Origin: Sabellastarte sp. h YS-2021 | Lineage: Eukaryota; Annelida; Polychaeta; Sabellida; Sabellidae | Assembly (NCBI GenBank): GCA_964017235.1 | Contig: OZ024929.1 | Coordinates: 29,137,464 to 29,201,463 of the forward strand | Reading direction: 5' to 3' | DNA length: 64,000 nucleotides | In this document: one piece after another, positions 1 to 64,000 of the stretch | How positions within the stretch are numbered: the stretch's first letter is position 1 | How the letters are laid out: every line of letters starts with the position of its first letter | The notes under the pieces: model-generated | Told to the model about the DNA's origin: nothing | Databases searched by the model: none | The model's input: only the letters and a program-made list of their open reading frames with translations | Position numbers and translations under genes: made by a program

Positions 1-124
1 TTACAAGTGACCTAATTTTTAACCTACTTTTCCAGTGAAAATTATTATTTTGAAGCTAGAGCGAAAATGTACTTATTGCTTTTTCTTCAAAATTACTGAA
101 AATGATAAGTCTTAAATGGTCAAA

Positions 125-236
125 ACATTGCAACAAAGATGAAACAGACTGAGCGCTCTGTCACTAAGCTATGATGTCTTGTATTCACATCACTGGGAAT
201 CAAACCCAGACCTCTCAGTCTGACGGACCCCTCAAA
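125..236 (-). repeat. tRNA-like SINE remnant (weak)
   Basis: On the - strand there is a box-B-like motif (GGGTTTGATTCCCAG, about 199-213) inside a stretch reading like the anticodon/T arm of a tRNA. The upstream box A is degenerate and no target-site duplication is visible. It is probably an old tRNA-derived SINE. The rest of 1-389 shows nothing that can be called. Confidence 0.3.
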
Positions 237-389
237 TGTCAGCTTGATAATTTCAAAATTTATTTGTGGTATGGTTTTGTGCAATTGTCATTCAGTAGAA
301 GAAAATTTTACTTACCTAGATGACCCTACTTCAGGCAAGTCAGCCATGAGATAGGGCTACTTGTAGATATTAAAAACACATACAACCAG

Positions 390-1520
390 AAAAAGGTTTA
401 TATAACTAAATCTACCTCCATGCATTGTTATTTTTTATGACAACAGGTCAGGGTGGACAGCAGTCTCTAAGACCATTATATAACTAAACCTACCTCCATG
501 CGTTGTTATTTTATAATGATAACAGGTCAGGGTAGATAACAGTCTCTGGTATCATTATATAACTAAATCTACTTCCATGCATTGTCATTTTATAATGACA
601 ACAAGTCAGGGTAGACGGCAGTCTCTAAAAGCATTATATAGCTAAATCTACCTCCATGTGTTGTCATTTTAGGGAGGATAGCAGTCAGTTAGACCAATAT
701 ATAACTAAATCTACTTCCATGCGTTGCCATTTTATAATGACAACAGGTCAGGGTGGACAGCGGTCTGTAAGACCATTATTTAACTAAATCTACCTCCATG
801 CATTGTTATTTTATAATGACAACAGGTCAGGGTACATAGCAGTCTGTAAGACCATTATATAACTAAATCTACTTCCATGCGTTGCCATTTTATAATGACA
901 ACAGGTCAGGGTAGATAGCAGTCTCTGGTACCATTATATAACTAAATCTACTTCCATGCATTGTCATTTTATAATAACAACAAGTCAGGGTAGACAGCAG
1001 TCTCTAAAAGCATTATATAACTAAATCTACCTCCATGTGTTGTCATTTTACAATGACAACAGGTCAGGGTGGACAACAGTCTGTGAGACCATTATACAAC
1101 TAAATCTACTTCCATGCGTTGTCATTTTATAATGACAACAGGTCAGGGTAGATAGCAGTCTGTAAGACCATTATATAACTAAATCTACTTCCATGCATTG
1201 TTATTTTATAATGACAACAAGTCAGGGAGGACAGCAGTCTGTAAGACCATTATATAAATAAATCTACCTCCATGCGTTGTTATTTTATAATGACAACAAG
1301 TCAGGGTGAACAGCAGTCTGTAAGACCATTATATAACTGAACCTACCTCCATGCATTGTTATTTTATAATGACAACAGGTCAGGGTGGATAGCAGTCTCT
1401 GGTACCATTATATAACTAAATCTACCTCCATGTGTTGTCATTTTATAATGACAACAAGTCAGGTAGACAGCAGTCTCTAAGACCATTATATAACTAAATC
1501 TGCCTCTATCTCTTGTTATT
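390..1520. repeat. Tandem satellite, about 78-bp unit, 14-15 copies
   Basis: Each unit runs through a shared start (ATTATATAACTAAATCTAC), then TCCATGC, then an inverted repeat (TTGTCATT / AATGACAA around TTAT), then CAGGTCAGGGT and AGCAGTCT. Starts recur near 472, 550, 632, 771, 849, 931, 1089, 1168, 1247 and 1326, so the period is 78-82 bp. Units differ by scattered substitutions (TTGTCATT, TTGTTATT or TTGCCATT). One unit near 660-692 has lost its hairpin arm. No coding potential is seen. Each unit can form a short hairpin, which is typical of replication-slippage or rolling-circle satellites. The stretch 1521-1952 is AT-rich with no recognisable feature. Confidence 0.9.
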
Positions 1521-2486
1521 TTATAATGTTTACATTGTTTTTGATCAAGTGACCTTGATAAATGTCAATTCATACCTGTCAAAATATTTTCCCACAGATA
1601 TAGATGGTAACTGCAAAAAATTATTTTGATAGGCCTTATATTAAGTAGGGATGGGTCGGTATCAAAAATGTGTAGATCGGTTGGCCAATAGAAAACCATT
1701 CTGATTCCGAGACTTTGCGTTTTAGTACACTCCAATCAAACAGGCCACTGACAGGAAGCGAAACGCGTGAAATCAAAACTGGAAGCTTCCTCTCAACAAA
1801 ATCACAATAAAAATCCCCAAATGTACAAGAATATCTAGTATGGTTTTTTAAGCTAACATCATTTTCCATTTCCAAAAAATTCAAGATGGCAGATGAAATT
1901 TGGAAAAGTCTAAATTTTCAGAGGTCCTACAGGAGTAGTCCTTTGTACCCTAATGGGGGTGTTCCACTGGACTGGAGCCAACCTGTCAGTAACTAAAGAT
2001 TTTTCGAGGGTTGGCAGCAATGTTTACATAGTCGGCAAGGGTCAGTAATATTTTCCAGGCTTGTCGGGGTGGGTTGGCAAAATATGAAACAAGTTTGATA
2101 TTATACAGACCCGACCCGACTCTTGTTCCAGAGCATGGCTCCGCCCACCTGGAAACCGACTTGTCCTAGTCACTTTCAGTCTTGTCTTATCACTTCCAGT
2201 CTTGTCCTTATCACTTCCAGTGTTGTCCTATCATGAAACCGGCTTGTCTTTTGTCACTTAAGTAGTGCTCATTGGCACTCCATTTCAAGCATGGTTTGAG
2301 GTAAAAATATGACCAAAAATTCTAAGAATGACCAAAAACAGAGCTAGTGATCATAATTTGATAGAAAAGGTCCACATGTATGCTGTAATATATAAAGACA
2401 CCTGAAAAAACTGTTTTTATTTGGTTAAACAATAATAAAATCCCAGCTTATTTCAATAGACCAATTTCACGGAAAAAGAGGGATCT

Positions 2487-3793
2487 GGGGCCGGTTTCAT
2501 GAAAAGTCTCAAACTGAGCCAGACTCGAGGCTGAGTCAGGGTCTCAAATCTGAGACTTTTGTCTCGGCTGAGTTTTTGGCTCAAATGGATTTCACAAAGG
2601 GTGGATCAGCTGAGACCAGTCTCAATTTATGGTCTCAACTTTTTAATCTCATGTCATATATTTTGTGGGCTTATTTTTAGTTAAAAAAGTTATATTTCAT
2701 GATTATTATCCTTTTAAATATCTTTAATACTCATAATACAAAGAAATTATATGATAATATATTATTCTAAGTGATCCATAAGATTGAGACTCAACTGAGG
2801 TTGAGTCTGGCTTTTGAGTACACACTTGAGGCCTGTCACTTGATAATAGCCTATAAAGCATGTCAATTCTATTGACTTTTGTTATTAGTAAATATTGAAT
2901 ATGTGGCTGTAATTACAAAATAAAATGAAAATAGAAGATTTCAAGATTTATCAATTTCATTTTGGAACAAATTGTATCACTTTATGTATGTGTTTTTTGG
3001 CATCAAAGCTTGGACTCAAATTTGAGACATCTCCTTCATGGCCTCAAATTTGAGCCTGTGACTGAGCCAGGGGCGGATTTCATGAAAGGTCTCAGACTTA
3101 GCCCAGTCTCAGGCTGAGCCACTGGCTCAAATCTGAGCCTTTTGGCTCAGCTAAGTCTTTGTCTCAAATGGTTTTCACAGAAGGGGTCTCAGTTGAGACC
3201 AAGCTTATCAAATAACCACAGTGGTTTTCTGTGTCATGTGACCATTTTTTGTAGTCAAAATATTCTACTGATGGCAAATGTGTTCCTTGTTTGACACATA
3301 ATATCTCTGGTTAAATACCATTTTGCAATGGGAAACCTTGTAAACATGTAAAAACACCCAAAGACTACTTCAGGGGGTTGTTTTATATACTTATACCCTA
3401 TTTTCAGCCATTTCAAATTTTGAAGTGAAGAAAGAATTATGGCGGCCATATTTGAGCCTTTGTTTACAAAACTTAAGCCCACTTTCAACCAGTCTCAACA
3501 TTTGAGCCAGTGGCTCAGCCAAAGCTGAGACTGAGACCTTTTGTGAAATCCATTAAGACTGAGCCCATGGGCTCAAGTAAAATGTTCCAATAATTTGAGA
3601 CAAAAGTCTCAAGTTTGAGCCTGAGACCGGGCTAAGACCTTTCGTGAAATCCGCCCCAGGTCTCAAGTTGAGCTTGTTTGTGAAATACATTGAGTCTGAG
3701 TTCACAGACTCAGCAAAATATTCCAAAATTTGAGACAAAGTCTCAACTTTTGAGTCTGACTTAAGGCTTAAGTCTGTTCATGAAACCGGCCCC
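2487..3793. mobile_element. Fold-back / long-TIR element, outer copy
   Basis: It starts GGGGCCGGTTTCATGAAA and ends with the inverse, TTCATGAAACCGGCCCC. Both halves are composed of many CTCAAA/TGAGAC-type inverted motifs, so the element is an imperfect palindrome over hundreds of bases. It lies inside TIR element A: flanks GGAAAAAGAGGGATCT and AGGTGTCGATCAATCAAC match one continuous, uninterrupted sequence in copy B near 39229-39260. That sequence is the empty site. No transposase is encoded. A second family copy (3070-3657) sits inside this one. Confidence 0.85.
3070..3657. mobile_element. Fold-back element, inner copy nested in its own family
   Basis: It starts GGGGCGGATTTCATGAAAGG and ends with the inverse TTTCGTGAAATCCGCCCC. 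Its length is 588 bp, close to the third copy at 25030-25586 (557 bp). The interior carries the same alternating TCTCAGAC/GAGCC motifs on both arms. It is inserted within the outer copy, whose palindromic sequence resumes on both sides. A middle segment (about 3220-3480) is shared with the third copy, including a block reading ACCACAGTGGTTTTCTGTGT. Confidence 0.85.
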
Positions 3794-4383
3794 AGGTGTC
3801 GATCAATCAACAAATCTAAACCTAGGTCAAGGCTAAATATTTGGATCCCATCACGTGACCAGAACATCCAAATTCAAATTTTTGATACTTTAAGTATTGC
3901 TTTTAGGTTTTTGTTTTAATATCATATAAGAAATAAATCAATGTATTACTGCTTCAAAATATGACCAAAAAGCCACTTAAAATAGAGAATTTTGATTAAA
4001 AATGCTACATCCTGTTCAAACAACAGTAATGGCAATATCGACTGCAAGTCTAGTCATGGTGGTTGTGTATATTTTTCCAGTTCTGTTTGTTTGTCAGTAC
4101 AGCTTGTCGAAACTTGATACAGCTTGTCTGTTAGGGGTTTTGGGCTAATCCTGGTAGTTTCCAGTCTAATCCTGTGGAAAATATCCCGACCCCAAGTCAA
4201 GTCGGCCTCTAGATCCAGACAAGCCTGGATGAATCACATCCTGTTGGGGAGGTGAAACCAACCCAGATTTTTCCGGCCATTTTTTGTGGATTTTTGTCCC
4301 CAACTTTTACAACCACCCATAGAGTCGTAGAGTTGGCAGTAAGGTCAGGTCCAGTGGAACACCCCCATAAGGAAAACATACTT

Positions 4384-5262
4384 GATAAAAAACCTCTAAA
4401 TCGAATATTTTTGAAGTTACAAGTGACTTACTCATTGGCAAAATGTCAAAGTAGCTATATTCAGTATTATAGCTACACCTCTGAAAATTTGCCATGACAC
4501 AGAATATCGAAAATAGCATCGGAGGATGTCTGTACCAAATAATGCTCAAGTAGAGAAAATAATGTTCAAGAGAGAGAATTAATTAATTAATTAAATTATT
4601 TGGGGTTTTACGTCGCTTTCAACACTGTACAGGTCATATCACGACGGGTAGTTGGAAGGGCAGAGGAAACCAGTCCATAGAGTTCGCTAGGGTTCTGTAC
4701 TGTAAACTGCCGACCAACAGCAAGCAACTACCTGCATAAGGCCTTGACGGGGATCGAACCCCGGCCTCAGAGGTGGGAGGCGAGAGTGTTACCACTCTGC
4801 CACCGTGGCCCCTCAAGAGAGAGAAAATGTACCATGATGATGTACACCTATACCCTTCAACTACTGTCCCTTCCTACGCCTTACAGTTTCTGAGACATGG
4901 CCTGTACAAGATTTTAAAGGTCACTATTGCAAGGTCAAATCAAGGTCACACCATGACATTGCCCATCTACACCCGCTAAGCAATCACACCTTCCAAGTAT
5001 CAACTTCCTATACCAGTTGTGAGATATAGCCTGAAAAAGAATTTAAGGGTCAAGGTCACTACAGCAAGGTCAAAGGTCAAATCAATGTGAAACCATGATG
5101 TTGCACACCTACACCCCCAAAATGTCCCTACCAAGTATCAAGTTCCTACACATGATGGTTCCTGAGATACAGCCCAGACTAACTTTTCCTGCCACCACCC
5201 GCCCATCTGGACACCGTGGGTGAAAGCATTACCTGACAGCCCTTAAGGGCTTTGAGGTAAAA
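4384..5262. repeat. AGGTCA-rich tandem-core element, short copy split by a SINE
   Basis: The start (AGCATCGGAGGATGTCTGTACC near 4516) and the block with TAGAGAAAATAATG match the insert in copy B from 37443. The core (4825-5160) holds two to three units of the same ~145-bp repeat seen at 37860-38940, each with CCTACACC, ACCAAGTATCAACTTCCTAC, TGAGATA and several AGGTCA hexamers. It ends near a small hairpin (CAGCCCTTAAGGGCT, about 5238-5252). It is probably a non-autonomous rolling-circle-like repeat with a tandem core; this class is inferred. Confidence 0.65.
4578..4812 (-). mobile_element. tRNA-derived SINE, family S1, copy 1
   Basis: On the - strand the head reads GGGGCCACGGTGGCAGAGTG followed by box-B-like GGTTCGATCCC, then a body that ends GCGACGTAAAACCCCAAATA and an (AATT)n tail. 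A perfect 13-bp target-site duplication (TCAAGAGAGAGAA) flanks it at 4565-4577 and 4813-4825, proving insertion into the AGGTCA element. Other copies with duplications lie at 13807-14041 and 34961-35193. Confidence 0.92.
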
Positions 5263-5439
5263 AGTCGATGAACAACATATTTGATACAAGCAATCAATGC
5301 ATGTAAATTGGCTCTGTGTCAGCTGACTGTGTTTGGAGTTTCAAAGTAGAAGTGAAAGAAGAAAAGGACACAAAAGTTGTGCCCTGCATACAGTTTTCAG
5401 GAGTAAAGTACCAAGTTAACTGTTAAGGTGTAAAGAGCA

Positions 5440-6450
5440 GGTGGAAAACATATTTAAACAAAATACTACAAATGCAATAGTTTTCGAGTTACAATTAATT
5501 TACTCAGCACTGAGAACTGAAAGTAGTTTTTGTTCAGATATGCAATGAGCTACAGGTCTGCAATTTCACTATGTTATAGCTAACTGATACGTAGGTGAAT
5601 AACATATTGAAAGAAAATACTGTAAATGCAATAGTTTTCAAGTTACAACTGATTTACTCAACAGTGACAACCTGAAAGTAGCTTTTACTCAGCTATGCCA
5701 TGAGCTACGGGTCTACAATTTTACTATATTATATAATGTACGTAAAAGTAGCTGAATAACATATTTAAATAAAATTCTCTACGTGCAATAGCTATTTAGG
5801 AGTTACACTCGATAAATTTACTCAACAGTGAGAATCTGAGGGATACGAGCATCTCGTGACCACGGCAGCTCGTGACCAACAACTTGTACCCAAGATTTTT
5901 TTTTAATATTGCTAGGAAACCCCATGGACTTCTGTCTCCTCACGTTTTCTAATTCGCATAATTTATTTTATAGTTCTAGGAAACCCCCATGGAATTCCAT
6001 GACCTCATATTTTCTAATTTGCATATTTTTATTTTAAAATATTGCAGGGAAACACCACAAACTTCTATCTCCTCACGTTTTCTAATTTGCATATTTTGTT
6101 TCATAATATTACTAGGAAACCCCCCACGGAAGTCAGAGAATTTGAAGTATTTGATCTTTAATTAAACAGACTTAAAGCAGCATTTCTATTTATTTAATAT
6201 AAAATATTGTTAGAAAACCCCACCTAATTGGGTGATCTCATATTTCTTTATTAATATTTTTTTTTGATATTTATATATATATTTTATTGTTATAAAATGT
6301 TTGTGTATGAGTTGTGGGTACGAGTTGTTGGTCACGAGATGCTGTGGTCACGAGTAGCATGTAAATCGAACCTCAGCGATGCCATGACTTACAGGTCTGC
6401 CAATTTACTATGTTATAGCTGACCCAAAAGTAGAGGAATAACATACACAA
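5440..6450. repeat. Satellite-like repeat (about 155-bp unit) interrupted by a MITE
   Basis: Units share AACATAT, a CAATAGTTTT-type block, GAGTTACA, TTTACTCA and a block on GAGCTACGGGTCTG. Starts lie near 5446, 5596, 5755 and again at 6437, after the MITE at 5838-6368. The same family of motifs occurs at 17700-17880 and in the large array at 56760-58760. No gene is seen. Confidence 0.7.
5838..6368. mobile_element. MITE with about 50-bp terminal inverted repeats
   Basis: The left end contains ATCTCGTGACCAC and CTCGTGACCAACAACTTGTA. The right end contains their complements, TACGAGTTGTTGGTCACGAG and TGTGGTCACGAGTAG. The motif CTCGTGACCA occurs twice within each arm. The interior (5905-6230) holds about four ~75-bp units with AGGAAACCCC and TTTTCTAATTTGCATATT. 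It is inserted into the satellite above: the interrupted unit resumes at CTCAGCGATGCCATGA. No transposase is present. Confidence 0.8.
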
Positions 6451-6964
6451 AATTAGGGCACTGATTTCTTTGAGAAATTATATTATTATCGCCCTTAAAA
6501 ATGATTCTAGAAATTAAGTTTATTAATTTGACTTCATTTCAGTAAATCAATTTATTTATAACTTGTGATTGTGGCAATTTATGTTTTGATAAAAAGAAAT
6601 GCACATAACTGTACTTAAAACAAGCAAAAATAAGGTTTTTGTGTCCAGTTGTGCAAAGTTAAGGCATGGACCAGTAGCTGACTGTGGGCGAAAATAGGAC
6701 ATAATTCTGTCAAAATTGCTGCAAATAATTTACATAAAATTCATACTGTAAATAAAAGTAATGTATAAATTATTCCTCTATTTTAAGTATCTTACGTACA
6801 ATATATTTATGCATTAAATACAGTCCTTGTATAAATTAATTTTCTCAACTTCCTGGTTGCTCTGTCACAAACGTAGTTTGTTTACATTAATTTGTTTACA
6901 TGAGTAACAGTCAAGGTCATCAAAACTACTAAAACTCACAAATTTATAAGATTTCGTACTAAAT

Positions 6965-7147
6965 GCTGCGCGCGCGTTTTCGCGCATGCGCATTAGTTAT
7001 AAAAGCAGGATGTTTACATTTTTAATTTATGTATATCATGAATATTCATATATTCGCCATTGACGTGTTGTCGTTTGCACGCACCCGTTATGGGCGACTA
7101 TTATTGCCAGGAAGCGAAACTAAAACTAAAATAAACACTGAAACTGA
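6965..7147. promoter_or_regulatory. Candidate promoter: GC-rich patch with NRF1-like palindrome
   Basis: In an AT-rich setting, 6965-6995 carries CGCGCGCG and a NRF1-type palindrome GCGCATGCGC (about 6982-6992). TATAAAA follows at about 6999. Downstream at 7113-7147 lies GCGAAACTAAAACTAAAA and then CTGAAACTGA, loosely like IRF-type GAAA repeats. This could be the start region of the PARP12-like gene on the + strand, but no first exon is proven. Based on motifs alone. Confidence 0.3.
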
Positions 7148-9951
7148 TGAATTTGCAAAGTTGTGCTTATTTAAATGACATACAGTAGAGAATAAGGTAT
7201 GGTGATGATGATGGGTTGTAGTTCTGAATATGAACTGCTTACTGTACGTACAGTTGCTACCTGTGTAGTCACTATACTGTAGTATAGTGGATGATCGTAA
7301 AGTCGATCACTTAAGGGAGACTTATAAAGAGCGATATTGTTGTCACTTAATAAAATTAAATTCAACCCAAAAATATTAGTAAAGTGTATTGAAAAATACG
7401 ACTTCATAAAGCAAATAAACTAACAAACTGTTGCAAGACTTTTGAGATTTTTTTTCAACAGAAAGTTCAGACTTGGCTTTAAAAATGCACAAAAAGACTG
7501 CCATTTGTAAGATTGATCATTAAGTCGATCACCTAGTACCACCACTTTCATTGGGATCAACTAGATGAAAGATTTGTTACTAGATGATCAAATATATCTA
7601 TCGAACAAAAATTTGTATACAGATATTATATTACTTGTATTATGATAAACTGGATGGTTTATTTCTGTGATGAGGTATCATTTTAGTGTTTATTTAAGAA
7701 AATATAAAAATAAATCTGCAGGTAACGCATTGCACGAGTATTTTTGTAGAATATATCCAAGAAAAGGGTGCTTGTTCAAATGCAAATTTAAATCAAGTTT
7801 GTAATGTCCGGTAAAGCTGTCAATGCAGACCAATTGACTTGATGACCATATCGACATTACAATCATCTACTATACTAGTACCCAAGTTTGTCACTTACAG
7901 TTTACTGTGTTTAGTGGCATTCTACCAATAAACGCCCGTGTTTGCTTTGGAAAATAAATTATTATTACTATTATAGCATATTCTCTCCCCAGAATATTTT
8001 TAAAATTTGATTTATTATCGAACCTTAGACTTTGCTTGCAAGAGTGGACAAATAAAAAGTATCTACTACTGCTCAGCTACCCAAGTTTATCGCCTACCCA
8101 AATTCGTCGCCTGCATTTTTTTTTGACAATATTTAAACCTATTAGCAATTGTCTTTCTTTGTAGGGTAATACATCAGGATTATAAGCACTTGTTCTGCTT
8201 GTTTCAGTATCAATATTACTTGTCCTTTTCAGTTTTTAAGACAGGTGACGAACATGGGTAGGCAACAAACTTGGGTAGCTGAGCAGTACTGTAGATTTAA
8301 TTAGTTGAATGTCAGGTAAAACCCAACTTTGACCTTTCTGACATATTATACTTGATGATCATAATTAAAATAGATGTGCTCATTAAGTCGATCTGTTGAC
8401 CAACATCATTTGGTATCGCAAATAAATAAAATTTGCCTAAATTTGTTGTGATATCTTTCCAATTTGTCCAAACTAGTTATATTTTTATATTTTCCAATGT
8501 TACAGCTAAAATATTTCTTCGATATAGTAATAAACCATTTATTTTGTTATCACCAATATAAAATCCATCTGCAAGGATTTGTTCTGTTGGATATATAATT
8601 GAACATTTCATCACAATTCGTTCATCATATTTACCTAATGAAAGTGCAAATACTCAGTTATTGACTTAATGATCATTCATACAAATGCCTTTTATATTTT
8701 CTCATATCTAAATGTAAAATTCTGTTAAAAACAAATCTAAGAAGATTTGCCACATTTTCTTGTTTTATATACTTTATGAGATTATGTCTTTAAATATAAC
8801 TTAAGATTTAGGTGCTTATTTGAAATTTATAAAATAAAAACAGTTGTATTCTTGTTAATACTCATTTGTGCTATCAACATTGCAATAATCCAATCAATAT
8901 GCCTCATTACTATCTTATGGCTTTAGTTGGCTGCATCCTTAAGTGGGTCACCCCTTGTGTTATGGTAGTGTAATGTTATTCTGACATTTTTAAGATTTCA
9001 GAAAACAACCACAAAAATTAATGTAAAAATTGATGAAAATCCCAGTACAGTAACTTTAATGTAAGTAGAACTGCCTTAAGTAGGGTATGCCATAAGCAGC
9101 AGCAATGTCAGAGATATTTGAACAAGATATTTGAACACCAGACAAATTGTTTGCCAAGTAAGCTGTGTTAAATATTGAAAAAGAGTTAAATTGTGGGATA
9201 TAATAGTATACTACGGTTCAGAAGCGTACAATTGACACAAAATAAAGTATGAATATAACTTAAAATTGGTTTTGACAGTTTGACATCCAGACATGAAGTA
9301 AAGCACAGTGCATGAATCTCTAAGCAGCAGACAGGGCTACAAATCACTGAGACTCCACTTAGGTTATGGTCTCACTTCCCCGACACAGTTAAGTATCACT
9401 GTTAAATGTTAAGTCTCCATGACAGAAACTAATTCAAATACTGCACAAAAACAGTCTTCCTAGAGAAGAAAATACATTTCCCTACAATGCAACTTTAACT
9501 CTTTACTTCAGAGTTATCTAACTGAACTAAAATCTGCTCTTAACTTAAAACAGAATAAAATACTTTCCCAACAGAAAGAAACTTTCATACCAATAAAGTT
9601 CATTATTATACCTCAAGTGAGTTTCAGCCAATCACATTGCAGTATTTGCGGGCAATATGACATGATATTGCCCATTTCTGACAAAAAATATTACTCAGAT
9701 GCCCTCTTTGCTTTAAAATGTAAACAAACTATGTAGATAGTGTTTACTTGATACGTCATTGTCACGTCACATAATCACGTTATTCAGCATTTGAGAACAA
9801 CAAGCTGGGGGAGTTTTATTGATAGGCCCAAGGGCAATATCACTTGGCCAAGGGCTTCATAAATCACGATATTGCCCCGAAAGAAGTGTTTTATTCTGTA
9901 AATAACAGAGATTATGGTTACTTTATGATACCTTCTAAGAACAGTTTGCTA
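7148..9951. other. No gene seen; AT-rich sequence with one MITE
   Basis: No exon or conserved domain can be recognised on either strand. Besides the MITE at 8062-8294 there are short motifs around GTCGATCA (7306, 7524, 8393). A pair of inverted GGGCAATAT-type blocks lies near 9650-9870 (GGGCAATATGACATGATATTGCCC, described by its ends only) and may be another small inverted-repeat element. Confidence 0.5.
8062..8294. mobile_element. Small MITE with about 50-bp inverted repeats
   Basis: The left arm reads CTGCTCAGCTACCCAAGTTT then CGCCTACCCAAATTCGTCGC. The right arm is the near-perfect complement, GGTAGGCAACAAACTTGGGT followed by AGCTGAGCAG. About 120 bp of AT-rich spacer separates them. A related fragment (TAGTACCCAAGTTTGTCAC) occurs at 7878-7896. 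No clear target duplication is visible. Confidence 0.75.
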
Positions 9952-10179
9952 CTATATTAAGTTAATATCACCCCCACTCACCATTTCACTAAACTTATCA
10001 ACACAATGATACACCACACACTCTTCTTTCTTTGGGTTTCGTTTTTTCATTCTACTCACAAGCTCCTTTGGATTTTTATCACAATACATCATATACTTTT
10101 CTACCTGTGTTTTCAGGGCGTTCTTTTTTAAATCATGGTAACTTAATTCAGTGTTATATGAAGGTATACCTTTTGTCAT
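9952..10179 (-). other. Possible exon or element ORF, 75 codons, unrecognised
   Basis: An open - strand stretch encodes a Lys-rich peptide (KEECVVYHCVDKFSEM near its end) followed by a good donor-like GGTGAGTG at about 9980. The 5' side abuts the repeat at 10180. It is not similar to anything I recognise. It may be the tail of a transposon protein or a lone exon. Chance openness is possible. Confidence 0.2.
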
Positions 10180-10460
10180 CTCCTGTTGGCCTTTAGCCTG
10201 GGAGGGATATTATAAAATGCATCATGTGTGTGTGTGTGCGTGCGTGTGTGCGTTAGTGTGTCACGCTGATTTCTTCAAAACTACTATAGCTACAGATTTT
10301 TTTATAAATTAATTGCCCCAATGAATTTTCATGCCCTCGAAAATTTTGTTGGTTTTGTGGACTTTAGGCCTAAAGGTAAGTGAGTTATAGCAATATTTGC
10401 TACTTTGAGTAAAGGACTCCTAACTCAAAAACCATTGCTTCAAATATATTGTTCAACTAG
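10180..10460 (+). repeat. Terminal segment shared with the 55.2-59.0 kb element
   Basis: The sequence from GGCCTTTAGCCTGGGAGGG through a (GT)n/(GC) run, TTCAAAACTACTATAGCTAC, GAATTTTCATGCCCT and TTTAGGCCTAAAGGTAAGTG corresponds to the inverse of 58800-59004. It is therefore a copy of the right end of that tandem-core element. No tandem units follow, so the copy is truncated. Confidence 0.75.
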
Positions 10461-10617
10461 TTTGTCCCAAAATTGCCCCAGACTATCTTAGGGGAAAGTG
10501 CATTCCTGGGATTACTTTCTGCCAAGCTTCAAACACTTGCAAGCCTGATGTAAAGCAGTGTAGATGGATGGATCGAGTCGGATTGAGCTTCAGTTCAAGT
10601 ACATAAGGGTAGTCAAA

Positions 10618-11090
10618 CTAGGCGACATACAAGTTTCCTCTGTCCCAGCAGTGAATAACCAAGGGGAGGTGTCTAAACCTAGACATCCCAATGAGTTGCC
10701 TCAACGTGCACAGCTGGAAGTGATGGCTGACTCGCACACCTGAGTAATCCAGTCGTATCTCGTCCAAGGCACCAAGATTAGGCAACATCAACTCTTGATC
10801 TAGTCTACCAAGCAAATCATCACGGGCTTCATTGCACACCTTTGGTTGAAACCACAAACAGCAGTAAACCAGGATTACTCCAACCTCAAAGCAGAGCTGG
10901 CTGCTGGGGTATGGTAGGGGTTTTCATTTGGAGAGTAGTATTATGTAAATAAAGCTCCATGTTCACATTTGATGGAATTTCAATCCATAATTATAGATCA
11001 TTTTTCTAAGTTCATAAGTCTCTAGACTTTGTTCTTTGTTCTGCAAAAATTCTTGCAAATGACAATGTGCATCTACCACGTCTCCATACA
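10618..11090 (-). pseudogene. TatD-like metal-dependent hydrolase fragment
   Basis: Read on the - strand, this relic shows the TatD order of motifs: DVVDAHCHL (metal-binding HxH, about 11080-11050), then a Phe-Gln-Pro-Lys stretch in the place of the GxHP motif, then GALDEIRLDYSG (the glutamate of the E-x-G-L-D motif) and LPLVIHCWDRG (the conserved VIHxR-type histidine). Stops and frame changes separate the motifs, and the C-terminal metal ligands are missing after a stop at about 10618. TatD proteins are 3'-5' nucleases or deoxyribonucleases. The fragment lies downstream of an integrase fragment on the same strand (12330-12735), so it may be the 3' part of a retroelement rather than a host gene. 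Family call is good; function of this copy is surely lost. Confidence 0.65.
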
Positions 11091-12329
11091 AGATCCCTGT
11101 TAAGGGAACTTGCTGATCAGTTGAGGTAAAAGATGTGGAATCTTGATAGCCCAAATAGTTCATAAATCCTGCCACCATTCTCCAGTGAATGAGACTGCCC
11201 ATTTCATGGGGAAGCGAGACAGAAATTTGCTCTCCAGTCATTCATGAACTGTTCAAACATCTTCATATTTTCCTGATCAGTACCCGACAGGGCCTTAGTC
11301 GACTGGCAGCTGGATAGAAATTCTGTTCCGTAATTATCCTTAACATTTTCTGGAGAGAATGAGCCCCGATCTGCTTACCCAACAATTTTTAGGCATTTTT
11401 TTCACTTTTTCTATATCCAGACATTGTCTAAGAACACTCCAGGGAATATGCACTCTCTCCACATCATTTCTCAGCCTCTTGGTTACAGTGGTACAAGCTT
11501 CAAAAATGCATCGCTTCCTGTAAGGAGCATTCTTCGTAAAGCGTAGGTAACCGATAGTATGGAGACTTGTTGGACCCTCTTCTTCTGCTTCTTCATCACT
11601 GGTGGAAGTTGTATACATTTCAGTTCAAGTCTCCTCTGTAGCAGACTTGGGTCACATTTGCCTGAGATTACTTTTTCCTGGTCCCTCCAGGGCTCATCAC
11701 CTGTAATGGTCCTCATATATGGATCCATCTAGTGTACATCCTCCTCAGAGGAACTGTACTTTTTGGGTGATTTTGAATTCCTGGGCCTATGAAAATTCAA
11801 TGAACTTTGTGGATTTCTCTTTTCGAGTTGGTTTCCAGAACTGACTTGACAAACATGGGTGTTTTACCGGGTTGACTGTCTCCTCCAGGTCTGCTATGAA
11901 TGATTACCTCCATGTCCGCAATGAAGGATTACCTAAGACCTATACTTTTTCGTAATATAAGTCAGATTCTTTTTGGGCATCCATCATCTTAAAAATTGGA
12001 ACATTTACCAAGTTAGACAGTATTTGGCTATCAAGGATAATTAATTGTTTAGGAGAAGCCTTGGTACTTTCTGTCTCTGTGAGGATTTGGATCCCAAAGG
12101 ATTGGAAGTCGCAGGTTGAGTCTTCACATTCAGAGACTCATGAAAAATGAAACTTGTGGTGGCCCATGCCCACGCTCCATCCTTCTCAGCTGACTCATGC
12201 ATTGACCAGCAAACCTCTGTTGGGTAAGTAGTGGGATCTGGTTAAGTTGATCACCCATTGTACAGAATATTTTTGCATTGGAAAAATCTGGATGACTAGC
12301 TGCGTTCAGCATTGCAAAAACCTGTTACT
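11091..12329 (-). pseudogene. Eroded retroelement segment between integrase and TatD fragments
   Basis: Several open stretches of 60-90 codons on the - strand, broken by stops and frame changes, link the integrase remnant to the TatD-like remnant. They include a piece with GDQLNQIPLLTQQRFAGQ, a piece with ITGDEPWRDQEK and an acidic piece DEEAEEEGP. I do not recognise a domain. Position and strand suggest that it is part of the same degraded polyprotein. Confidence 0.4.
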
Positions 12330-12735
12330 CCTCCTGTACTGATAATTCCATTTTCTCAAGAGTGTCTGTAGCTTGTTTATGGACTCTTTTTCAGTCTTTC
12401 TTCCGGTTTTTTGACATACTCACTAGGAGTTTCTTTATCTTAAACTTTGTCATCAATTCCCAGTATCAAATCAATGGGTTCCAGAACCTCACGTCCCAAC
12501 ATAATTTGATTTGCAGTAAAACCTGCAGTTTTATTGGCTGAGGTAGAGATGGCTGGAGCAAGCAACTGAGGTTTCTTGCCCCAAGTAGTTTGGTTTCCTT
12601 TTAAATATGCTCAAATGATTTGCAGCAGTGTCTTGTTGAATCACTCAAACTGGGGATTTGATGCAGGATAGCAACTTAAGTGTACCAGTACTTCATAAAT
12701 TTTAAAGTAGGTACAACTAGAAGTTGCCATAGTTG
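12330..12735 (-). pseudogene. LTR-retrotransposon integrase fragment (Ty3/gypsy-like)
   Basis: On the - strand the sequence reads, with one or more stops, FNKTLLQII, then LKGNQTTWGKK, then NKTAGFTANQIMLGREVLEP and IDLILGIDD, then SEYVKKPEERLKK. This is the integrase catalytic-core end and following region: the ERFNRTLL-like box, the N-x-T-x-G-x-T-P-x-x-L-M-x-G-R box and the basic helix. The glutamate of the ExFN box is replaced by a stop. No LTRs could be delimited. It is an old inactive copy. Confidence 0.7.
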
Positions 12736-13796
12736 AACTAATTTGCTGACATTTTGCAACTTTGACTTCTGACACCACTGTGTTCTGGTTTTAATTAACA
12801 TACAAAACTGATGGTTCATGATGAATAACCAAGTCAGGATATATACCCTGTTTACATTGCTGATGGGACTTAAATCAAACTAATATATATATCGAAATAA
12901 CATAAAACAACCATATGTCAGCTATAAACAAAATCTTTTGTCAAAATGTAAAAATGTTATTGTGAACATTAATCTAGCAAGTCGAAGTGGAAAGATTTTC
13001 GCTTAAATATATTAGACCAGAAAAATTATAAGTGATTTTACAAAGCAGGTATTGGATTTATTAATGTGGCCAATGCATGCTTTATTTATCATATTAGAAG
13101 AGCTCTATTTTCACCCATAAAAACATAGAGATAGTAATGTTATTTTGTACTGTTAGTCTTGGAAAGCATTATTATTGGTAATAAATAAGGTTAAGTTAGC
13201 GATTTCTGCTGCCTTGGAAATATGCAAACCTTTGATATTGTGAAAATCAACAAACGTAAAATAGTGTGGTCATGGTTACCTGGGCTGTACATAATGCACA
13301 CATAAGTTTGTAGAGCCAAGGATACCATATCTAAACTCTTCAAGACTTTTATATTTATAGCATTGTATTTGTATCACTATGTTGTCTTTTAACACAACAG
13401 CCAATCATTAATAAACTATTGTTTAAGTCTGTTGATATGTAGTACCTAATTGCCAAACAAACATATCAGAAGTAAATTAAGAGAGTATTCATAGTTTTAA
13501 TATTTTTTTCAAATAATGTGACTTTAAACCTTGATGCCATGACAGGAATCTCTTTGCAAAAAAGTTTTGATAGATATAACCCTTGTGCATCTAAGTTTGC
13601 AAGAAAAAGTTGTGTTTCCTTATGTCAAAACTGGAGGTGACATCCTTCAAAATGAAGTTGTGAAAAAATTGTTTAGAAAAAACTTAATGTCAAAATTTTC
13701 AAACTTGAATGATTTATATAATATATATCTCTGTACCTAATGCTCCTGATAAATTTGAGTATGTAACAAATGCAATATCTTTCTCAATTTTCAGTC
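12736..13796. other. No feature recognised
   Basis: AT-rich sequence with stops in all frames and no repeats shared with the rest of the window that I can see. It may include upstream parts of the retroelement relic too eroded to recognise. Confidence 0.5.
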
Positions 13797-13806
13797 TTAT
13801 ATTTCA

Positions 13807-14041
13807 GGGGCCACAGTGGTAACACACTCGCCTCCCATGTCTGAGGTCGGCGGTTCAAGCCCTGAACATTATATAGGAAAGTTGGTAATTACGTACCGAT
13901 GGTTGGAAGTTTACAGTACAGAACCTTGACCAACTGTATGTACTGGTTTTCTCTGTCCATAAAACTACCCATCGTGATATGACCTATACAGTGTTGAAAG
14001 CGACGTAAAACCCAAAATAAATAGATGAATAAATAAATATA
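13807..14041 (+). mobile_element. tRNA-derived SINE, family S1, copy 2
   Basis: The head reads GGGGCCACAGTGGTAACACA with box-B-like GGCGGTTCAAGCCC. The body has GTTGGAAGTTTACAGTACAG and TATGACCTATACAGTGTTG, and the 3' end GCGACGTAAAACCCAAAATA is followed by an (AAAT)n tail. A perfect 10-bp duplication, TTATATTTCA, flanks it at 13797-13806 and 14042-14051. Confidence 0.92.
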
Positions 14042-14051
14042 TTATATTTCA

Positions 14052-14837
14052 TAATATGTTCATTATTTGTTTCCACCACTCATTCAAAGTCTTAGCTGAA
14101 TTAGTATATTGGGTTATGAGCTAATGGGTTATGAGCTAATGGCTTGTATGAGATCATTTTGTAGCCGCATGCAAAAATCTATTCAGCTACACACAAACTT
14201 TTTCAGTGTTACCATGGCAAAATCTTTCATAGATTCTTACAAAATAGCACTTACCTCGTTTGCAAGATAGAGTGATTTCGAGTTAATTTGAGATCCAGTG
14301 TTGTAAAGTCTGTGGATACAAAAAATCAGAAAAATTACCTTTCTGAAGTTTTGGTGGATTTCTTGAATTTTTACATAAAATAGAAATTGTGTTTATCTTG
14401 GAAATGTTATGAGAGTTATTTGAGCGAATTTTGAACTTTCATGTACTTTATATACAGTTTGCATGTATTTAACACACATTGTTAGGAGTTCTTGTTTGCA
14501 ATATGAAACAAGGTGAGAAGTCCTAGGAATACAAATTTCCTATTTGGAATTCAATACAGCTTGGGACTTGGTTGAAATAAAAAAAATCAGAAGTACATGT
14601 ATAATCAGAGCAATGTATCAATGATGATTGAAGTCATATACTCGGCTTATTTTTAGACAGTTGCTAAACCATGTGTAGCCTGTGAGTGTTGTGTCAGTAT
14701 GTGTCATTTAATGGGCCAACAAGTTTTGTATAGACCTGATGTAATTCACAGTTTCAATTGACAAAAAAGTATTCCACAGAACATCAAACAGTTCAATAGT
14801 CTATTGGTCTCAGCCTCTCAGGGAATTGCTAAGTAAG
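14052..14837. other. No coding feature recognised upstream of the first PARP exon
   Basis: AT-rich sequence, presumably intron or 5' flank of the PARP12-like gene. A short duplicated phrase (GGGTTATGAGCTAATG, twice near 14111-14145) is the only local repeat. Nothing else is supported. Confidence 0.5.
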
Positions 14838-15053
14838 GTTTTCCAACCACTTCATTCACATGAAAATTTTAAGCAGTGAATATGGTACTGATACAACTGG
14901 ACCTGATTACAAAATGACAAACACTTTCGTTAAGTATGTTACCACTAGTATGTTTAATTCTTTTAACTATAGTAAATTTTCTGATTCTGTTAAATTTATT
15001 GGAAAAGGTCAAATGGGAATCATCACTGAAATTCTCTCAGTTACAGACTCAAA
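14838..15053 (+). CDS. PARP12-like: PARP12-like gene, putative upstream exon (zinc-finger region)
   Basis: An open frame of about 72 codons ends at a strong donor (AAA|GTAAGTG, 15054). It contains NHFIHMKILSSEYGTD, which resembles the stretch after the last His of the CCCH fingers in PARP12/TIPARP-type proteins, where a phrase of the type H-F-x-x-x-x-x-K-x-L-x-x-x-G recurs. It ends with two bases of a codon, completed by the first base of the next exon (AA|G), so the phase fits. The acceptor is weak (GTAAG|G at 14837) and the 5' boundary is uncertain. Confidence 0.5.
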
Positions 15054-15099
15054 GTAAGTGCACATCCATATTATTCAAGTGTACATCTCCTTGGGCTTG

Positions 15100-15185
15100 T
15101 ACACCAACAAGTGGCAATGCTGAGGACCTGTCCGAATTAAGATCCTGGCAGTTGAATGGGATGTAAAACCCAAACTTTGATCTTT
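15100..15185 (+). repeat. SINE 3'-end fragment in PARP intron
   Basis: GTGGCAATGCTGAGGACCTG followed by TTGAATGGGATGTAAAACCC and AACTTTGA. Similar tails occur at 20218-20262 (GGTGAATGGGACATAAAACC) and 23610-23700 (GTGACAATGCTGTGGGCCTG, then ACTAAAACCC). These look like pieces of one SINE family without their tRNA-like heads. Confidence 0.45.
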
Positions 15186-15228
15186 GATCCTTGGGCTTGT
15201 ATTGAAGGTTATATTTCTCTTTGTTCAG

Positions 15229-15532
15229 GTGGATACAAAATGAGGAATTAACCCTTGTAGAGAATACTGAAAATGGAATTTGTGGATCACTGAAGCCAGA
15301 CATCAAATGAAAAATGAGTTATCATGTGACACACGTAAAGAGGAAAGACGAGCAATACATTTGTGAGGAATCCACCAGAAACGCGTGTACAAAACAATGT
15401 CCAGATGTACACCATACATTCCCCTTTTTGTGGCAAGTGCTACACGCAGAGATAGGGTGGTTATCAATGAAGCAGGGGGAGGAACTTGAAAAGGCTTACA
15501 GTAATCCAGCAAATCTCTATGGTGCTATACAG
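15229..15532 (+). CDS. PARP12-like: PARP12-like gene, exon with CCCH finger and start of WWE 1; in-frame TGA
   Basis: The acceptor is TTTGTTCAG|G and the donor ACAG|GTAATT. The second part encodes a Cys/His cluster (ICEESTRNACTKQCPDVHH) followed by FPFLWQV and GEELEKAYSNP. The last two are the hallmark Trp and E-L-E-x-x-Y-x-x-P of a WWE domain, which binds ADP-ribose units. The frame entering from the previous exon meets a TGA at 15308-15310, two codons before the ATG at 15314. Either translation starts at 15314, giving a 441-residue protein from the remaining exons, or the allele or assembly has a nonsense change. The intron after it is phase 0. Confidence 0.82.
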
Positions 15533-16034
15533 GTAATTAACACACAACCGGCAGACACTTGCATCAGGAATAGTACGTGTTATATATACCGTTAATATCC
15601 AATTTACATTAAAAAGTAAATGTGGTATTTTGTGATGAGAAAAACATGAGGAACAATATATACCATGAATATTTTGGGGTTAACTCCATATGTGTCTTAA
15701 ATTTGTGAGACCAAAATAAATTATTGGTCCAAGTAAATAAATACATGCTGTTCAGCAAATGTTGTAAATTAAAGTATAGCCTCAGTTTTGAAGTAATTAT
15801 TGCCGGTTATGGTTTATCTTTGAGTTTATTGAGTTTTCTTTCTTAAATGTGTGAGAATTGACTTCAGATTTTACATTGAGTGAATTTTGTTATTTTCTGT
15901 ATAATGTGCATATTCTAATTTGGCTCTGCATCCTATGTCCACAGTATTTTATGGGATATCTCTCTGGTGTATTGATTTTATCAGTTGGTAGCTTTATATA
16001 AAGCTCTCTGCTCATTAATTCCTTGTTGAATCAG

Positions 16035-16160
16035 ACTGAACTCCTGACGACTGATGGCAGTCCAGTGATATCTGTACAGGCTATGGTTGATTTCACTGCC
16101 ATGTCTTGTGATGCTGAGGGAATGTTACTAGATGGTCAAATAATGAAGTTCCAAGCTCAG
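16035..16160 (+). CDS. PARP12-like: PARP12-like gene, exon completing WWE domain 1
   Basis: A 42-codon phase-0 exon between TGAATCAG|A and CTCAG|GTGAGA. It encodes ELLTTDGSPVISVQAMVDFT and then MSCDAEGMLLDGQIMKFQAQ, the second half of the first WWE fold, where a buried Phe/Val-Asp-Phe strand follows the E-L-E-x-x-Y-x-x-P helix. It joins without a frame change to both neighbours. Confidence 0.8.
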
Positions 16161-16440
16161 GTGAGATTTATTAAATCAATCAGTAAATTATGAGATCTTA
16201 TTTTGTATCAGGTCTTCTCTAATTTAGAAAAGAAGTATGCCTCATCTCAGCTTAGTTATGTCCCTGCCCTAACAAACAGAAGAATGAGAGAACATACTGT
16301 GATTTATAAAGCATTCCTAAAGAGCAGGCAGTAACTACTTGTGCACACTTTAAAACATCCAAAGGATTTTTAAGCCTGAGCCCTAGCGAGGCTCGCACTT
16401 CAAGAGATCACTTTTTTTCTGTCTTCGGACTTTCATGAAT

Positions 16441-16615
16441 TGTGGCGTAGCGTGATGAGCATCTGTCTCTTCACTGAAGTTAAGCACCAATGGGCTTTGT
16501 TAGTACTTGCATGGGTGACTGCCTCAGTCCACTACTTGTAACTCTGATGACTTTGTGCCTTGCAGTAGTAGACAGAAACCCCTTTTGGGAATTGCTTAAT
16601 ATCATAATTTTGTCA
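16441..16615 (+). mobile_element. 5S rRNA-derived SINE
   Basis: The head resembles 5S rRNA: CTGAAGTTAAGCACCAATGG, then GCTTTGTTAGTACTTGCATG and GGTGACTGCC. These are the internal promoter (A box, intermediate element, C box) of 5S genes with several substitutions. An unrelated body with TAACTCTGATGACTTTGTGC and CAGAAACCCCTTTTGGGAAT follows. It lacks the full 5S length and sits in a PARP intron, so it is a SINE, not an rRNA gene. Confidence 0.8.
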
Positions 16616-16799
16616 GGTCACAGGTAATCATTGTATTAAATTAGGCAGTGAATCAAAGACTGTTCAGAATCAGTATGGCACCAAACCTAGAGCTTTAGGA
16701 AGTTACGGTATAGTTTGAGTTTTAACAACCTTTGTATGCATTTTTGTATTTATACTTGGTTGCAATATCTCCATGTACTACAGGACTCAAATTGCTATA

Positions 16800-17056
16800 T
16801 GACCCATCCAACTGTACAGTTGGACTCTAAAATTACTGAGATTCCCCTAACTCAAAGACAGAGGCTCAAGGATGACCATTTATCAACGTCCTTGAGGTTC
16901 TTTAACCTGCCTCTGGGGTAGAACCCATTGACAGAGGACCGCCATTTTAAGTGGTCATCCGAGCTACTATGTATCTGCCTGTACCTGGGACTGAACCCAC
17001 GTCCTCCGTGTTCCTAGGCAAGTGTGTTACCCACTAGGCCACAGTGCCAGATATGT
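16800..17056 (-). mobile_element. tRNA-derived SINE, second family
   Basis: On the - strand the head reads TGTGGCCTAGTGGGTAACAC (box A) and then ACGTGGGTTCAGTCCCAGGT (box B), about 17050 down to 16985. The body has GATGACCACTTAAAATGGCG and CAGAGGCAGGTTAAAGAACC. The body differs from family S1. Target duplications were not found. Confidence 0.75.
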
Positions 17057-17274
17057 ATGTATACATATATATATGGGTCTAAAGGATTACAAATATGACA
17101 ATTAATTTGTCAATATTGTTCAACATTGGCCTCACCATGTTCTACCTTCAGCCCTAGCCAGAAGCTGGATAGCAGACACTTTGTTCACAATGCCTTTAAA
17201 TATGACTTGGCAGACTAACCACTAAACAGAATTAGCAACTCTAGTATATTTATGTGAAAGTATCTCCACTCCAT

Positions 17275-18190
17275 TATTGTATCCCCGAAAAGCGGGGGTA
17301 CTATGGATCATGCACGGTCATCGTCCGCAGAGATTTTCTTGTGTTCAACCTACAACCACATTTCTTTTGGGATTTCTTTTAAACTTTGCAAGTCGCTTGC
17401 TATGTCAGAGATCTGGCCACCTTATTATTTTGGTAGCCCAGGAGTCAAAATTATGCTCTGGGGAGTCAAAAACGTCAAAAATTTTGACTAATTTTGACTA
17501 TTGCTTGTGTTCAAGCTGTAGGGCACAGTTTCTTTCAGATTTATTTTATATTTAGACATAATTTAGTGCATGAATTGGTGGGCATGACGTCTCACCACCC
17601 TATCTTTTTTGTAGGCCTGGGGTCAAAATCAAGCGAGTAATAGCTATTTTAAGTCTAGGAGTCAAAATTGTGCTCTGGGGAGTCAAAAACCTTCTTTGAC
17701 CTCATTTTACTTGTAACTTGAAAAATATTGCATTTAGAGAATTTTGTTTAAATATGTTATTCAGCTACATTTGGATCAGCTATAACATAGTAAAATTGCA
17801 GATCTGTAGCTCATTGCATAGCAGAATAATAGCTACTTTGATGTTCTCACTGTTGAGTAAATCAGTTGTAATTTAAAAATTATTGTAAAAGTGCTTATAA
17901 CTCACTTATTAGTGGTCCTGGAGGTTTGCAATAAGAAACCAACATATAGGAAATCGTGGGCCAGGAATCTTCTGATGTGGTTCGATTTGACCTTGGGCCC
18001 CTCCGTCAAGGTCAAATGAGGATAGCCAAATTTGAAAGTGCTTATAACTCGCTTATTATTGGTCCTAGAAATTTGCAATGTGAAACCAACGTTTAGGAAA
18101 TCATGGGCTATGAATCTTCTGATGTGGTCAAATTTGACCTTGGACCCCTCCTTCAAGATCAAACGACAGCCAAACTTAAAAATGCTTATA
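17275..18190. repeat. Hairpin-ended repeat with satellite-like core in PARP intron
   Basis: It starts near a hairpin, TATCCCCGAAAAGCGGGGGT (17280-17299). Two ~65-bp pieces with GGAGTCAAAATTATGCTCTG follow, then a satellite-like unit (17700-17880) and two 137-bp units (17897-18033, 18036-18172) with GCTTATAACTCGCTTATT, GGTCCTAGAAATTTGCAA and AATCTTCTGATGTGGT. The last units recur inverted at 59650-59930. The unit contains no coding sequence. It looks like a non-autonomous element with a tandem core; the exact ends are uncertain. Confidence 0.6.
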
Positions 18191-18424
18191 ACGTCAGGAA
18201 TCTTCAGCCTCTATGTCTTTTATTATTACTTCTACATGTTTGCTATGTTCAGGGATACACCGCCAGATTGCAATAAAGCGAGCGGCATAAGTTTAGTATT
18301 TACTACTTTCTTTAATTTTACACTAAACAACTAGCATATTTTATGAACCTTCTATGATCCCAACAAAATGTTACTATCTCAATATGTTTGGATACTGGAG
18401 GTTCTGTTGTTCATTCATGTGTAG

Positions 18425-18541
18425 GTGCGTAGACTGAGCACACCTTCTTACATACAAGCACCAACAGAACAAGTCAAGCCACAAGACACTGTCTGGACCT
18501 GGTACTGGCAAGATGGCACTCGGTGGAAAGTGTTTGGAGTG
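18425..18541 (+). CDS. PARP12-like: PARP12-like gene, exon starting WWE domain 2
   Basis: A 39-codon phase-0 exon (TGTAG|GTG ... GGAGTG|GTCAGT). It encodes VRRLSTPSY, which closes the first WWE, and then TVWTWYWQDGTRWKVFGV, the W-x-W-Y-W signature that opens the second WWE domain. Two adjacent WWE domains after a CCCH finger and before an ART domain are the PARP12-type arrangement; TIPARP and PARP11 have one WWE. Confidence 0.88.
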
Positions 18542-18744
18542 GTCAGTAATCAGACTCTAATTGTATTGTTATGAAGTACACTTGTACTCTAGAATACAGT
18601 GTTACTATCATAAAATATTTCAATATCGATCAGCAATGATCTTAAGTTTCAATATTAATATAAGTGTCCATTTCAGTATCCTGTCCAACAAATTAGTGAG
18701 CTATTTCCAGTTTTCCACAATAAATTTGCATAATTATAAACATT

Positions 18745-19180
18745 AAAATCCCTGCGGGATGCTTGCTTGTATTTAGGGGAGAGGGGAGAGAGAGTGGGTC
18801 CGCCGGCTCCGCCATCTCCCACATTTTCCATTGCTCATAGCTCGGCAACCACTGGGCAGATTCTCTTCAAAGTTAGCAGATGCATGCAGTTACCCTGGGA
18901 AAATTTTTTGAATATGGTGTTATGACATTTCAACCAATTAGAGAAGTCACATGACCAAAAACATGTTTCTCAAAGGGGTGTGCTTGTCTGGATGATAACT
19001 TTAAAGCGCTTTACCCATTCATATGAAATTTGGCAAGAAGTTTCGTTATAAACAGATGTCTGGAAATCATTAACTTTTGGCAGTAATCCAATACAAAATG
19101 GCCGACTTATTAACAATTAACTAAACACCACGATTTTTCTTAACGTTGAAAATGAAAAACCTTTTTATTTCAGAAATGAT
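18745..19180. repeat. Start of a hairpin-led repeat before the 152-bp array
   Basis: AATCCCTGCGGGATGCTTGC (a short hairpin) leads into sequence with GCTCATAGCTCGGCAACCAC and TTTACCCATTCATATGAAAT. It appears to be the leader of the tandem array at 19150-19605. There is no coding sequence. Confidence 0.4.
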
Positions 19181-19605
19181 GTGAGATAGAGCGATTTTGA
19201 CGAAAATTTTGACCTACAGGGTATCTGCAGTGTCTACTGGTGAGTTTTCCCAAAAAATCGTTTTCCCGCCATTTTTGGCAGCTATGTTGAGTTTCTGTGT
19301 AAAACACACAAACATATTTATCTCGGAAAGAGTGCGAGATAGAGAGATTTCGACAAAATTTTTGACCCACAGGGTATCTGCAGAGTCTACTTGCGTCTTT
19401 CCCCAAAAATTGTATTCCCGCCATTTTTGGCGGACATCTCCAATTTCTGCGTAAAATGCAAAAATCCATTTATCTCGGAAATGGTGCGAGATAGAGCGAT
19501 TTCGACAAATTTTTTGACCCACAGGGTATCTGCAGAGTGTGCTGGCAATTTTTCCCCAAAATTGTTTTCCCGTCATTTTTGGCGGCCATCTTGAATTTCT
19601 GTGTA
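19150..19605. repeat. Tandem array, about 152-bp unit, 3 copies
   Basis: Units contain GCGAGATAGAGCGATTTCGA (near 19181, 19334, 19486), GACCCACAGGGTATCTGCAG, then CCCGCCATTTTTGGCGG and TTTATCTCGGAAA. The array is open in several frames on both strands simply because its units lack stops, so peptides from it should not be taken as genes. The stretch 19606-20563 is AT-rich intron with nothing recognised. Confidence 0.8.
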
Positions 19606-20563
19606 AAGGCTAAAAAAAAGTACAAAAAAAAAAAGAGTACATATTCATCTACAAAACCTTGCATTTTAGCACAAATGGAAAAAAAACCATTAAACTCAGA
19701 AAGATAGTCATTTCTACAAAATCATTAATACTCATTGGGACGCTTTGTTTATAATTGTAAATAAGTTCTTTTTCTCTTGCAATACTCTACTTATAGCTTA
19801 CCTGAGATATAATTTGATGTTTCCAAGTTAATATGAATGCATCATTAAAGTAATAATAGCTTTTAAATATATTATAAAGTAATAACATAAATATTTGATC
19901 AATAAACTTGACTTTATTTGTAAAGTGATGCATTTGGAAGTTAGAATTTCCAGCAAGAAATGTTCTTATGTATGTAATTAGGTACTTTCAAAGTACTCCT
20001 AGTTGTACTCAAGTACATTGAAGAAAAATAAACTCATACTTGTACTCAGATATTTTAATGTACTCATAATTGAGTATATTAACTTGTACCCAGGCTGCAA
20101 CCCTGGCTATAAATAATACTTCAGTTTAGTACCAACACTAGAACGTAATAATAAAATGTTTAAATACTTATAAAACTGGCAATTTAGAATGCTTATTTAC
20201 TGGTTAAAGAATACATTTGGCTGGTGAATGGGACATAAAACCCTAACTTTGACTTTGTTACAGAATACAATAAGAGAACATTCAGAGTACAGAACTTAAA
20301 TTTAATTGTGAGATTCATGAGTGCATGAAACATAAATGTATTTAATTTGTAGAGCCACTACAAAGAAAAACTGACTTAAAGAAACAATGGAATTATATAT
20401 AAAATAGAATGGTTGTCAAATAATAGGATTATACAATATTTTATATTCCCCTCATGATGACAAGTACTCTTTTAGTAAAGGTAAAAAACATGGCTCCATT
20501 TTCATCAAATAATTAGATGATAAAAGTTTGTATGGTAGAGGTTACATTGTATACTTTACACAG

Positions 20564-20751
20564 GACAGCCCAGTGCCCAGTCAGTGTGTCCTGGAAGCCA
20601 AGTATCTGGGTGGACAGGAAATATACAGGTTTGAGGTGGACACTGCAAATTCTACATTCCCTTCTGTATTCCTGGTCAACTTCAACTCAATGACCATGGA
20701 CTGTGTGAACAGCCGAAAAACCTGGACACTGGTCAGAAGACCTCAGTATGG
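20564..20751 (+). CDS. PARP12-like: PARP12-like gene, exon completing WWE domain 2
   Basis: The acceptor is TACTTTACACAG|GAC and the donor TATGG|GTGAGT. It encodes LEAKYLGGQEIYRFEV, SVFLVNFNSMTMDCVNSRKT and WTLVRRPQY. The F-x-V-N-F-x-x-M and R-R-R-P/L-V-R-R-P ending is the normal close of a WWE domain in PARP12/13. The exon ends after two bases of a Gly codon. The last 40 or so bases of the exon plus its donor have been copied in tandem into the intron (see repeat at 20700-21120). Confidence 0.88.
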
Positions 20752-21120
20752 GTGAGTGGGACAGAGTAGGAAAGGTTTCACACTGGTCAGAAGGTTGAGT
20801 ACGGGTGAGTGCACTCAGTAAGAAAGACTGAACACTGATGAGAAGACCTCAGTATGGGTGAGTGGACACAGTAATAAAGACTGGACAGTGGTCAGAAGGT
20901 CTCAGTATGGGTGAGTGAACACAGTAAATTGAGTAAAAGAGACTGGACACTGGTCAAAAGACCTCAGTATAGGTGAGTGGACACAGTAAAAAAGTGGACA
21001 CTGGTCAGAAAACTTGAGTTTGGGTCAGTGGACACAGTTAAAAAGACTGGATGGTTGTCAGAAGACCTCAGTATGGGTGAGTGGACACAGGACGAAGGAC
21101 TGGAAATTGGTCAGTATGGA
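20700..21120 (+). repeat. Tandem array of exon end plus splice donor, about 53-bp unit, 7 copies
   Basis: The unit is made of the exon's last bases (GGACACTGGTCAGAAGACCT, then CAGTATGG) and the intron start GTGAGTGGACACAGTA. The donor-like motif GGGTGAGT occurs at 20750 (authentic), 20803, 20856, 20909 and 21075, with AGGTGAGT at 20971 and GGGTCAGT at 21022. Spacing is 53, 53, 53, 62, 51, 53. Reading past the first donor meets TGA at once (TAT GGG TGA). Confidence 0.92.
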
Positions 21121-21500
21121 TCAGGGGCAACTGTTTCACAAGTTTAGAATAACTAACTGAAGGTTGGACTCCCAGATATTAAGTTTAATGTATGTCAGTT
21201 AATATGTTCAAGTTATTGATTCTAACACAGTATGTAATTTCAGATGCCTGACAGCTCCACTGTTAAACCATTAGCATTTAGATTTCCTAAATATCTTTTG
21301 CATACAAAAACATTGCATCACTATACAACGTCTTAGAAAGGCTTCACCTTAAAATGTTAAATTGTCTGAAAATTTCTTCTGTAAAACTTGCCTTCAGGTT
21401 CCTTGTTCACACCTGTTAAGATTATGTTGGTGTACAGTTATACCATAACTCAGGCACTTGTATATGTATTACATTAGATTACTTTGTTCCACACTGACAG

Positions 21501-21722
21501 CACTGTACCACATCTCAGAAAGCCTCTGCCTTACCCCATTGAGATGCCAGACCAGTGGACGCCACTGGATGTGTGCAGTGACTTTGAGCTGGTTCCACTG
21601 AATCCATCCTGTTTAGAGCACCACCTGGTGGCTTCTGAGTTCATCAGTTCACTTCCGTCTGGACGGAAGATACTGGACATCTTCAGACTGCAGAACCCGT
21701 TCTTGTGGTCCAAGTATCATAG
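21501..21722 (+). CDS. PARP12-like: PARP12-like gene, linker exon into the ART domain
   Basis: It encodes LPYPIEMPDQWTPLDVC, then FELVPLNPSCLEHHLVASEF and LDIFRLQNPFLWSKYH. This is the start of the ART fold of the PARP7/12 group, with the conserved V-x-L-x-x-x-x-x-E/H-x-x-V-x-x-x-F helix and I-x-R-I-Q-N-x-x-L-W motif. The donor is CATAG|GTATGT. The 5' end may be at 21501 (GACAG|C) or 21519 (CTCAG|A); both keep the phase, so alternative acceptor use would add or drop six residues. Confidence 0.85.
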
Positions 21723-21959
21723 GTATGTATCAGAGTTATCCATCTAGTTCAGGCATTGAATTAAAATGGTCACAGTGCTCTGCAGTCAAAGGGGTATTTG
21801 TTATACTAGGTATTGTTAATCAGAGTGTCTGAATTGTTTGTACAAATGTTAATTTGATCAATAATATGTTGGGTAGAAGCTTTGGCAAAGTGAAAATATC
21901 AGAGTACATTATAGCTCTTAATCGTGTCAGGGGTTCTTCACCACATGGCATTATTGTAA

Positions 21960-22065
21960 GATTCTAGAACACATATTCCTAGAGAGGATTAAATTCCTCC
22001 TTCCATTAAACTGTCCATGATGATATGACCTATACAGTGTATCAAAAGGAATGTTAAACCTGGAA
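21960..22065 (+). repeat. SINE S1 body fragment
   Basis: AAACTGTCCATGATGATATG, then ACCTATACAGTGTATCAAAA, matches the 3' body of the S1 SINEs (compare TATGACCTATACAGTGTTG at 13978). A C-run of ten to eleven bases follows at 22097-22107. Confidence 0.5.
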
Positions 22066-22658
22066 TGAGGTGTCATCTTTTTTACTCAAATAATCCCCCC
22101 CCCCCCCATGACTCTACTTTTCAAATTATACTCTTCTTTTCATGAAAAGATACAAATTTTAGATTAATTTACGATAATATTTCCAAAACAGCGGACAGCT
22201 AGGAAACAGATATGACATAGATTACCAAGAATAATAATTGTACTTATGTAAAGATTTTACAGGTATATGGTTGTGTTTTGATGAATAAACTTGAGATTAA
22301 GAACAAGAAATAAACATTACATTTCTCTATGTTTGCCTCCAAAGATATGCATGGGTCACTTCAACATGAATCTCTCTGTTTAAAACTGAGTTTATTGAAT
22401 GTGATGGGATTTCAGTATTTTTTACCTCTTCTCAAAATCTCTGGCTTGTTACAAGGTGTATCAAATACTGGATTATTTTGAAAGAAAATAAAGTCAATTA
22501 TTTCCATATTGATAAATGATTCGTATTATGCTTCGTGTTTGCAGATATTCTACCAGACATAACACTAGAAAGAACTGTTTATAAACTGCCTCATTAGGGT
22601 TTCACTGGGATCATTAATTACAATTAATATACAAAGTCAGACCACATTTTCTTTTTAG

Positions 22659-23112
22659 CAAGAAGATGTTTATGACCTCCAAGTCTAAACCGACCACAGA
22701 GATGCAGTTGTTTCATGGGACATCTGATGAATCTGCTGTCCAATCCATCTTCAGACAAAACTTTGACTGGCGCATGGCAGGTAAAAATGCCACGATGTTT
22801 GGCATTGGCTCATATTTTGCCACTCATGCCAAGTACAGTGACAAATACACTGGTCCTCCTACCCGGGTCAGTCAGAAGCGATGGATGTTTATGGCGAGAG
22901 TGATGGTGGGTCAGTATACTCCGGGAAAACGTGACTTAACAAGACCCCCTCCTCTTAATCCCGCCAAACCACATGGAGAGCTGTATGACTCGTGTGTAGA
23001 CCGTATGGACAGACCTAACATCTTTGTGATATTTGATATTGATCAGTGCTACCCTGAATATGTACTATGCTATAACATAGAACCACAGAGCTGGCAGAAT
23101 GTTAACCTTTGA
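22659..23112 (+). CDS. PARP12-like: PARP12-like gene, last coding exon: ART catalytic domain
   Basis: The acceptor is CTTTTTAG|C. The exon encodes LFHGTSDESA (His of the H-Y-x triad, NAD binding), NFDWRMAGKNATMFGIGSYF (Tyr of the triad in G-S-Y-F), YDSCVDRMDRPNIFVIFD and YPEYVLCY, ending at TGA 23110-23112. The third triad position aligns to Val in YPEYV rather than the Glu of poly-ADP-ribosylating PARPs, so mono-ADP-ribosylation is expected by family rule. No key residue is missing. Related vertebrate proteins act at stress granules and in antiviral defence; that role is not shown here. Confidence 0.95.
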
Positions 23113-25029
23113 CCTTGTGTGTCATTTACCCTTGACCTTGTTTGCCACTGGAAGAAATGTCTTAAAAGTAAAAAGTAAACAAAAATAATCCTTTGAGTAT
23201 CAGTGACCTTTGCCCATGTGAGTCAGTGAATATGCAAAACTTTAACCTTTGACCTTGTGTGACAGTGAACTAAATGACATATTAACTTTTTTACCTGTGT
23301 GTCAGTCAACTCTGTACTAGTTTGTCAGCTGTTAAAATGTTAATCTCAGACCTTAACATGTATGTAATCTTGACGGTGACCTTCTCCAGTTTTACATATG
23401 TCAGAGAAATGTTGCTGACTTGGTATGGAGATGCATGGTCAAAGACTAATATTTGACCTCAGTGCACTGACCCTAAATCTTTAAATTATTATACAATACA
23501 TACTTATTGAACTGCAAAACACTACCATCCCAGTGTTCTTTTCCTAGATTATAGGAAGCCATGTGATTAACAAGTTTGGCATCTAATCACAGGCTGTCAC
23601 TTCAGTGTGTGTTTGACTCCCACAAGTGACAATGCTGTGGGCCTGTCCCAATATGACCTTGTTTGTTCAACAGGAACTAAAACCCTTACATTGACTGTGG
23701 CCCAGTATTCTTGTCATGGTCAAATGTTATAAAGTATGTCCCACTTTTCTATGTATCCAGATATTTGACTTTATAGGAGTTTATGTATGGGCTTAAGTTT
23801 GTGCAAATGACAGACTTTGGCTGCTACATATGTTTATGAAGACAATTTATGTATGTTATTTAACCTGAAAAAAGTATTTAGTCAGTTTATTTTCTGTGTT
23901 ATAATAAATTTAGTTGTATTAAGGTATTTCTCAGGCATAAATAGTGTGAATTCTGTTGTTTATGAAGTAATAATTCCCAGAATTCTATATCATTGCAAAA
24001 ATAAGAGAAAATGTGTAAATATAGGTGAAGTGGAACCTGTATCATCCACAAAATGTTGGGAGAGTGATTTCTTGTTAATGTAATAGAAAGTTCTTAAAGA
24101 AGAAGAGGTATACACCGTATTTATATAAAACTATTAGAATTATTTATATATTTGGGAATGCAGAGCTGTCCTTATAAATCAAATACCATGTTTTGACAAC
24201 AGATATGTAAATACAAGCAGTTCTACTGTAAATGAGGAGTGTAATTAGTTTCTTATTACTAATGTGTGGACTGTATTAGCAGGCTGTGAGTTCCCTGTGT
24301 ATTATTGTTATGTCAGTACTTTGCATGAACAAAAGCTTGTAATACTAAAGTGTTTTGACAAAGCAAATCTGTGGTATACTATGGTTACCTTCATTGTGTA
24401 ATGAATAACTACATATCTCATACACTGCTGGGATTGTATTGACAAAAAGAGATTAAGCTGAGTAAAACTCAGATTGAAGGTGTTCAGATAATGGTTTGGC
24501 TAATCTTAGCTTAAATTGTGTAAGTTAAGTTGATTTTTGGATAAAGTATAGAAGATTTAACTACATTTTGTCCAGAATTGAAACCATTTTAATGGTTGAA
24601 TTAATGTTAATCTAAAAATTGAGAGAAAAATCAACTCATCATGCAAGTACCAACCATGGTCTTAATTCAAGTCTTGGATTAACTCAGGCTAAGTTTCCAT
24701 CTTTCACCAATCTGTTTTGTGAATACAACCCCAGTTACCAATGACAGCCAAAGTGCTGTTGTGTAGCTCAGCATGTTAGTCTGAGAAGAGTGCATGACAC
24801 ATTGACTGTAAAGAGACTTCTTTGTGGTAATATAGTCTTGTCTGTCATAATGCAGGGTTTGAAGCCCTTTCAGAGACTCAGTGTGTACATGGTTTTTGTG
24901 CTATAAAACTCTTCTAATTGTTACATAAAATGTTCAGAAAATAAATAAATTCTTGTAAGTTAAAGGTTATAGTCAGCTTTAGTTAGTGGACTGTGATCAC
25001 AGGTAAAATAGTGGGAAATTAAAACATCT
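23113..25029 (+). other. PARP12-like: Probable 3' UTR and downstream flank of the PARP gene
   Basis: Non-coding sequence follows the stop. Candidate AATAAA signals appear at about 23902 and in AAAATAAATAAATTC (24938-24952). The true polyadenylation site is unknown. A tRNA-like SINE piece lies at 24745-24905 (GTGTAGCTCAGCATGTTAG, then GGTTTGAAGCCC). Confidence 0.45.
24745..24905 (+). repeat. tRNA-like SINE, third type (weak)
   Basis: GTGTAGCTCAGCATGTTAGT resembles a box A, and GCAGGGTTTGAAGCCC about 90 bases later resembles a box B. The spacing is longer than in a tRNA. No duplication is visible. Confidence 0.4.
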
Positions 25030-25586
25030 GGGGCCGATTTCACTAAAGGACTTAAACTAAGTCCCTTTTTTGGCTAAGTCAGGGACTTAAATCTAAGACT
25101 TTGGTCTTAACTAGGTCTGGGACTTAAAATGGATTTCACAAAGGTGACTTAGCTAAGTCCAAGCTTATCATATAACCACAGTGGTTTTCTGTGTCATGTG
25201 ACCTTTTATATCCTTCATTTAATACATTTTATCTAAGGATAAGTGCTGTTTTGAAATGAAAAACCTTGTTGCCACACATAAACTTCCCAAAGATTACTTC
25301 AGTAAGGTGTTCTGTGAAATTCTACTGTTTTTTACAGCCCTTTCAAATTGTCAAGTGGAGAAAAGTTTATGGCAGCCATATTTAAGTCCTCTTTACAGAA
25401 TTTAAGCCCACTACCTCCCAGACTTAAGTCTAAGTCCACTGACTTAGCAAATCCATGGACTTAGCCCCTTTGTGAAATCCACTAAGTCTAAGCCCGCTGA
25501 CTTAGCACATTTTTGACAGAATTTAAGACCAAAGTCTTAAACTTAAGCCCAAAACCAGGCTTAAGTCCGTTCGTGAAATCGGCCCC
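25030..25586. mobile_element. Fold-back element, third copy
   Basis: It starts GGGGCCGATTTCACTAAAGG and ends GTTCGTGAAATCGGCCCC. The arms carry many ACTTAAA/TTAAGTC-type inverted motifs, and the middle block ACCACAGTGGTTTTCTGTGT is shared with the copy at 3070-3657. It lies just downstream of the PARP gene. There is no coding capacity. Confidence 0.85.
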
Positions 25587-26676
25587 TGGCTTGTGAAGAG
25601 TGTACCTTGTTGTATTGAAGATACAGACACGGACAGGTAATATACATGTCATGTATAAGTTGGGATTTTTTGTATTAGTTATAATGTTGAAAACCTACAT
25701 AAATTGTAACTTATACAAATTTATTGCTGTAAGTGTTCAGAATTTCAGTCCAGAGTGTATCAAGTACCACTATTTTAAGCAATAATAATATGTTTGTATC
25801 TATTTTCAAGTGTTTCTAAAAAAAAAAATTTCTACTTTTTAAGAGATGTTCAGGAATAAAGAAAGATTTTGGCCCAACTAGTACAATAATGTTATTCAGG
25901 TTAAGGCTTCTAGTAGCCCAGAAACTGCAAACTTATAACTTGCACAAAATCCCAACCTGTAGCAACATCTATGTACTACTTTAGTTGCAAATCTATGTTT
26001 ATTGGTGATTATAATCAATATTATCTAAAGGTGTGATGCAGTTTGTGCATTTAATCTGTTTTAACCATTTACTCGCATTTGTTCCAAATGATGCCCCATG
26101 TATCATGAACTGTCCTGCATAAAATGTTTGAATGTGGACACATAAAGTCAAGATATATATGTAGTACTTTTGTGTATGTTTTCATTTTCATTCATTAAAT
26201 ATTTGTTACTTTCATATGCATCAATTTCATTATAAACTCATTGTACATCATCTTTTTTTTTGCATTTCATATGTTACAAGGTGCCTTTAAATTTGCTTTA
26301 AGTTTTTGAGGTTATCAAAGCAGTTTGATAATGTACATACAATAAATGTAAGCTTGTTGTTCCATCAGTCATTAAAATTAGTATATGTTTTTGTTATACA
26401 TTGCAAATCTAATTGAATAAATTTGTTAAAGTGAAAGTTGGGTTTTACTTCCATTTTAATTGTTAGGACCATATATGAACATCAGTATTTAACACAGGCT
26501 TGGTTTGAACCCATCACCACAGAGGTGAGAGCTAAGCAATCATTTGCAAAGTTTGATACATACTCAGTCACCTGCAGTAAATATACCAGAAGCATGTGAC
26601 ATCCTTTGTCAGGATTGAAGGACTTAAATCCTTTAAGGATTTGGATTTGAAGGATTTAAATTAATGATCTCAATGG
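25587..26676. other. No gene seen
   Basis: AT-rich intergenic sequence. At 26480-26530 a box-B-like GGTTTGAACCC suggests another SINE scrap. At 26600-26660 there is a degenerate run of AAGGATTT-type words that also occurs at 34705-34815 and 35465-35575. Confidence 0.4.
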
Positions 26677-27895
26677 GTATCCGAATATCCGGGTACCTGA
26701 TCACTGAATATCTACCCGAATCCAAAATCACGTACCCGAGTAACCTCATCAAAGCATAAGTGCTTCCAATATCGCCCATCTTGGCCGACTGAGTCCCGAC
26801 ATGTCCCGACTTAATAAAGTCCCTTTAAAAGGAAACTATTCAGTCAAAAAGTACAACAATATTGTTTTTTTCACCTTTATACACCATTTATCATAGTAGA
26901 TTTATCTTTTATTTTGGTTGTTTATGCATTGTCAAATGCAGGAACACTTTGAAAATCGTCAGTATGTTAAAACAATGATCTAATTCTGACAACATAAATT
27001 GCTGTATATTCGCCACATAGTGTCATGTATTCCTTAAATAAATAAAGGTACAATGTTTTCACACAGTATTTTATGACGTTGAATCAATAAATGTGACTTA
27101 TAGATCTGAAAAAAAAGTAAAGTTACAATTCCGAAACTACATTCGAGCTATATTGAATACGTGTTTTGAATGCACCAACAAGTGAAGCAAAAAACATTAT
27201 CCCAATATACACGATTAATGTGTCATTTGTTAAACAAAAAGGATGGCAGATATGAAAAAAAAGCAAAATAGTTAGATCCTATGTTTTGTTTGAGTTTTAT
27301 TCCTTTCGCTACTGAAGGATCATTATTCTGTGGGACTGTAGTCATATGACGTCATATCACATCAGAAACGCCTGTAAAGTTTAATATTAACTCACTACCT
27401 TACACACTTCATTTGCGGTATTTTGCAGCATATTTCTTTAGCAATTGATGAAAGTCCAATGGGGAAACTCTAGGGAATTCCCCAAATAAATATAACCACG
27501 AGTAAACAATATGCAGCTATATGTGATAAATACGGAATATCTACAAAAAATAGTTAAAATAGGTGAAAATCTTGAAATTTATGAAAATATAGCATAACTT
27601 ACATATATTTTACTTAAGCAATCGTTTTAATACTGATAAACCAAAGAAAACGTATTACAGTACACTGAAGGGAAAGAAGAAATCAATATTATTGCCGTTG
27701 ACCCTGGGTCGACAGACATGGTACCTTATAATATACATTAGTGTCGATTGCTAGTCGATATAGATAGTAGCGAAAGGGTTAAGCTTATAAATGTGGAGAT
27801 TTTTGTACTAACACCTATTATCGCCCATCAGAGCGAGTACTCGGGTACCCGCCCGTTAAAATCACTACCCACCCGGTCCGACAAAGCTTGCTATA
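26677..27895. repeat. Possible TIR element of the GGGTACCCG type (weak)
   Basis: Near the left side there are ATATCCGGGTACCTG, ATCTACCCGAATCC and GTACCCGAGTAAC. Near the right side there are GTACTCGGGTACCCG and CTACCCACCCGG. Such opposed GGGTA/TACCC words suggest inverted ends of a hAT-like non-autonomous element. Exact ends, duplications and a transposase are not found. The interior is AT-rich without open frames. Confidence 0.3.
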
Positions 27896-27900
27896 TTGAG

Positions 27901-28496
27901 CAGTCCCTCCCCCCAAGACAGTAAGGACACAGTTGCGGGTAATATTTATTAAAATACATACTTAATATTGTATAGTAATCCAATGTGTAAATATATAAAA
28001 CTAACTAAAGTTATTTACAGTTTCTATTAAAATTATACAAATGCAGACTCTAGTCCAAAATTACAGTTCACTAGCGTTCATAGTCTGACTAGAGTAATAG
28101 TAGATGTAATAGAATTACAAGTAATACATGAAGGCTCCAGTCTCAAAAGTTAGAGTCCATTACAGTTCATAGTAAATACTGGAGCCAGAGAAAATACAAT
28201 GAATACAATTAAAAAATACATAAAAAATACATAAAATACCATGTAAAATCAACAGCCCTGTGGGACACCTAAAGTGAGGCAGTAGTTGTGCAGGAACCCC
28301 CCCCCCCCCCCCCCCCCCCCCCTTTATCAGTGAGGTTATGCTTGCCCGACATGTGGGTTCAAACCTGACCCCCACATGACCAAAGACCAAAAGACCAAAG
28401 AATTGGACGAGGAAAACTGCCACAGAGAAGGAGGCCCACAAGTTCACAATGAAAACATCACAGCTTTTCTAGCTATGACAATATTTGAAACCCACC
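27901..28496 (-). repeat. Ngaro split repeat B2
   Basis: It is a direct repeat of 28840-29423 from CAGTCCCTCCCCCCAAGACA to ATATTTGAAACCCACC. The main difference is the poly-C run: about 24 C here (28299-28322) and about 12 in B1 (29238-29249). Confidence 0.93.
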
Positions 28497-28557
28497 TTTA
28501 ATACCACAAACATCCCAAAAGTTTACAAAACCAAATACTGGGGCTAGGGTGGGAGGG

Positions 28558-28839
28558 AAAGTAAAATATTTTTTCCATGTCTCGTTTGGTTGACAAATTC
28601 AAAGTGAGGAACCTAGAAATCCAAACTACAGACTTCTAGGAAAGGAGCCAATTACATCATTTTGTTTGTCTGTTACCCCTAGCAACTGAGTAAAGTACAC
28701 CACAGTACAATCAAGGTTCTTGTGATGTCATTTTGTACACCTTTAGACTGGTGCCCAAACTTGCCTGTTAAGGTAGGACAAAAACTAACCCTGTCTTGGA
28801 GGAGGACTGACTCCTGATGCGCCTGTATGCCCCAAGTGA
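28558..28839 (-). repeat. Ngaro split repeat A2
   Basis: It is a direct repeat of A1 (34417-34697), from AAAGTAAAATATTTTTTCCA to GCCCCAAGTG, with a few indels (a TC dinucleotide, a GAGGA unit). It abuts B1 directly. The A2/B1 border matches what joining the two element ends would give. Confidence 0.93.
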
Positions 28840-29423
28840 CAGTCCCTCCCCCCAAGACAGTAAGGACACAGTTGCGGGTAATATTTATTAAAATACATAC
28901 TTAATATTGTATAGTAATGCAATGTGTAAATATATAAAACTAACTAAAGTTATTTACAGTTTCTATTAAAATTATACAAATGCAGACTCTAGTCCAAAAT
29001 TACAGTTCATTAGCGTTCATAGTCTGACTAGAGTAATAGTAGATGTAATAGAATTACAAGTAATACATGAAGGCTCCAGTCTCAAAAGTTAGAGTCCATT
29101 ACAGTTCATAGTAAATACTGGAGCCAGAGAAAATACAATGAATACAATTAAAAAATACATAAAAAATACATAAAATACCATGTAAAATCAACAGCCCTGT
29201 GGGACACCTAAAGTGAGGCAGTAGTTGTGCAGGAATCCCCCCCCCCCCCTTTATCAGTGAGGTTATGCTTGCCCGACATGTGGGTTCAAACCTGACCCCC
29301 ACATGACCAAAGACCAAAAGACCCAAGAATTGGACGAGGAAAACTGCCACAGAGAAGGAGGCCCACAAGTTCACAATGAAAACATCACAGCTTTTCTAGC
29401 TATGACAATATTTGAAACCCACC
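28840..29423 (-). repeat. Ngaro split repeat B1
   Basis: First copy of the B repeat, located immediately 3' of the recombinase gene in element orientation. It contains the poly-C run (29238-29249) and sequence matching B2 at nearly every position. Confidence 0.93.
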
Positions 29424-29499
29424 AAAGCCCAACCGTAGTGAGACATTTATACCTATATTCAACATTTATAACCGTAGCCAGTGAATTGGCTAGCTCCTC

Positions 29500-30414
29500 A
29501 CCAGAGGAGTGGTCTGCCTGTATGTATTTCCAAACACTCAGAGGTCCAAGTTCCCTGCCTTTTTATATCCTGAATAGGGACATGAGCATTAAATGCGAAT
29601 GTAGCTCCTGATCTACGAAAACTGTGAAATGGTTAGGGTGCAGACCCAGAGCGACATTAATTTTTGAAAGTACCTTTCGAACCCTAGAATCAATGAGGGT
29701 AACCCAACCATTTATAGTGTATATTTGAAACAGTGAAGAGGAAGATGACATATCATAGAGGTCAAACAACACTTTCAGAGCTGACCTAGGGCAAAGGTCA
29801 GGATCTGTGAGTTTTGGAAGAGTAAGTATTTCAACCCTATCTCTAGTCTGTATGGTTTTTGACCATTTTAAGAGCAGTTTTACATGTTTTCTGGTAAAAA
29901 ATACATCTGAACCCGTAAGGTGCCTGGAGGGGTCAAAGGTCAAAGCTGAATGAGGTGAGAGGTTTGAGAGCCTGAGGAAACCAAAGAAGCCAGTTAAGAA
30001 GATAGGTTTGAAGACAGGTCCACAACGCAAAGTACGACATTCAGAGATAATTGCTTTCAGCATCTTAAGATCAATTATGTTATGTGGTTTGACACATAAT
30101 GGCCTGGTAATTTTTACAGATTTCAAAAAGTATTTTATTTTTACATTTGCACACACATGATATGACAAATTATACAATATACATTTGGCTTTAATGGCAG
30201 CTACATAATTAGCCAGGACTGCAGGCGATACTTTATTACACACTAGGCACTCCAGGAAGGCCAAGATCACCTTCACTGATAGGTGATGCAGAGCAACCTT
30301 CATGTAGATGCAGAAGGCTACGAACAGTCTAAACATTGAACTGTAGGCCTTGCTGGTCTTAGGTCTGAAGGCCAGATGGAGGCGTGACATAGCTTTACCA
30401 GCCAGCGGATCCAC
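29500..30414 (-). pseudogene. Ngaro tyrosine recombinase (frameshifted near the C-terminus)
   Basis: The frame opens at 30414 (MDPLAGKAMSRLHLAF...). Residues 1-110 form the SAM-like DNA-binding half. The catalytic half shows FFGFLRLSNLSPHS (first Arg), then WSKTIQTRDRVE and LCPRSALK. After GLHPNHFT the frame is lost. In a second frame HSFRRSGATFAFN (H-x-x-R box) and IKRQGTW continue. A further shift gives VWKYIQ, holding the likely catalytic Tyr. Two small indels therefore break the last third. The enzyme would integrate a circular cDNA. Confidence 0.88.
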
Positions 30415-30599
30415 CAGCTGAGTACCTACAACAAAGTATAGTATCTATCAGCACAATGACTGTAATAACATGGGCCCCTGCAAGGGAGATATGCATTAAC
30501 TCATTAATTCGTGACATGAACCCTACACAAGGTGACCACAAATACGCATCTAAACCTATATACATTGTAGCCTTAATACAGCCAGGGAACGTCAGGAAA

Positions 30600-32863
30600 G
30601 TTAGAGGTCAGGATGAAATGCCAGCATTTGCTCGTTTGCTTGTAACCAGCATGGATTTGGGATGTGTTGGAGTAGACGACCCCAGTCCGCCCGGCTACCC
30701 GACCACCTAGACAAAAGGTCAGCCACTTCATTGTCGCGCCCCCCTGATGTGTACATAGTCGACATCTATATCATGCTTGGCTGAGCAATACCAGATATTC
30801 CGAGTGCAAGCGGAAAGGAATGGATCTCTGGAGCGACCACTACTGAGCACAGAGACAACTGCCTTGTTGTCACATCTAACTAACACTTTGCGACCCGCCC
30901 AATAACTACAAAACAGTCTGAGGGCTAATAATATGTTTACCATCTCTAGATGGACAATTGTACATTCTTTATAGCCATGTTGCAATGGAAGGAAATACAC
31001 CAGATTTCCAAATCTACCCCCCAGCCCTGTGAGGCATGCATCGAGGTCAAGAACATGATCTATAGTTCTATGATCATAAAAGTTGATGCCATTGTAGGTT
31101 GGCAGAAATTTGGCAAACCAGCGAACATCACGTCGAAAATCTGACGTAAGGGTTATTTTTTGAGCATTTTGGCTGGATCTCAACATGTCCAGCATCCTGT
31201 TGAGAAAAACTCTAGCCGGCTTAACGCACTTATGGACATATAACAGAAGTCCCAAAATGGACTGCAACTGCCTCTTGGTACATGAATGCTTTTCAAGCCA
31301 TTCCTTGACTGTGTCATTGATCTGACGCAATTTTTCTGGGGGTATAGCAATTGTACCAGCCACAGTGTCTATAAGGACACCCAAGCAGACTACTCTAGTG
31401 GCTGGAGGGACCAACTTGCTTTTACTGACAGACAGACCTAGTTTTTCCATTAAAGACAATAGATGGTCAAAAGAACGTTGCGCGACGCTCGTGACGCCCA
31501 CCCCAATGTAATCATCTATGTAATCAATGATAGAGAAGCCAGCTTGACGCATCAGATGACGCACAGCGTCGCTTATACGCTGAAAAATTTGGCTTCCGTG
31601 CCGTGTCCCGAACGGCAGGCAGGTGTCCACGTATGTCCCACCCCATTCAAGGCCTAAGAGGTCATAGTCCCCAGGGTCCACCTTCACATGTCTGAATGCT
31701 CGGCTAACATCCACCTTGTACAAGAGGGCCCCCCTGCCCAGGCGTTTTACCTCATTTGTGATGTCATCAACCGAGGGGAAAGTAAGGTCAAATTGACTTT
31801 CCAAGTATGTATTCTTATTAATACCAGAATTGACTGATGGCCCCTGTGGCCAACTGAGGTCTATGATCACACGACGCCTATCAGAGTTTGGTTTGTGCCT
31901 GGTCATAAAAGGCAAACAATGCCCCCCTTCAATAGGATTTTGCTGAAAAGGACCCAGTATTGCATTAAACTCGGTTTCTTACTTGATATAGGCGTCAACA
32001 TCTGACGGGTGTTCAATAGCAGAAGAGTGATTTGTACCCTCACACCGTAGTGGACAATTTCTATTGAAATCCAAGGGGAATCCGAATTCTAATAATTGCA
32101 AGAGTTGTTGGTCCCAATAATTTGTCAGTCTGGACTTCCACTCAGATACGTTCAATTGTGACTTTACTGGAAGCCTGGCTTCCATGTAGTTAGGTTTGTT
32201 CGTGGCTCTAATGAGAGCATGGATGTTAAAAGGTGACAAGCCATCTGAACAGTTAACCACACTAGTGTCAGGCATAATTTGTTCATCCAGGGGAATAAAG
32301 CCAAACTGAAAGTCTGATTGATTTTGCCATTGTTTGAATAATGCACAATTATTTCGCTCTTGACACTTCACCCCTTGAATGCCAGCATTGTAAATGGCAC
32401 TAGTAAATTTATCTTCAATACCTGCCAGGTTTATATCATATACAGGACATGTTTGCAAGTTTAATTGGTGACTCGTATCGACAGACGACGCAGAAGCAGT
32501 GTTCACACAGACTCGACGCCTTGGACTACTTTCCTGACGCCCCCCTATCGATTTGTCAAGCACACCCTGTCTCTGGGGCAACAAATTGTTTGTATCTTCA
32601 GGTATGGAAACAACAGTACTATCAACAGTAACTACAGTACCTTGATCACTTTTAGTTGTGGCAGAGGAGGATTTGTTCTTTGATGCAAAAATTCTGGATT
32701 TGACCAACGTTTTTCCAGTCAGAGGTTTGAACCTCTTGCCTTTACAGGCTAGACTCGCCTCTACCACTGCTTTGCTGACTTTAGAGTTATATATGACTCT
32801 ACTTTTGTAAAATTTGTCACCATTTGAACCACCCATCATGCCATAACTTTGATTTTTGACCAT
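30600..32863 (-). pseudogene. Ngaro reverse transcriptase-RNase H (in-frame TAA and one frameshift)
   Basis: Opens at 32863. The N-terminal part (to FPLDFNRNCPLRC) is a linker. An in-frame TAA at 31979-31981 precedes the RT core in the same frame: RVIIDLSWPQG, YKVDVSRAFRHV (first catalytic Asp), LPFGTRHGSQIFQ and IDYIDDYIG (Y-x-D-D box). RNase H follows with LDLDACLTGLGGRF, VHLEMVNILLAL and VRCDNKAVV. At 30739-30744 a run of six G in - strand sense throws the frame. One base fewer would continue into DNEVADLLSRW, the usual RNase H ending of YR elements. The lesions are two small changes. Confidence 0.9.
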
Positions 32864-32964
32864 TTCATGACTATCAGTACAAGCAAATCTACCACACTTT
32901 GTGATGTTTCTACTGGGAGACTTTGTTGTAGTATTATCCTGATTTTTGGTACAGCTGCCCAGCC

Positions 32965-34050
32965 CTAGTGACTGGCAGCCCCTAGCTCGTTTTTTGAGCT
33001 ACCTTTTTTATGTATACAATCTTTTTCTGCATGTTGCAGTTGTTTTCCCATAGAAAGACAAAAAGCACAAATGTGACGGTGTAGCTTACCATTAGTTTCA
33101 TGGTCTTTACCTGAAGCACACATACCAGTCTGAAAGTTTTTACAAAACCAGGGTTTTCTGGTTTGTTCCCCAGTTTTTTGCCAACTTGTTTTGCTCGAAC
33201 CCACGTGCTTCTGAGCATAAGCTCTACGTATACGGTCTATTCTACTTTGATCTTCCCATGTGGTCTTGCCACGCTCCATCTCGCAGAGCAAGACAGCATG
33301 AGCTGCCTTGGCTCCCTGCCACGAGAAATCTGTGGCGTCTTCCATTAACTCCCCCATATAAGCCACCATCACATTTCTACGTTTTGTTGAGGGTTCATCT
33401 AAAATATTTTGACAGAAACCATGGACCCATTGGGTCAGGGACAATTGGTCATAATTTACCCTTTGTCTGCTAATACCACCTAGAATTGGTTCATGACGCT
33501 ATGCTACTTTTGCTTTGACAGAAACTTCTACATTACCTCCACGTTTTGATTTTTGTTTACATGCATCCCTACCTGAACACTGTGAACTATGCTCTAGTTC
33601 CCTGATTCTTCTGTCAACCTTTCTTTGCAATTGGGGAGACCTTAACACCTCTAGACTGGGAGAATCACTATCAGAGGACGAATCACTTGATATTTGTACT
33701 TTTCTTTTACATTTCTTGACAGTAGAATTAACACTAGGTGTACTAAACTTTGAATTACTTAACTCAAGGGAGTCCTGTGTGTGATCAGCAGCTGCCACCT
33801 TGCCCTCCACTTTGTCCAATCTTTTGTTGACTTTCTCCAGCTGTTCCAGGATTTTCCACTGCAACTGCTGTCCGTCAGGCAGCCCTTCACCTGCTTGGGT
33901 TACGGCAGCATCTCGTACAAGTCCATTGGTATTTACTGGTTCCTCTTCCACAGCTAGCTTGCAGTTTCTTCCAGTGGGTGGGACATGTCTGGTCTCGCAT
34001 TTTTTACAGAATTTTTTGTTAACATTCGGCATTTTTGTAACACTGGCCAC
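32965..34050 (-). pseudogene. Ngaro gag-like protein with CCCH-type finger (in-frame TAG)
   Basis: Opens at 34050 with a Cys pair near the N-terminus (FCKKCETRHVPPTGRNC), then a coiled-coil-like stretch (LEKVNKRLDKVEGKV) and basic/Ser-rich sequence. A TAG at 33499-33501 interrupts. The same frame continues to 32965 with WQGAKAAHAVLLCEMERG and a finger WFCKNFQTGMC, HRHICAFCLSMGK, typical of gag-like proteins of YR retrotransposons. It would package or chaperone element RNA. Confidence 0.85.
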
Positions 34051-34416
34051 CTAGTGGCAATCAAGTCAATGTTTAGGTACTGGAAATATAAATAAGCTCG
34101 AGATTCAGTGCTCTACCAGGTCGATAACAGGCTGAGAATTCTGGCTAGAAGGCTAAATGAAGGCTTGCGCAGAAAAATATAGGTTAGACCGTCCCTCAGA
34201 GTCCAAAAGACTGAGCCTGTTGCCAACACGATGACCACAAAATCTCTCCAATCAGTTTAAGTTCAGCCTCAAACACAAGAGTTCCATGTCACAATACAAT
34301 GATAGTGTCCATTTCAATCTCCATAAAACATTACAACTAAATGACCGTCTTCCATTTTATGTACACTATCTTACAACTTAAGACTTAAAACAAACTAAAA
34401 AACAATAGAATCAAAT

Positions 34417-34697
34417 AAAGTAAAATATTTTTTCCATGTCTCTCGTTTGGTTGACAAATTCAAAGTGAGGAACCTAGAAATCCAAACTACAGACTTCTAG
34501 GAAAGGAGCCAATTACATCATTTTGTTTGTCTGTTACCCCTAGCAACTGAGTAAAGTACACCACAGTACAATCAAGGTTCTTGTGATGTCATTTTGTACA
34601 CCTTTAGACTGGTGCCCAAACTTGCCTGTTAAGGTAGGACAAAAACTAACCCTGCCTTGGAGGACTGACTCCTGATGCGCCTGTACGCCCCAAGTGA
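34417..34697 (-). repeat. Ngaro split repeat A1 (5' end of the element)
   Basis: Left terminal repeat in element orientation, followed by about 370 bases of leader (34416-34051) before the first gag-like ATG. The leader has no open frame. Confidence 0.93.
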
Positions 34698-35620
34698 AAC
34701 ACTAATTTAAATCCTTTTTTCAAAGGATTTGAAAGAATTTCTATTCCTTTTGTTAAAAAAGGATGTGGTTTTGGAATTGGATTTAAATCATTTTTTTTTG
34801 CTCAAAATCCTTTTCAGACATCCAAATACTTTTTATGATTATTGACAATTGTTTTCAATTTATTTTTTTCTTCATACCTCCATTATCACAGTTTAAAAGG
34901 TGTAGAATAACTCCCTTTTCTGGACAATATGCTCTGACAGTTTATATCTGTGAAAGTCTTTATTTATTTATTTGGGGTTTTACGTCGCTTTCAACACTGT
35001 ACAGGTCATATCACGACGGGTAGTTGGAAGGGCAGAGGTAACCAGTACATACAGTTTGTTGGGGTTCTGTAATGTAAACTGCCGACTAACAGCAAGCAAC
35101 TACCAGCTTTCCCACTTGAGGCGGTGCCGGGAACTTAACCCCAGCCTCAGAGGTGGGAGGCAAGAGTGGTACCACTCTGCCACCATGGCCCCTTGAAAGT
35201 CTTAAACAAGACTAATAAAGAAAAATATCTCAAAAATAGCACCCACATAAATGAACAACAATGCAGCTATATTTTGACTTACCGGTAATCATATTCCTTC
35301 TAAAATTTTATGTTTTCTTCTCAGAGCAAGCATCCCACAGTTCATACTTTACTTCAGAAAGATACAAAGTACAGTTCTGATATACTAGTATCAGTGCTAA
35401 ATAAAGCTTGTACCTCCTTGTCAGTATAGTCTAAATGTATGTAAGACATGAAAAAAGTTATAAACTGGAAAAGGATTTGTATTTAAAACCTTTTGAAAAG
35501 GAGAGGATTTGGATTTGAAAAATTTCAAAGGATTTTGATTTGAATCTGAATCCTTTCAAAAGGATTTGACCTCAACCCTGATCTCTTTCATCTGACTTTC
35601 TTTTTTTCCAAATATTCAAT
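34698..35620. other. Degenerate AAGGATTT-type low-complexity sequence around a SINE
   Basis: Words such as AAATCCTTTT and AAGGATTTG recur at 34705-34815 and 35465-35575. The S1 SINE lies between. The same words occur at 26600-26660 to the left of the Ngaro element, so one low-complexity block may have been split by insertions. Confidence 0.45.
34961..35193 (-). mobile_element. tRNA-derived SINE, family S1, copy 3
   Basis: On the - strand it starts GGGGCCATGGTGGCAGAGTG and ends GCGACGTAAAACCCCAAATA with an (AAAT)n tail. The 10-bp duplication TGAAAGTCTT flanks it at 34951-34960 and 35194-35203. The body is highly similar to copy 1. Confidence 0.92.
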
Positions 35621-35883
35621 ATTATGAACTCATTTCAGCTCCCCAAGATTTCCTCATGCACTTCTACACCAATATAAATCTCTATAATATAATAGGTAAT
35701 AACACCAACATTTACATAGGACAAAATTGATAAAGATTCTTCAATGCACTGAAATCCAAAAAAAGGACAGTCCAAAACCAGGCGGAGATTATAAACCCAG
35801 TTAGTACCTGCCAGGGATGATGGTGGTGGGTTTGCCAAACCTGGAAACTGGAGATGGTCTGATGGGATCTGACACTGGAAGCC

Positions 35884-36133
35884 TAATACTGCTTGATTTT
35901 GATTAAAGATGGCAAGTAGCGCCACTGCGAGAAATCAACAACCTTTAAAGTAAGGTGATTATATTTACAAAGGATACAATTTAAAAGGGGAAGCCAGTGG
36001 AGTTTGTCTAGATATGGTGTAACATGACTCATTTTGTCCAGTCTATAAACAGTGCGGTAAAGAGCATTCTGAACTTTAGCAACACTGGTTGTGTTGAGCC
36101 CACATAGTTGAGACTTACAGTAACCTAATCAAT
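35884..36133 (-). pseudogene. Non-LTR retrotransposon (LINE) RT C-terminal relic
   Basis: On the - strand: GYCKSQLCGLNTTSVAKVQN, then ALYRTVYRLDKMSHVTPYLD and KLHWLPLLNCI. This matches the well-known segment after the RT thumb of CR1/jockey-like LINEs (Y-C-N-S-L-L-x-G-L ... L-Q-x-V-Q-N-x-x-x-R ... H-x-T-P-x-L-x-x-L-H-W-L-P). The remainder of the LINE is not recognisable on either side. Confidence 0.8.
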
Positions 36134-36204
36134 TACTGACCATAGCATTTGTCACCAAAAAGTGTAGCGTCAACACTTAGAAACTTACAAATGCTTCGCA
36201 AATC

Positions 36205-36305
36205 CCTTATGGGGGTGTTCCACGGGAATTGGAGACCAAAATCCAGAAAAAAGTGCGCAAAAATTTTGGGTCTGTTTCATCTCGACAGGACGTGGTACTT
36301 TCTGG
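36205..36305. repeat. End fragment of TIR family 1 (third copy, truncated)
   Basis: TTATGGGGGTGTTCCACGGG, then GACCAAAATCCAGAAAAAAG and TCTCGACAGGACGTGG, matches the inverted right ends of copies A and B. Only one end is present, and it borders the old DIRS relic. Confidence 0.6.
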
Positions 36306-36310
36306 TTTGT

Positions 36311-37054
36311 TTAGATCTACCTCCCAATCTGACTTGGGATCGCGATCCTTTTCTCCACGACTAGATGGAAACTACCAGGAAAAGCCGTAAACAAATGAGC
36401 CGTATCAAGCCCAGACAAGATGTACTGACAAACCAGCAGGACTGGAGCATTTTCCCGACCCACTCCGACTGGACTGGCAACAGCCACCACCCAGGAGAAG
36501 AAAGCCACCAAACTCCTGGGTCATGCCCTGGACACTTCAAAGGCAAGAAAAAGGATGCCACAGCAACCTCCTGGCCGACTTAATACAGACTGACATCCCA
36601 GGCTACCGGAATTTGTCAGGATACCACCTGCCTTTTTTTACCTCATCGAAGAACACATACACCACTGCATCAAGAAATCAGCCACCAATTTCAGGAAGCC
36701 CTTAGAAGTTGGATTGAAACTGGCAATAATGCCAAGACACCTGGCAACAGGAGTAACCTTGCAGTATGACTGCCTGGTTGGCCGAACCACCACCATAAAT
36801 TCATCCCCCAGGTCTGCTGAGCCATCCTTGCTGAATTCCAGGAAGAGTACTTGTCCTTTTTTTGACCCAAGTCTTTTTTTTAAAGTTTTTATCCAAAATA
36901 TTTCAATTTCAAGTTCAATATCTTTTAAGTCAAGGTTAAAAAAAATTTTTTTTAACGTCAATATTTCCTCGATGTAAAAATAAGCATCGCTAAAGTCCCA
37001 ATTGAAGGGAGAGTCTTATAGTCTCTGGTGATTTCATCTTGAAGGTTTCTGTCT
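36311..37054 (-). pseudogene. Old DIRS relic: reverse transcriptase, second part
   Basis: Read on the - strand from 37054: TFKMKSPETIR continues the RT frame that breaks off at 40004, matching FKMETPESIRASL of the younger DIRS. Further on, after stops and shifts, CKVTPVARCLGIIASF and LKLVADFLMQWCMC occupy the place of the L-P-F-G-L-x-x-A-P-x-x-F-T region, and pieces near 36560-36330 follow the thumb. The catalytic DD box is lost. The copy is much more decayed than the younger element. Confidence 0.75.
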
Positions 37055-40003
37055 TAATGCTGGTGTTCCACTGGAGCCGACCTGTCAGTAACTAAGCATT
37101 TTTTGGAAGGTCAGGAACAATGTTTACATAGTCGGTTAGGGTCAATTGTAGTTTCCAGGCCTGTCGGGGAGAGTTGGCAAAATATCAAACATGTTTGATA
37201 TTCCCCGACCCTCCCCGACTTTTGTTCCCGACCTAGGCTCCGCCCTCTGGCAACAGGCTTGTCCTAGTCACTTCACGCCTTGTCTTATTACTTCCAGGCT
37301 TGTCTGTAACCCTTCCAGGCTTGTCCTTTACTTGTTGTCAGCTTGACTTTTGCAACTTAAGTACTGCTCATTTGCAGTCCATCTGCAGCATGATGTGAGG
37401 TGAAAATATGACAAAAAAATTATGTCAGGAATGACAAAATAGCATCAGAGATGCCCGTACCCCACAGCCTGGGGAAATAATTTTCAACACCATGACATAT
37501 AGAAGTAGTGAAACAGTATAAAGGCCAGAATACTTTCAGCGCAGTGTCACTTATATAAAGGTCCAAATAATGTTTAAGTAGAGAAAATAACATCTAAGAG
37601 AAAGAAAATGTATGTAAAGATAAAGTACTAAACAAGACAATTCAATAGCAAGATGACAGCATTAATCAGTAACCTAAAAATATGAAGCTGTAAAATTTAT
37701 TAATTGGAGAATAACTGTCAATGGAAATAGCATAATTATGTAAAAGTGCATATAATAATCAGTTGCAGCAATCCATATGTCCTTGTCATAAGAGAAAGAT
37801 GTCTTAAATATGGCAGCTGAACACACTTTGGTCACACCATGAAGTACACATACATTTACATACACCCCTAACCAATGCCCCTACCAAGTGTCAACCTTCT
37901 ACATCTTATGGAATCCAAGATAAAGCCTGGACAAGAATTTAAAGGTCAAGGTCACTACAGCGTGGTGAAAGGTCAAATCAAGGTCACACCATGACGTTGC
38001 ACACCTACAATCCCCCACCAATATCCCTGTCAAATATCAACTTTCTGCACCTTACAGTTTCTGAGATATCGCCAGGACAAGATTGTATAGGTCAAGGTCA
38101 CTGCAGCAAGGTCATAGGTCAAATCTAGGTCACACCATGACGAGGCATACCTACACCCCCTAACTAATGTCCCTACCAAGTATCAACTTCCTACACCTTA
38201 CGGTTTCCAAGATATAACCTGGACAAGATTTTATAGGTCAAGGTCACTATGGCAAGGTCAAAGGTCAAATCAAGGTCACACCAAGACGTTGCACACCTAC
38301 ACCCCCTAACCAATGTCCTTACCAAGTATCAACTTCCTACACCTTACGGATTCCAAGATATAGCCCGGACAAGATTTTATAGGTCAAGGTCACTACGGCA
38401 AGGTAAAAGGCCATATCAAGGTCATACTATGACGCTGCACACCTACAACCCCTAACTAATGTTCCTACCAAGTATCAACTTCCTACACCTCACGGTTTCA
38501 GAGATATAGCCAGAACAAGATTTTATAGGTCAAGGTCACCACAGCCAGGTCAAAGGTCAAATCAAGGTCACACCATGACGTTGCACACCTACACCCCCTA
38601 ACCAATGTCCCTACCAAGTATCAACTTCCTACACCTTACAGTTTCCGAGATATAGCCCGGACAAAATTTTATAGGTCAAGGTCACTACGGCAAGGTCAAA
38701 TCAAGGTCAGACCATGACGTCGCACACCTACACCCCCTAACCAATGTCCCTACCAAGTATCAACTTCCTACACCTTACGGTTTCTGAGATATAGCTCGGA
38801 CAAGATTTTCAAACTCAAGGTCACTACGGCAAGGTCAAATCAAGGTCAGACCATGACATTGCACACCTACACCTCCTAACCAATGTCTCTACCAAGTATT
38901 AACTTCCTACACCTTAAGGTTTCTGAGATACAGCCCGGACAAACTTTTACCCACCGCCCACCCACCCACCATGGGTGAAAACAATACCCCGACAGCCCAA
39001 AATAAAAAACCAGTGCAAGTGATTATAATTTTGAAGTTAAGAGATAGCAAAGGTCCACATTTATGCTTTAAATAATTGAGAAACCTTAAAAAGTGGTTTA
39101 TTTAGTCACATAATAAACAAATTCTCGGCATATTTCACCAGAGCAATTAAAAAAAAAGGTTAAACTATTTGGATCCAATCGCAAGATATTTCTTCTCACT
39201 GTAAAAACCCATAAGCAATTTTTGGGAAAAAAGAGGATCAAGTGTCGACCAATCAACAAATCAGAAAACTAGGTCAATAGTAGATGTTTGGATCCCATCA
39301 TGTGACTCTTACTACAGCAGGATCTTTCCCAAAAGCTCGAAATTGGAGTATAAAAGGCAGCAACAAGCAAGAGGGTTTCATTGTCACATAAGATATTGTT
39401 AGAAGCACATCTCTCTCTGCTTCTTTCCACAGGATATAACATTTTTAATGACAATTTTATATTTAACATGACTTTTTCGTTCATAAATTGAAGCAGACAT
39501 ACATTGATTTTATTTCTTATATAATATTAAAGCAAAAACCTGAAAACTATAATTAAAATAACAAAACAGTAAAGTAGAACATTTAGGTCACATTATGGGA
39601 TCCAAATATTCAGCCTTGACCTAGTTTCAGATTTGTTTATTGGTCGACACTTGATCCTCTTTTTCCCCAAAATAGTGTAATGACAATACCGACTGCAAGT
39701 CTGGGGTTCTGTATGTTTCTCCAGTCCTGTCTGTCAGTATGGCTTGTCGGGACCTGCTTCAGTTTGTCTGTTCAGGGCTTGTCCTGGTCATTTCCAGACC
39801 AGTCCTGTAGAAAACATCCTGACCTCAAGGCAGGACAGCCTCTAGATACAGACAAGCCTGGATGTATCAAGTCCCGTCGGGGAGGTGAAACCGACCCAGA
39901 TTTTTCCCGCCCTTTTTTGTGGATTTGTGTCCCCGACTTTTGCAGCCAACCCTAGAGTCGTAGGGTCGGCTGTAGGGTCGGCTCCAGTGGAACACCAGCA
40001 TTA
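37055..40003. mobile_element. TIR DNA transposon, family 1 copy B, inserted in the old DIRS RT
   Basis: The ends are TAATGCTGGTGTTCCACTGG (37055) and its complement at 39984-40003; the inverted repeat extends about 27 bp (GGAGCCGAC). Inner blocks match copy A on both sides. No transposase is encoded. TA next to each end is a candidate 2-bp target duplication. On both sides the same RT domain of an old DIRS is interrupted. A second insert (37443-39008) splits the element internally, relative to copy A. Confidence 0.85.
37443..39008. repeat. AGGTCA-rich tandem-core element, long copy (about 145-bp unit, 7-8 copies)
   Basis: Units contain CACCATGACGTTGCACACCT, ACCAAGTATCAACTTCCTAC, GAGATATAGCCCGGACAAGA, then TATAGGTCAAGGTCACTACG and CAAGGTCAAAGGTCAAATCA. 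Starts lie near 37986, 38134, 38278, 38425, 38570, 38709 and 38847. It is absent from copy A at the equivalent point, so it is an insertion in copy B. The short copy at 4384-5262 shares its leader (TAGAGAAAATAA) and tail (GGGTGAAA, GACAGCCC). Confidence 0.85.
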
Positions 40004-40571
40004 GATACAAGTGCAAGGTGCACAGATCCAAGATAGGCCTCCACTTGTTTGGTTTTGGAACTAGAAAGAACCTGTTGTAGGTTAGAGAAGATTGAACCAT
40101 AACCTGGTCTACTGCCTATTTCTCTAATACGGAATGCAAACCTCAAGCAGTGGTTCTTGATGGGATTTGCATATCTGCTTATGATCAGAGGTGACCTTGT
40201 CAGAGGGGGGCTCATCTTGAAGGGTAGATTGCAACCCTCCTTCAAGATGTAGTCTACCTGTGGATTTGCACCCAGAGACTGCCAGACTTAAAACATTTCT
40301 GCAGTCTGCCTCCACATGCTCTTTTGCAGCACTGTAGACACTGGGAGGATAAAGGGACACAAAGAAAATGATAGACAGAGGAAAGACCTTTAGATATTAT
40401 ATTTTGTTCTTGTAAACTTCGGGCTTCATAAATTTCTGTTGAGGATGCCCTATTAAATTTACACAAAGAACAGGAGTTATAACATTTGGAAATGATAAAT
40501 AAACTGGTGAGTCTTGGTTGCAATTGTCCAACATTGTGACTTCATAAGCTTGGACCAATGCAGTAATTGTC
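40004..40571 (-). pseudogene. Old DIRS relic: pre-RT and start of reverse transcriptase
   Basis: On the - strand: ILKEGCNLPFKMSPPLTRSP, then ISRYANPIKNH correspond to YKLPFRERPNLS and ITSGYAGSDRQ of the younger DIRS. Further down NRFFLVPKPNKWRPILDLCT is the RT entry motif (R-L-F-L-V-P-K-P ... W-R-P-V-I-D-L). At 40004 the domain is cut by TIR element B and resumes at 37054. At 40571 the relic is cut by the younger DIRS. Confidence 0.82.
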
Positions 40572-40832
40572 ATTTTATTACGCTACAATAGTCCTACCTA
40601 TTGTAACAATATGCTTTACTGGTGGTTGACCACGGGAAGCTTCCAACCGGAGTAAAAGTTGAAAACTTATTACCCGTGAAATTCAGATAGACCGGGCTAT
40701 CCGGAACACTGGTTACGGGGAATGCCGGTGATATAGTACCGGTGCGGGTATACACACACCTGCTGGCTTGGCCACATGACCTAGGGAACCTATCAGATGC
40801 TCGATAGAGCTCTTCCTCATTTTTTGTTGGAA
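40572..40832. repeat. DIRS left inverted terminal repeat
   Basis: From ATTTTATTACGCTACAATAG to TTTTTGTTGGAA. It is complementary to 47243-47528 with scattered substitutions (for example GGGTATACACACACC against GCGTATACCCACACC). The outermost 45 bases recur inverted at 47083-47121. Confidence 0.93.
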
Positions 40833-40959
40833 GCCATCTTATCAAGTTGGCTTTCTTGTAGCTCTCACTTTGGTGAATTGTTACAGCTATTTTACTGTGG
40901 GTATACAGTATATTTTTGTGTCAGTTGTTTTATAACACTGTATAGACACTTCTGGTAAG

Positions 40960-43224
40960 ATGGTTAAGACTCCCCCTTACCAAAAACGGGGCAAATGTGG
41001 ACATTTCATGCCCCAGTTTGACTCTCATGGTTCTTGCTTTGGCTGTAGAGCCAAGTGTAAAGGTCAAGACCCTTGTGCACAAGGGGCTAATGTAAACCAG
41101 TGTGCTCCATGTGCAGCCTTATCTGAGGAACAGTGGACTCACCTCAGGGAGAATTTTGCAAAGAGGTCTGCTTATAGAAGCCGTACCGGATCACGAGACA
41201 ACTCATTTGAGGAGTTCGACACAGATGAACCGGTATTTACCGGCGAGGATCTCTCCCGGGTAGTCGACACTATTCTTGACCTGGAACCGGAACAATCCGG
41301 CACAAGTGCACCAGTGACCGGCATTAGTGCTCTGACGAGCCTCCCAGCTCCTCTGCCCGGATCATCACAAGATATTCCTGCAACCTCTGGTATTTTCGGC
41401 TCCGGACCGGTTATTTCACCCCAGGGTGAATCTTCAGCCTTTTTCAAGGCGCCGGCCCCTATGCCACAGACGGTTACGCAAGATGTTCTTCCTCCATCAT
41501 ATCCACACAGTCAAGGAGGACAATCCGTGGCGGACAGGATGGCATCTCTATCCTTTCCACAACCTCAGAGGACTTCATCTTTAATCCCTCAAACCCCAAG
41601 GACTCAAATGATTCAGAGCCACTTGGAGCAACAAAACTTTGAGCTCATGAAGGATCTTCAACAGAAAAATCAAGAGCAAATGAGGGACATTTCTGCTCAA
41701 TTACAAACTGGACTCAAGGCTTTCCTCAAGCAGTCTATGGAGCAAATGTTTACACGCATGGCGCCTCCACAAACAGCTCCTCCTCCACAAGCATCATCCG
41801 CACCGCACATTGTATCCATTACTCCGGTGTCTGCTTTGCCGCAAGCCGCAAAGATGGAAGAACCTGAACCTGACTCTGCTCCATCTCAACCACCCCCTGA
41901 AGTGAAGAAGGGCTTATTAAGGGTAAAAGGTTATTCAGCCATCACGGTGCCCACTGCTGCCTCTTCCTCTCAACCTATGCAACAACCTTCAGTTGCTCCA
42001 CCTCCAAGGCTTCAATCACCTCTTCAAGCCCTGGAACAAGAGGAATACGGCATGGACACCTCTGCTTCTTCTTTCGCGGCCTCCAGATCAGAAGAACCAT
42101 CTGACACAGGGGAACAGGCGGCCCCTCCTAACCTTCCCTTCAGAGAACTGGTCCAGAAGGTTAGAGAGTTCCTTTCCATTCCCGACCCAGCAGCAGAAGA
42201 GGATTACAAACTGGGTTCGGCACTGGGACGCGATCCACTCTTGTTACAACAAGAAAAGGCGGATAGACCACCATCCATAAAGCTTCCTATGGTGGCAGAT
42301 CTCTCGCGTCTCCAAAGCGCCCAAGATGACTTGGTTAAACCCAGCACATCAAGCACTTTGGATATTGGAAAGTTCCCCGGCATTCCACCACACAAAGGCA
42401 GCTGGTATAGCGTAGTGGATGCAAAATACTCGCAGACCCCACAAGTGGTGCCCCAGGCTTTCTCAAATATAGCGAAGCCTGGCTACAGAAGTGGACCCCC
42501 AGCTACAGTACAACAAAAGGACCTTGTAAAGCTGGAATATCTCTCATGGGAGAACATTAGCATAGCCAACTTCCTGTCAACTTTCGGTGTGGCTAGCGAA
42601 TCCTGTCTGAACAACCTGTGACTCACCCGAGACCAGAGGGAGCGTTTGTTCGACCAATTCCGTGCTAGCACGGAGGGGCCCACCAGGAAGCAAATTATGC
42701 AACAAATGTTCAGCATAACCCAGCAAGAAGCATCCCAGATGCAGTTTATGTTGGATATTAGCAGGAGCATGTCCAAGGCCTATGCGGACTTAGTAGCCAA
42801 CTTCAACTCATCCCTGACCAACCTAGTTCTGATCAGGAGGGACGCCTACCTCAGGCATGCACACCCCAACCTGGATGCATTCAGATTATGCAATCTTTGC
42901 TCTGCTCCAGTCTCAGGGGGTGACCTCTTTGACAGATCGCTCATGCAAGAGTACGAGCAACAACTTATTGGTCTGGGAGTGAAGACAGGCACCAAGAAGG
43001 AGCGTTTCCACCCCTATAAGAAAAAGAGGGGCAGAGGTGGAAATCAGCGTCATCACGCTCCCCAGGGTATGTTCTACCCAACCATGCCGGCACCCCAGTA
43101 CATGGTGCAACAGCCCTTTTACCCCCACCCTCAAGGGGGCCGCAGAGGAGGTCGAGGTGGCCGCAGAGGTCGCGGCCGTGGAGGCAACACGTCTAACACT
43201 AAGCAGCAGCAACACCCTCAATGA
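40960..43224 (+). pseudogene. DIRS gag-like protein (one in-frame TGA)
   Basis: The ATG at 40960 opens MVKTPPYQKRGKCGHF, followed by a Cys-rich N-terminus (CFGCRAKC, CAQG, CAPC), a Pro/Gln/Ser-rich middle and a conserved C-terminal part (LVLIRRDAYLRHAHPN). The C-terminus is a basic RGG-like tail (RRGGRGGRRGRGRGG), likely RNA-binding. A single TGA at 42619-42621 interrupts; the same frame continues at once (LTRDQRERLFDQFR) to the stop at 43222-43224. Without the TGA the protein would have 754 residues. The homologous part in the old relic has no stop at that place that I can identify. Confidence 0.88.
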
Positions 43225-43340
43225 CACTCAAACAAATGTGTTAGCCTCATCTCACCCTGGTCAAAAAGGAATAATATTTTCAGAAACTCTCTTGGATTAT
43301 TTCTACCCACACACCCCTCCAGAGGGGGAAAAGACTCTGA

Positions 43341-43520
43341 GTGTACAGTCCCTTCAGGAGAGGGCAAAGACTCCTTGTGTATAGTCCCTTCAGGAGAGGG
43401 CAAAGACTCCTTGTGTACAGTCCCTTCAGGAGAGGGCAAAGACTCCTTGTGTACAGTCCCTTCAGGAGAGGGCAAAGACTCCTTGTGTATAGTCCCTTCA
43501 GGAGAGGGAAAAGACTCAAA
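43341..43520 (+). repeat. 36-bp coding minisatellite, 5 copies
   Basis: The unit starts GTGTACAGTCCCTTCAGGAG and continues AGGGCAAAGACTCCTT, repeated at 43341, 43377, 43413, 43449 and 43485. In the RT frame each unit adds twelve residues (VPSGEGKDSLCT or CI). It lies at the N-terminus of the RT frame, before conserved sequence. Confidence 0.95.
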
Positions 43521-45558
43521 ATCAGTCATACCAGTGGGAGGCAGACTCAGGCGTTTTCTTACCCAGTGGGAACATCAAGGGGCCCACCGGTCTATGCTCA
43601 GTCTACTCAGGGACGGTTACAAACTACCTTTCAGAGAACGCCCAAACCTGTCCAGGGTGCCCTGCATCACCAGTGGTTATGCAGGCTCCGACAGACAAAG
43701 TGCCTTATTGACCTCTATTCAAGACCTGCTGCACAAAGGCGCTATCGAAGTCGTGCACACTCAAAACAGTCTAGGATTCTACAGTCGGCTGTTCCTGGTC
43801 CCAAAACCAGGCAATCGCTGGAGGCCAGTTATAGACTTAAGTTCACTAAACAAGTTCCTGGTCATACCAAAGTTCAAGATGGAGACCCCAGAATCGATAC
43901 GGGCCTCCCTCAGGAAAGGAGAATGGGTTACCTCTATAGATCTCACGGACGCATACCTACATGTACCTATCCATACCCACTCTCAAAAATATCTCAGATT
44001 CCACCACAAAGGCGTCACCTACCAGTTTGTCAGTCTACCCTTTGGTCTGGCTACAGCTCCTCTAGTTTTTACCAGCCTTGTGAAGGAGGTAAAACTACTG
44101 GCACTACAAGGAATCAGACTACACCAATATTTAGACGACTGGTTAATCCGTGCCCCCTCCAAGGAGGAGTGCCACTCACAAACACAAGCACTACTCAGTC
44201 TGTTGAAGGACTTCGGCTTTGTAGTAAACCTCAGGAAGTCAGAACTCCGTCCCTCGAAGAGGTTCGACTTCCTAGGATACCATTTTTTACTGGACTTGGC
44301 TCTTGTGAGGCCCACGCAAGACAGATGGACAAAACTTCAGGAAATGTTTCATCGCCTCTCAAAGAAGTCTGTTATCAGTGCAAGGACTCTTATGTCCACC
44401 ATTGGATTGCTTGCATCAACAGAGAAGACTGTAAAATTGGGCAGGATGCATATGAGACCTTTTCAGTGGCATCTCAAGAATCACTGGAAATATCCGATGC
44501 CTCTGGACACACCAGTCCCCTGGAATCAGAAAATGATACAACACGGGGAATGGTGGTTAGACCATCAAAATGTGCTACAAGGAGAATTTCTCCATCCCAG
44601 GGAACACGAAAAACTAATATTTACAGACGCCTCAAACGCAGGTTGGGGCGCTCACTCAGGTCAAGACTCTACAGGAGGTCTCTGGTCTCATCTAGAAAAG
44701 CATCTACACATCAACCTATTAGAAATGAAGGCGGTTTTTCTGGCACTACAATTTTTCAAAAAGACTTGTCAAAACAATCAAGTCCTCATCGCCTCAGACA
44801 ACACCTCATTGGTGGCATACATCAACAAACAGGGCGGCACTCGATCAGCAGAACTTTGTGCCCTAATGTGGAGAATCCTAACATGGTGCAATCAGAACAA
44901 TGTGACACTCCGAGCACGACACATCCCGGGATCACTCAACGTAATAGCGGACGGCCTCTCCAGGAGGAACCAGATCCAATCAACAGAATGGTCCCTCTCT
45001 CCACAAATCTTCAAACAAATTTCCAAACTTTGGGAGAGTCCCCAAGTGGACCTATTCGCAACCAGCCTGAACACAAAACTCCCTCTCTACGTCTCCCCAA
45101 TTCCAGACCCTCAGGCATGGGCTGTGGATGCCCTGAACATTCCATGGGAAAACCTGGTTGCGTACGCTTTCCCTCCCACCGCCCTGCTGCCCAAGGTTGT
45201 ACAAAAACTCCAATCCCAGATCTGCAGGATAATTCTCATCGCCCCAGGTTGGCCAACAAAATCATGGTTTTGGGATCTAGTGGAGATGTCTCTGGACATA
45301 CCAAGAGAACTACCACCCACTCGCACTCTGCTCAAACAGCCACTGAACAACCAATACCATGCAAACCCAGCCTCCCTCAATCTCCATGTGTGGTATCTAG
45401 GAGTTCACCCCTCAAAGAACGCGGGTTCACTGCAGAAGTGGCAGAAAGAATTGCTGCTCCTCAAAGACTCTCAACGAGAGCCATCTACTCCTCAAAATGG
45501 ACAGTTTTTCAAAAATGGTGCAAAGAGGAACAGGTGGACTTCAGGAATCCATCTATAA
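43375..45558 (+). CDS. DIRS reverse transcriptase / RNase H / methyltransferase-like protein (intact frame)
   Basis: 727 codons without a stop. After the repeats and a pre-RT segment come YSRLFLVPKPGNRWRPVIDL (about residue 135), TSIDLTDAYLHVPIH (first catalytic Asp), LPFGLATAPLVF and HQYLDDWLIRA (Y-L-D-D box). RNase H shows IFTDASNAGWGAH (residues about 415-430), LLEMKAVFLAL, ASDNTSLVAYINKQGGTRSA and ARHIPGSLNVIADGLSRR. The C-terminal part (VDLFATSLNTKLPLYVSP, IIIAPxWP-type IILIAPGWPTKSWF) is the DIRS methyltransferase-like region. The true start may lie upstream; the first ATG falls within the repeats. The 3' end overlaps the recombinase frame. Confidence 0.94.
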   Translation: MCIVPSGEGKDSLCTVPSGEGKDSLCTVPSGEGKDSLCIVPSGEGKDSKSVIPVGGRLRRFLTQWEHQGAHRSMLSLLRDGYKLPFRERPNLSRVPCITSGYAGSDRQSALLTSIQDLLHKGAIEVVHTQNSLGFYSRLFLVPKPGNRWRPVIDLSSLNKFLVIPKFKMETPESIRASLRKGEWVTSIDLTDAYLHVPIHTHSQKYLRFHHKGVTYQFVSLPFGLATAPLVFTSLVKEVKLLALQGIRLHQYLDDWLIRAPSKEECHSQTQALLSLLKDFGFVVNLRKSELRPSKRFDFLGYHFLLDLALVRPTQDRWTKLQEMFHRLSKKSVISARTLMSTIGLLASTEKTVKLGRMHMRPFQWHLKNHWKYPMPLDTPVPWNQKMIQHGEWWLDHQNVLQGEFLHPREHEKLIFTDASNAGWGAHSGQDSTGGLWSHLEKHLHINLLEMKAVFLALQFFKKTCQNNQVLIASDNTSLVAYINKQGGTRSAELCALMWRILTWCNQNNVTLRARHIPGSLNVIADGLSRRNQIQSTEWSLSPQIFKQISKLWESPQVDLFATSLNTKLPLYVSPIPDPQAWAVDALNIPWENLVAYAFPPTALLPKVVQKLQSQICRIILIAPGWPTKSWFWDLVEMSLDIPRELPPTRTLLKQPLNNQYHANPASLNLHVWYLGVHPSKNAGSLQKWQKELLLLKDSQREPSTPQNGQFFKNGAKRNRWTSGIHL

Positions 45559-46373
45559 GTGACATATGCAACTTCTTCTGGTACCTTTTCAATGTGCTGA
45601 ACCGTTACCCTTCCACAATCGAAGGTTACAGAACAGCTATCGCAGACACCTTAGGTAATACAAAACAAAACATTAGCAACAACGTGGACATTGCCAGACT
45701 CATTGCCAGTTTCTATAGGGACAAACCTAAGAGTTCCAGGAACTTTCCGAAGTGGAATTTATCTATCGTCCTACACACATTATTTCAGCCTCCTTTTGAA
45801 CCACAGGAGCAAGCTGACCTCAAATTCCTTACTTGGAAAGTAGTCTTCCTCCTAGCCCTAGCTTCAGGAAAAAGACGCAGTGAAATTCACGCCTGGACTC
45901 TTGATGGACTTTTATGCCTGGGCGATTGGGAACAGGTCCAACTGGTACCCTCTCCCTCGTTCATTGCCAAAAATCAATTAGCAAAGGACGGACCGCAATC
46001 AATTTCTCCAGTAGTAATTCCCACCTTGAAGTACAACCAAGACTCCAAGGACACGGATATCCTCCTCTGCCCTATCAGGGCCCTCAGGTGTTACCTGGAC
46101 AGAACCAGAGACGTAAGAGGGAATAGACAATTGTTGTTTATCTCTTTTAAACAGGGCCACACTAAGGATATTCAGGGCTCCACCATTTCATCTTGGATTA
46201 AAAACACCATAAAATTCTGTTACTCCAAGGTAGACAATGCAGACATGGACTTATTAGGGGTAAAAGCCCATGATGTCAGAGCGTTTGCGGCCTCCAAGGC
46301 CTTTTACGGAGGGGTCTCCATCGATCAGATTATGCAAGCCTGCCATTGGAAATCACACAACACTAGGTTCTAA
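45351..46373 (+). pseudogene. DIRS tyrosine recombinase, stops just before the catalytic tyrosine
   Basis: It lies in another frame from the RT, overlapping its last 200 bases. FTAEVAERIAAPQRLSTRAI starts the core-binding half. The catalytic half has LLALASGKRRSEIHAWTLDG (Arg I), KAHDVRAFAASKAF (H-x-x-R) and QIMQACHWKSHNTRF followed by TAA at 46371-46373. Immediately downstream TTCACTAGGTTCTACCTCAA repeats CACTAGGTTCTA from 46362; the second copy, in another frame, holds F-Y-L, with the expected catalytic Tyr. A short tandem duplication therefore created the stop. The open frame extends upstream to 43341, but that part is a shadow of the RT. Confidence 0.88.
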
Positions 46374-47082
46374 ATCACTTCACTAGGTTCTACCTCAAGG
46401 ACCTAGCTGGACAAGATCAGACAGAAGGCTCCTACCACCTGGGCGCCTTCATCGCAGCACAGCAGGTGATGCCTCCTTCCACATCAGCTCCAAGGACAAA
46501 AAAAGGGGGGGGGGGACAAAACCGGGAACCGTGTAGATGGGGCGTGTCAGAACCCTGACACCATAGAGCGGACCTTCCACCCTGCTTCAGGTAACTAACT
46601 TAGCTTTATGTTTTTTGCTTTTTCGTACCGGCTGTATCACTTTCCTGCTTACCATTAAGTTACCAGGAGTAATTTTAATTTCCATTTTCTTATGAATTTA
46701 ACTTAAGTTATACTTTTCTGTATCTCTTAACCTTATTTTCCTAAGAATTTTCTTGTGTCGTATGAGTGTTCCTTAACACTTTTTTCATCGTACTTTGTGT
46801 ACTTTGTGTTTTCAGATTCTTTGCTGCTTGGAGTGCCTACACTGGCGGTGCCAGACCAAGACGGTGCTTTCTCCCCTTGGTCTCTCATCTCAACCACAGG
46901 AGAGCTGGAGAACTCCCCTCGGTCGTCGATGAGCTCCTACAATCTGGACTACATCGAGGCCTTCTTCCTCCACCCTGGTCTCCGAATGCTCGCCTAGATG
47001 GTTGTTGCTGCCTTTGCCAGAAAGACTTTTCTTTTATGCCAGTGCCAGTCTACCCAGTCATCCGAGTATGCTGGGATTCAGC
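46374..47082 (+). other. DIRS 3' region between recombinase and internal complementary region
   Basis: The first 130 bases are the cut-off recombinase tail (DLAGQDQTEG, GAFIAAQQ in a shifted frame). A G-run follows (46504-46514), then sequence with CTGGCGGTGCCAGACCAAGA. The two small open stretches there (46755-47101) overlap in different frames and look fortuitous. Confidence 0.6.
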
Positions 47083-47175
47083 ATATTGTTACAATAGGTA
47101 GGACTATTGTAGCATAATAAAATTGGAAATTTTATTTTAAATGTAGCTTTTATAAGCTACAATACCTACCTATTG
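47083..47175. repeat. DIRS internal complementary region
   Basis: GCATATTGTTACAATAGGTA, then GGACTATTGTAGCATAATAA is the complement of the left end. AAATTTTATTTTAAATGTAG and CTTTTATAAGCTACAATACC is the complement of the right end. Together they form the joint of the circularised element, as expected for DIRS. Confidence 0.92.
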
Positions 47176-47242
47176 TAACAATAGTACAGGCCCTCCCTGG
47201 TCCTCCCCGCTTGTCAGACTTTCCACTGGCTTGGGGGCTTGG

Positions 47243-47528
47243 TTCCAACAAAGTATGAGGAAGAGCTCTATCGAGCATCTGATAGGTTCCCTAGGTCATG
47301 TGGCCAAGCCAGCAGGTGCGCGTATACCCACACCGGTACTATATCACCGGCATTCCCCGTGACCAGTGTTCCGGATGGCCCCGGCTATCTGTATTTCACG
47401 GGTAATAAGTTTTCAACTTTTACTCCGGTTGGAAGCTTCCCATGGTCAACCACCAGTAAAGCATATTGTTACAATAGGTAGGTATTGTAGCTTATAAAAG
47501 CTACATTTAAAATAAAATTTCCAATTTA
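47243..47528. repeat. DIRS right inverted terminal repeat
   Basis: From TTCCAACAAAGTATGAGGAA to ATTTCCAATTT. The outer 60 bases (TTACAATAGGTAGGTATTGT, AGCTTATAAAAGCTACATTT) differ from the left end and are represented in the internal region, which lets both ends be defined. Confidence 0.9.
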
Positions 47529-48992
47529 TAAGGCTTATTAGACCGGGCCTGCATGGATTAATAGACTTGGTACCATTTCCCAGGTATCTGACTTTACACT
47601 TTGCAACAAACTCCCTTTAATGCTGCTGATCACCTGCAGATTGAGAACCTTGTTTGGGACCCTTCTTCTCATAAGGTTTGGATTGGTAATCTGATCTCAT
47701 AGAAGAGTACTGGGAGGCACCTGACCCAGGTCCTGGAGCACTAGAGGATGCATGATGCTTGTTGATTTTTTCTTCCACCTGTCACAGAGTAGCATCTGGG
47801 GACAAAAACTGACAAAACATATTTGCTGTACGCAGTTTGTTGAGAGTATCAGGTTGTACACCAGCATTGTGATGATCTAAATAAGAATCTCTTCTCATCA
47901 GTACCAGATTACCCCGGTGCAGAAAAAGGCTGTCAGCCAGCTGCTGGAGAGAAGTGCCTAAGGCAAGATAAATGGTGAAAATGGCTTTTAGGATCACATA
48001 GAGCTTCAGAGGCTTAGGCTGATGATTTCCTTTTACTAAGTTCACCGTGAAGTGTTATGCTTTCAAAGATACGACCTTGAACTTCAGTGGTGCATCCACT
48101 GAACCCAAGCCGCCAGGTTAACAATGTCAGAATCCTCTTTCTAGACTGAGAGTCTATATCAGAAGTTTGACCAGTGGAAACTAATGGTTCATAATCACAA
48201 ACTACAGATCTACCTTGTGTACCGGTGTGAACCAGTGAATGGTCGGTAGAGGAAGCTTTGGAAGCAGAAACCCACTGGGCAGTACCAGTTGAGTGAAGGG
48301 AGTCATCCTCGGGAGACCAGAACCAGTGGAGTGAGCTGGACCAGTCGGTGGAGCATGATTAGTTGTAGAAGTGCCCTTTCAAAACTGGGCCAGAATGGGA
48401 ACCCAGATCTGGCTTTGCTTTAGAACATTTTGAGTCTTTCTTATCATGCTTGTCTTTCTTGCGCTTAGTCTTCTTCCCTGATTTCTGGTCCTTAGGACCA
48501 GCCGGGAGCATCACCAAAACAGTGGCCAAAGCTGAATTAGGCTCCAAAAAGGGCTTATCAGAAAGTGGGAGCCTTTTAGCAGGAGATCCAGGTACCAGAA
48601 TCTTTGGCGTAGAGAATATATTGCTTCTAGTCAACAAAGCTTCAAAAAGGGGTAAACATTCTGCCCACTTGCCATCGGGATCTTTTGAGTCCATGACAGG
48701 CCTGTTATTGGATGGACCGGGCCGGGGGCTACCAGTATACAAAGTAATCTGCACAGACAACATATTTTCACTACCAGGGGGTTTCCTCCTGCTCTTCCTG
48801 TATTTGGGTAGCAACTAGCAAGCATATCATTTTGCCCCAAAGTAGTCACAAATCTGGCAGAGGTTTTCTTCTACACAAGCATCTTGCCCCATACCTTTTT
48901 CTCTATACCGTGCACACTTATCGTGGCAGTCAAAAGTGGCCATAATATCACAATATGACTGCAAGAACCCGTCATCTTCTATCCCTCAGATG
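47529..48992 (-). pseudogene. Old DIRS relic: gag-like region
   Basis: On the - strand the N-terminus near 48985-48835 has the Cys pattern (FDCHDKC, GQDACVEENLCQICDYF) seen in the younger gag. The middle is Lys-rich (GKKTKRKKDKHDKKDSK). At 47990-47820 LADSLFLHRGNLVLMRRDSY and LRTANMFCQFL correspond to LTNLVLIRRDAYLRH and LCNLCSAPV of the younger gag. Several stops and shifts occur. The relic breaks at 47529, where the younger DIRS enters, and continues at 40571 with the pre-RT part. Confidence 0.8.
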
Positions 48993-49420
48993 CTATGACA
49001 ATTCAGACCTTCTTTCGCAAAAAATCTTCATAAAATAACACTGTTTAACATGAAATAAAATTAAGTTTCTCTTAATTCCCAGCATTGCATAATGGCTATA
49101 TTATTGGAAATATGCTTTTAAAAATAAAACAATTTATTTACTCAGTATTTTGTAATTTTGCAGCGATCTAATTAAAACAACCAAACAAAGTAGCTGCTAT
49201 TTAATTCCTTTTAATTCCGAAACTACATCTGAGTATTGCTTTAGCATCTGCTAAGTCATGTGACCCCATTGGTATGGACTGGGATGTTGAACAATGCCAA
49301 AAAGTATAAACAAGATATAGAAGTTATTATTATTTAAATATGTTAAGATGAGGGGGCACTTGGTATGTACTTTCTCAATCAGGTAGATATAAGACAATAG
49401 AGTGCCTGGATATTTGGATA

Positions 49421-49422
<2 letters not shown>

Positions 49423-49470
<48 letters not shown>

Positions 49471-49477
49471 AAAAAAA
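49423..49477. repeat. Long poly-C / poly-A tract
   Basis: About 38 C followed by 17 A. Such a homopolymer joint is likely to be length-variable and prone to sequencing error. It lies between the DIRS nest and the CHD gene 3' end. Confidence 0.9.
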
Positions 49478-49479
49478 TC

Positions 49480-51764
49480 CTAGTAACAAGTATGTATGAA
49501 ATGAAAGAAAGTCTTTAAATGTAGTTTTTATTATGAAAAAGTGTCTTTGTATTTGATATAAAGGTCTATATAAATTCACAACACGTTACCACTTATATGT
49601 AACAGTACACATAATAAATATGACACTTTACAAATATACAACTTAGAAGTTGCAACCATTAATAAACACAGAAAAATACTTTTAAAGGCAGACCAATTGC
49701 CTATAATGCGATAATTATTTACAATATCTTCTATCTTAGAGATGCAAACTAAAAATACAGCTTTAAAGACAGGTTTGATATAAATAGTGATGAATTCTGG
49801 TTGAGTTGAAGGCATTTTACATCAAATTTCTCATTCCCAGTTTTGTAAATATCATGAACATAAACATGGTCAGCAAAATAAAATCAATCAAATTGTTTGA
49901 CCTTAGAGTCAGGAAACATGATCATTTGTTTTAATCATTCCAGTCACATGATCAACTCTCCGGAAAAAACAAAACAGTTTTTAATTAAGCTATCTCATAA
50001 TCTGGATTAACATGCATACTCGACCATTTTGCCTAAAATATAACTTGTCATAAACCAACATATTTTTTATTTCCGCAGAATTTCTCTTGTTTTGAGAATG
50101 TCTGACAATTCTGAAAATAAGAACACATACCACAAACCTGGGGCCTGTAAATAGAATCATTCATAAAACAACAAACACTTAATGACAATGTAACAGCACT
50201 TTTACTAAAGAATTCAGGGAGTAAATAGAAGCATTCTTTGAGTAGTCGTAAAACTGTCAGCATTCCGTACATTGTTATTACAGATTTCCTCCAGATCGTA
50301 AATGTGTATTCAAATGTCTCATTTACAACCACCTTACTGTACAACACTTCAATAACTTTGCTTTATATAACAATAACTTAAATTTAGTTAGATGTAAAGA
50401 GCTGAGGGTTTGCATAACTATAACTTAACAATAGGGTCCGAGTTGTCTTTAACTTTGAAGGGTTTTTACGAAAAAATTTAACAAACACTAAACTAAGATT
50501 TTGACTTACACAAGAGTTTACAAATGTAGAGTTATTTAAGAGCTAACAAATTTATAAGCAGAATGAAGGCTTTAACTTACAGGCCCCAGATTTGTCCCAG
50601 TTAACAAAGCAAGTTTTTAAAAAAAGTACAAGGGTATGTTTTCAACACATATTTTACCCTGATGCCAATAAAATGGCCGAAAAATTGGACTGGTAAATTC
50701 ATACTGTTTGAATGGTACCAATCCCAAGTATGCACAAGTTTGTACATTACTGTAAGTAGTACAAATATTGCAGACTGCACCTTTGAAATGCAATGAATAT
50801 CTTTGGTAAAAAAAATTCACTTCAAAAGTAAAAACAAACTTTAACGTTTTAACAACCACTAGCATGTATAAACAAATCTTGGATCTTTACAAACATGGTT
50901 GAGCGTTAAAATAGAAACTCTTACGGTATTGTTGATCAGTTATTTATCTCAACCACTGACCTCTCGATTAGTTTTAAATTCATTGGGATAACTACATTTA
51001 ATGCCCAATTTTTATTGCTTTTGACATCATTTCATTGAAACACAACTTGACAAACTAATTTATTCAGGAAAACTATTACTGGTGTGTAATTTGGAATGCA
51101 TGCCTTTGTCAGTCAAAAATACTAGAAATTCTGACAGAGAAACACCAATACAATTTGGAATCGACCGTTATTGTTGGTGCTGCCTAGTCACTAACCACCA
51201 CAGATAAACCATTTGTAGAGGTTACCTGGACAGACTCGGGTATACTTTGTTACCCTTAGTTCTAGTAATTTCAGTCTCACTCTTTTGACAGATGTTTTAC
51301 CGCAAAATAGAAAACATACCCAACACAGTCACAATGTGTTTGGCATTTGGAACATGGTCTCTCTGAAATTATCTGTGGATGTTTTCAGTTTACTTTGAAA
51401 AGAAGTCTTTTTCACAATTTCTTCTTTTTAAATAAGCTAATTAAGAAACCCTTAAAATAAAAGGATGCAAATTTACATCACAAAGCTTTTTCCATTCTGA
51501 ATTAGAATACACACCCTAATATCTGCACATGTTAGCAAAGTACAGCTATGGTTGGATATTAGACTGTCCATAAAATGAAGAATTTCGTACAACATCATCT
51601 GAAACCATAAATTTAGCAAATGAAAACCAGTCTGATAATCCTGAAGTCATGAAATTTAAAACCAGAAAGTTGGATAAAAGAGGATATTCCTGGATTTATA
51701 GTCTGTAGCACTTGTCTTTCTCCCATTCAGTTTTCCAATGTGCGTGTCAGTCGACGGTGATGAC
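49480..51764 (-). other. CHD4: Probable 3' UTR and flank of the CHD gene
   Basis: No coding feature is seen on either strand. In the - sense, AATAAA candidates occur near 49525 and 49612. The length of the UTR is not determined. Open stretches here are short and lack codon structure. Confidence 0.4.
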
Positions 51765-51814
51765 TCATTTTTTACCAGTGGCGGCCTCTCTCTGTACAGA
51801 TCCATCAGAATCAC
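51765..51814 (-). CDS. CHD4: CHD3/4/5 (Mi-2) gene, predicted last coding exon
   Basis: The acceptor is TTATTTCAGCAG|GT. Two bases complete a Gly codon from the preceding exon and then DSDGSVQREAATGKK and TGA (51765-51767) follow. If the first AG is used the exon starts at 51817 and adds one residue. The phase fits the exon at 54363-54656. Sequence alone is too short to prove homology; the call rests on phase, strand and order. Confidence 0.5.
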
Positions 51815-54362
51815 CTGCTGAAATAATATAATAGTTTCCAAATAAAAAATACATTTATGTAATCAGTATGGAGAGCTGAATATTACAAATTAAATACAAA
51901 AGATATAAAACATTTTTTACAAGGGTTAAACTGGCAAAGAGTGTTTCCAAGTGTGGCAAATGTATTTTCAAGTGATTTAAGGTTGGGAGATATACTCCCT
52001 GCAAGTGTAGCTTTCAGAAAATGCATTATTATTTGAAGTGGAAAAACTGATTAAGCACCTTCAACAAATTCTTTATCCTATAGAGTAAGATACTGTATCC
52101 ATGAATACTTCAATCTAATCTGGCTGCCCAATGTGACCTAACTTCCTCAATAATACAAGTTATTCAGACACACTTTCAAGAGATTTGCTAAAGTACTTTT
52201 AAATGTCTATTTCCAAACATAATATCTAAACATAGAGTGTCAATGCCTTCCAAAGACAATTTAAAACATTGAAAAAACACACAATTACAAACATATGTGC
52301 ATGCACATGAACTGCAGTGACTTTGCAGATTCTCGCGGAATTTTAGGGAAGTTGCAATTTCCTTGGTCCAGTTGGAGATTTCAAGAATTGCCTGAAGTTT
52401 TCAAATTCATTGTTATATACATTTGAAAAAAGGGATGAATTATAAAAATTTCATTCAGGATGGCTGATTGTCAGGTATTGCCGATTTTATTTAATAAAAC
52501 AGATAATTGCCTCACACCAGCAGGTCATGTTTTCCCGGTGCGTTTGTTGGTCTGTTTGTGCTAACTTCAAAAGTAAAGAACCGACCTTGCTGAAATGTTT
52601 TGTACCTATTAAGTAGGATTTAACCAAAGCTTTCTAATGATCAAATTTTGGAAAAGATCTGGATCATACTCTGGATACAAAAACTCATGAATAATCAAAG
52701 GTTCCAATTTCAATGCCTTTGGCTTTCTTCTGTTTGATATTACTCTTAAGGTAATCAGTGGATCTTTATGAATTTTTTATGTTGTAGGACCAGGCCGAAG
52801 GAAAAGCTGTTACATTTAGGAGAGCTCATATTCTGGTTACAAAAAAAAATCCCAAATGATCAGAAACTCCCCCGGTGGAGGTCTGCACTCTACGAATGCT
52901 TTACAGTTTTATATAAATTACTGATTATAATCACCTATTTTACATGAACACCTTTTTACTTTATTACAGTTATAATTGTTTAATATAAATACAACAATAA
53001 TGAGTAAGACATATGTAGTTATAGTGTGCAATTATATATAAAAAGCCATACTTAATTGCAAAACACATTCAAGCAGCCAAACATACTTGAAGCACAGATT
53101 TTGTGTAAGAAAATGTAAAATTCACTAAAGATGGTGGAGCCACTCTGTGAACAAGATAAACAAGAGTGACTTTTACTGACATACTCATCAGATAAATGGA
53201 TTTACGGATAAATTGACTTATATAGGACAAGAATGACCAACAATTCAGTGAAAACTCAAGGGCGTTAACTGACCCCAAAACACGATAAATCTGGACTTAG
53301 CAAAATGTTTAAAAATCATCACCATGGCATGATAATAATTGCATTTCCATGTTTTCTTTATAATGGTACAAAATAGTGAAGATTGCTATAAACACAGACG
53401 CTGTTGTTCAAAAGATTTTAACTTTCATGGTCTGAACAGTTGTGATAGAGACCGCCAGAACACGTGTACATGTTATACATGTATTTTGTAAATGTTTTTA
53501 CATCATGGCTTCTCACTGCCCATTTTGTTACAAGTTTTACAATCTGTCAAGATCCCATTTCATATAACGTATTAAGAATCTTGTGTTTACCAGCTTTAAT
53601 ACCTCTGTGGAGATACTCTCGCTATGAATTATTGGTCATATTCTTGCATAACATTGAGAAGCAAACCAAAGTACAGGATTTAACTTGTCTCATGAGTCCT
53701 ACTAGAAATACATGACTACACTGCTGAAAAACCGTCCGACAAATTGAATTAAAAGTGCATTTCAAACTTGCAATGTGGAACAACTATGTTACTACTATAT
53801 ATTAGGTGGTACATAGTGGGTACATCATGTGGCTGTGTGGTCATCGATAAAAAATATTGGTAAAAATATTTAAAATATCGGCTGATATTGGAGGTAGTAT
53901 TATCCACTAAAACGTCTGATTCCGGGATACTGAAAAAGCTTTGTTGTAACATCCCCAACAGGAAGAGAAATTTATTAAAGCATGGTGGATCTGACTCCAA
54001 AACCTTTCAGATCAAGGGTTTATTTCAAATATTTGACGTGTACGTTTATGTGTACACACCGATACTGATATACGCCTTTTCACATCGATATCGGCAACCC
54101 TTTGTCAGAACAATAAATGTTGGCAGTATAAACAATGATGAACCCACCAGTGGAAATCATTCCAGGAACATAAACATTCTTTCAACTCTAGCAAGCCAGA
54201 GTAGGATAAGCTATTTTAAGCTACAAAATGACTACATATCTTGACATTACACTTTCTCTAAGTGAATAAAACATACTTTTATGCACAAGTCACAACACTG
54301 CTCCTTATAAAAAACACAACAAGAGTTGGTCGTGTGACAGAAGCCCATATAAAGCAGGTTAC
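51815..54362 (-). other. Predicted CHD intron, no features recognised
   Basis: AT-rich. Near 53860-54110 and again at 54800-55150 there are words such as ATCGGCTGATA and ATCGGCCGATA, possibly eroded ends of a repeat. No open frame with domain content is present. Confidence 0.4.
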
Positions 54363-54656
54363 CTGGTAACCTAGATAATAGGGAAATGGGAGAGATGGGG
54401 GATACAGGGTTCCTTTCACTGTAGGTGGGACGATTCTGCATATTGTGAATAAAAAACTCTGCCAATTGATTCTCCAGGGCACTGTAGTGATTACTTTGGT
54501 AAGAGGGATGGGGACTGGCAGGCTGAGTTTGGGCGACACATTTCTGCTGTAGAGAAGAATTGTAACAGGAGGGGGAAGTACTGCTGGAATAGGCTGGCGC
54601 AAGGTCTTTGTTGTGGGATAATGATGGTCCATTCAAGTGTAGTGTGGGTGTAACAT
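54363..54656 (-). CDS. CHD4: CHD3/4/5 (Mi-2) gene, predicted C-terminal exon
   Basis: The acceptor is TTTGTATTTAG|AT and the donor TTACCAG|GTAACC. Entering in the phase left by the 45-bp exon gives an open frame throughout: DVTPTLHLNGPSLSHNKDLA, then Ser/Gln/Pro-rich sequence (SSSTSPSCYNSSLQQK, ENQLAEFFIHNMQNR). CHD C-termini after CHDCT2 are disordered and poorly conserved, so homology cannot be judged by eye. Support comes from phase, length and order. Confidence 0.55.
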
Positions 54657-55384
54657 CTAAATACAAACAGTGGGATATTTATTTCTGAAGTCTGTCTTGG
54701 CTTTCACTTGAATCAATGGATTATTTGCAGTGAAGAATTAATCAATAATTACTCTTTTTCAGTGGGTACATTGTTTATTGATGTAAATATTCGTGGTTTT
54801 GGTAGAGGGTTTCCGATATCAATGTGCACAGATGTCTATCAATATCGGCACCTTTCATACTGCCTTAAAATTGTACTTATTAATTTCAAATAAAAATTAA
54901 ATCTGAAGAAATTATAAAATTTTATTTTTTGTATTTTTGTATATTTTAATGCGTTCTTAATCAGAACTGCCAGGTTTTGTTTTGATACCCTTCACTTCCT
55001 GTTAGAAGACATATTCTGTTGAAGATATGCTAGATTAAACTCTTTTCAGTATCACGGCATTGAACTGTTTAGCTGACAATATTATCTCCCATTATCGGCC
55101 GATACTGAACTAATTTTACATTTAATATCGATGTTCACACAACCAAACAATGTACCCACTGATCTAAGTTGTACTTATTTATTAGTAGCTTTCCTGATAT
55201 TCATAAAACAAGCATTCTGACGCATGCATTTATCTCCCGCCATATAAATTAGATGTACTAAAGATAACATATTTTAACAAGGTGCTCTAAATGTAATACT
55301 TTTCAAGTTATAATTGATTTGGTGCATGATTTCATAAATTTTAATGCATTAAAAATTATTTTAAAAATTCATTAAAAAAATTTA

Positions 55385-56760
55385 GCATGTGAAAGCTCTC
55401 CAAAATGTAGGTGAATGAGTTATTTGAGAAATATTGGCTATCTGCAATACTTTTAGTGATAATAGGCAGTTACTCATTTTGAGTAGGTGAGTAATTAGCT
55501 ACGGATCTGAAAATTCACTAATTGAAAGCTCTCCAAAATGTATGTGAATGAGTTATTTCAGAAATACAGTCTATCTGCAATACTTGTAGAGATAATTCGC
55601 ATTTACTCATTTTGAGTAGGTGAATAGTTAACTACGGGTGTGAAACTTCACCAAGTGAAAGCTCTCCCAAAAGTAGGTGAATGAGTTATTTGAGAGAAAT
55701 TGGCTATCTCCAATACTTTTACAGATAATTCACATTTACTCATTTTGATTAGGTGAGTAATTAGCTGCGGGTCTGGAACTTCACCATGTGAAAGCTCTCC
55801 CAAAAGTAGATGAACGAGTAATTTGATAAAAATTGGATACCCGCAATACTTTTAGAGATAATTAGCATTTACTCATTTTGAGGAGGTGAATAATTAGGTA
55901 CAGCTCTGAAAATTCACCAAGTGAAAGCTCTCCCAAAAGTAGGTGAATGAGTTATTTGATAAAAATTGGCTATCTGCAATACTTTTAGAGATAATTCACA
56001 TTTACTCATTTTCAGTAGGTGAGTAATTAGCTACGGGTCTGGAACTTCACCATGTGAAAGCCCTCCCAAAAGTCGATGAATGAGTTATTTGATAAAAATT
56101 GGATATCTGCAATACTTTTAGAGATAATTCACATTTACTCATTTTGAGTAGGTGAATAATTAGCTACGGGTCTGAAACCTCACCAAGTAAAAGCTCTCCC
56201 AAAAGTAGGTGAATGAGTTATTTGAGAAAAATTGGATATCTGCAATACTTTTACAGATAATTTACATTTACTCATTTTGAGTAGGTGAGTAATTAGCTAC
56301 GGGTCTGGAACTTCACCATGTGAAAGCTCTCCCAAAAGTAGATGAACGAGTAATTTGATAAAAATTGGATACTCGCAATACTTTTAGAGATAACTAGCAT
56401 TTACTCATTTTGAGGAGGTGAATAATTAGCTACGGCTCTGAAAATTCACCAAGTGAAAGCTCTCCCAAAAGTAGGTGAATGAGTTATTTGATAAAAATTG
56501 GCTATCTGCAATACTTTTAGAGATAATTCACATTTACTCATTTTCAGTAGGTGAGTAATTATCTACGGGTCTGGAACTTCACCATGTGAAAGCCCTCCCA
56601 AAAGTAGATGAATGAGTTATTTGATAAAAATTGGATATCCGCAATACTTTTAGAGATAATTCACATTTACTCATTTTGAGTAGGTGAATAATTAGCTACG
56701 GGTCTGAAACTTCACCAAGTGAAAACTCTTCCAAAAGTAGATGAAGCAGTTATTTGAGAA
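55385..56760. repeat. Tandem array, 133-bp unit, about 10-11 copies, with higher-order structure
   Basis: Unit starts (GAAAGCTCTCC) lie at 55391, 55523, 55657, 55790, 55923, 56056, 56188, 56322, 56455, 56588 and 56721. Units alternate between CCATGTG and CCAAGTG forms every 266 bp. A variant with GATGAACGAGTAATTTGATA recurs at 55809 and 56341, exactly 532 bp apart. It is a four-unit higher-order repeat. Confidence 0.9.
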
Positions 56761-58770
56761 AAATTATGTCATTATTTTGCCACAAATAAGAAAATAGCTA
56801 TTACTCACTTATGGCATGCAACAGAACCCCAAACTATATGCATTTACCCTACAGTCACAATTTCAAAGTAGGTATTACTCGGCTGTCCAATGTGCAACAG
56901 GTCTGAAACTTTACTATGTGATAGGTTATCAAAAACTAGATGACTAACATATTTGAAAATCTTTCCCTAACTTTAATACTTTTGAAGATATTTGACATTT
57001 ACTTATGTTGTTATTTTGCTACAAATACGAAAATAGCTATTCCTCACTTATGGCATGCAATACAACCCCAAAATATATATCATCTTATAGTTAAGGACAA
57101 AGTGGCTGAACAACATATTTGAAGAAAAAACTGTAACTGCAATAGTTTTGGAGTTACAATGGATTTACTCAACAGTCACTATTTCAAAGTAGCTACTACT
57201 TAGCTATGCAATGTGCAACAGGTCTGAAACTTTACTATGTGATAGCTTACAAAAAAGTAGATGAATGACATATTTGAAAAGAATTCCGTAACTTTAATAC
57301 TTCTGAAGATATTTGACATTTACTTATGTCATTATTTTGCTACTAATAAGAAAATAGCTATTACTCACTTATGGCATGCAATAGAACCCCAAACTACATG
57401 CCAGCTTATAGCTAAGGACAAAGTAGGTGAACAACATATTTTACGAAAATATTGTAACTGCAATAGTTTTGGAGTTACAATGGCTTTACTCAACTGTAGA
57501 ATTTCAAAGTAGCTATTACTCAGCTATCCAATGTGCAACAGATCTGAAACTTTACTATGTGATAGCTTATGAAAAAGTAGATGGATAACATATTTGAAAA
57601 GAATTCCCTAACTTTAATACTTTTGAAGATATTCGACATTTACTTATGTCATGATTTTGCTACAAATAACAAAATAGCTATTACTCACTTATGGCATGCA
57701 ATAGAACCCCAAACTATGTACCATCTTATAGCTGAGGACAAAGTAGCTGAACAACATATTTTAGGAAAATACTCTAACTGCAATAGTTTTGGAGTTACAA
57801 TGGCTTTACTCAACAGTCAGAATTTCGAAGTAGCTATAACTCAGCTATCCAAGGTGCAACAGGTCTGAAACTTTAGTATGTTATAGCTTACCAAAAAGTA
57901 GATGGACAACATATTTGAAAAGATTTCCCTAACTTCAATACTTTTGAAGATATTTGACATTTACTTCTTCTGTTATTTAGCTACAAATGAGAAAATAGCT
58001 ATTACTCACTTATGGTAAGCAATAGAACCCCAAACTATGTACCATCTTATAGCTAAGAACAAAGTAGCTGAACAACATATTTTAGGAAAATACTCCAACT
58101 GCAATAGTTTTGGAGTTACAATGGCTTTACTCAACAGTCAGAATTTCAAAGTAGCTATTACTCAGCTATCCAAGGTGCAACAGGTCTGAAACTTTACTAT
58201 GTCATAGCTTACCAAAAAGTAGATGGACAACATATTTGAAAAGATTTCCCTAACTTTAATACTTTTGAAGATATTTGACATTTACTTCTTCTGTTATTTA
58301 GCTACAAATGAGAAAATAGCTATTACTCACTTATGGCATGCAATAGAACCCCAAAGTATGTACCATCTTATAGCTAAGGACAAAGTAGCTGAACAACATA
58401 TTTTAGGAAAATACTCTAACTGCCATAGTTTTGGAGTTACAATCGCTTTACTCACCAGTCAGAATTTCAAAGTAGCTATTACTCAGCTATCCAAGGTGCA
58501 ACAGGTCTGAAACTTTAGTATGTCATAGCTTACCAAAAAGAAGATGGACAACATATTTGAAAAGATTTCCCTAACTTCAATACTTTTGAAGATATCTGAC
58601 ATTTACTTCTTCTGTTATTTAGCTACAAATGAGAAAGTAGCTATTACTCACTTATGGCATGCAATGGGACCCCAAACTATGTACCATGTTATAGCTAAGG
58701 ACAAAGTAGCTGAACAACATATTTGAAGAAAAAGTTGTTACTGCAATAGTTTTTGAGTTATGAGCCCTTT
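56760..58770. repeat. Tandem array, 321-bp unit, about 6 copies
   Basis: Unit landmarks (ACATATTTGAAAA) lie at 56947, 57268, 57589, 57909, 58231 and 58552, period 320-322. Units include CTTATGGCATGCAATAGAAC, ATCTTATAGCTAAGGACAAA and TTTTGGAGTTACAATGG. Because 321 is a multiple of three, each unit shows the same ~95-codon open frame. The similarity among copies is high at silent and replacement sites alike, so coding is not supported. Confidence 0.9.
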
Positions 58771-59095
58771 ACTCAAAGTAGCTATGATTGCTATTACTCA
58801 CTTATCTTTAGGCCTAAGTCAATAAAACCAAAACTTTTTCAAGGGCATGAAAATTCATTGGGACAATTAATTTACAAAAAATCTGTAGCTGTAGTAGTTT
58901 TGGAGAAATCTATGTGACTAACTAACGCACGCACACACGCACGGACGCACACACAGACATGATTTCATAATCTCCCTCCCAGGCTAAAGCCCGGCGGGAG
59001 ATAATAAATTTGAAATAAAAGGATCACGGTTCACTACTTTTGAGAAATGACCCATTTTGGTATAGTTCATAATAACAAGACTACTGCCTCAGTGG

Positions 59096-60066
59096 TTATC
59101 TCCCACCTTAGGATCAGTAATAATAATGGAGATCTAAGGGAGATATAAGGCCTTTGTAGTAAGATGACCCTACTTCACATTAAAGAAGGGGTCAAAGGTC
59201 AAAGTCAATATTTCCTATAAATTGTTTTCACACTCTGAACCCCTAGGTGCATTGAAAAGGGAGATATAAGGCTGTCTTAGTAAGATAACCCCATATGACA
59301 TTACACATGTGATATGGCGACTATATTTTTTCAAAACAAGATTAAAATTTCTATCATGCTAATTTCCTAGCCAAAAATCTTTTTTGCAAATATGATTAAC
59401 TTAGCTGCAATATTTCAAGATTTAGAGTATCTTAATGAGTTTCAAACAATCAGCTATGAGAGCCATTTTATTTTTCAAAATGATGCAAAAATTTTCACAG
59501 GCGAAAGATTTGAAGGCCATGAATTCCTATGGACTTTGTAAAACCTATATTTATTTGCTTCTTCCTGATTTTTTTTTTCAAAAAAAAAGAGTATTTTTAC
59601 ATCTCTGAAAAGTTCTTGTTATTAAAACACATATTCATCAATATAGATTTTTGATTTAAAGCACTTTTAACTTTCACTATCCTCATTTGACTTTGAAGGA
59701 GGAACCCAAGGTTAAATCTGACCACATCAAAAGATTCCAGTCCATGATATCCTACAAGTTGCTTTCACACTGCAAACCTCTAGAACCAATAATAAGCGAG
59801 TTATAAGCAAGGTCAAATCTGACCACATCAGAAGATTCCCAGCCCATGATTTCCTATAGGTGGGCTGCACATACCAAACCTCTAGGAACAATAATAAGCG
59901 AGTTAGAAGCACTTTAAATTTGGCGTAATGATACTATCCGGTGGATAAAAGGAGTTATACAGCTTGATTTAAAACAAGTGATAAATGCACACATGCATGC
60001 ATACACACGCGAGCACAGAAGGCGTTTCATAATCTCCCAACCCTCGCCTTTGCCGGTGCGAGATTA
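59096..60066. mobile_element. Second element with ATCTCCC-type ends in the CHD intron
   Basis: TTATCTCCCACC at 59096 and a complement-like GGTGCGAGATTAAAA at 60052-60066 bound it. It includes two units (59650-59930) with CTCTAGGAACAATAATAAGC and TCTGACCACATCAGAAGATT, inverted relatives of the 137-bp units at 17897-18172. The ends match imperfectly. Confidence 0.5.
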
Positions 60067-60119
60067 AAATGCAACTGTAGTAACATCTGTTTAATAGCGC
60101 CCCTTTTTCAATTAAGAAG

Positions 60120-60500
60120 TTTAAGTGCGAAAAGTATTTAAAGCATTGCCATGGCAACAGGTGTTGCCAGATACCCTCCCAAACCTACTTAGCTGTAGAT
60201 CCTGTTTCAGCTAACATATCCTGAAAATTTGGTGAAAATCCATGCATAGGTTTAGGATGTGCAACACCCACAAACGTTAAAATCCCAAAAATTCAAAGTG
60301 TTGCCATGGCAACAGTTGTTGCCAGATACCCCCCAAAAAACTAATCAGCTCTAGATCCTCTTGGGGTAAACATACCCTAAAAAATTTGGTGAAAATCAGT
60401 GCATGGGTTCAGGCTTTGGAACACCCACAAGCTTTATGCCCACCGCCACCGATGCCTGTATGGCATAGAGGACTAGAATAATCCCAGCCTTTATGGGTCG
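60120..60500. repeat. Two-copy repeat (154 bp) carrying X-box-like palindromes
   Basis: TTGCCATGGCAACAG starts both units (60147 and 60301). Units share GTTGCCAGATACCC, TAGATCCT, AAATTTGGTGAAAATC and AACACCCACAA. The tail ATCCCAGCCTTTATGGGTCG may form a terminal hairpin. The rest of 60501-61032 is plain intron. Confidence 0.7.
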
Positions 60501-61032
60501 AGGTGAAAAAAGCTCAAATAATTGATATTCTATGGTGCACAAGATGCGACAAAAACTAATTCACTGATGCATTTTGTTTTACATTTTTGTTTGCTTTGTA
60601 TGCTTTACTTCTTTGTTGTCTTTTCTGATTTACTTCAAACTTACCACACGATGTATTTGTATGTGAACAGAAATATATCAATATCTAACTCAAGCTACCT
60701 TCTATTTAATCTTCTTATACTGTGCCCACATTTTCTTATGAAATTTCCCTTATATTATTTCAGGTATTTCTGTTATTTGCATTACCTGACTTTTGCATGG
60801 GGAGATTAAGCGCTATAAAAGTTCAATTAGAACTTATCTTATTGTCTTTCTTATGTTTGCTGCTGTAGTTCTATTTCTCGCATTTAAATTGCTGGTTTAA
60901 TTACCAAATCAGTTGTAAGTTTCTTGACTTGTTTCATTTTATTTTAGTTCACCTTAGTACTTGTCTTATTTCCCTTGTTTCTATTGTCTGGGAAAACTTA
61001 TTATTATAACACCCGACACATTTTTCACTTAC

Positions 61033-61077
61033 CTGATTTACTTGGTGCGGTTTGCGATATTTTCACCCCCTGCTGCT
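61033..61077 (-). CDS. CHD4: CHD3/4/5 (Mi-2) gene, 45-bp microexon
   Basis: The acceptor is TTGTTTTCAG|AG and the donor TCAG|GTAAGT, both strong. In the phase set by the preceding exon it reads EQQGVKISQTAPSKS, then one base of the next codon. Its size (15 codons) makes it a possible cassette exon, since skipping keeps the frame. Confidence 0.7.
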
Positions 61078-63120
<2,043 letters not shown>

Positions 63121-63491
63121 TCAGCATAAATATATGGGCATCGAGCAGCGGGTTACATTCTATGGACGTAAAGTGCACAGATTTTAAAATAATTTTGCAA
63201 TAAATAAATAAATAAAACAGAATTGAGATATGAAATAGAATAGCTGGTTCTGTGGTGGTAGGATACAGTGAACAGGCTTTGTGTAACAAAAATAAATAGA
63301 AAAGTATTCAATCTGGTTTATAAAGGAATACATATATGGGGTATAAGGTGAACAGAGTGTAATCATTGAAAACATTTTCCAGGACCAGCAGAATATGACC
63401 TATTGTATGTGCAATATCTTCATACTGGTTAAGTATATCTAGCACAGGGAACATGCTGTGTGAATTGCACTACTGGAGTATCACACCACTA

Positions 63492-63614
<123 letters not shown>

Positions 63615-63887
63615 TTAATTCTATTACATAACTGCATCCAATGTGCAAAAAAGTCATAGAGTAAATTGAAGTTATGTAGGGTACAATCATTTAAATCAGT
63701 CCTGGTGACTGCTGGGACTTTATTAGACAGAGCTGGCATTCATTAATAAAATAAAAGAACATAAGAGTTGGAAAGACCACTGAATCTTGCACTACAGTGT
63801 TCATTGTGTGTGAATTTCAATGTCCTCACATGTAACACTATTATTGGGTGATAACTAAGTACTATTAGTGTAACAACTTGTCCTTTA

Positions 63888-64000
<113 letters not shown>

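Follow-up and report, generated by a model that had tools for sequence, protein, structure and literature searches.

DIRS1-like retrotransposons, in the description given in PMC3266345, share a plan in which inverted terminal repeats are accompanied by internal complementary regions that overlap on a 3-bp junction. A TNA duplication is described as the classic Harbinger pattern in PMC12477816, and PMC7492417 presents HINE as non-autonomous Helentrons with satellite-like arrays, including the bivalve elements Pearl and Cg_HINE. Reading the order of events from the way elements interrupt one another is established practice, as in REANNOTATE (PMC2672092) and TinT (PMC3014933); as those sources present nested-transposon chronology, the locus described here does not differ in principle. 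Its mechanism offers nothing new: the biology is established, and the locus is a tidy but ordinary case of genome layering. What it provides, at one place, is exact empty sites for three insertions that point to three different mechanisms (DIRS, Harbinger, and Helentron-type), which makes it suitable both for teaching and for testing how repeats are annotated.

Layering and relative ages

The window is the whole stretch of DNA analyzed, 64,000 nucleotides at 29137464-29201463 of contig C3 (G000), and it is the source of all coordinates. Relatives and paralogs were sought in the 1.786-Gb assembly of the same genome (647 contigs). An old DIRS copy is interrupted by element B and by a young DIRS, and B is in turn interrupted by a tandem-repeat core. 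These three nested insertions (B, the young DIRS, and the core) are proven by empty sites and are exact. The earlier note had counted at least five insertions; these three stand, and a Harbinger piece and a putative LINE relic count here as neighbors.

The old DIRS lies on the minus strand in three pieces: the gag side (47528-49086), defined by DNA matches to paralogs L039, L040, and L041; the pre-RT region with the start of RT (40004-40572), defined by RT homology and paralog identity of 74-77%; and the next part of RT (36996-37054), which fades leftward and is recognized by short DNA stretches and a weak protein match. A search of the genome with 40004-40571 gave 41 rows, the six best non-self rows at 74-75% identity and others at up to 77%; many paralog matches to 40004-40572 end at the edges of the piece. 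For the joint test, the outer flanks were placed on 29 non-self old-DIRS loci cut out from the search. Uninterrupted copies of the old DIRS were looked for in the same genome and are present, running across both joints.

We give a probability of about 0.93 to the following scenario as a whole: an old, truncated DIRS1-like copy was hit by B, the core went into B, and the young DIRS entered at TTT. Joints, empty sites, target changes, and nesting are its directly read parts. The target of the later insertions would have been a DIRS1-like retrotransposon that is by now old and has lost both ends. Nesting places the old DIRS before B and B before the core, and the old DIRS before the young one; it supports the order proposed earlier, in which the old DIRS came first, B and the young DIRS followed, and the core entered B.

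Terminal branches were taken from FastTree trees of the best-scoring relatives, with n including the window copy; copies were few for the core and the young DIRS, and rates may differ. The branch is 0.142 for the old DIRS (n=11), 0.036 and 0.050 for the left and right parts of B (n=30 and n=15), 0.038 for the core (n=7), and 0.018 for the young DIRS (n=8). CpG observed/expected agrees with this order: in the old DIRS it is 0.26 (47527-49086) and 0.08 (40004-40571), in 36520-37054, which is mostly Harbinger, 0.32, in B and the core 0.38-0.44, and in the young DIRS 0.45.

Element B and the tandem core within it

Element B, insert included, occupies 37058-40000 on the plus strand, as defined by its empty site and inverted ends, and is flanked by target copies TAA (37055-37057) and TTA (40001-40003). 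The TIR element that had been drawn at 37055-40003 is confirmed, with a joint that is exact in the paralogs (37058-40000 plus target bases). Its ends are perfect inverted repeats of 28 bp, target bases counted in. Exactly 3 bases lie between the flanks at this joint in 23 of the 29 paralogs; L013 has 6 bases and L022 has -3, and L014, L019, L023, and L031 were unplaced. L011 and L012 carry TTA at the empty site. Three bases there, together with the TAA and TTA flanks, indicate that B entered with a 3-bp target duplication.

Of 40 loci scored against the left 382 bases of B, 39 lie elsewhere in the genome, and their identity reaches 90% at most. Target pairs were sought in 29 relatives, 14 of which were unreadable at the ends; the 15 with readable ends gave 8 identical TNA pairs, 6 pairs with one base different, and 1 misfit. 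The terminal region of two loci of an autonomous family, L099 and L102, is 69% identical to B and 70-74% to copy A, and a third locus of that family (L100) matches DDE_Tnp_4 at E 3.9e-23. By these sequence features, B is classed as a non-autonomous member of the PIF/Harbinger superfamily. It shares with PIF/Harbinger elements the 3-bp TNA target pairs and a terminal region common to a DDE_Tnp_4-encoding family; unlike the autonomous elements, it is without a transposase and carries a foreign insert. B would have entered the RT region of the old DIRS at TTA, duplicating these bases, with a Harbinger transposase acting in trans.

Three other readings of B were rejected: a TA or TTAA target, given the 3 bases in the paralogs; a Tc4-type CTNAG target, as PMC11071193 describes it, given bases beside TNA in the relatives that do not fit; and the idea that the foldback in B is an insertion of its own, given its presence in the relatives too.

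The insert in B is a candidate Helentron-type (HINE-like) element at 37437-39004 on the plus strand, delimited by the empty site in B relatives and by the ends of its own relatives. It is about 1.56 kb long, with homology to core relatives over 37436-38998 and exact edges that are ambiguous at an A-rich site; its tandem array (37861-38949) consists of 146 bp x 7.6. When B served as the query, it gave 110 rows, most of them owed to the core. Core-like repeats were also observed elsewhere in or beside 5 of the 29 B relatives (L047, L049, L062, L067, and L071).

The core site itself holds 2-5 bases in 26 of the 29 best-scoring B relatives (L068 has -3; L045 and L051 were unplaced), and no core was seen at that site among the 29. 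Copy A is likewise without the core, so that the earlier placement of the core inside B, and its absence from A, are borne out. These counts also bear on the alternative that the core already lay inside the source copy of B and that the two arrived together. Their branches are indeed similar (0.036-0.050 against 0.038), but a family whose best-scoring members are empty in 26 of 29 cases, with none seen to carry the core there, makes a joint arrival rather doubtful, although the 29 are part of a large family, in which a source copy with the core may exist. We prefer the reading in which the core entered B by an insertion of its own.

All 7 readable right ends of core relatives, among 10 loci, finish in the palindrome TACCCCGACAGCCC-TTAA-GGGCTGTGGGGTA, with small variants. 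Subterminal inverted repeats were found in core relatives by eye: several show TACCCCACAGCC close to the left end, and GGGCTGTGGGGTA stands at the right. A repeat search within the window's core copy gave no subterminal inverted repeat; this copy stops after the first palindrome arm, at 38998, and the second arm is absent. Judged by sequence, the core family bears the marks of Helentron-type (HINE) elements. As HINE are described in PMC7492417, the core resembles them in its short tandem array between two modules, and its relatives do so in the subterminal inverted repeat and the 3' palindrome; the core in B differs in the missing second arm, and its likeness to Pearl and Cg_HINE is one of described structure. 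This tandem-repeat element would have entered an A-rich spot in B by means of Helentron machinery.

The young DIRS and its place in the order

The young DIRS1-like element spans 40573-47527 on the plus strand, as delimited by TTT at 40573-40575 and 47525-47527 and by empty sites. The claim that a younger plus-strand DIRS fills the first gap in the old one is upheld, with edges that had been set one base out on each side (40572 and 47528). The left inverted terminal repeat (40573-40832) is 94.2% identical over 260 bp to 47499-47243 reversed, and the right repeat lies at 47243-47527. Internal complementary regions (47080-47183, plus strand) are reverse-complementary to both outer ends, 47080-47123 to 40615-40572 and 47120-47183 to 47527-47464; the two overlap at the circular junction by AAAT, which contains AAA, the 3-bp junction.

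Three plus-strand frames follow one another. The gag-like frame (40936-43224) has an in-frame stop at 42619, apparently premature. The RT and RNase H frame (43225-45558) was assigned by Pfam, with RVT_1 at E 1.7e-22 and RT_RNaseH at E 1e-4 and 22.8 bits, the latter under the Pfam curated cut-off of 24.8. The third frame (45501-46373), with a stop at 46371, we take to be a tyrosine recombinase from its expected position and a motif; a Pfam search of this frame gave no recombinase match, and one of 44700-45558 gave no match to a methyltransferase domain. The stops at 42619 (gag) and 46371 (presumed recombinase) leave the element broken in two frames.

At this joint, 5 of the 29 paralogs were placeable on both sides, and in 4 of these 5 the flanks stand exactly 3 bases apart (ATT, ATT, ATA, and ATT). 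The fifth, L015, has -9, and the other 24 loci are without a placeable flank. Across the empty site, L011 and L038 read CATTTATAAGG. Both ends of the element carry TTT and the empty site carries one TTT, from which it follows that the young DIRS inserted without duplication. A circular DIRS intermediate that integrates by recombination is expected to leave no target duplication, and the element would have entered the gag/RT interval of the old DIRS at TTT through the action of a tyrosine recombinase.

The edges are also visible in other copies. Of 40 candidates scored against the first 1029 bases, 39 lie elsewhere in the genome, with identity of up to 97%; in 34 of the 39, the match begins at query base 1 or 2. 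All 20 fetched left ends begin with TTT, preceded by A in 11, C in 5, G in 2, and T in 2; these copies were picked for matches starting there, and they show the edge, not the number of full-length copies. At the predicted right ends, read in eight stretches, two (L104 and L107) have TTT followed by unrelated DNA, and the full right end was not found in the other 6. ATT, our first reading of the junction, was rejected: its first base varies in the 20 copies, and TTT is constant.

Set beside the DIRS1-like elements as PMC3266345 describes them, the young DIRS is alike in its terminal repeats, in the overlap of its internal complementary regions, in its 3-bp junction, in having no target duplication, and in having RT and RNase H, and AcDIRS2 in a table of that source has the same TTT start and AAA junction. 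It differs in length (about 7 kb against 4.0-6.0 kb there), in a 36-bp repeat array before RT, in its two broken frames, and in a recombinase and methyltransferase that are without Pfam confirmation.

We infer from the terminal branch lengths that the young DIRS was probably the last arrival. The earlier note had set no order between B and the young DIRS. B may instead be the later of the two, or both may have arrived at much the same time: they are neighbors within the old DIRS, and nesting does not tell which came first. Yet the terminal branch is 0.018 for the young DIRS against 0.036-0.050 for B, and identity to relatives reaches 97% for the young DIRS against at most 90% for B, and we consider a late or simultaneous B unlikely. 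A third tyrosine-recombinase element, Ngaro-like, lies at 27901-34697, within about 21 kb together with the two DIRS. Were tyrosine-recombinase retroelements to cluster here by preference, which we hold to be very unlikely, the clustering and the young DIRS inside a DIRS could mean that integration favors older DIRS copies.

The interrupted DIRS and its left neighbors

The gag side of the old DIRS exceeds the limit of 48992 set earlier, with DNA homology to paralogs up to about 49086; a gag-like peptide within it (48943-48848) matches at E 0.086, weak taken alone. The RT of the 40004-40572 piece matches the RT of the young DIRS at E 2e-12. In 36996-37054, DNA identity to paralogs is 76-92% over short stretches, and the protein match has E 0.019-0.5. 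In three paralogs (L039, L040, and L041) read at 8-9 kb, the gag side is followed by RT and then by RNase H, with frameshifts and stops.

Beyond 49086, the window copy lacks the family's 5' end, which measures about 210 bp in the paralogs, and a search for it elsewhere in the window gave only stray matches of 20-25 bp. Inverted termini are absent from the window copy as well; in L039, the two arms of a 41-bp inverted repeat lie about 4.2 kb from each other, and no such pair was seen in L040 or L041. Permissive-gap alignment of 36480-37002 and 49086-49700 to the paralogs was no more informative than alignment of shuffles. From the paralog comparisons, the old DIRS in the window is a DIRS1-like fragment truncated at both ends. 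That its flanks are different element copies joined by deletion or assembly error, merely resembling one element, is barely credible: the sequence to the left of about 36996 is indeed foreign (Harbinger) and the structure was read from the assembly, but paralogs continue over either joint and show there just the bases expected, which refutes such mixing at those two joints, and the three paralogs of 8-9 kb keep an identical order of pieces.

The gag-preRT-RT run claimed for the old DIRS holds over about 49086-47528 and 40572-40004 and extends leftward only to about 36996, not to 36311; the part named RT continuation (37054-36311) finds support only over about 37058-36996, and 36210-36857 is Harbinger sequence on the plus strand. 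We had ourselves read DIRS RT by eye in 36300-37003 past the first 60 bp, a reading rejected after comparison with shuffles and the discovery of a Harbinger family there. When translations of 36300-37015 were compared with RT and neighboring proteins, the best z among 24 comparisons was 2.6, which does not stand out clearly from shuffles. With the leftmost block mostly Harbinger, the old DIRS in the window is a fragment and not a run to 36311.

A putative LINE relic at 35883-36128 (minus strand), taken for a LINE by resemblance, gave no Pfam match. To its right, the Harbinger block (36210-36857, plus strand) is defined by a TIR and the N-terminal half of a transposase. A genome search with 36520-37000 gave 42 non-self rows at 83-85% identity, and in 40 of them the match runs from query base 1-3 to 36840-36857; four copies that were read all match from 36477/36493 to 36843/36857 at 84-86%. 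The stretch 36477-36857 is high-copy Harbinger sequence on the strand opposite to the old DIRS, and 36225-36476 is part of that family too. Upstream, L099 and L102 share the terminal region of A and B (69-74%). Translated on the plus strand, the block corresponds to the N-terminal half of the relatives' transposase (60-79% in matched pieces, E to 1.9e-33), and Pfam gave no match on the window's own Harbinger pieces. The similarity identifies 36210-36857 as the 5' portion of an autonomous Harbinger transposon, cut off at about 36857, of the superfamily that also includes B. For annotation, the lesson is that a block which looks like RT by eye is yet a Harbinger transposase on the opposite strand. 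The piece adjoins TTA at 36207-36209, which may be its target copy.

A third tyrosine-recombinase-type retroelement

The window carries a third retroelement of the tyrosine-recombinase type at 27901-34697 on the - strand, which is putatively Ngaro-like. It comprises a reverse transcriptase (RT; Pfam RVT_1, E 7.9e-11), a weak recombinase-like frame at 29563-30444 (E 0.055), and 2 pairs of split direct repeats: 34417-34697 with 28558-28839 (97.5% identity), and 28840-29423 with 27901-28496 (97.3%).

Internal structure of the Harbinger-type copies

Comparison of repeats within the window and of relatives of B, the non-autonomous Harbinger-type transposon, delineates a foldback within B, with arms at 39217-39306 and 39586-39672. 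Many of these relatives share the foldback, which therefore belongs to the B family; in copy A (1951-4371), a relative of B, its inner portion is inverted. Copy A also has a different internal sequence at approximately 2466-3793. A portion of this sequence is similar to 25030-25589 (69%), so copy A may carry an insertion of its own.

Tandem and dispersed repeats

Elements of the Helentron-type core family (the core inside B) are arranged head to tail at locus L007, in the left flank of the core there, where the 3' palindrome of one element directly adjoins the 5' end of the next; such arrangements are a possible path to satellite arrays. A dispersed repeat of approximately 230 bp (34959-35193, 4587-4813, and 13812-14038) resembles a SINE of tRNA origin, judging by putative box motifs; ARAGORN detected no tRNA in the whole window. 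Within the younger, + strand DIRS1-like element, a 36-bp unit repeated 5.7 times (43315-43517) lies immediately upstream of the RT and falls within an open frame. Close to the 5' side of the old DIRS, where that element is truncated, 39 consecutive C (49422-49460) are followed by an A run.

Follow-up and report, generated by a model that had tools for sequence, protein, structure and literature searches.

In the window, the 64,000-nt stretch of Sabellastarte sp. DNA analysed here, pieces of a minus-strand DIRS retrotransposon lie interspersed with other mobile elements over some 13 kb. Nested transposons are ordinary, and the question raised by this locus is which elements parted the pieces, in what order, and how exactly the insertions can be read. 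We find that two later insertions have cut the old minus-strand DIRS in three, and that one of the two itself carries a further one (Table 1). We put at roughly 0.87 the probability that these two insertions were independent, one being a PIF/Harbinger-type TIR element (B), later likely joined by a Helentron-type repeat, and the other a younger DIRS on the plus strand, probably brought in as a circle through tyrosine-recombinase exchange.

Table 1. Features of the nest and of the related TIR copy A (window positions)
Feature	Coordinates	Strand	Basis and remarks
Copy A of the TIR family	1954..4368	+	TAA target copy on each side; without the HINE; own insert at 2482-3792
PIF/Harbinger transposase N-terminal relic	~36225..36857	+	Own TIR near 36212
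Old DIRS, last RT piece that is still clear	36971..37054	-	tblastn; element truncated at this point
TIR element B	37058..40000	+	No ORF of at least 120 aa; PIF/Harbinger-type ends; 28-bp perfect termini
Putative Helentron-type (HINE) tandem-core insert in B	~37440..39003	-	146-bp repeats at 37861-38949; runs out in A/T, so that its limit may be off by a few nt
Old DIRS middle piece, gag-RT linker and RT start	40004..40572	-	Profile match, E 7e-16; relatives
Young DIRS1-like retrotransposon	40573..47524	+	ITR/ICR; ends TTT TATT... and ...CCAA; empty sites
Young DIRS gag frame	40936..43224	+	Same-frame stop-to-stop ORFs, broken by stop codons 42619-42621 and 43222-43224
Young DIRS RT-RNase H ORF	43225..45558	+	RVT_1, E 1.7e-22; in-frame 36-bp tandem repeat at 43315-43517
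Young DIRS tyrosine recombinase frame	45270..46373	+	56-60% identical to relatives
Young DIRS ICR	47080..47183	+	Complementary to both ends; holds a circle-junction copy, CCAA-TTT-TATT (as complement)
Right-end trinucleotide TTT	47525..47527	+	Probably the NTT of the target site
Old DIRS 5' piece, gag region	47525..49081	-	tblastn with relatives; paralog DNA matches reach 49081

Protein relatives match the old element by tblastn in DIRS order on one strand, with gag at 48946-47605, pre-RT and RT at 40389-40002, and RT again at 37067-36971. The gag and RT pieces are both matched, in that order, by 47 of 229 relatives; of 101 gag-RT anchor pairs, the best-fitting 40 are shown, and the remaining 61 fit no better. 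The middle piece recurs at 39 other places among 40 scored of 1431 candidates, and a profile of 120 RT relatives gave no match of note on the gag piece. We file the old element as a DIRS relic by homology only, its truncation at about 36971 leaving no region for ICR and recombinase. Most RT matches end at or before 36971, with seven relatives reaching weakly to 36947-36905. Other copies in the genome keep more of the RT than the window copy does, and in three of six the sequence continues as far as the recombinase. The original prediction had placed gag, pre-RT and RT in this order, and all three pieces stand; most of the RT continuation it drew from 37054 to 36311 is wrong.

The stretch at about 36225-36857 is instead a PIF/Harbinger relic. 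A locus of its family (L082) carries DDE_Tnp_4 (E 1.1e-23), and PF13359 is present in 4 of 64 relatives; a Pfam scan of one frame of the relic itself returned no family. Further left, a putative LINE relic (about 36150-35950) was recognised only by eye, from a translation. An Rfam search over 33000-51000 gave no match.

We looked for uninterrupted copies of the old DIRS in the source genome's own 1.79-Gb assembly and found copies that bridge both joints. These sister copies are unsplit, with one 3-bp target copy at the B joint and no duplication at the young-DIRS joint. The flanks of each insertion belong to the same DIRS family and do not overlap; one short target copy is all that lies between them, so the predicted nest of insertions with abutting DIRS flanks holds. 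The bridging counts draw on 28 loci (61 and 41 matched stretches listed), with two loci each for the C4 and C20 places counted once.

At the B joint, the remainder is exactly 3 nt, equal to one target copy, in 13 of 16 bridging places and -6 or +6 nt in the other three. These 16 places exclude the window's own locus (L009), the second-match rows of one locus, L021, which has no small-gap row, and L023, which is bridged with 801 extra nt. Relatives' proteins place the joint at -3 nt relative to the original cut in 188 of 438 anchor pairs, again the length of a 3-bp target copy, and at -14 nt in 187 (a second anchor, in another frame), with other values in 63. B is thus an insertion in the old DIRS as predicted, with limits of 37058-40000 plus flanking 3-bp target copies in place of 37055-40003. 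These copies read TAA at 37055-37057, likely a mutated TTA, and TTA at 40001-40003, one base apart. We also considered a TA or an in-register TTA duplication at 37054-37056, and rejected both since 37055-37057/40001-40003 fits the paralog length and the relatives' frame.

The target rule of PIF/Harbinger elements is TWA. Both members of the family here conform to a 3-bp TWA duplication, copy A with TAA on either side and B with the one-base difference described above. Like PIF/Harbinger elements and their non-autonomous relatives, they have TAA/TTA target copies of 3 bp and a TIR (TGGGGGTGTTCCAC) that is common to copy A and to the relic whose family encodes DDE_Tnp_4. B differs from such elements in having no long ORF and in being enlarged by the HINE insert and a palindromic segment.

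The tandem core in B had been predicted to be absent from copy A, and it is missing from the same spot in two sister TIR elements, copy A and a third copy in L041. We detected the tandem array, read its borders by eye, and took the empty sites from these sister elements. By description, the insert appears to share the traits of HINEs such as Cg_HINE of oyster, namely central tandem repeats of 140-180 bp, a microsatellite-like stretch, a terminal palindrome, and insertion in a T-run without duplication (PMC7492417, PMC4067079). Nesting alone cannot discriminate between a HINE that entered B in place and one that entered B before it moved into the old DIRS, so that B arrived composite. Among 40 scored of 5515 candidates, a small share, all 39 other places with a HINE end are without B alongside; their matches begin at query 95-119, and none covers B before 37414. 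In addition, identity to the nearest scored copies reaches 97% for the HINE, as against 90% for B. A composite arrival is accordingly unlikely, and the absence of adjacent B at all 39 scored places supports later entry of the tandem core into B.

Of the predicted order of events, the old DIRS coming first, B and the young DIRS following, and the tandem core entering B later all stand. B and the young DIRS sit in different parts of the old element, so their mutual order is not readable from the nesting, and any relative age comes solely from identity to the nearest scored copy, which is no insertion date (B and HINE as above; young DIRS 99% at its right end and 97% at its left).

The young DIRS fills the first gap as predicted, with its limits corrected from 40572-47528 to 40573-47524. 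Five paralog places bridge this joint. Four leave exactly 4 nt (ATTT at the window's ends), as for an insertion without target duplication, and one leaves -3 nt. The element has ITR arms of 240 nt (40593-40832/47243-47482, 95% identical) and an ICR matching both ends, as in DIRS1-like elements. We count RT and RNase H as both present, the RT_RNaseH match (1e-4) lying below the cut-off. A 20-bp tandem duplication (46356-46395) cuts the recombinase frame short of its last segment, and this break means that the window copy cannot demonstrate activity. A Pfam scan of the frame itself gave no integrase match; it is 56% identical to P0116 and 60% to P0146, both of which match Phage_integrase below the curated cut-off, and through these relatives it is assigned as a tyrosine recombinase. 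Five of the 29 right flanks read in the family (1.5 kb each, the window's included) match DIRS proteins, a raw count from which we claim no preference for insertion into DIRS.

To read the ends across the family, we took 30 of the 1167 candidate loci for right ends. The first 16 left-end regions gave five intact left ends, two damaged (L067, L077) and nine none; seven further regions gave three, and missed ends were sought again by distance and by search. The left core is TTT in all 27 distinct parsed ends. The right core is NTT in 27 of 29, the exceptions (L055, TTG; L049, CAT) being left out of the 27, and L051 was not parsed. Where both ends of a copy could be read (17 copies), the left core is always TTT, and the right core is TTT in eight, ATT in eight and CTT in one. 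The paired-end script demanded TT at core positions 2-3, so that only the first base was freely counted; L103 escaped this parsing but reads TTT, and L105 and L106, which share one left flank, were counted once. Of 28 internal circle-junction copies, 27 have TTT (26 by script, one by eye); a pattern scan for the junction matched just 4 of 29 copies, and alignment was used instead. A at -8 (20/27, p 4e-6) and T at +5 (21/27, p 2e-6) are enriched over background NTT sites, with nominal p values from about 25 positions inspected, and both match the circle junction.

These ends suggest an exchange in which the young DIRS circle, with its junction ...CCAA-TTT-TATT..., would recombine at a genomic NTT, the crossover falling at the 5' edge of the trinucleotide. 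The left end would then retain the element's TTT, and the right end would run into the target's own NTT. The match needed would be mainly TT, A at -8/-9 and T at +5 being weakly preferred. We take the variable right-end base as a probable trace of the target. In the window, the target TTT would be part of the old DIRS 5' piece, and two of the five bridging places read TTC and TAT there, not TTT. Of five testable non-TTT cases, three have the odd base in their sister sites: L039 (ATT, 8/8 rows), L047 (GTT, 7/7) and L053 (ATT, 2/2). Two disagree, L048 (ATT), whose two sister rows both read CCT, and L050 (ATT), whose 18 sister rows include none with ATT in register (TTA 6, TTG 7, five others).

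The right-end base might instead be a family polymorphism passed from parent to daughter, with no trace of the target. ATT and TTT together make up 25 of 27 right cores, as two inherited types would give, and the A/T excess over background NTT sites points the same way. Against this, the state is unclustered on the copies' tree, in which 12 of 24 forks are open: it requires 12 changes, compared with a shuffled mean of 10.6 and a value as low in 188 of 200 shuffles, and near neighbours carry both states. Together with the three insertions whose sister sites hold ATT or GTT, this makes inheritance quite unlikely.

For comparison we use the account of DIRS1-like elements by Piednoel et al. 2011 (PMC3266345). 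Its integration model, derived from terminal structure, has the 3-bp circle junction recombine with an identical genomic sequence (PMC3266345). On that model, all three core bases would have to be identical and the mismatches would be later point mutations. In the young DIRS family, TT hardly changes but the first base does, apparently with the target: TTT is the core in the window itself, but 16 of 29 parsed right cores depart from it, 14 of these solely at the first base, and T is kept at that position in all 27 parsed left cores. Mutation at random would affect every position at either end, and we regard a strict identity rule as very unlikely. An identical target is a feature of the model and not of the anatomy, so the young element retains its DIRS1-like membership. 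It shares with the elements described there the ITRs, a pair of internal complementary regions that overlap on a short circle junction, the gag / RT-RH / YR layout and the lack of target duplication (PMC3266345). Its right extension, inferred at about 45 nt (47483-47527), compares with 46-49 nt in the five mollusc elements of Table 3 of that source.

The same asymmetry between start and end can be counted in that published table of termini. Eight elements have a start that differs from the end together with a 3-letter junction, and in seven of these the junction equals the start; in AcasDIRS1, with a left extension only, it equals the end. Section 10 of the paper carries no comment on the asymmetry (PMC3266345). 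Perhaps the side that bears the extension sets the polarity. We incline, by a narrow margin, to the wider reading that DIRS elements carry a fossil of the target at each insertion, the element always supplying the left core and the target always supplying the first base past the right end, with a recombinase that reads a degenerate junction (AA at -9/-8, TT, and T at +5).

It is scarcely credible that the three old-DIRS pieces are unrelated fragments joined by chance or misassembly, for although they are short and decayed and some 50-110 nt at the left edge, between the RT end and the PIF/Harbinger relic, lack an assignment, independent genomic places show the same element family, order, strand and abutment. 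The nest yields base-exact empty sites for three element classes together, and the young DIRS family offers a natural population of insertions in which the DIRS target rule may be read and tested.

The decayed minus-strand DIRS (the old DIRS) had been predicted to lie in three ordered pieces, and protein homology bears this out. We searched with at least 120 DIRS relatives collected through the RT of the plus-strand DIRS1-like element inserted in it (the young DIRS), plus at least 109 collected through a gag-bearing relative. They match the minus strand in the order gag (48946-47605), pre-RT/RT (40389-40002) and RT (37067-36971), with seven relatives extending the RT matches to 36947-36905. 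The gag piece is matched by 54 of 229 relatives, and gag and RT in order by 47. After excision of 40572-47528, the anchor spacing differs from that in the relatives by 1 to 20 nt for the best 40 of 101 gag-RT anchor pairs; the remaining 61 fit no better. At the joint of B, the TIR element in the old DIRS, the originally predicted cut gives −3 nt in 188 of 438 anchor pairs, −14 nt in 187, where the second anchor lies in another frame, and other values in 63. An offset of −3 nt would be expected if that cut takes out one extra 3-bp target copy.

We also searched the genome (1.786 Gb, 647 contigs; the window is C3:29137464-29201463) for paralogs of the old DIRS. For the gag piece, 40 of 438 candidates were scored and 61 stretches matched, its own among them; for the pre-RT piece, 40 of 1431 were scored and 41 stretches matched. 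The bridging counts come from the 28 loci read. Sister copies bridge both joints, so that the splitting of the old DIRS by the young DIRS and B stands, with the exact limits of both shifted from those first proposed (see table). Five distinct places bridge the young-DIRS joint; in four of them the pieces are separated by exactly 4 nt (ATTT, ATTT, ATTC and ATAT), and in the fifth, locus L015, by −3 nt. The B joint is bridged at 16 distinct places, leaving −6 nt in two and +6 in one; because the other 13 leave exactly 3 nt, we place B between 3-bp target copies, one of which has likely mutated.

Features of the nest and of the surrounding window
Feature	Coordinates	Strand	Remarks
Young DIRS	40573-47524	+	Bridging paralogs; TTT next, likely the target's
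Tandem repeat between young-DIRS gag and RT	43315-43517		In frame, 36 bp, 5.7 copies, 93%
B	37058-40000		Bridging paralogs leave 3 nt
Target copies of B	37055-37057; 40001-40003		TAA; TTA; 3 bp each
Insert holding B's array	about 37440-39003
Palindromic segment in B	39220-39672		Arms about 87 nt
Corresponding segment in copy A	3793-4023		Loop matches B's in opposite orientation; right arm without match
Copy A's own insert	2482-3792		Related to 25030-25589; missing from L041 copy
Second, shorter tandem-core element	4870-5257		Just beyond copy A; same terminal GACAGCCC
PIF/Harbinger relic	about 36225-36857	+	Genome search and protein relatives
Presumed LINE relic	about 36150-35950		Translation judged by eye
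Second kind of tyrosine-recombinase retrotransposon, Ngaro/PAT-like layout	27901-34697	−	Split direct repeats, each pair about 97%: 27901-28496/28840-29423 and 28558-28839/34417-34697; RT 30728-31978
ORF with PARP catalytic domain	22618-23112		E 1.1e-18; likely a host gene exon
Long tandem arrays	55389-58760; 398-1528		Units 133, 321 and 79 bp
C homopolymer	49422-49460		39 bases, then A-run; possibly a sequencing artefact

The tandem core of B (146 bp × 7.6) is confirmed as an insert that copy A of the same TIR family lacks, and it is also missing from a third copy, at locus L041. Because the match starts at the insert border (37414-37438) in 39 of 39 other scored places, with B before it covered in none of them, this putative Helentron-type element (HINE) moves independently of B; the combination of the two is unique among the scored places. 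The HINE could have been inside B already when B entered the old DIRS, and the border search scored just 40 of 5515 candidates, but the absence of B at all these other places makes such a composite unlikely. By eye, the insert's terminal palindrome, a microsatellite-like stretch and the position in a T-run resemble those of the Helentron-associated HINEs described in sections of PMC7492417 and PMC4067079. Elsewhere, a HINE array lies between two DIRS stretches in a further DIRS pile-up (L029, C4:139227000-139236900), and such nests therefore recur in the genome; at L047, a young DIRS sits inside a HINE tandem array.

At the left edge, six of six longer paralogs carry on with RT past the point at which the old DIRS breaks off in the window, and in L031, L032 and L033 the match to a relative extends as far as that relative's recombinase end. 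The family of the PIF/Harbinger relic there has 4880 first-look candidates, and its scored matches besides the window's own end at or before 36857. In one member, L082, DDE_Tnp_4 follows downstream (E 1.1e-23), and PF13359 is found in 4 of 64 protein relatives. Near 36212 the relic's TIR reads TTA then TGGGGGTGTTCCAC, identical with that of copy A (target copies TAA), a link that connects both A and B with PIF/Harbinger. The neighboring segment we regard as a putative LINE relic from motifs in its translation.

The young DIRS has 240-nt inverted terminal repeats (95% identity) and an internal complementary region, one half of which matches the left end and the other the right. Its RT contains RVT_1 (E 1.7e-22), with an RNase H match below cut-off. 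The recombinase frame shares 56-60% identity with relatives whose own Phage_integrase matches are sub-cut-off. Because the gag frame holds two in-frame stops and the recombinase frame terminates at a 20-bp tandem duplication just ahead of the last segment, the window's copy looks inactive. Identity to scored copies is about 75% for the old DIRS (best long stretches), up to 90% for B, up to 97% for the HINE and 97-99% for the young DIRS, which ranks the layers and does not date their insertion. We give the whole account (the layers, their order and the target exchange of the young DIRS) a joint probability of roughly 0.87.

For the young-DIRS ends, we scored 40 of 1167 right and 40 of 1033 left candidates. 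The right-end core, the trinucleotide next to the right end, was parsed in 29 of 30 loci taken; the sequence reads CCAA-NTT in 27 (TTT 13, ATT 12, GTT 1, CTT 1); the other two are TTG and CAT. The internal copy of the circle junction (CCAA-TTT-TATT) has TTT in 27 of 28 cases (26 by script, L060 by eye) and TTG in L054. All 27 distinct parsed left ends start with TTT, a count in which the script fixed TT and only the first base was free. Among 17 copies with both ends, the left is TTT in every one and the right TTT in 8, ATT in 8 and CTT in 1. On a tree of the last 1.8 kb of the copies, with half of the forks open, near neighbors carry both right-end states; because these need 12 changes, compared with 10.6 on average after shuffling (188 of 200 shuffles came out as low), they show no sign of inheritance in blocks.

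Six insertions within repeats were compared with sister sites from the window and the loci taken, whose rows are not independent, since some share an array or lie in loci that overlap. The sister sites equal the right core at L039 (ATT, 8/8 rows), L047 (GTT, 7/7) and L053 (ATT, 2/2), and those of the window's copy read TTT at three of five places. Two further insertions with right core ATT speak against target origin: sister rows read CCT in 2/2 at L048, and ATT occurs in register in none of 18 at L050. Relative to 4576 background NTT sites, and with p values uncorrected for the roughly 25 positions inspected, the target flanks are enriched for A at −9 (18/27, p 2e-4), A at −8 (20/27, p 4e-6) and T at +5 (21/27, p 2e-6), the same bases that the circle junction carries there.

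In the published model for DIRS elements, as given in part of PMC3266345, recombination requires an identical sequence of 3 bp, whereas the right core of the young DIRS is a variable NTT. Table 3 of that paper includes eight elements with a start different from the end and a 3-letter junction; by our own count, the junction equals the start in seven of them. In the eighth, AcasDIRS1, it equals the end, and this element has a left extension only. The section with the table leaves this asymmetry unremarked, and a limited literature search on the DIRS1 circular junction, target and integration found nothing beyond this paper. A crossover of the young DIRS at the 5′ edge of a genomic NTT would keep the left end constant while the right trinucleotide came from the target, and would be the simplest exchange to give both.
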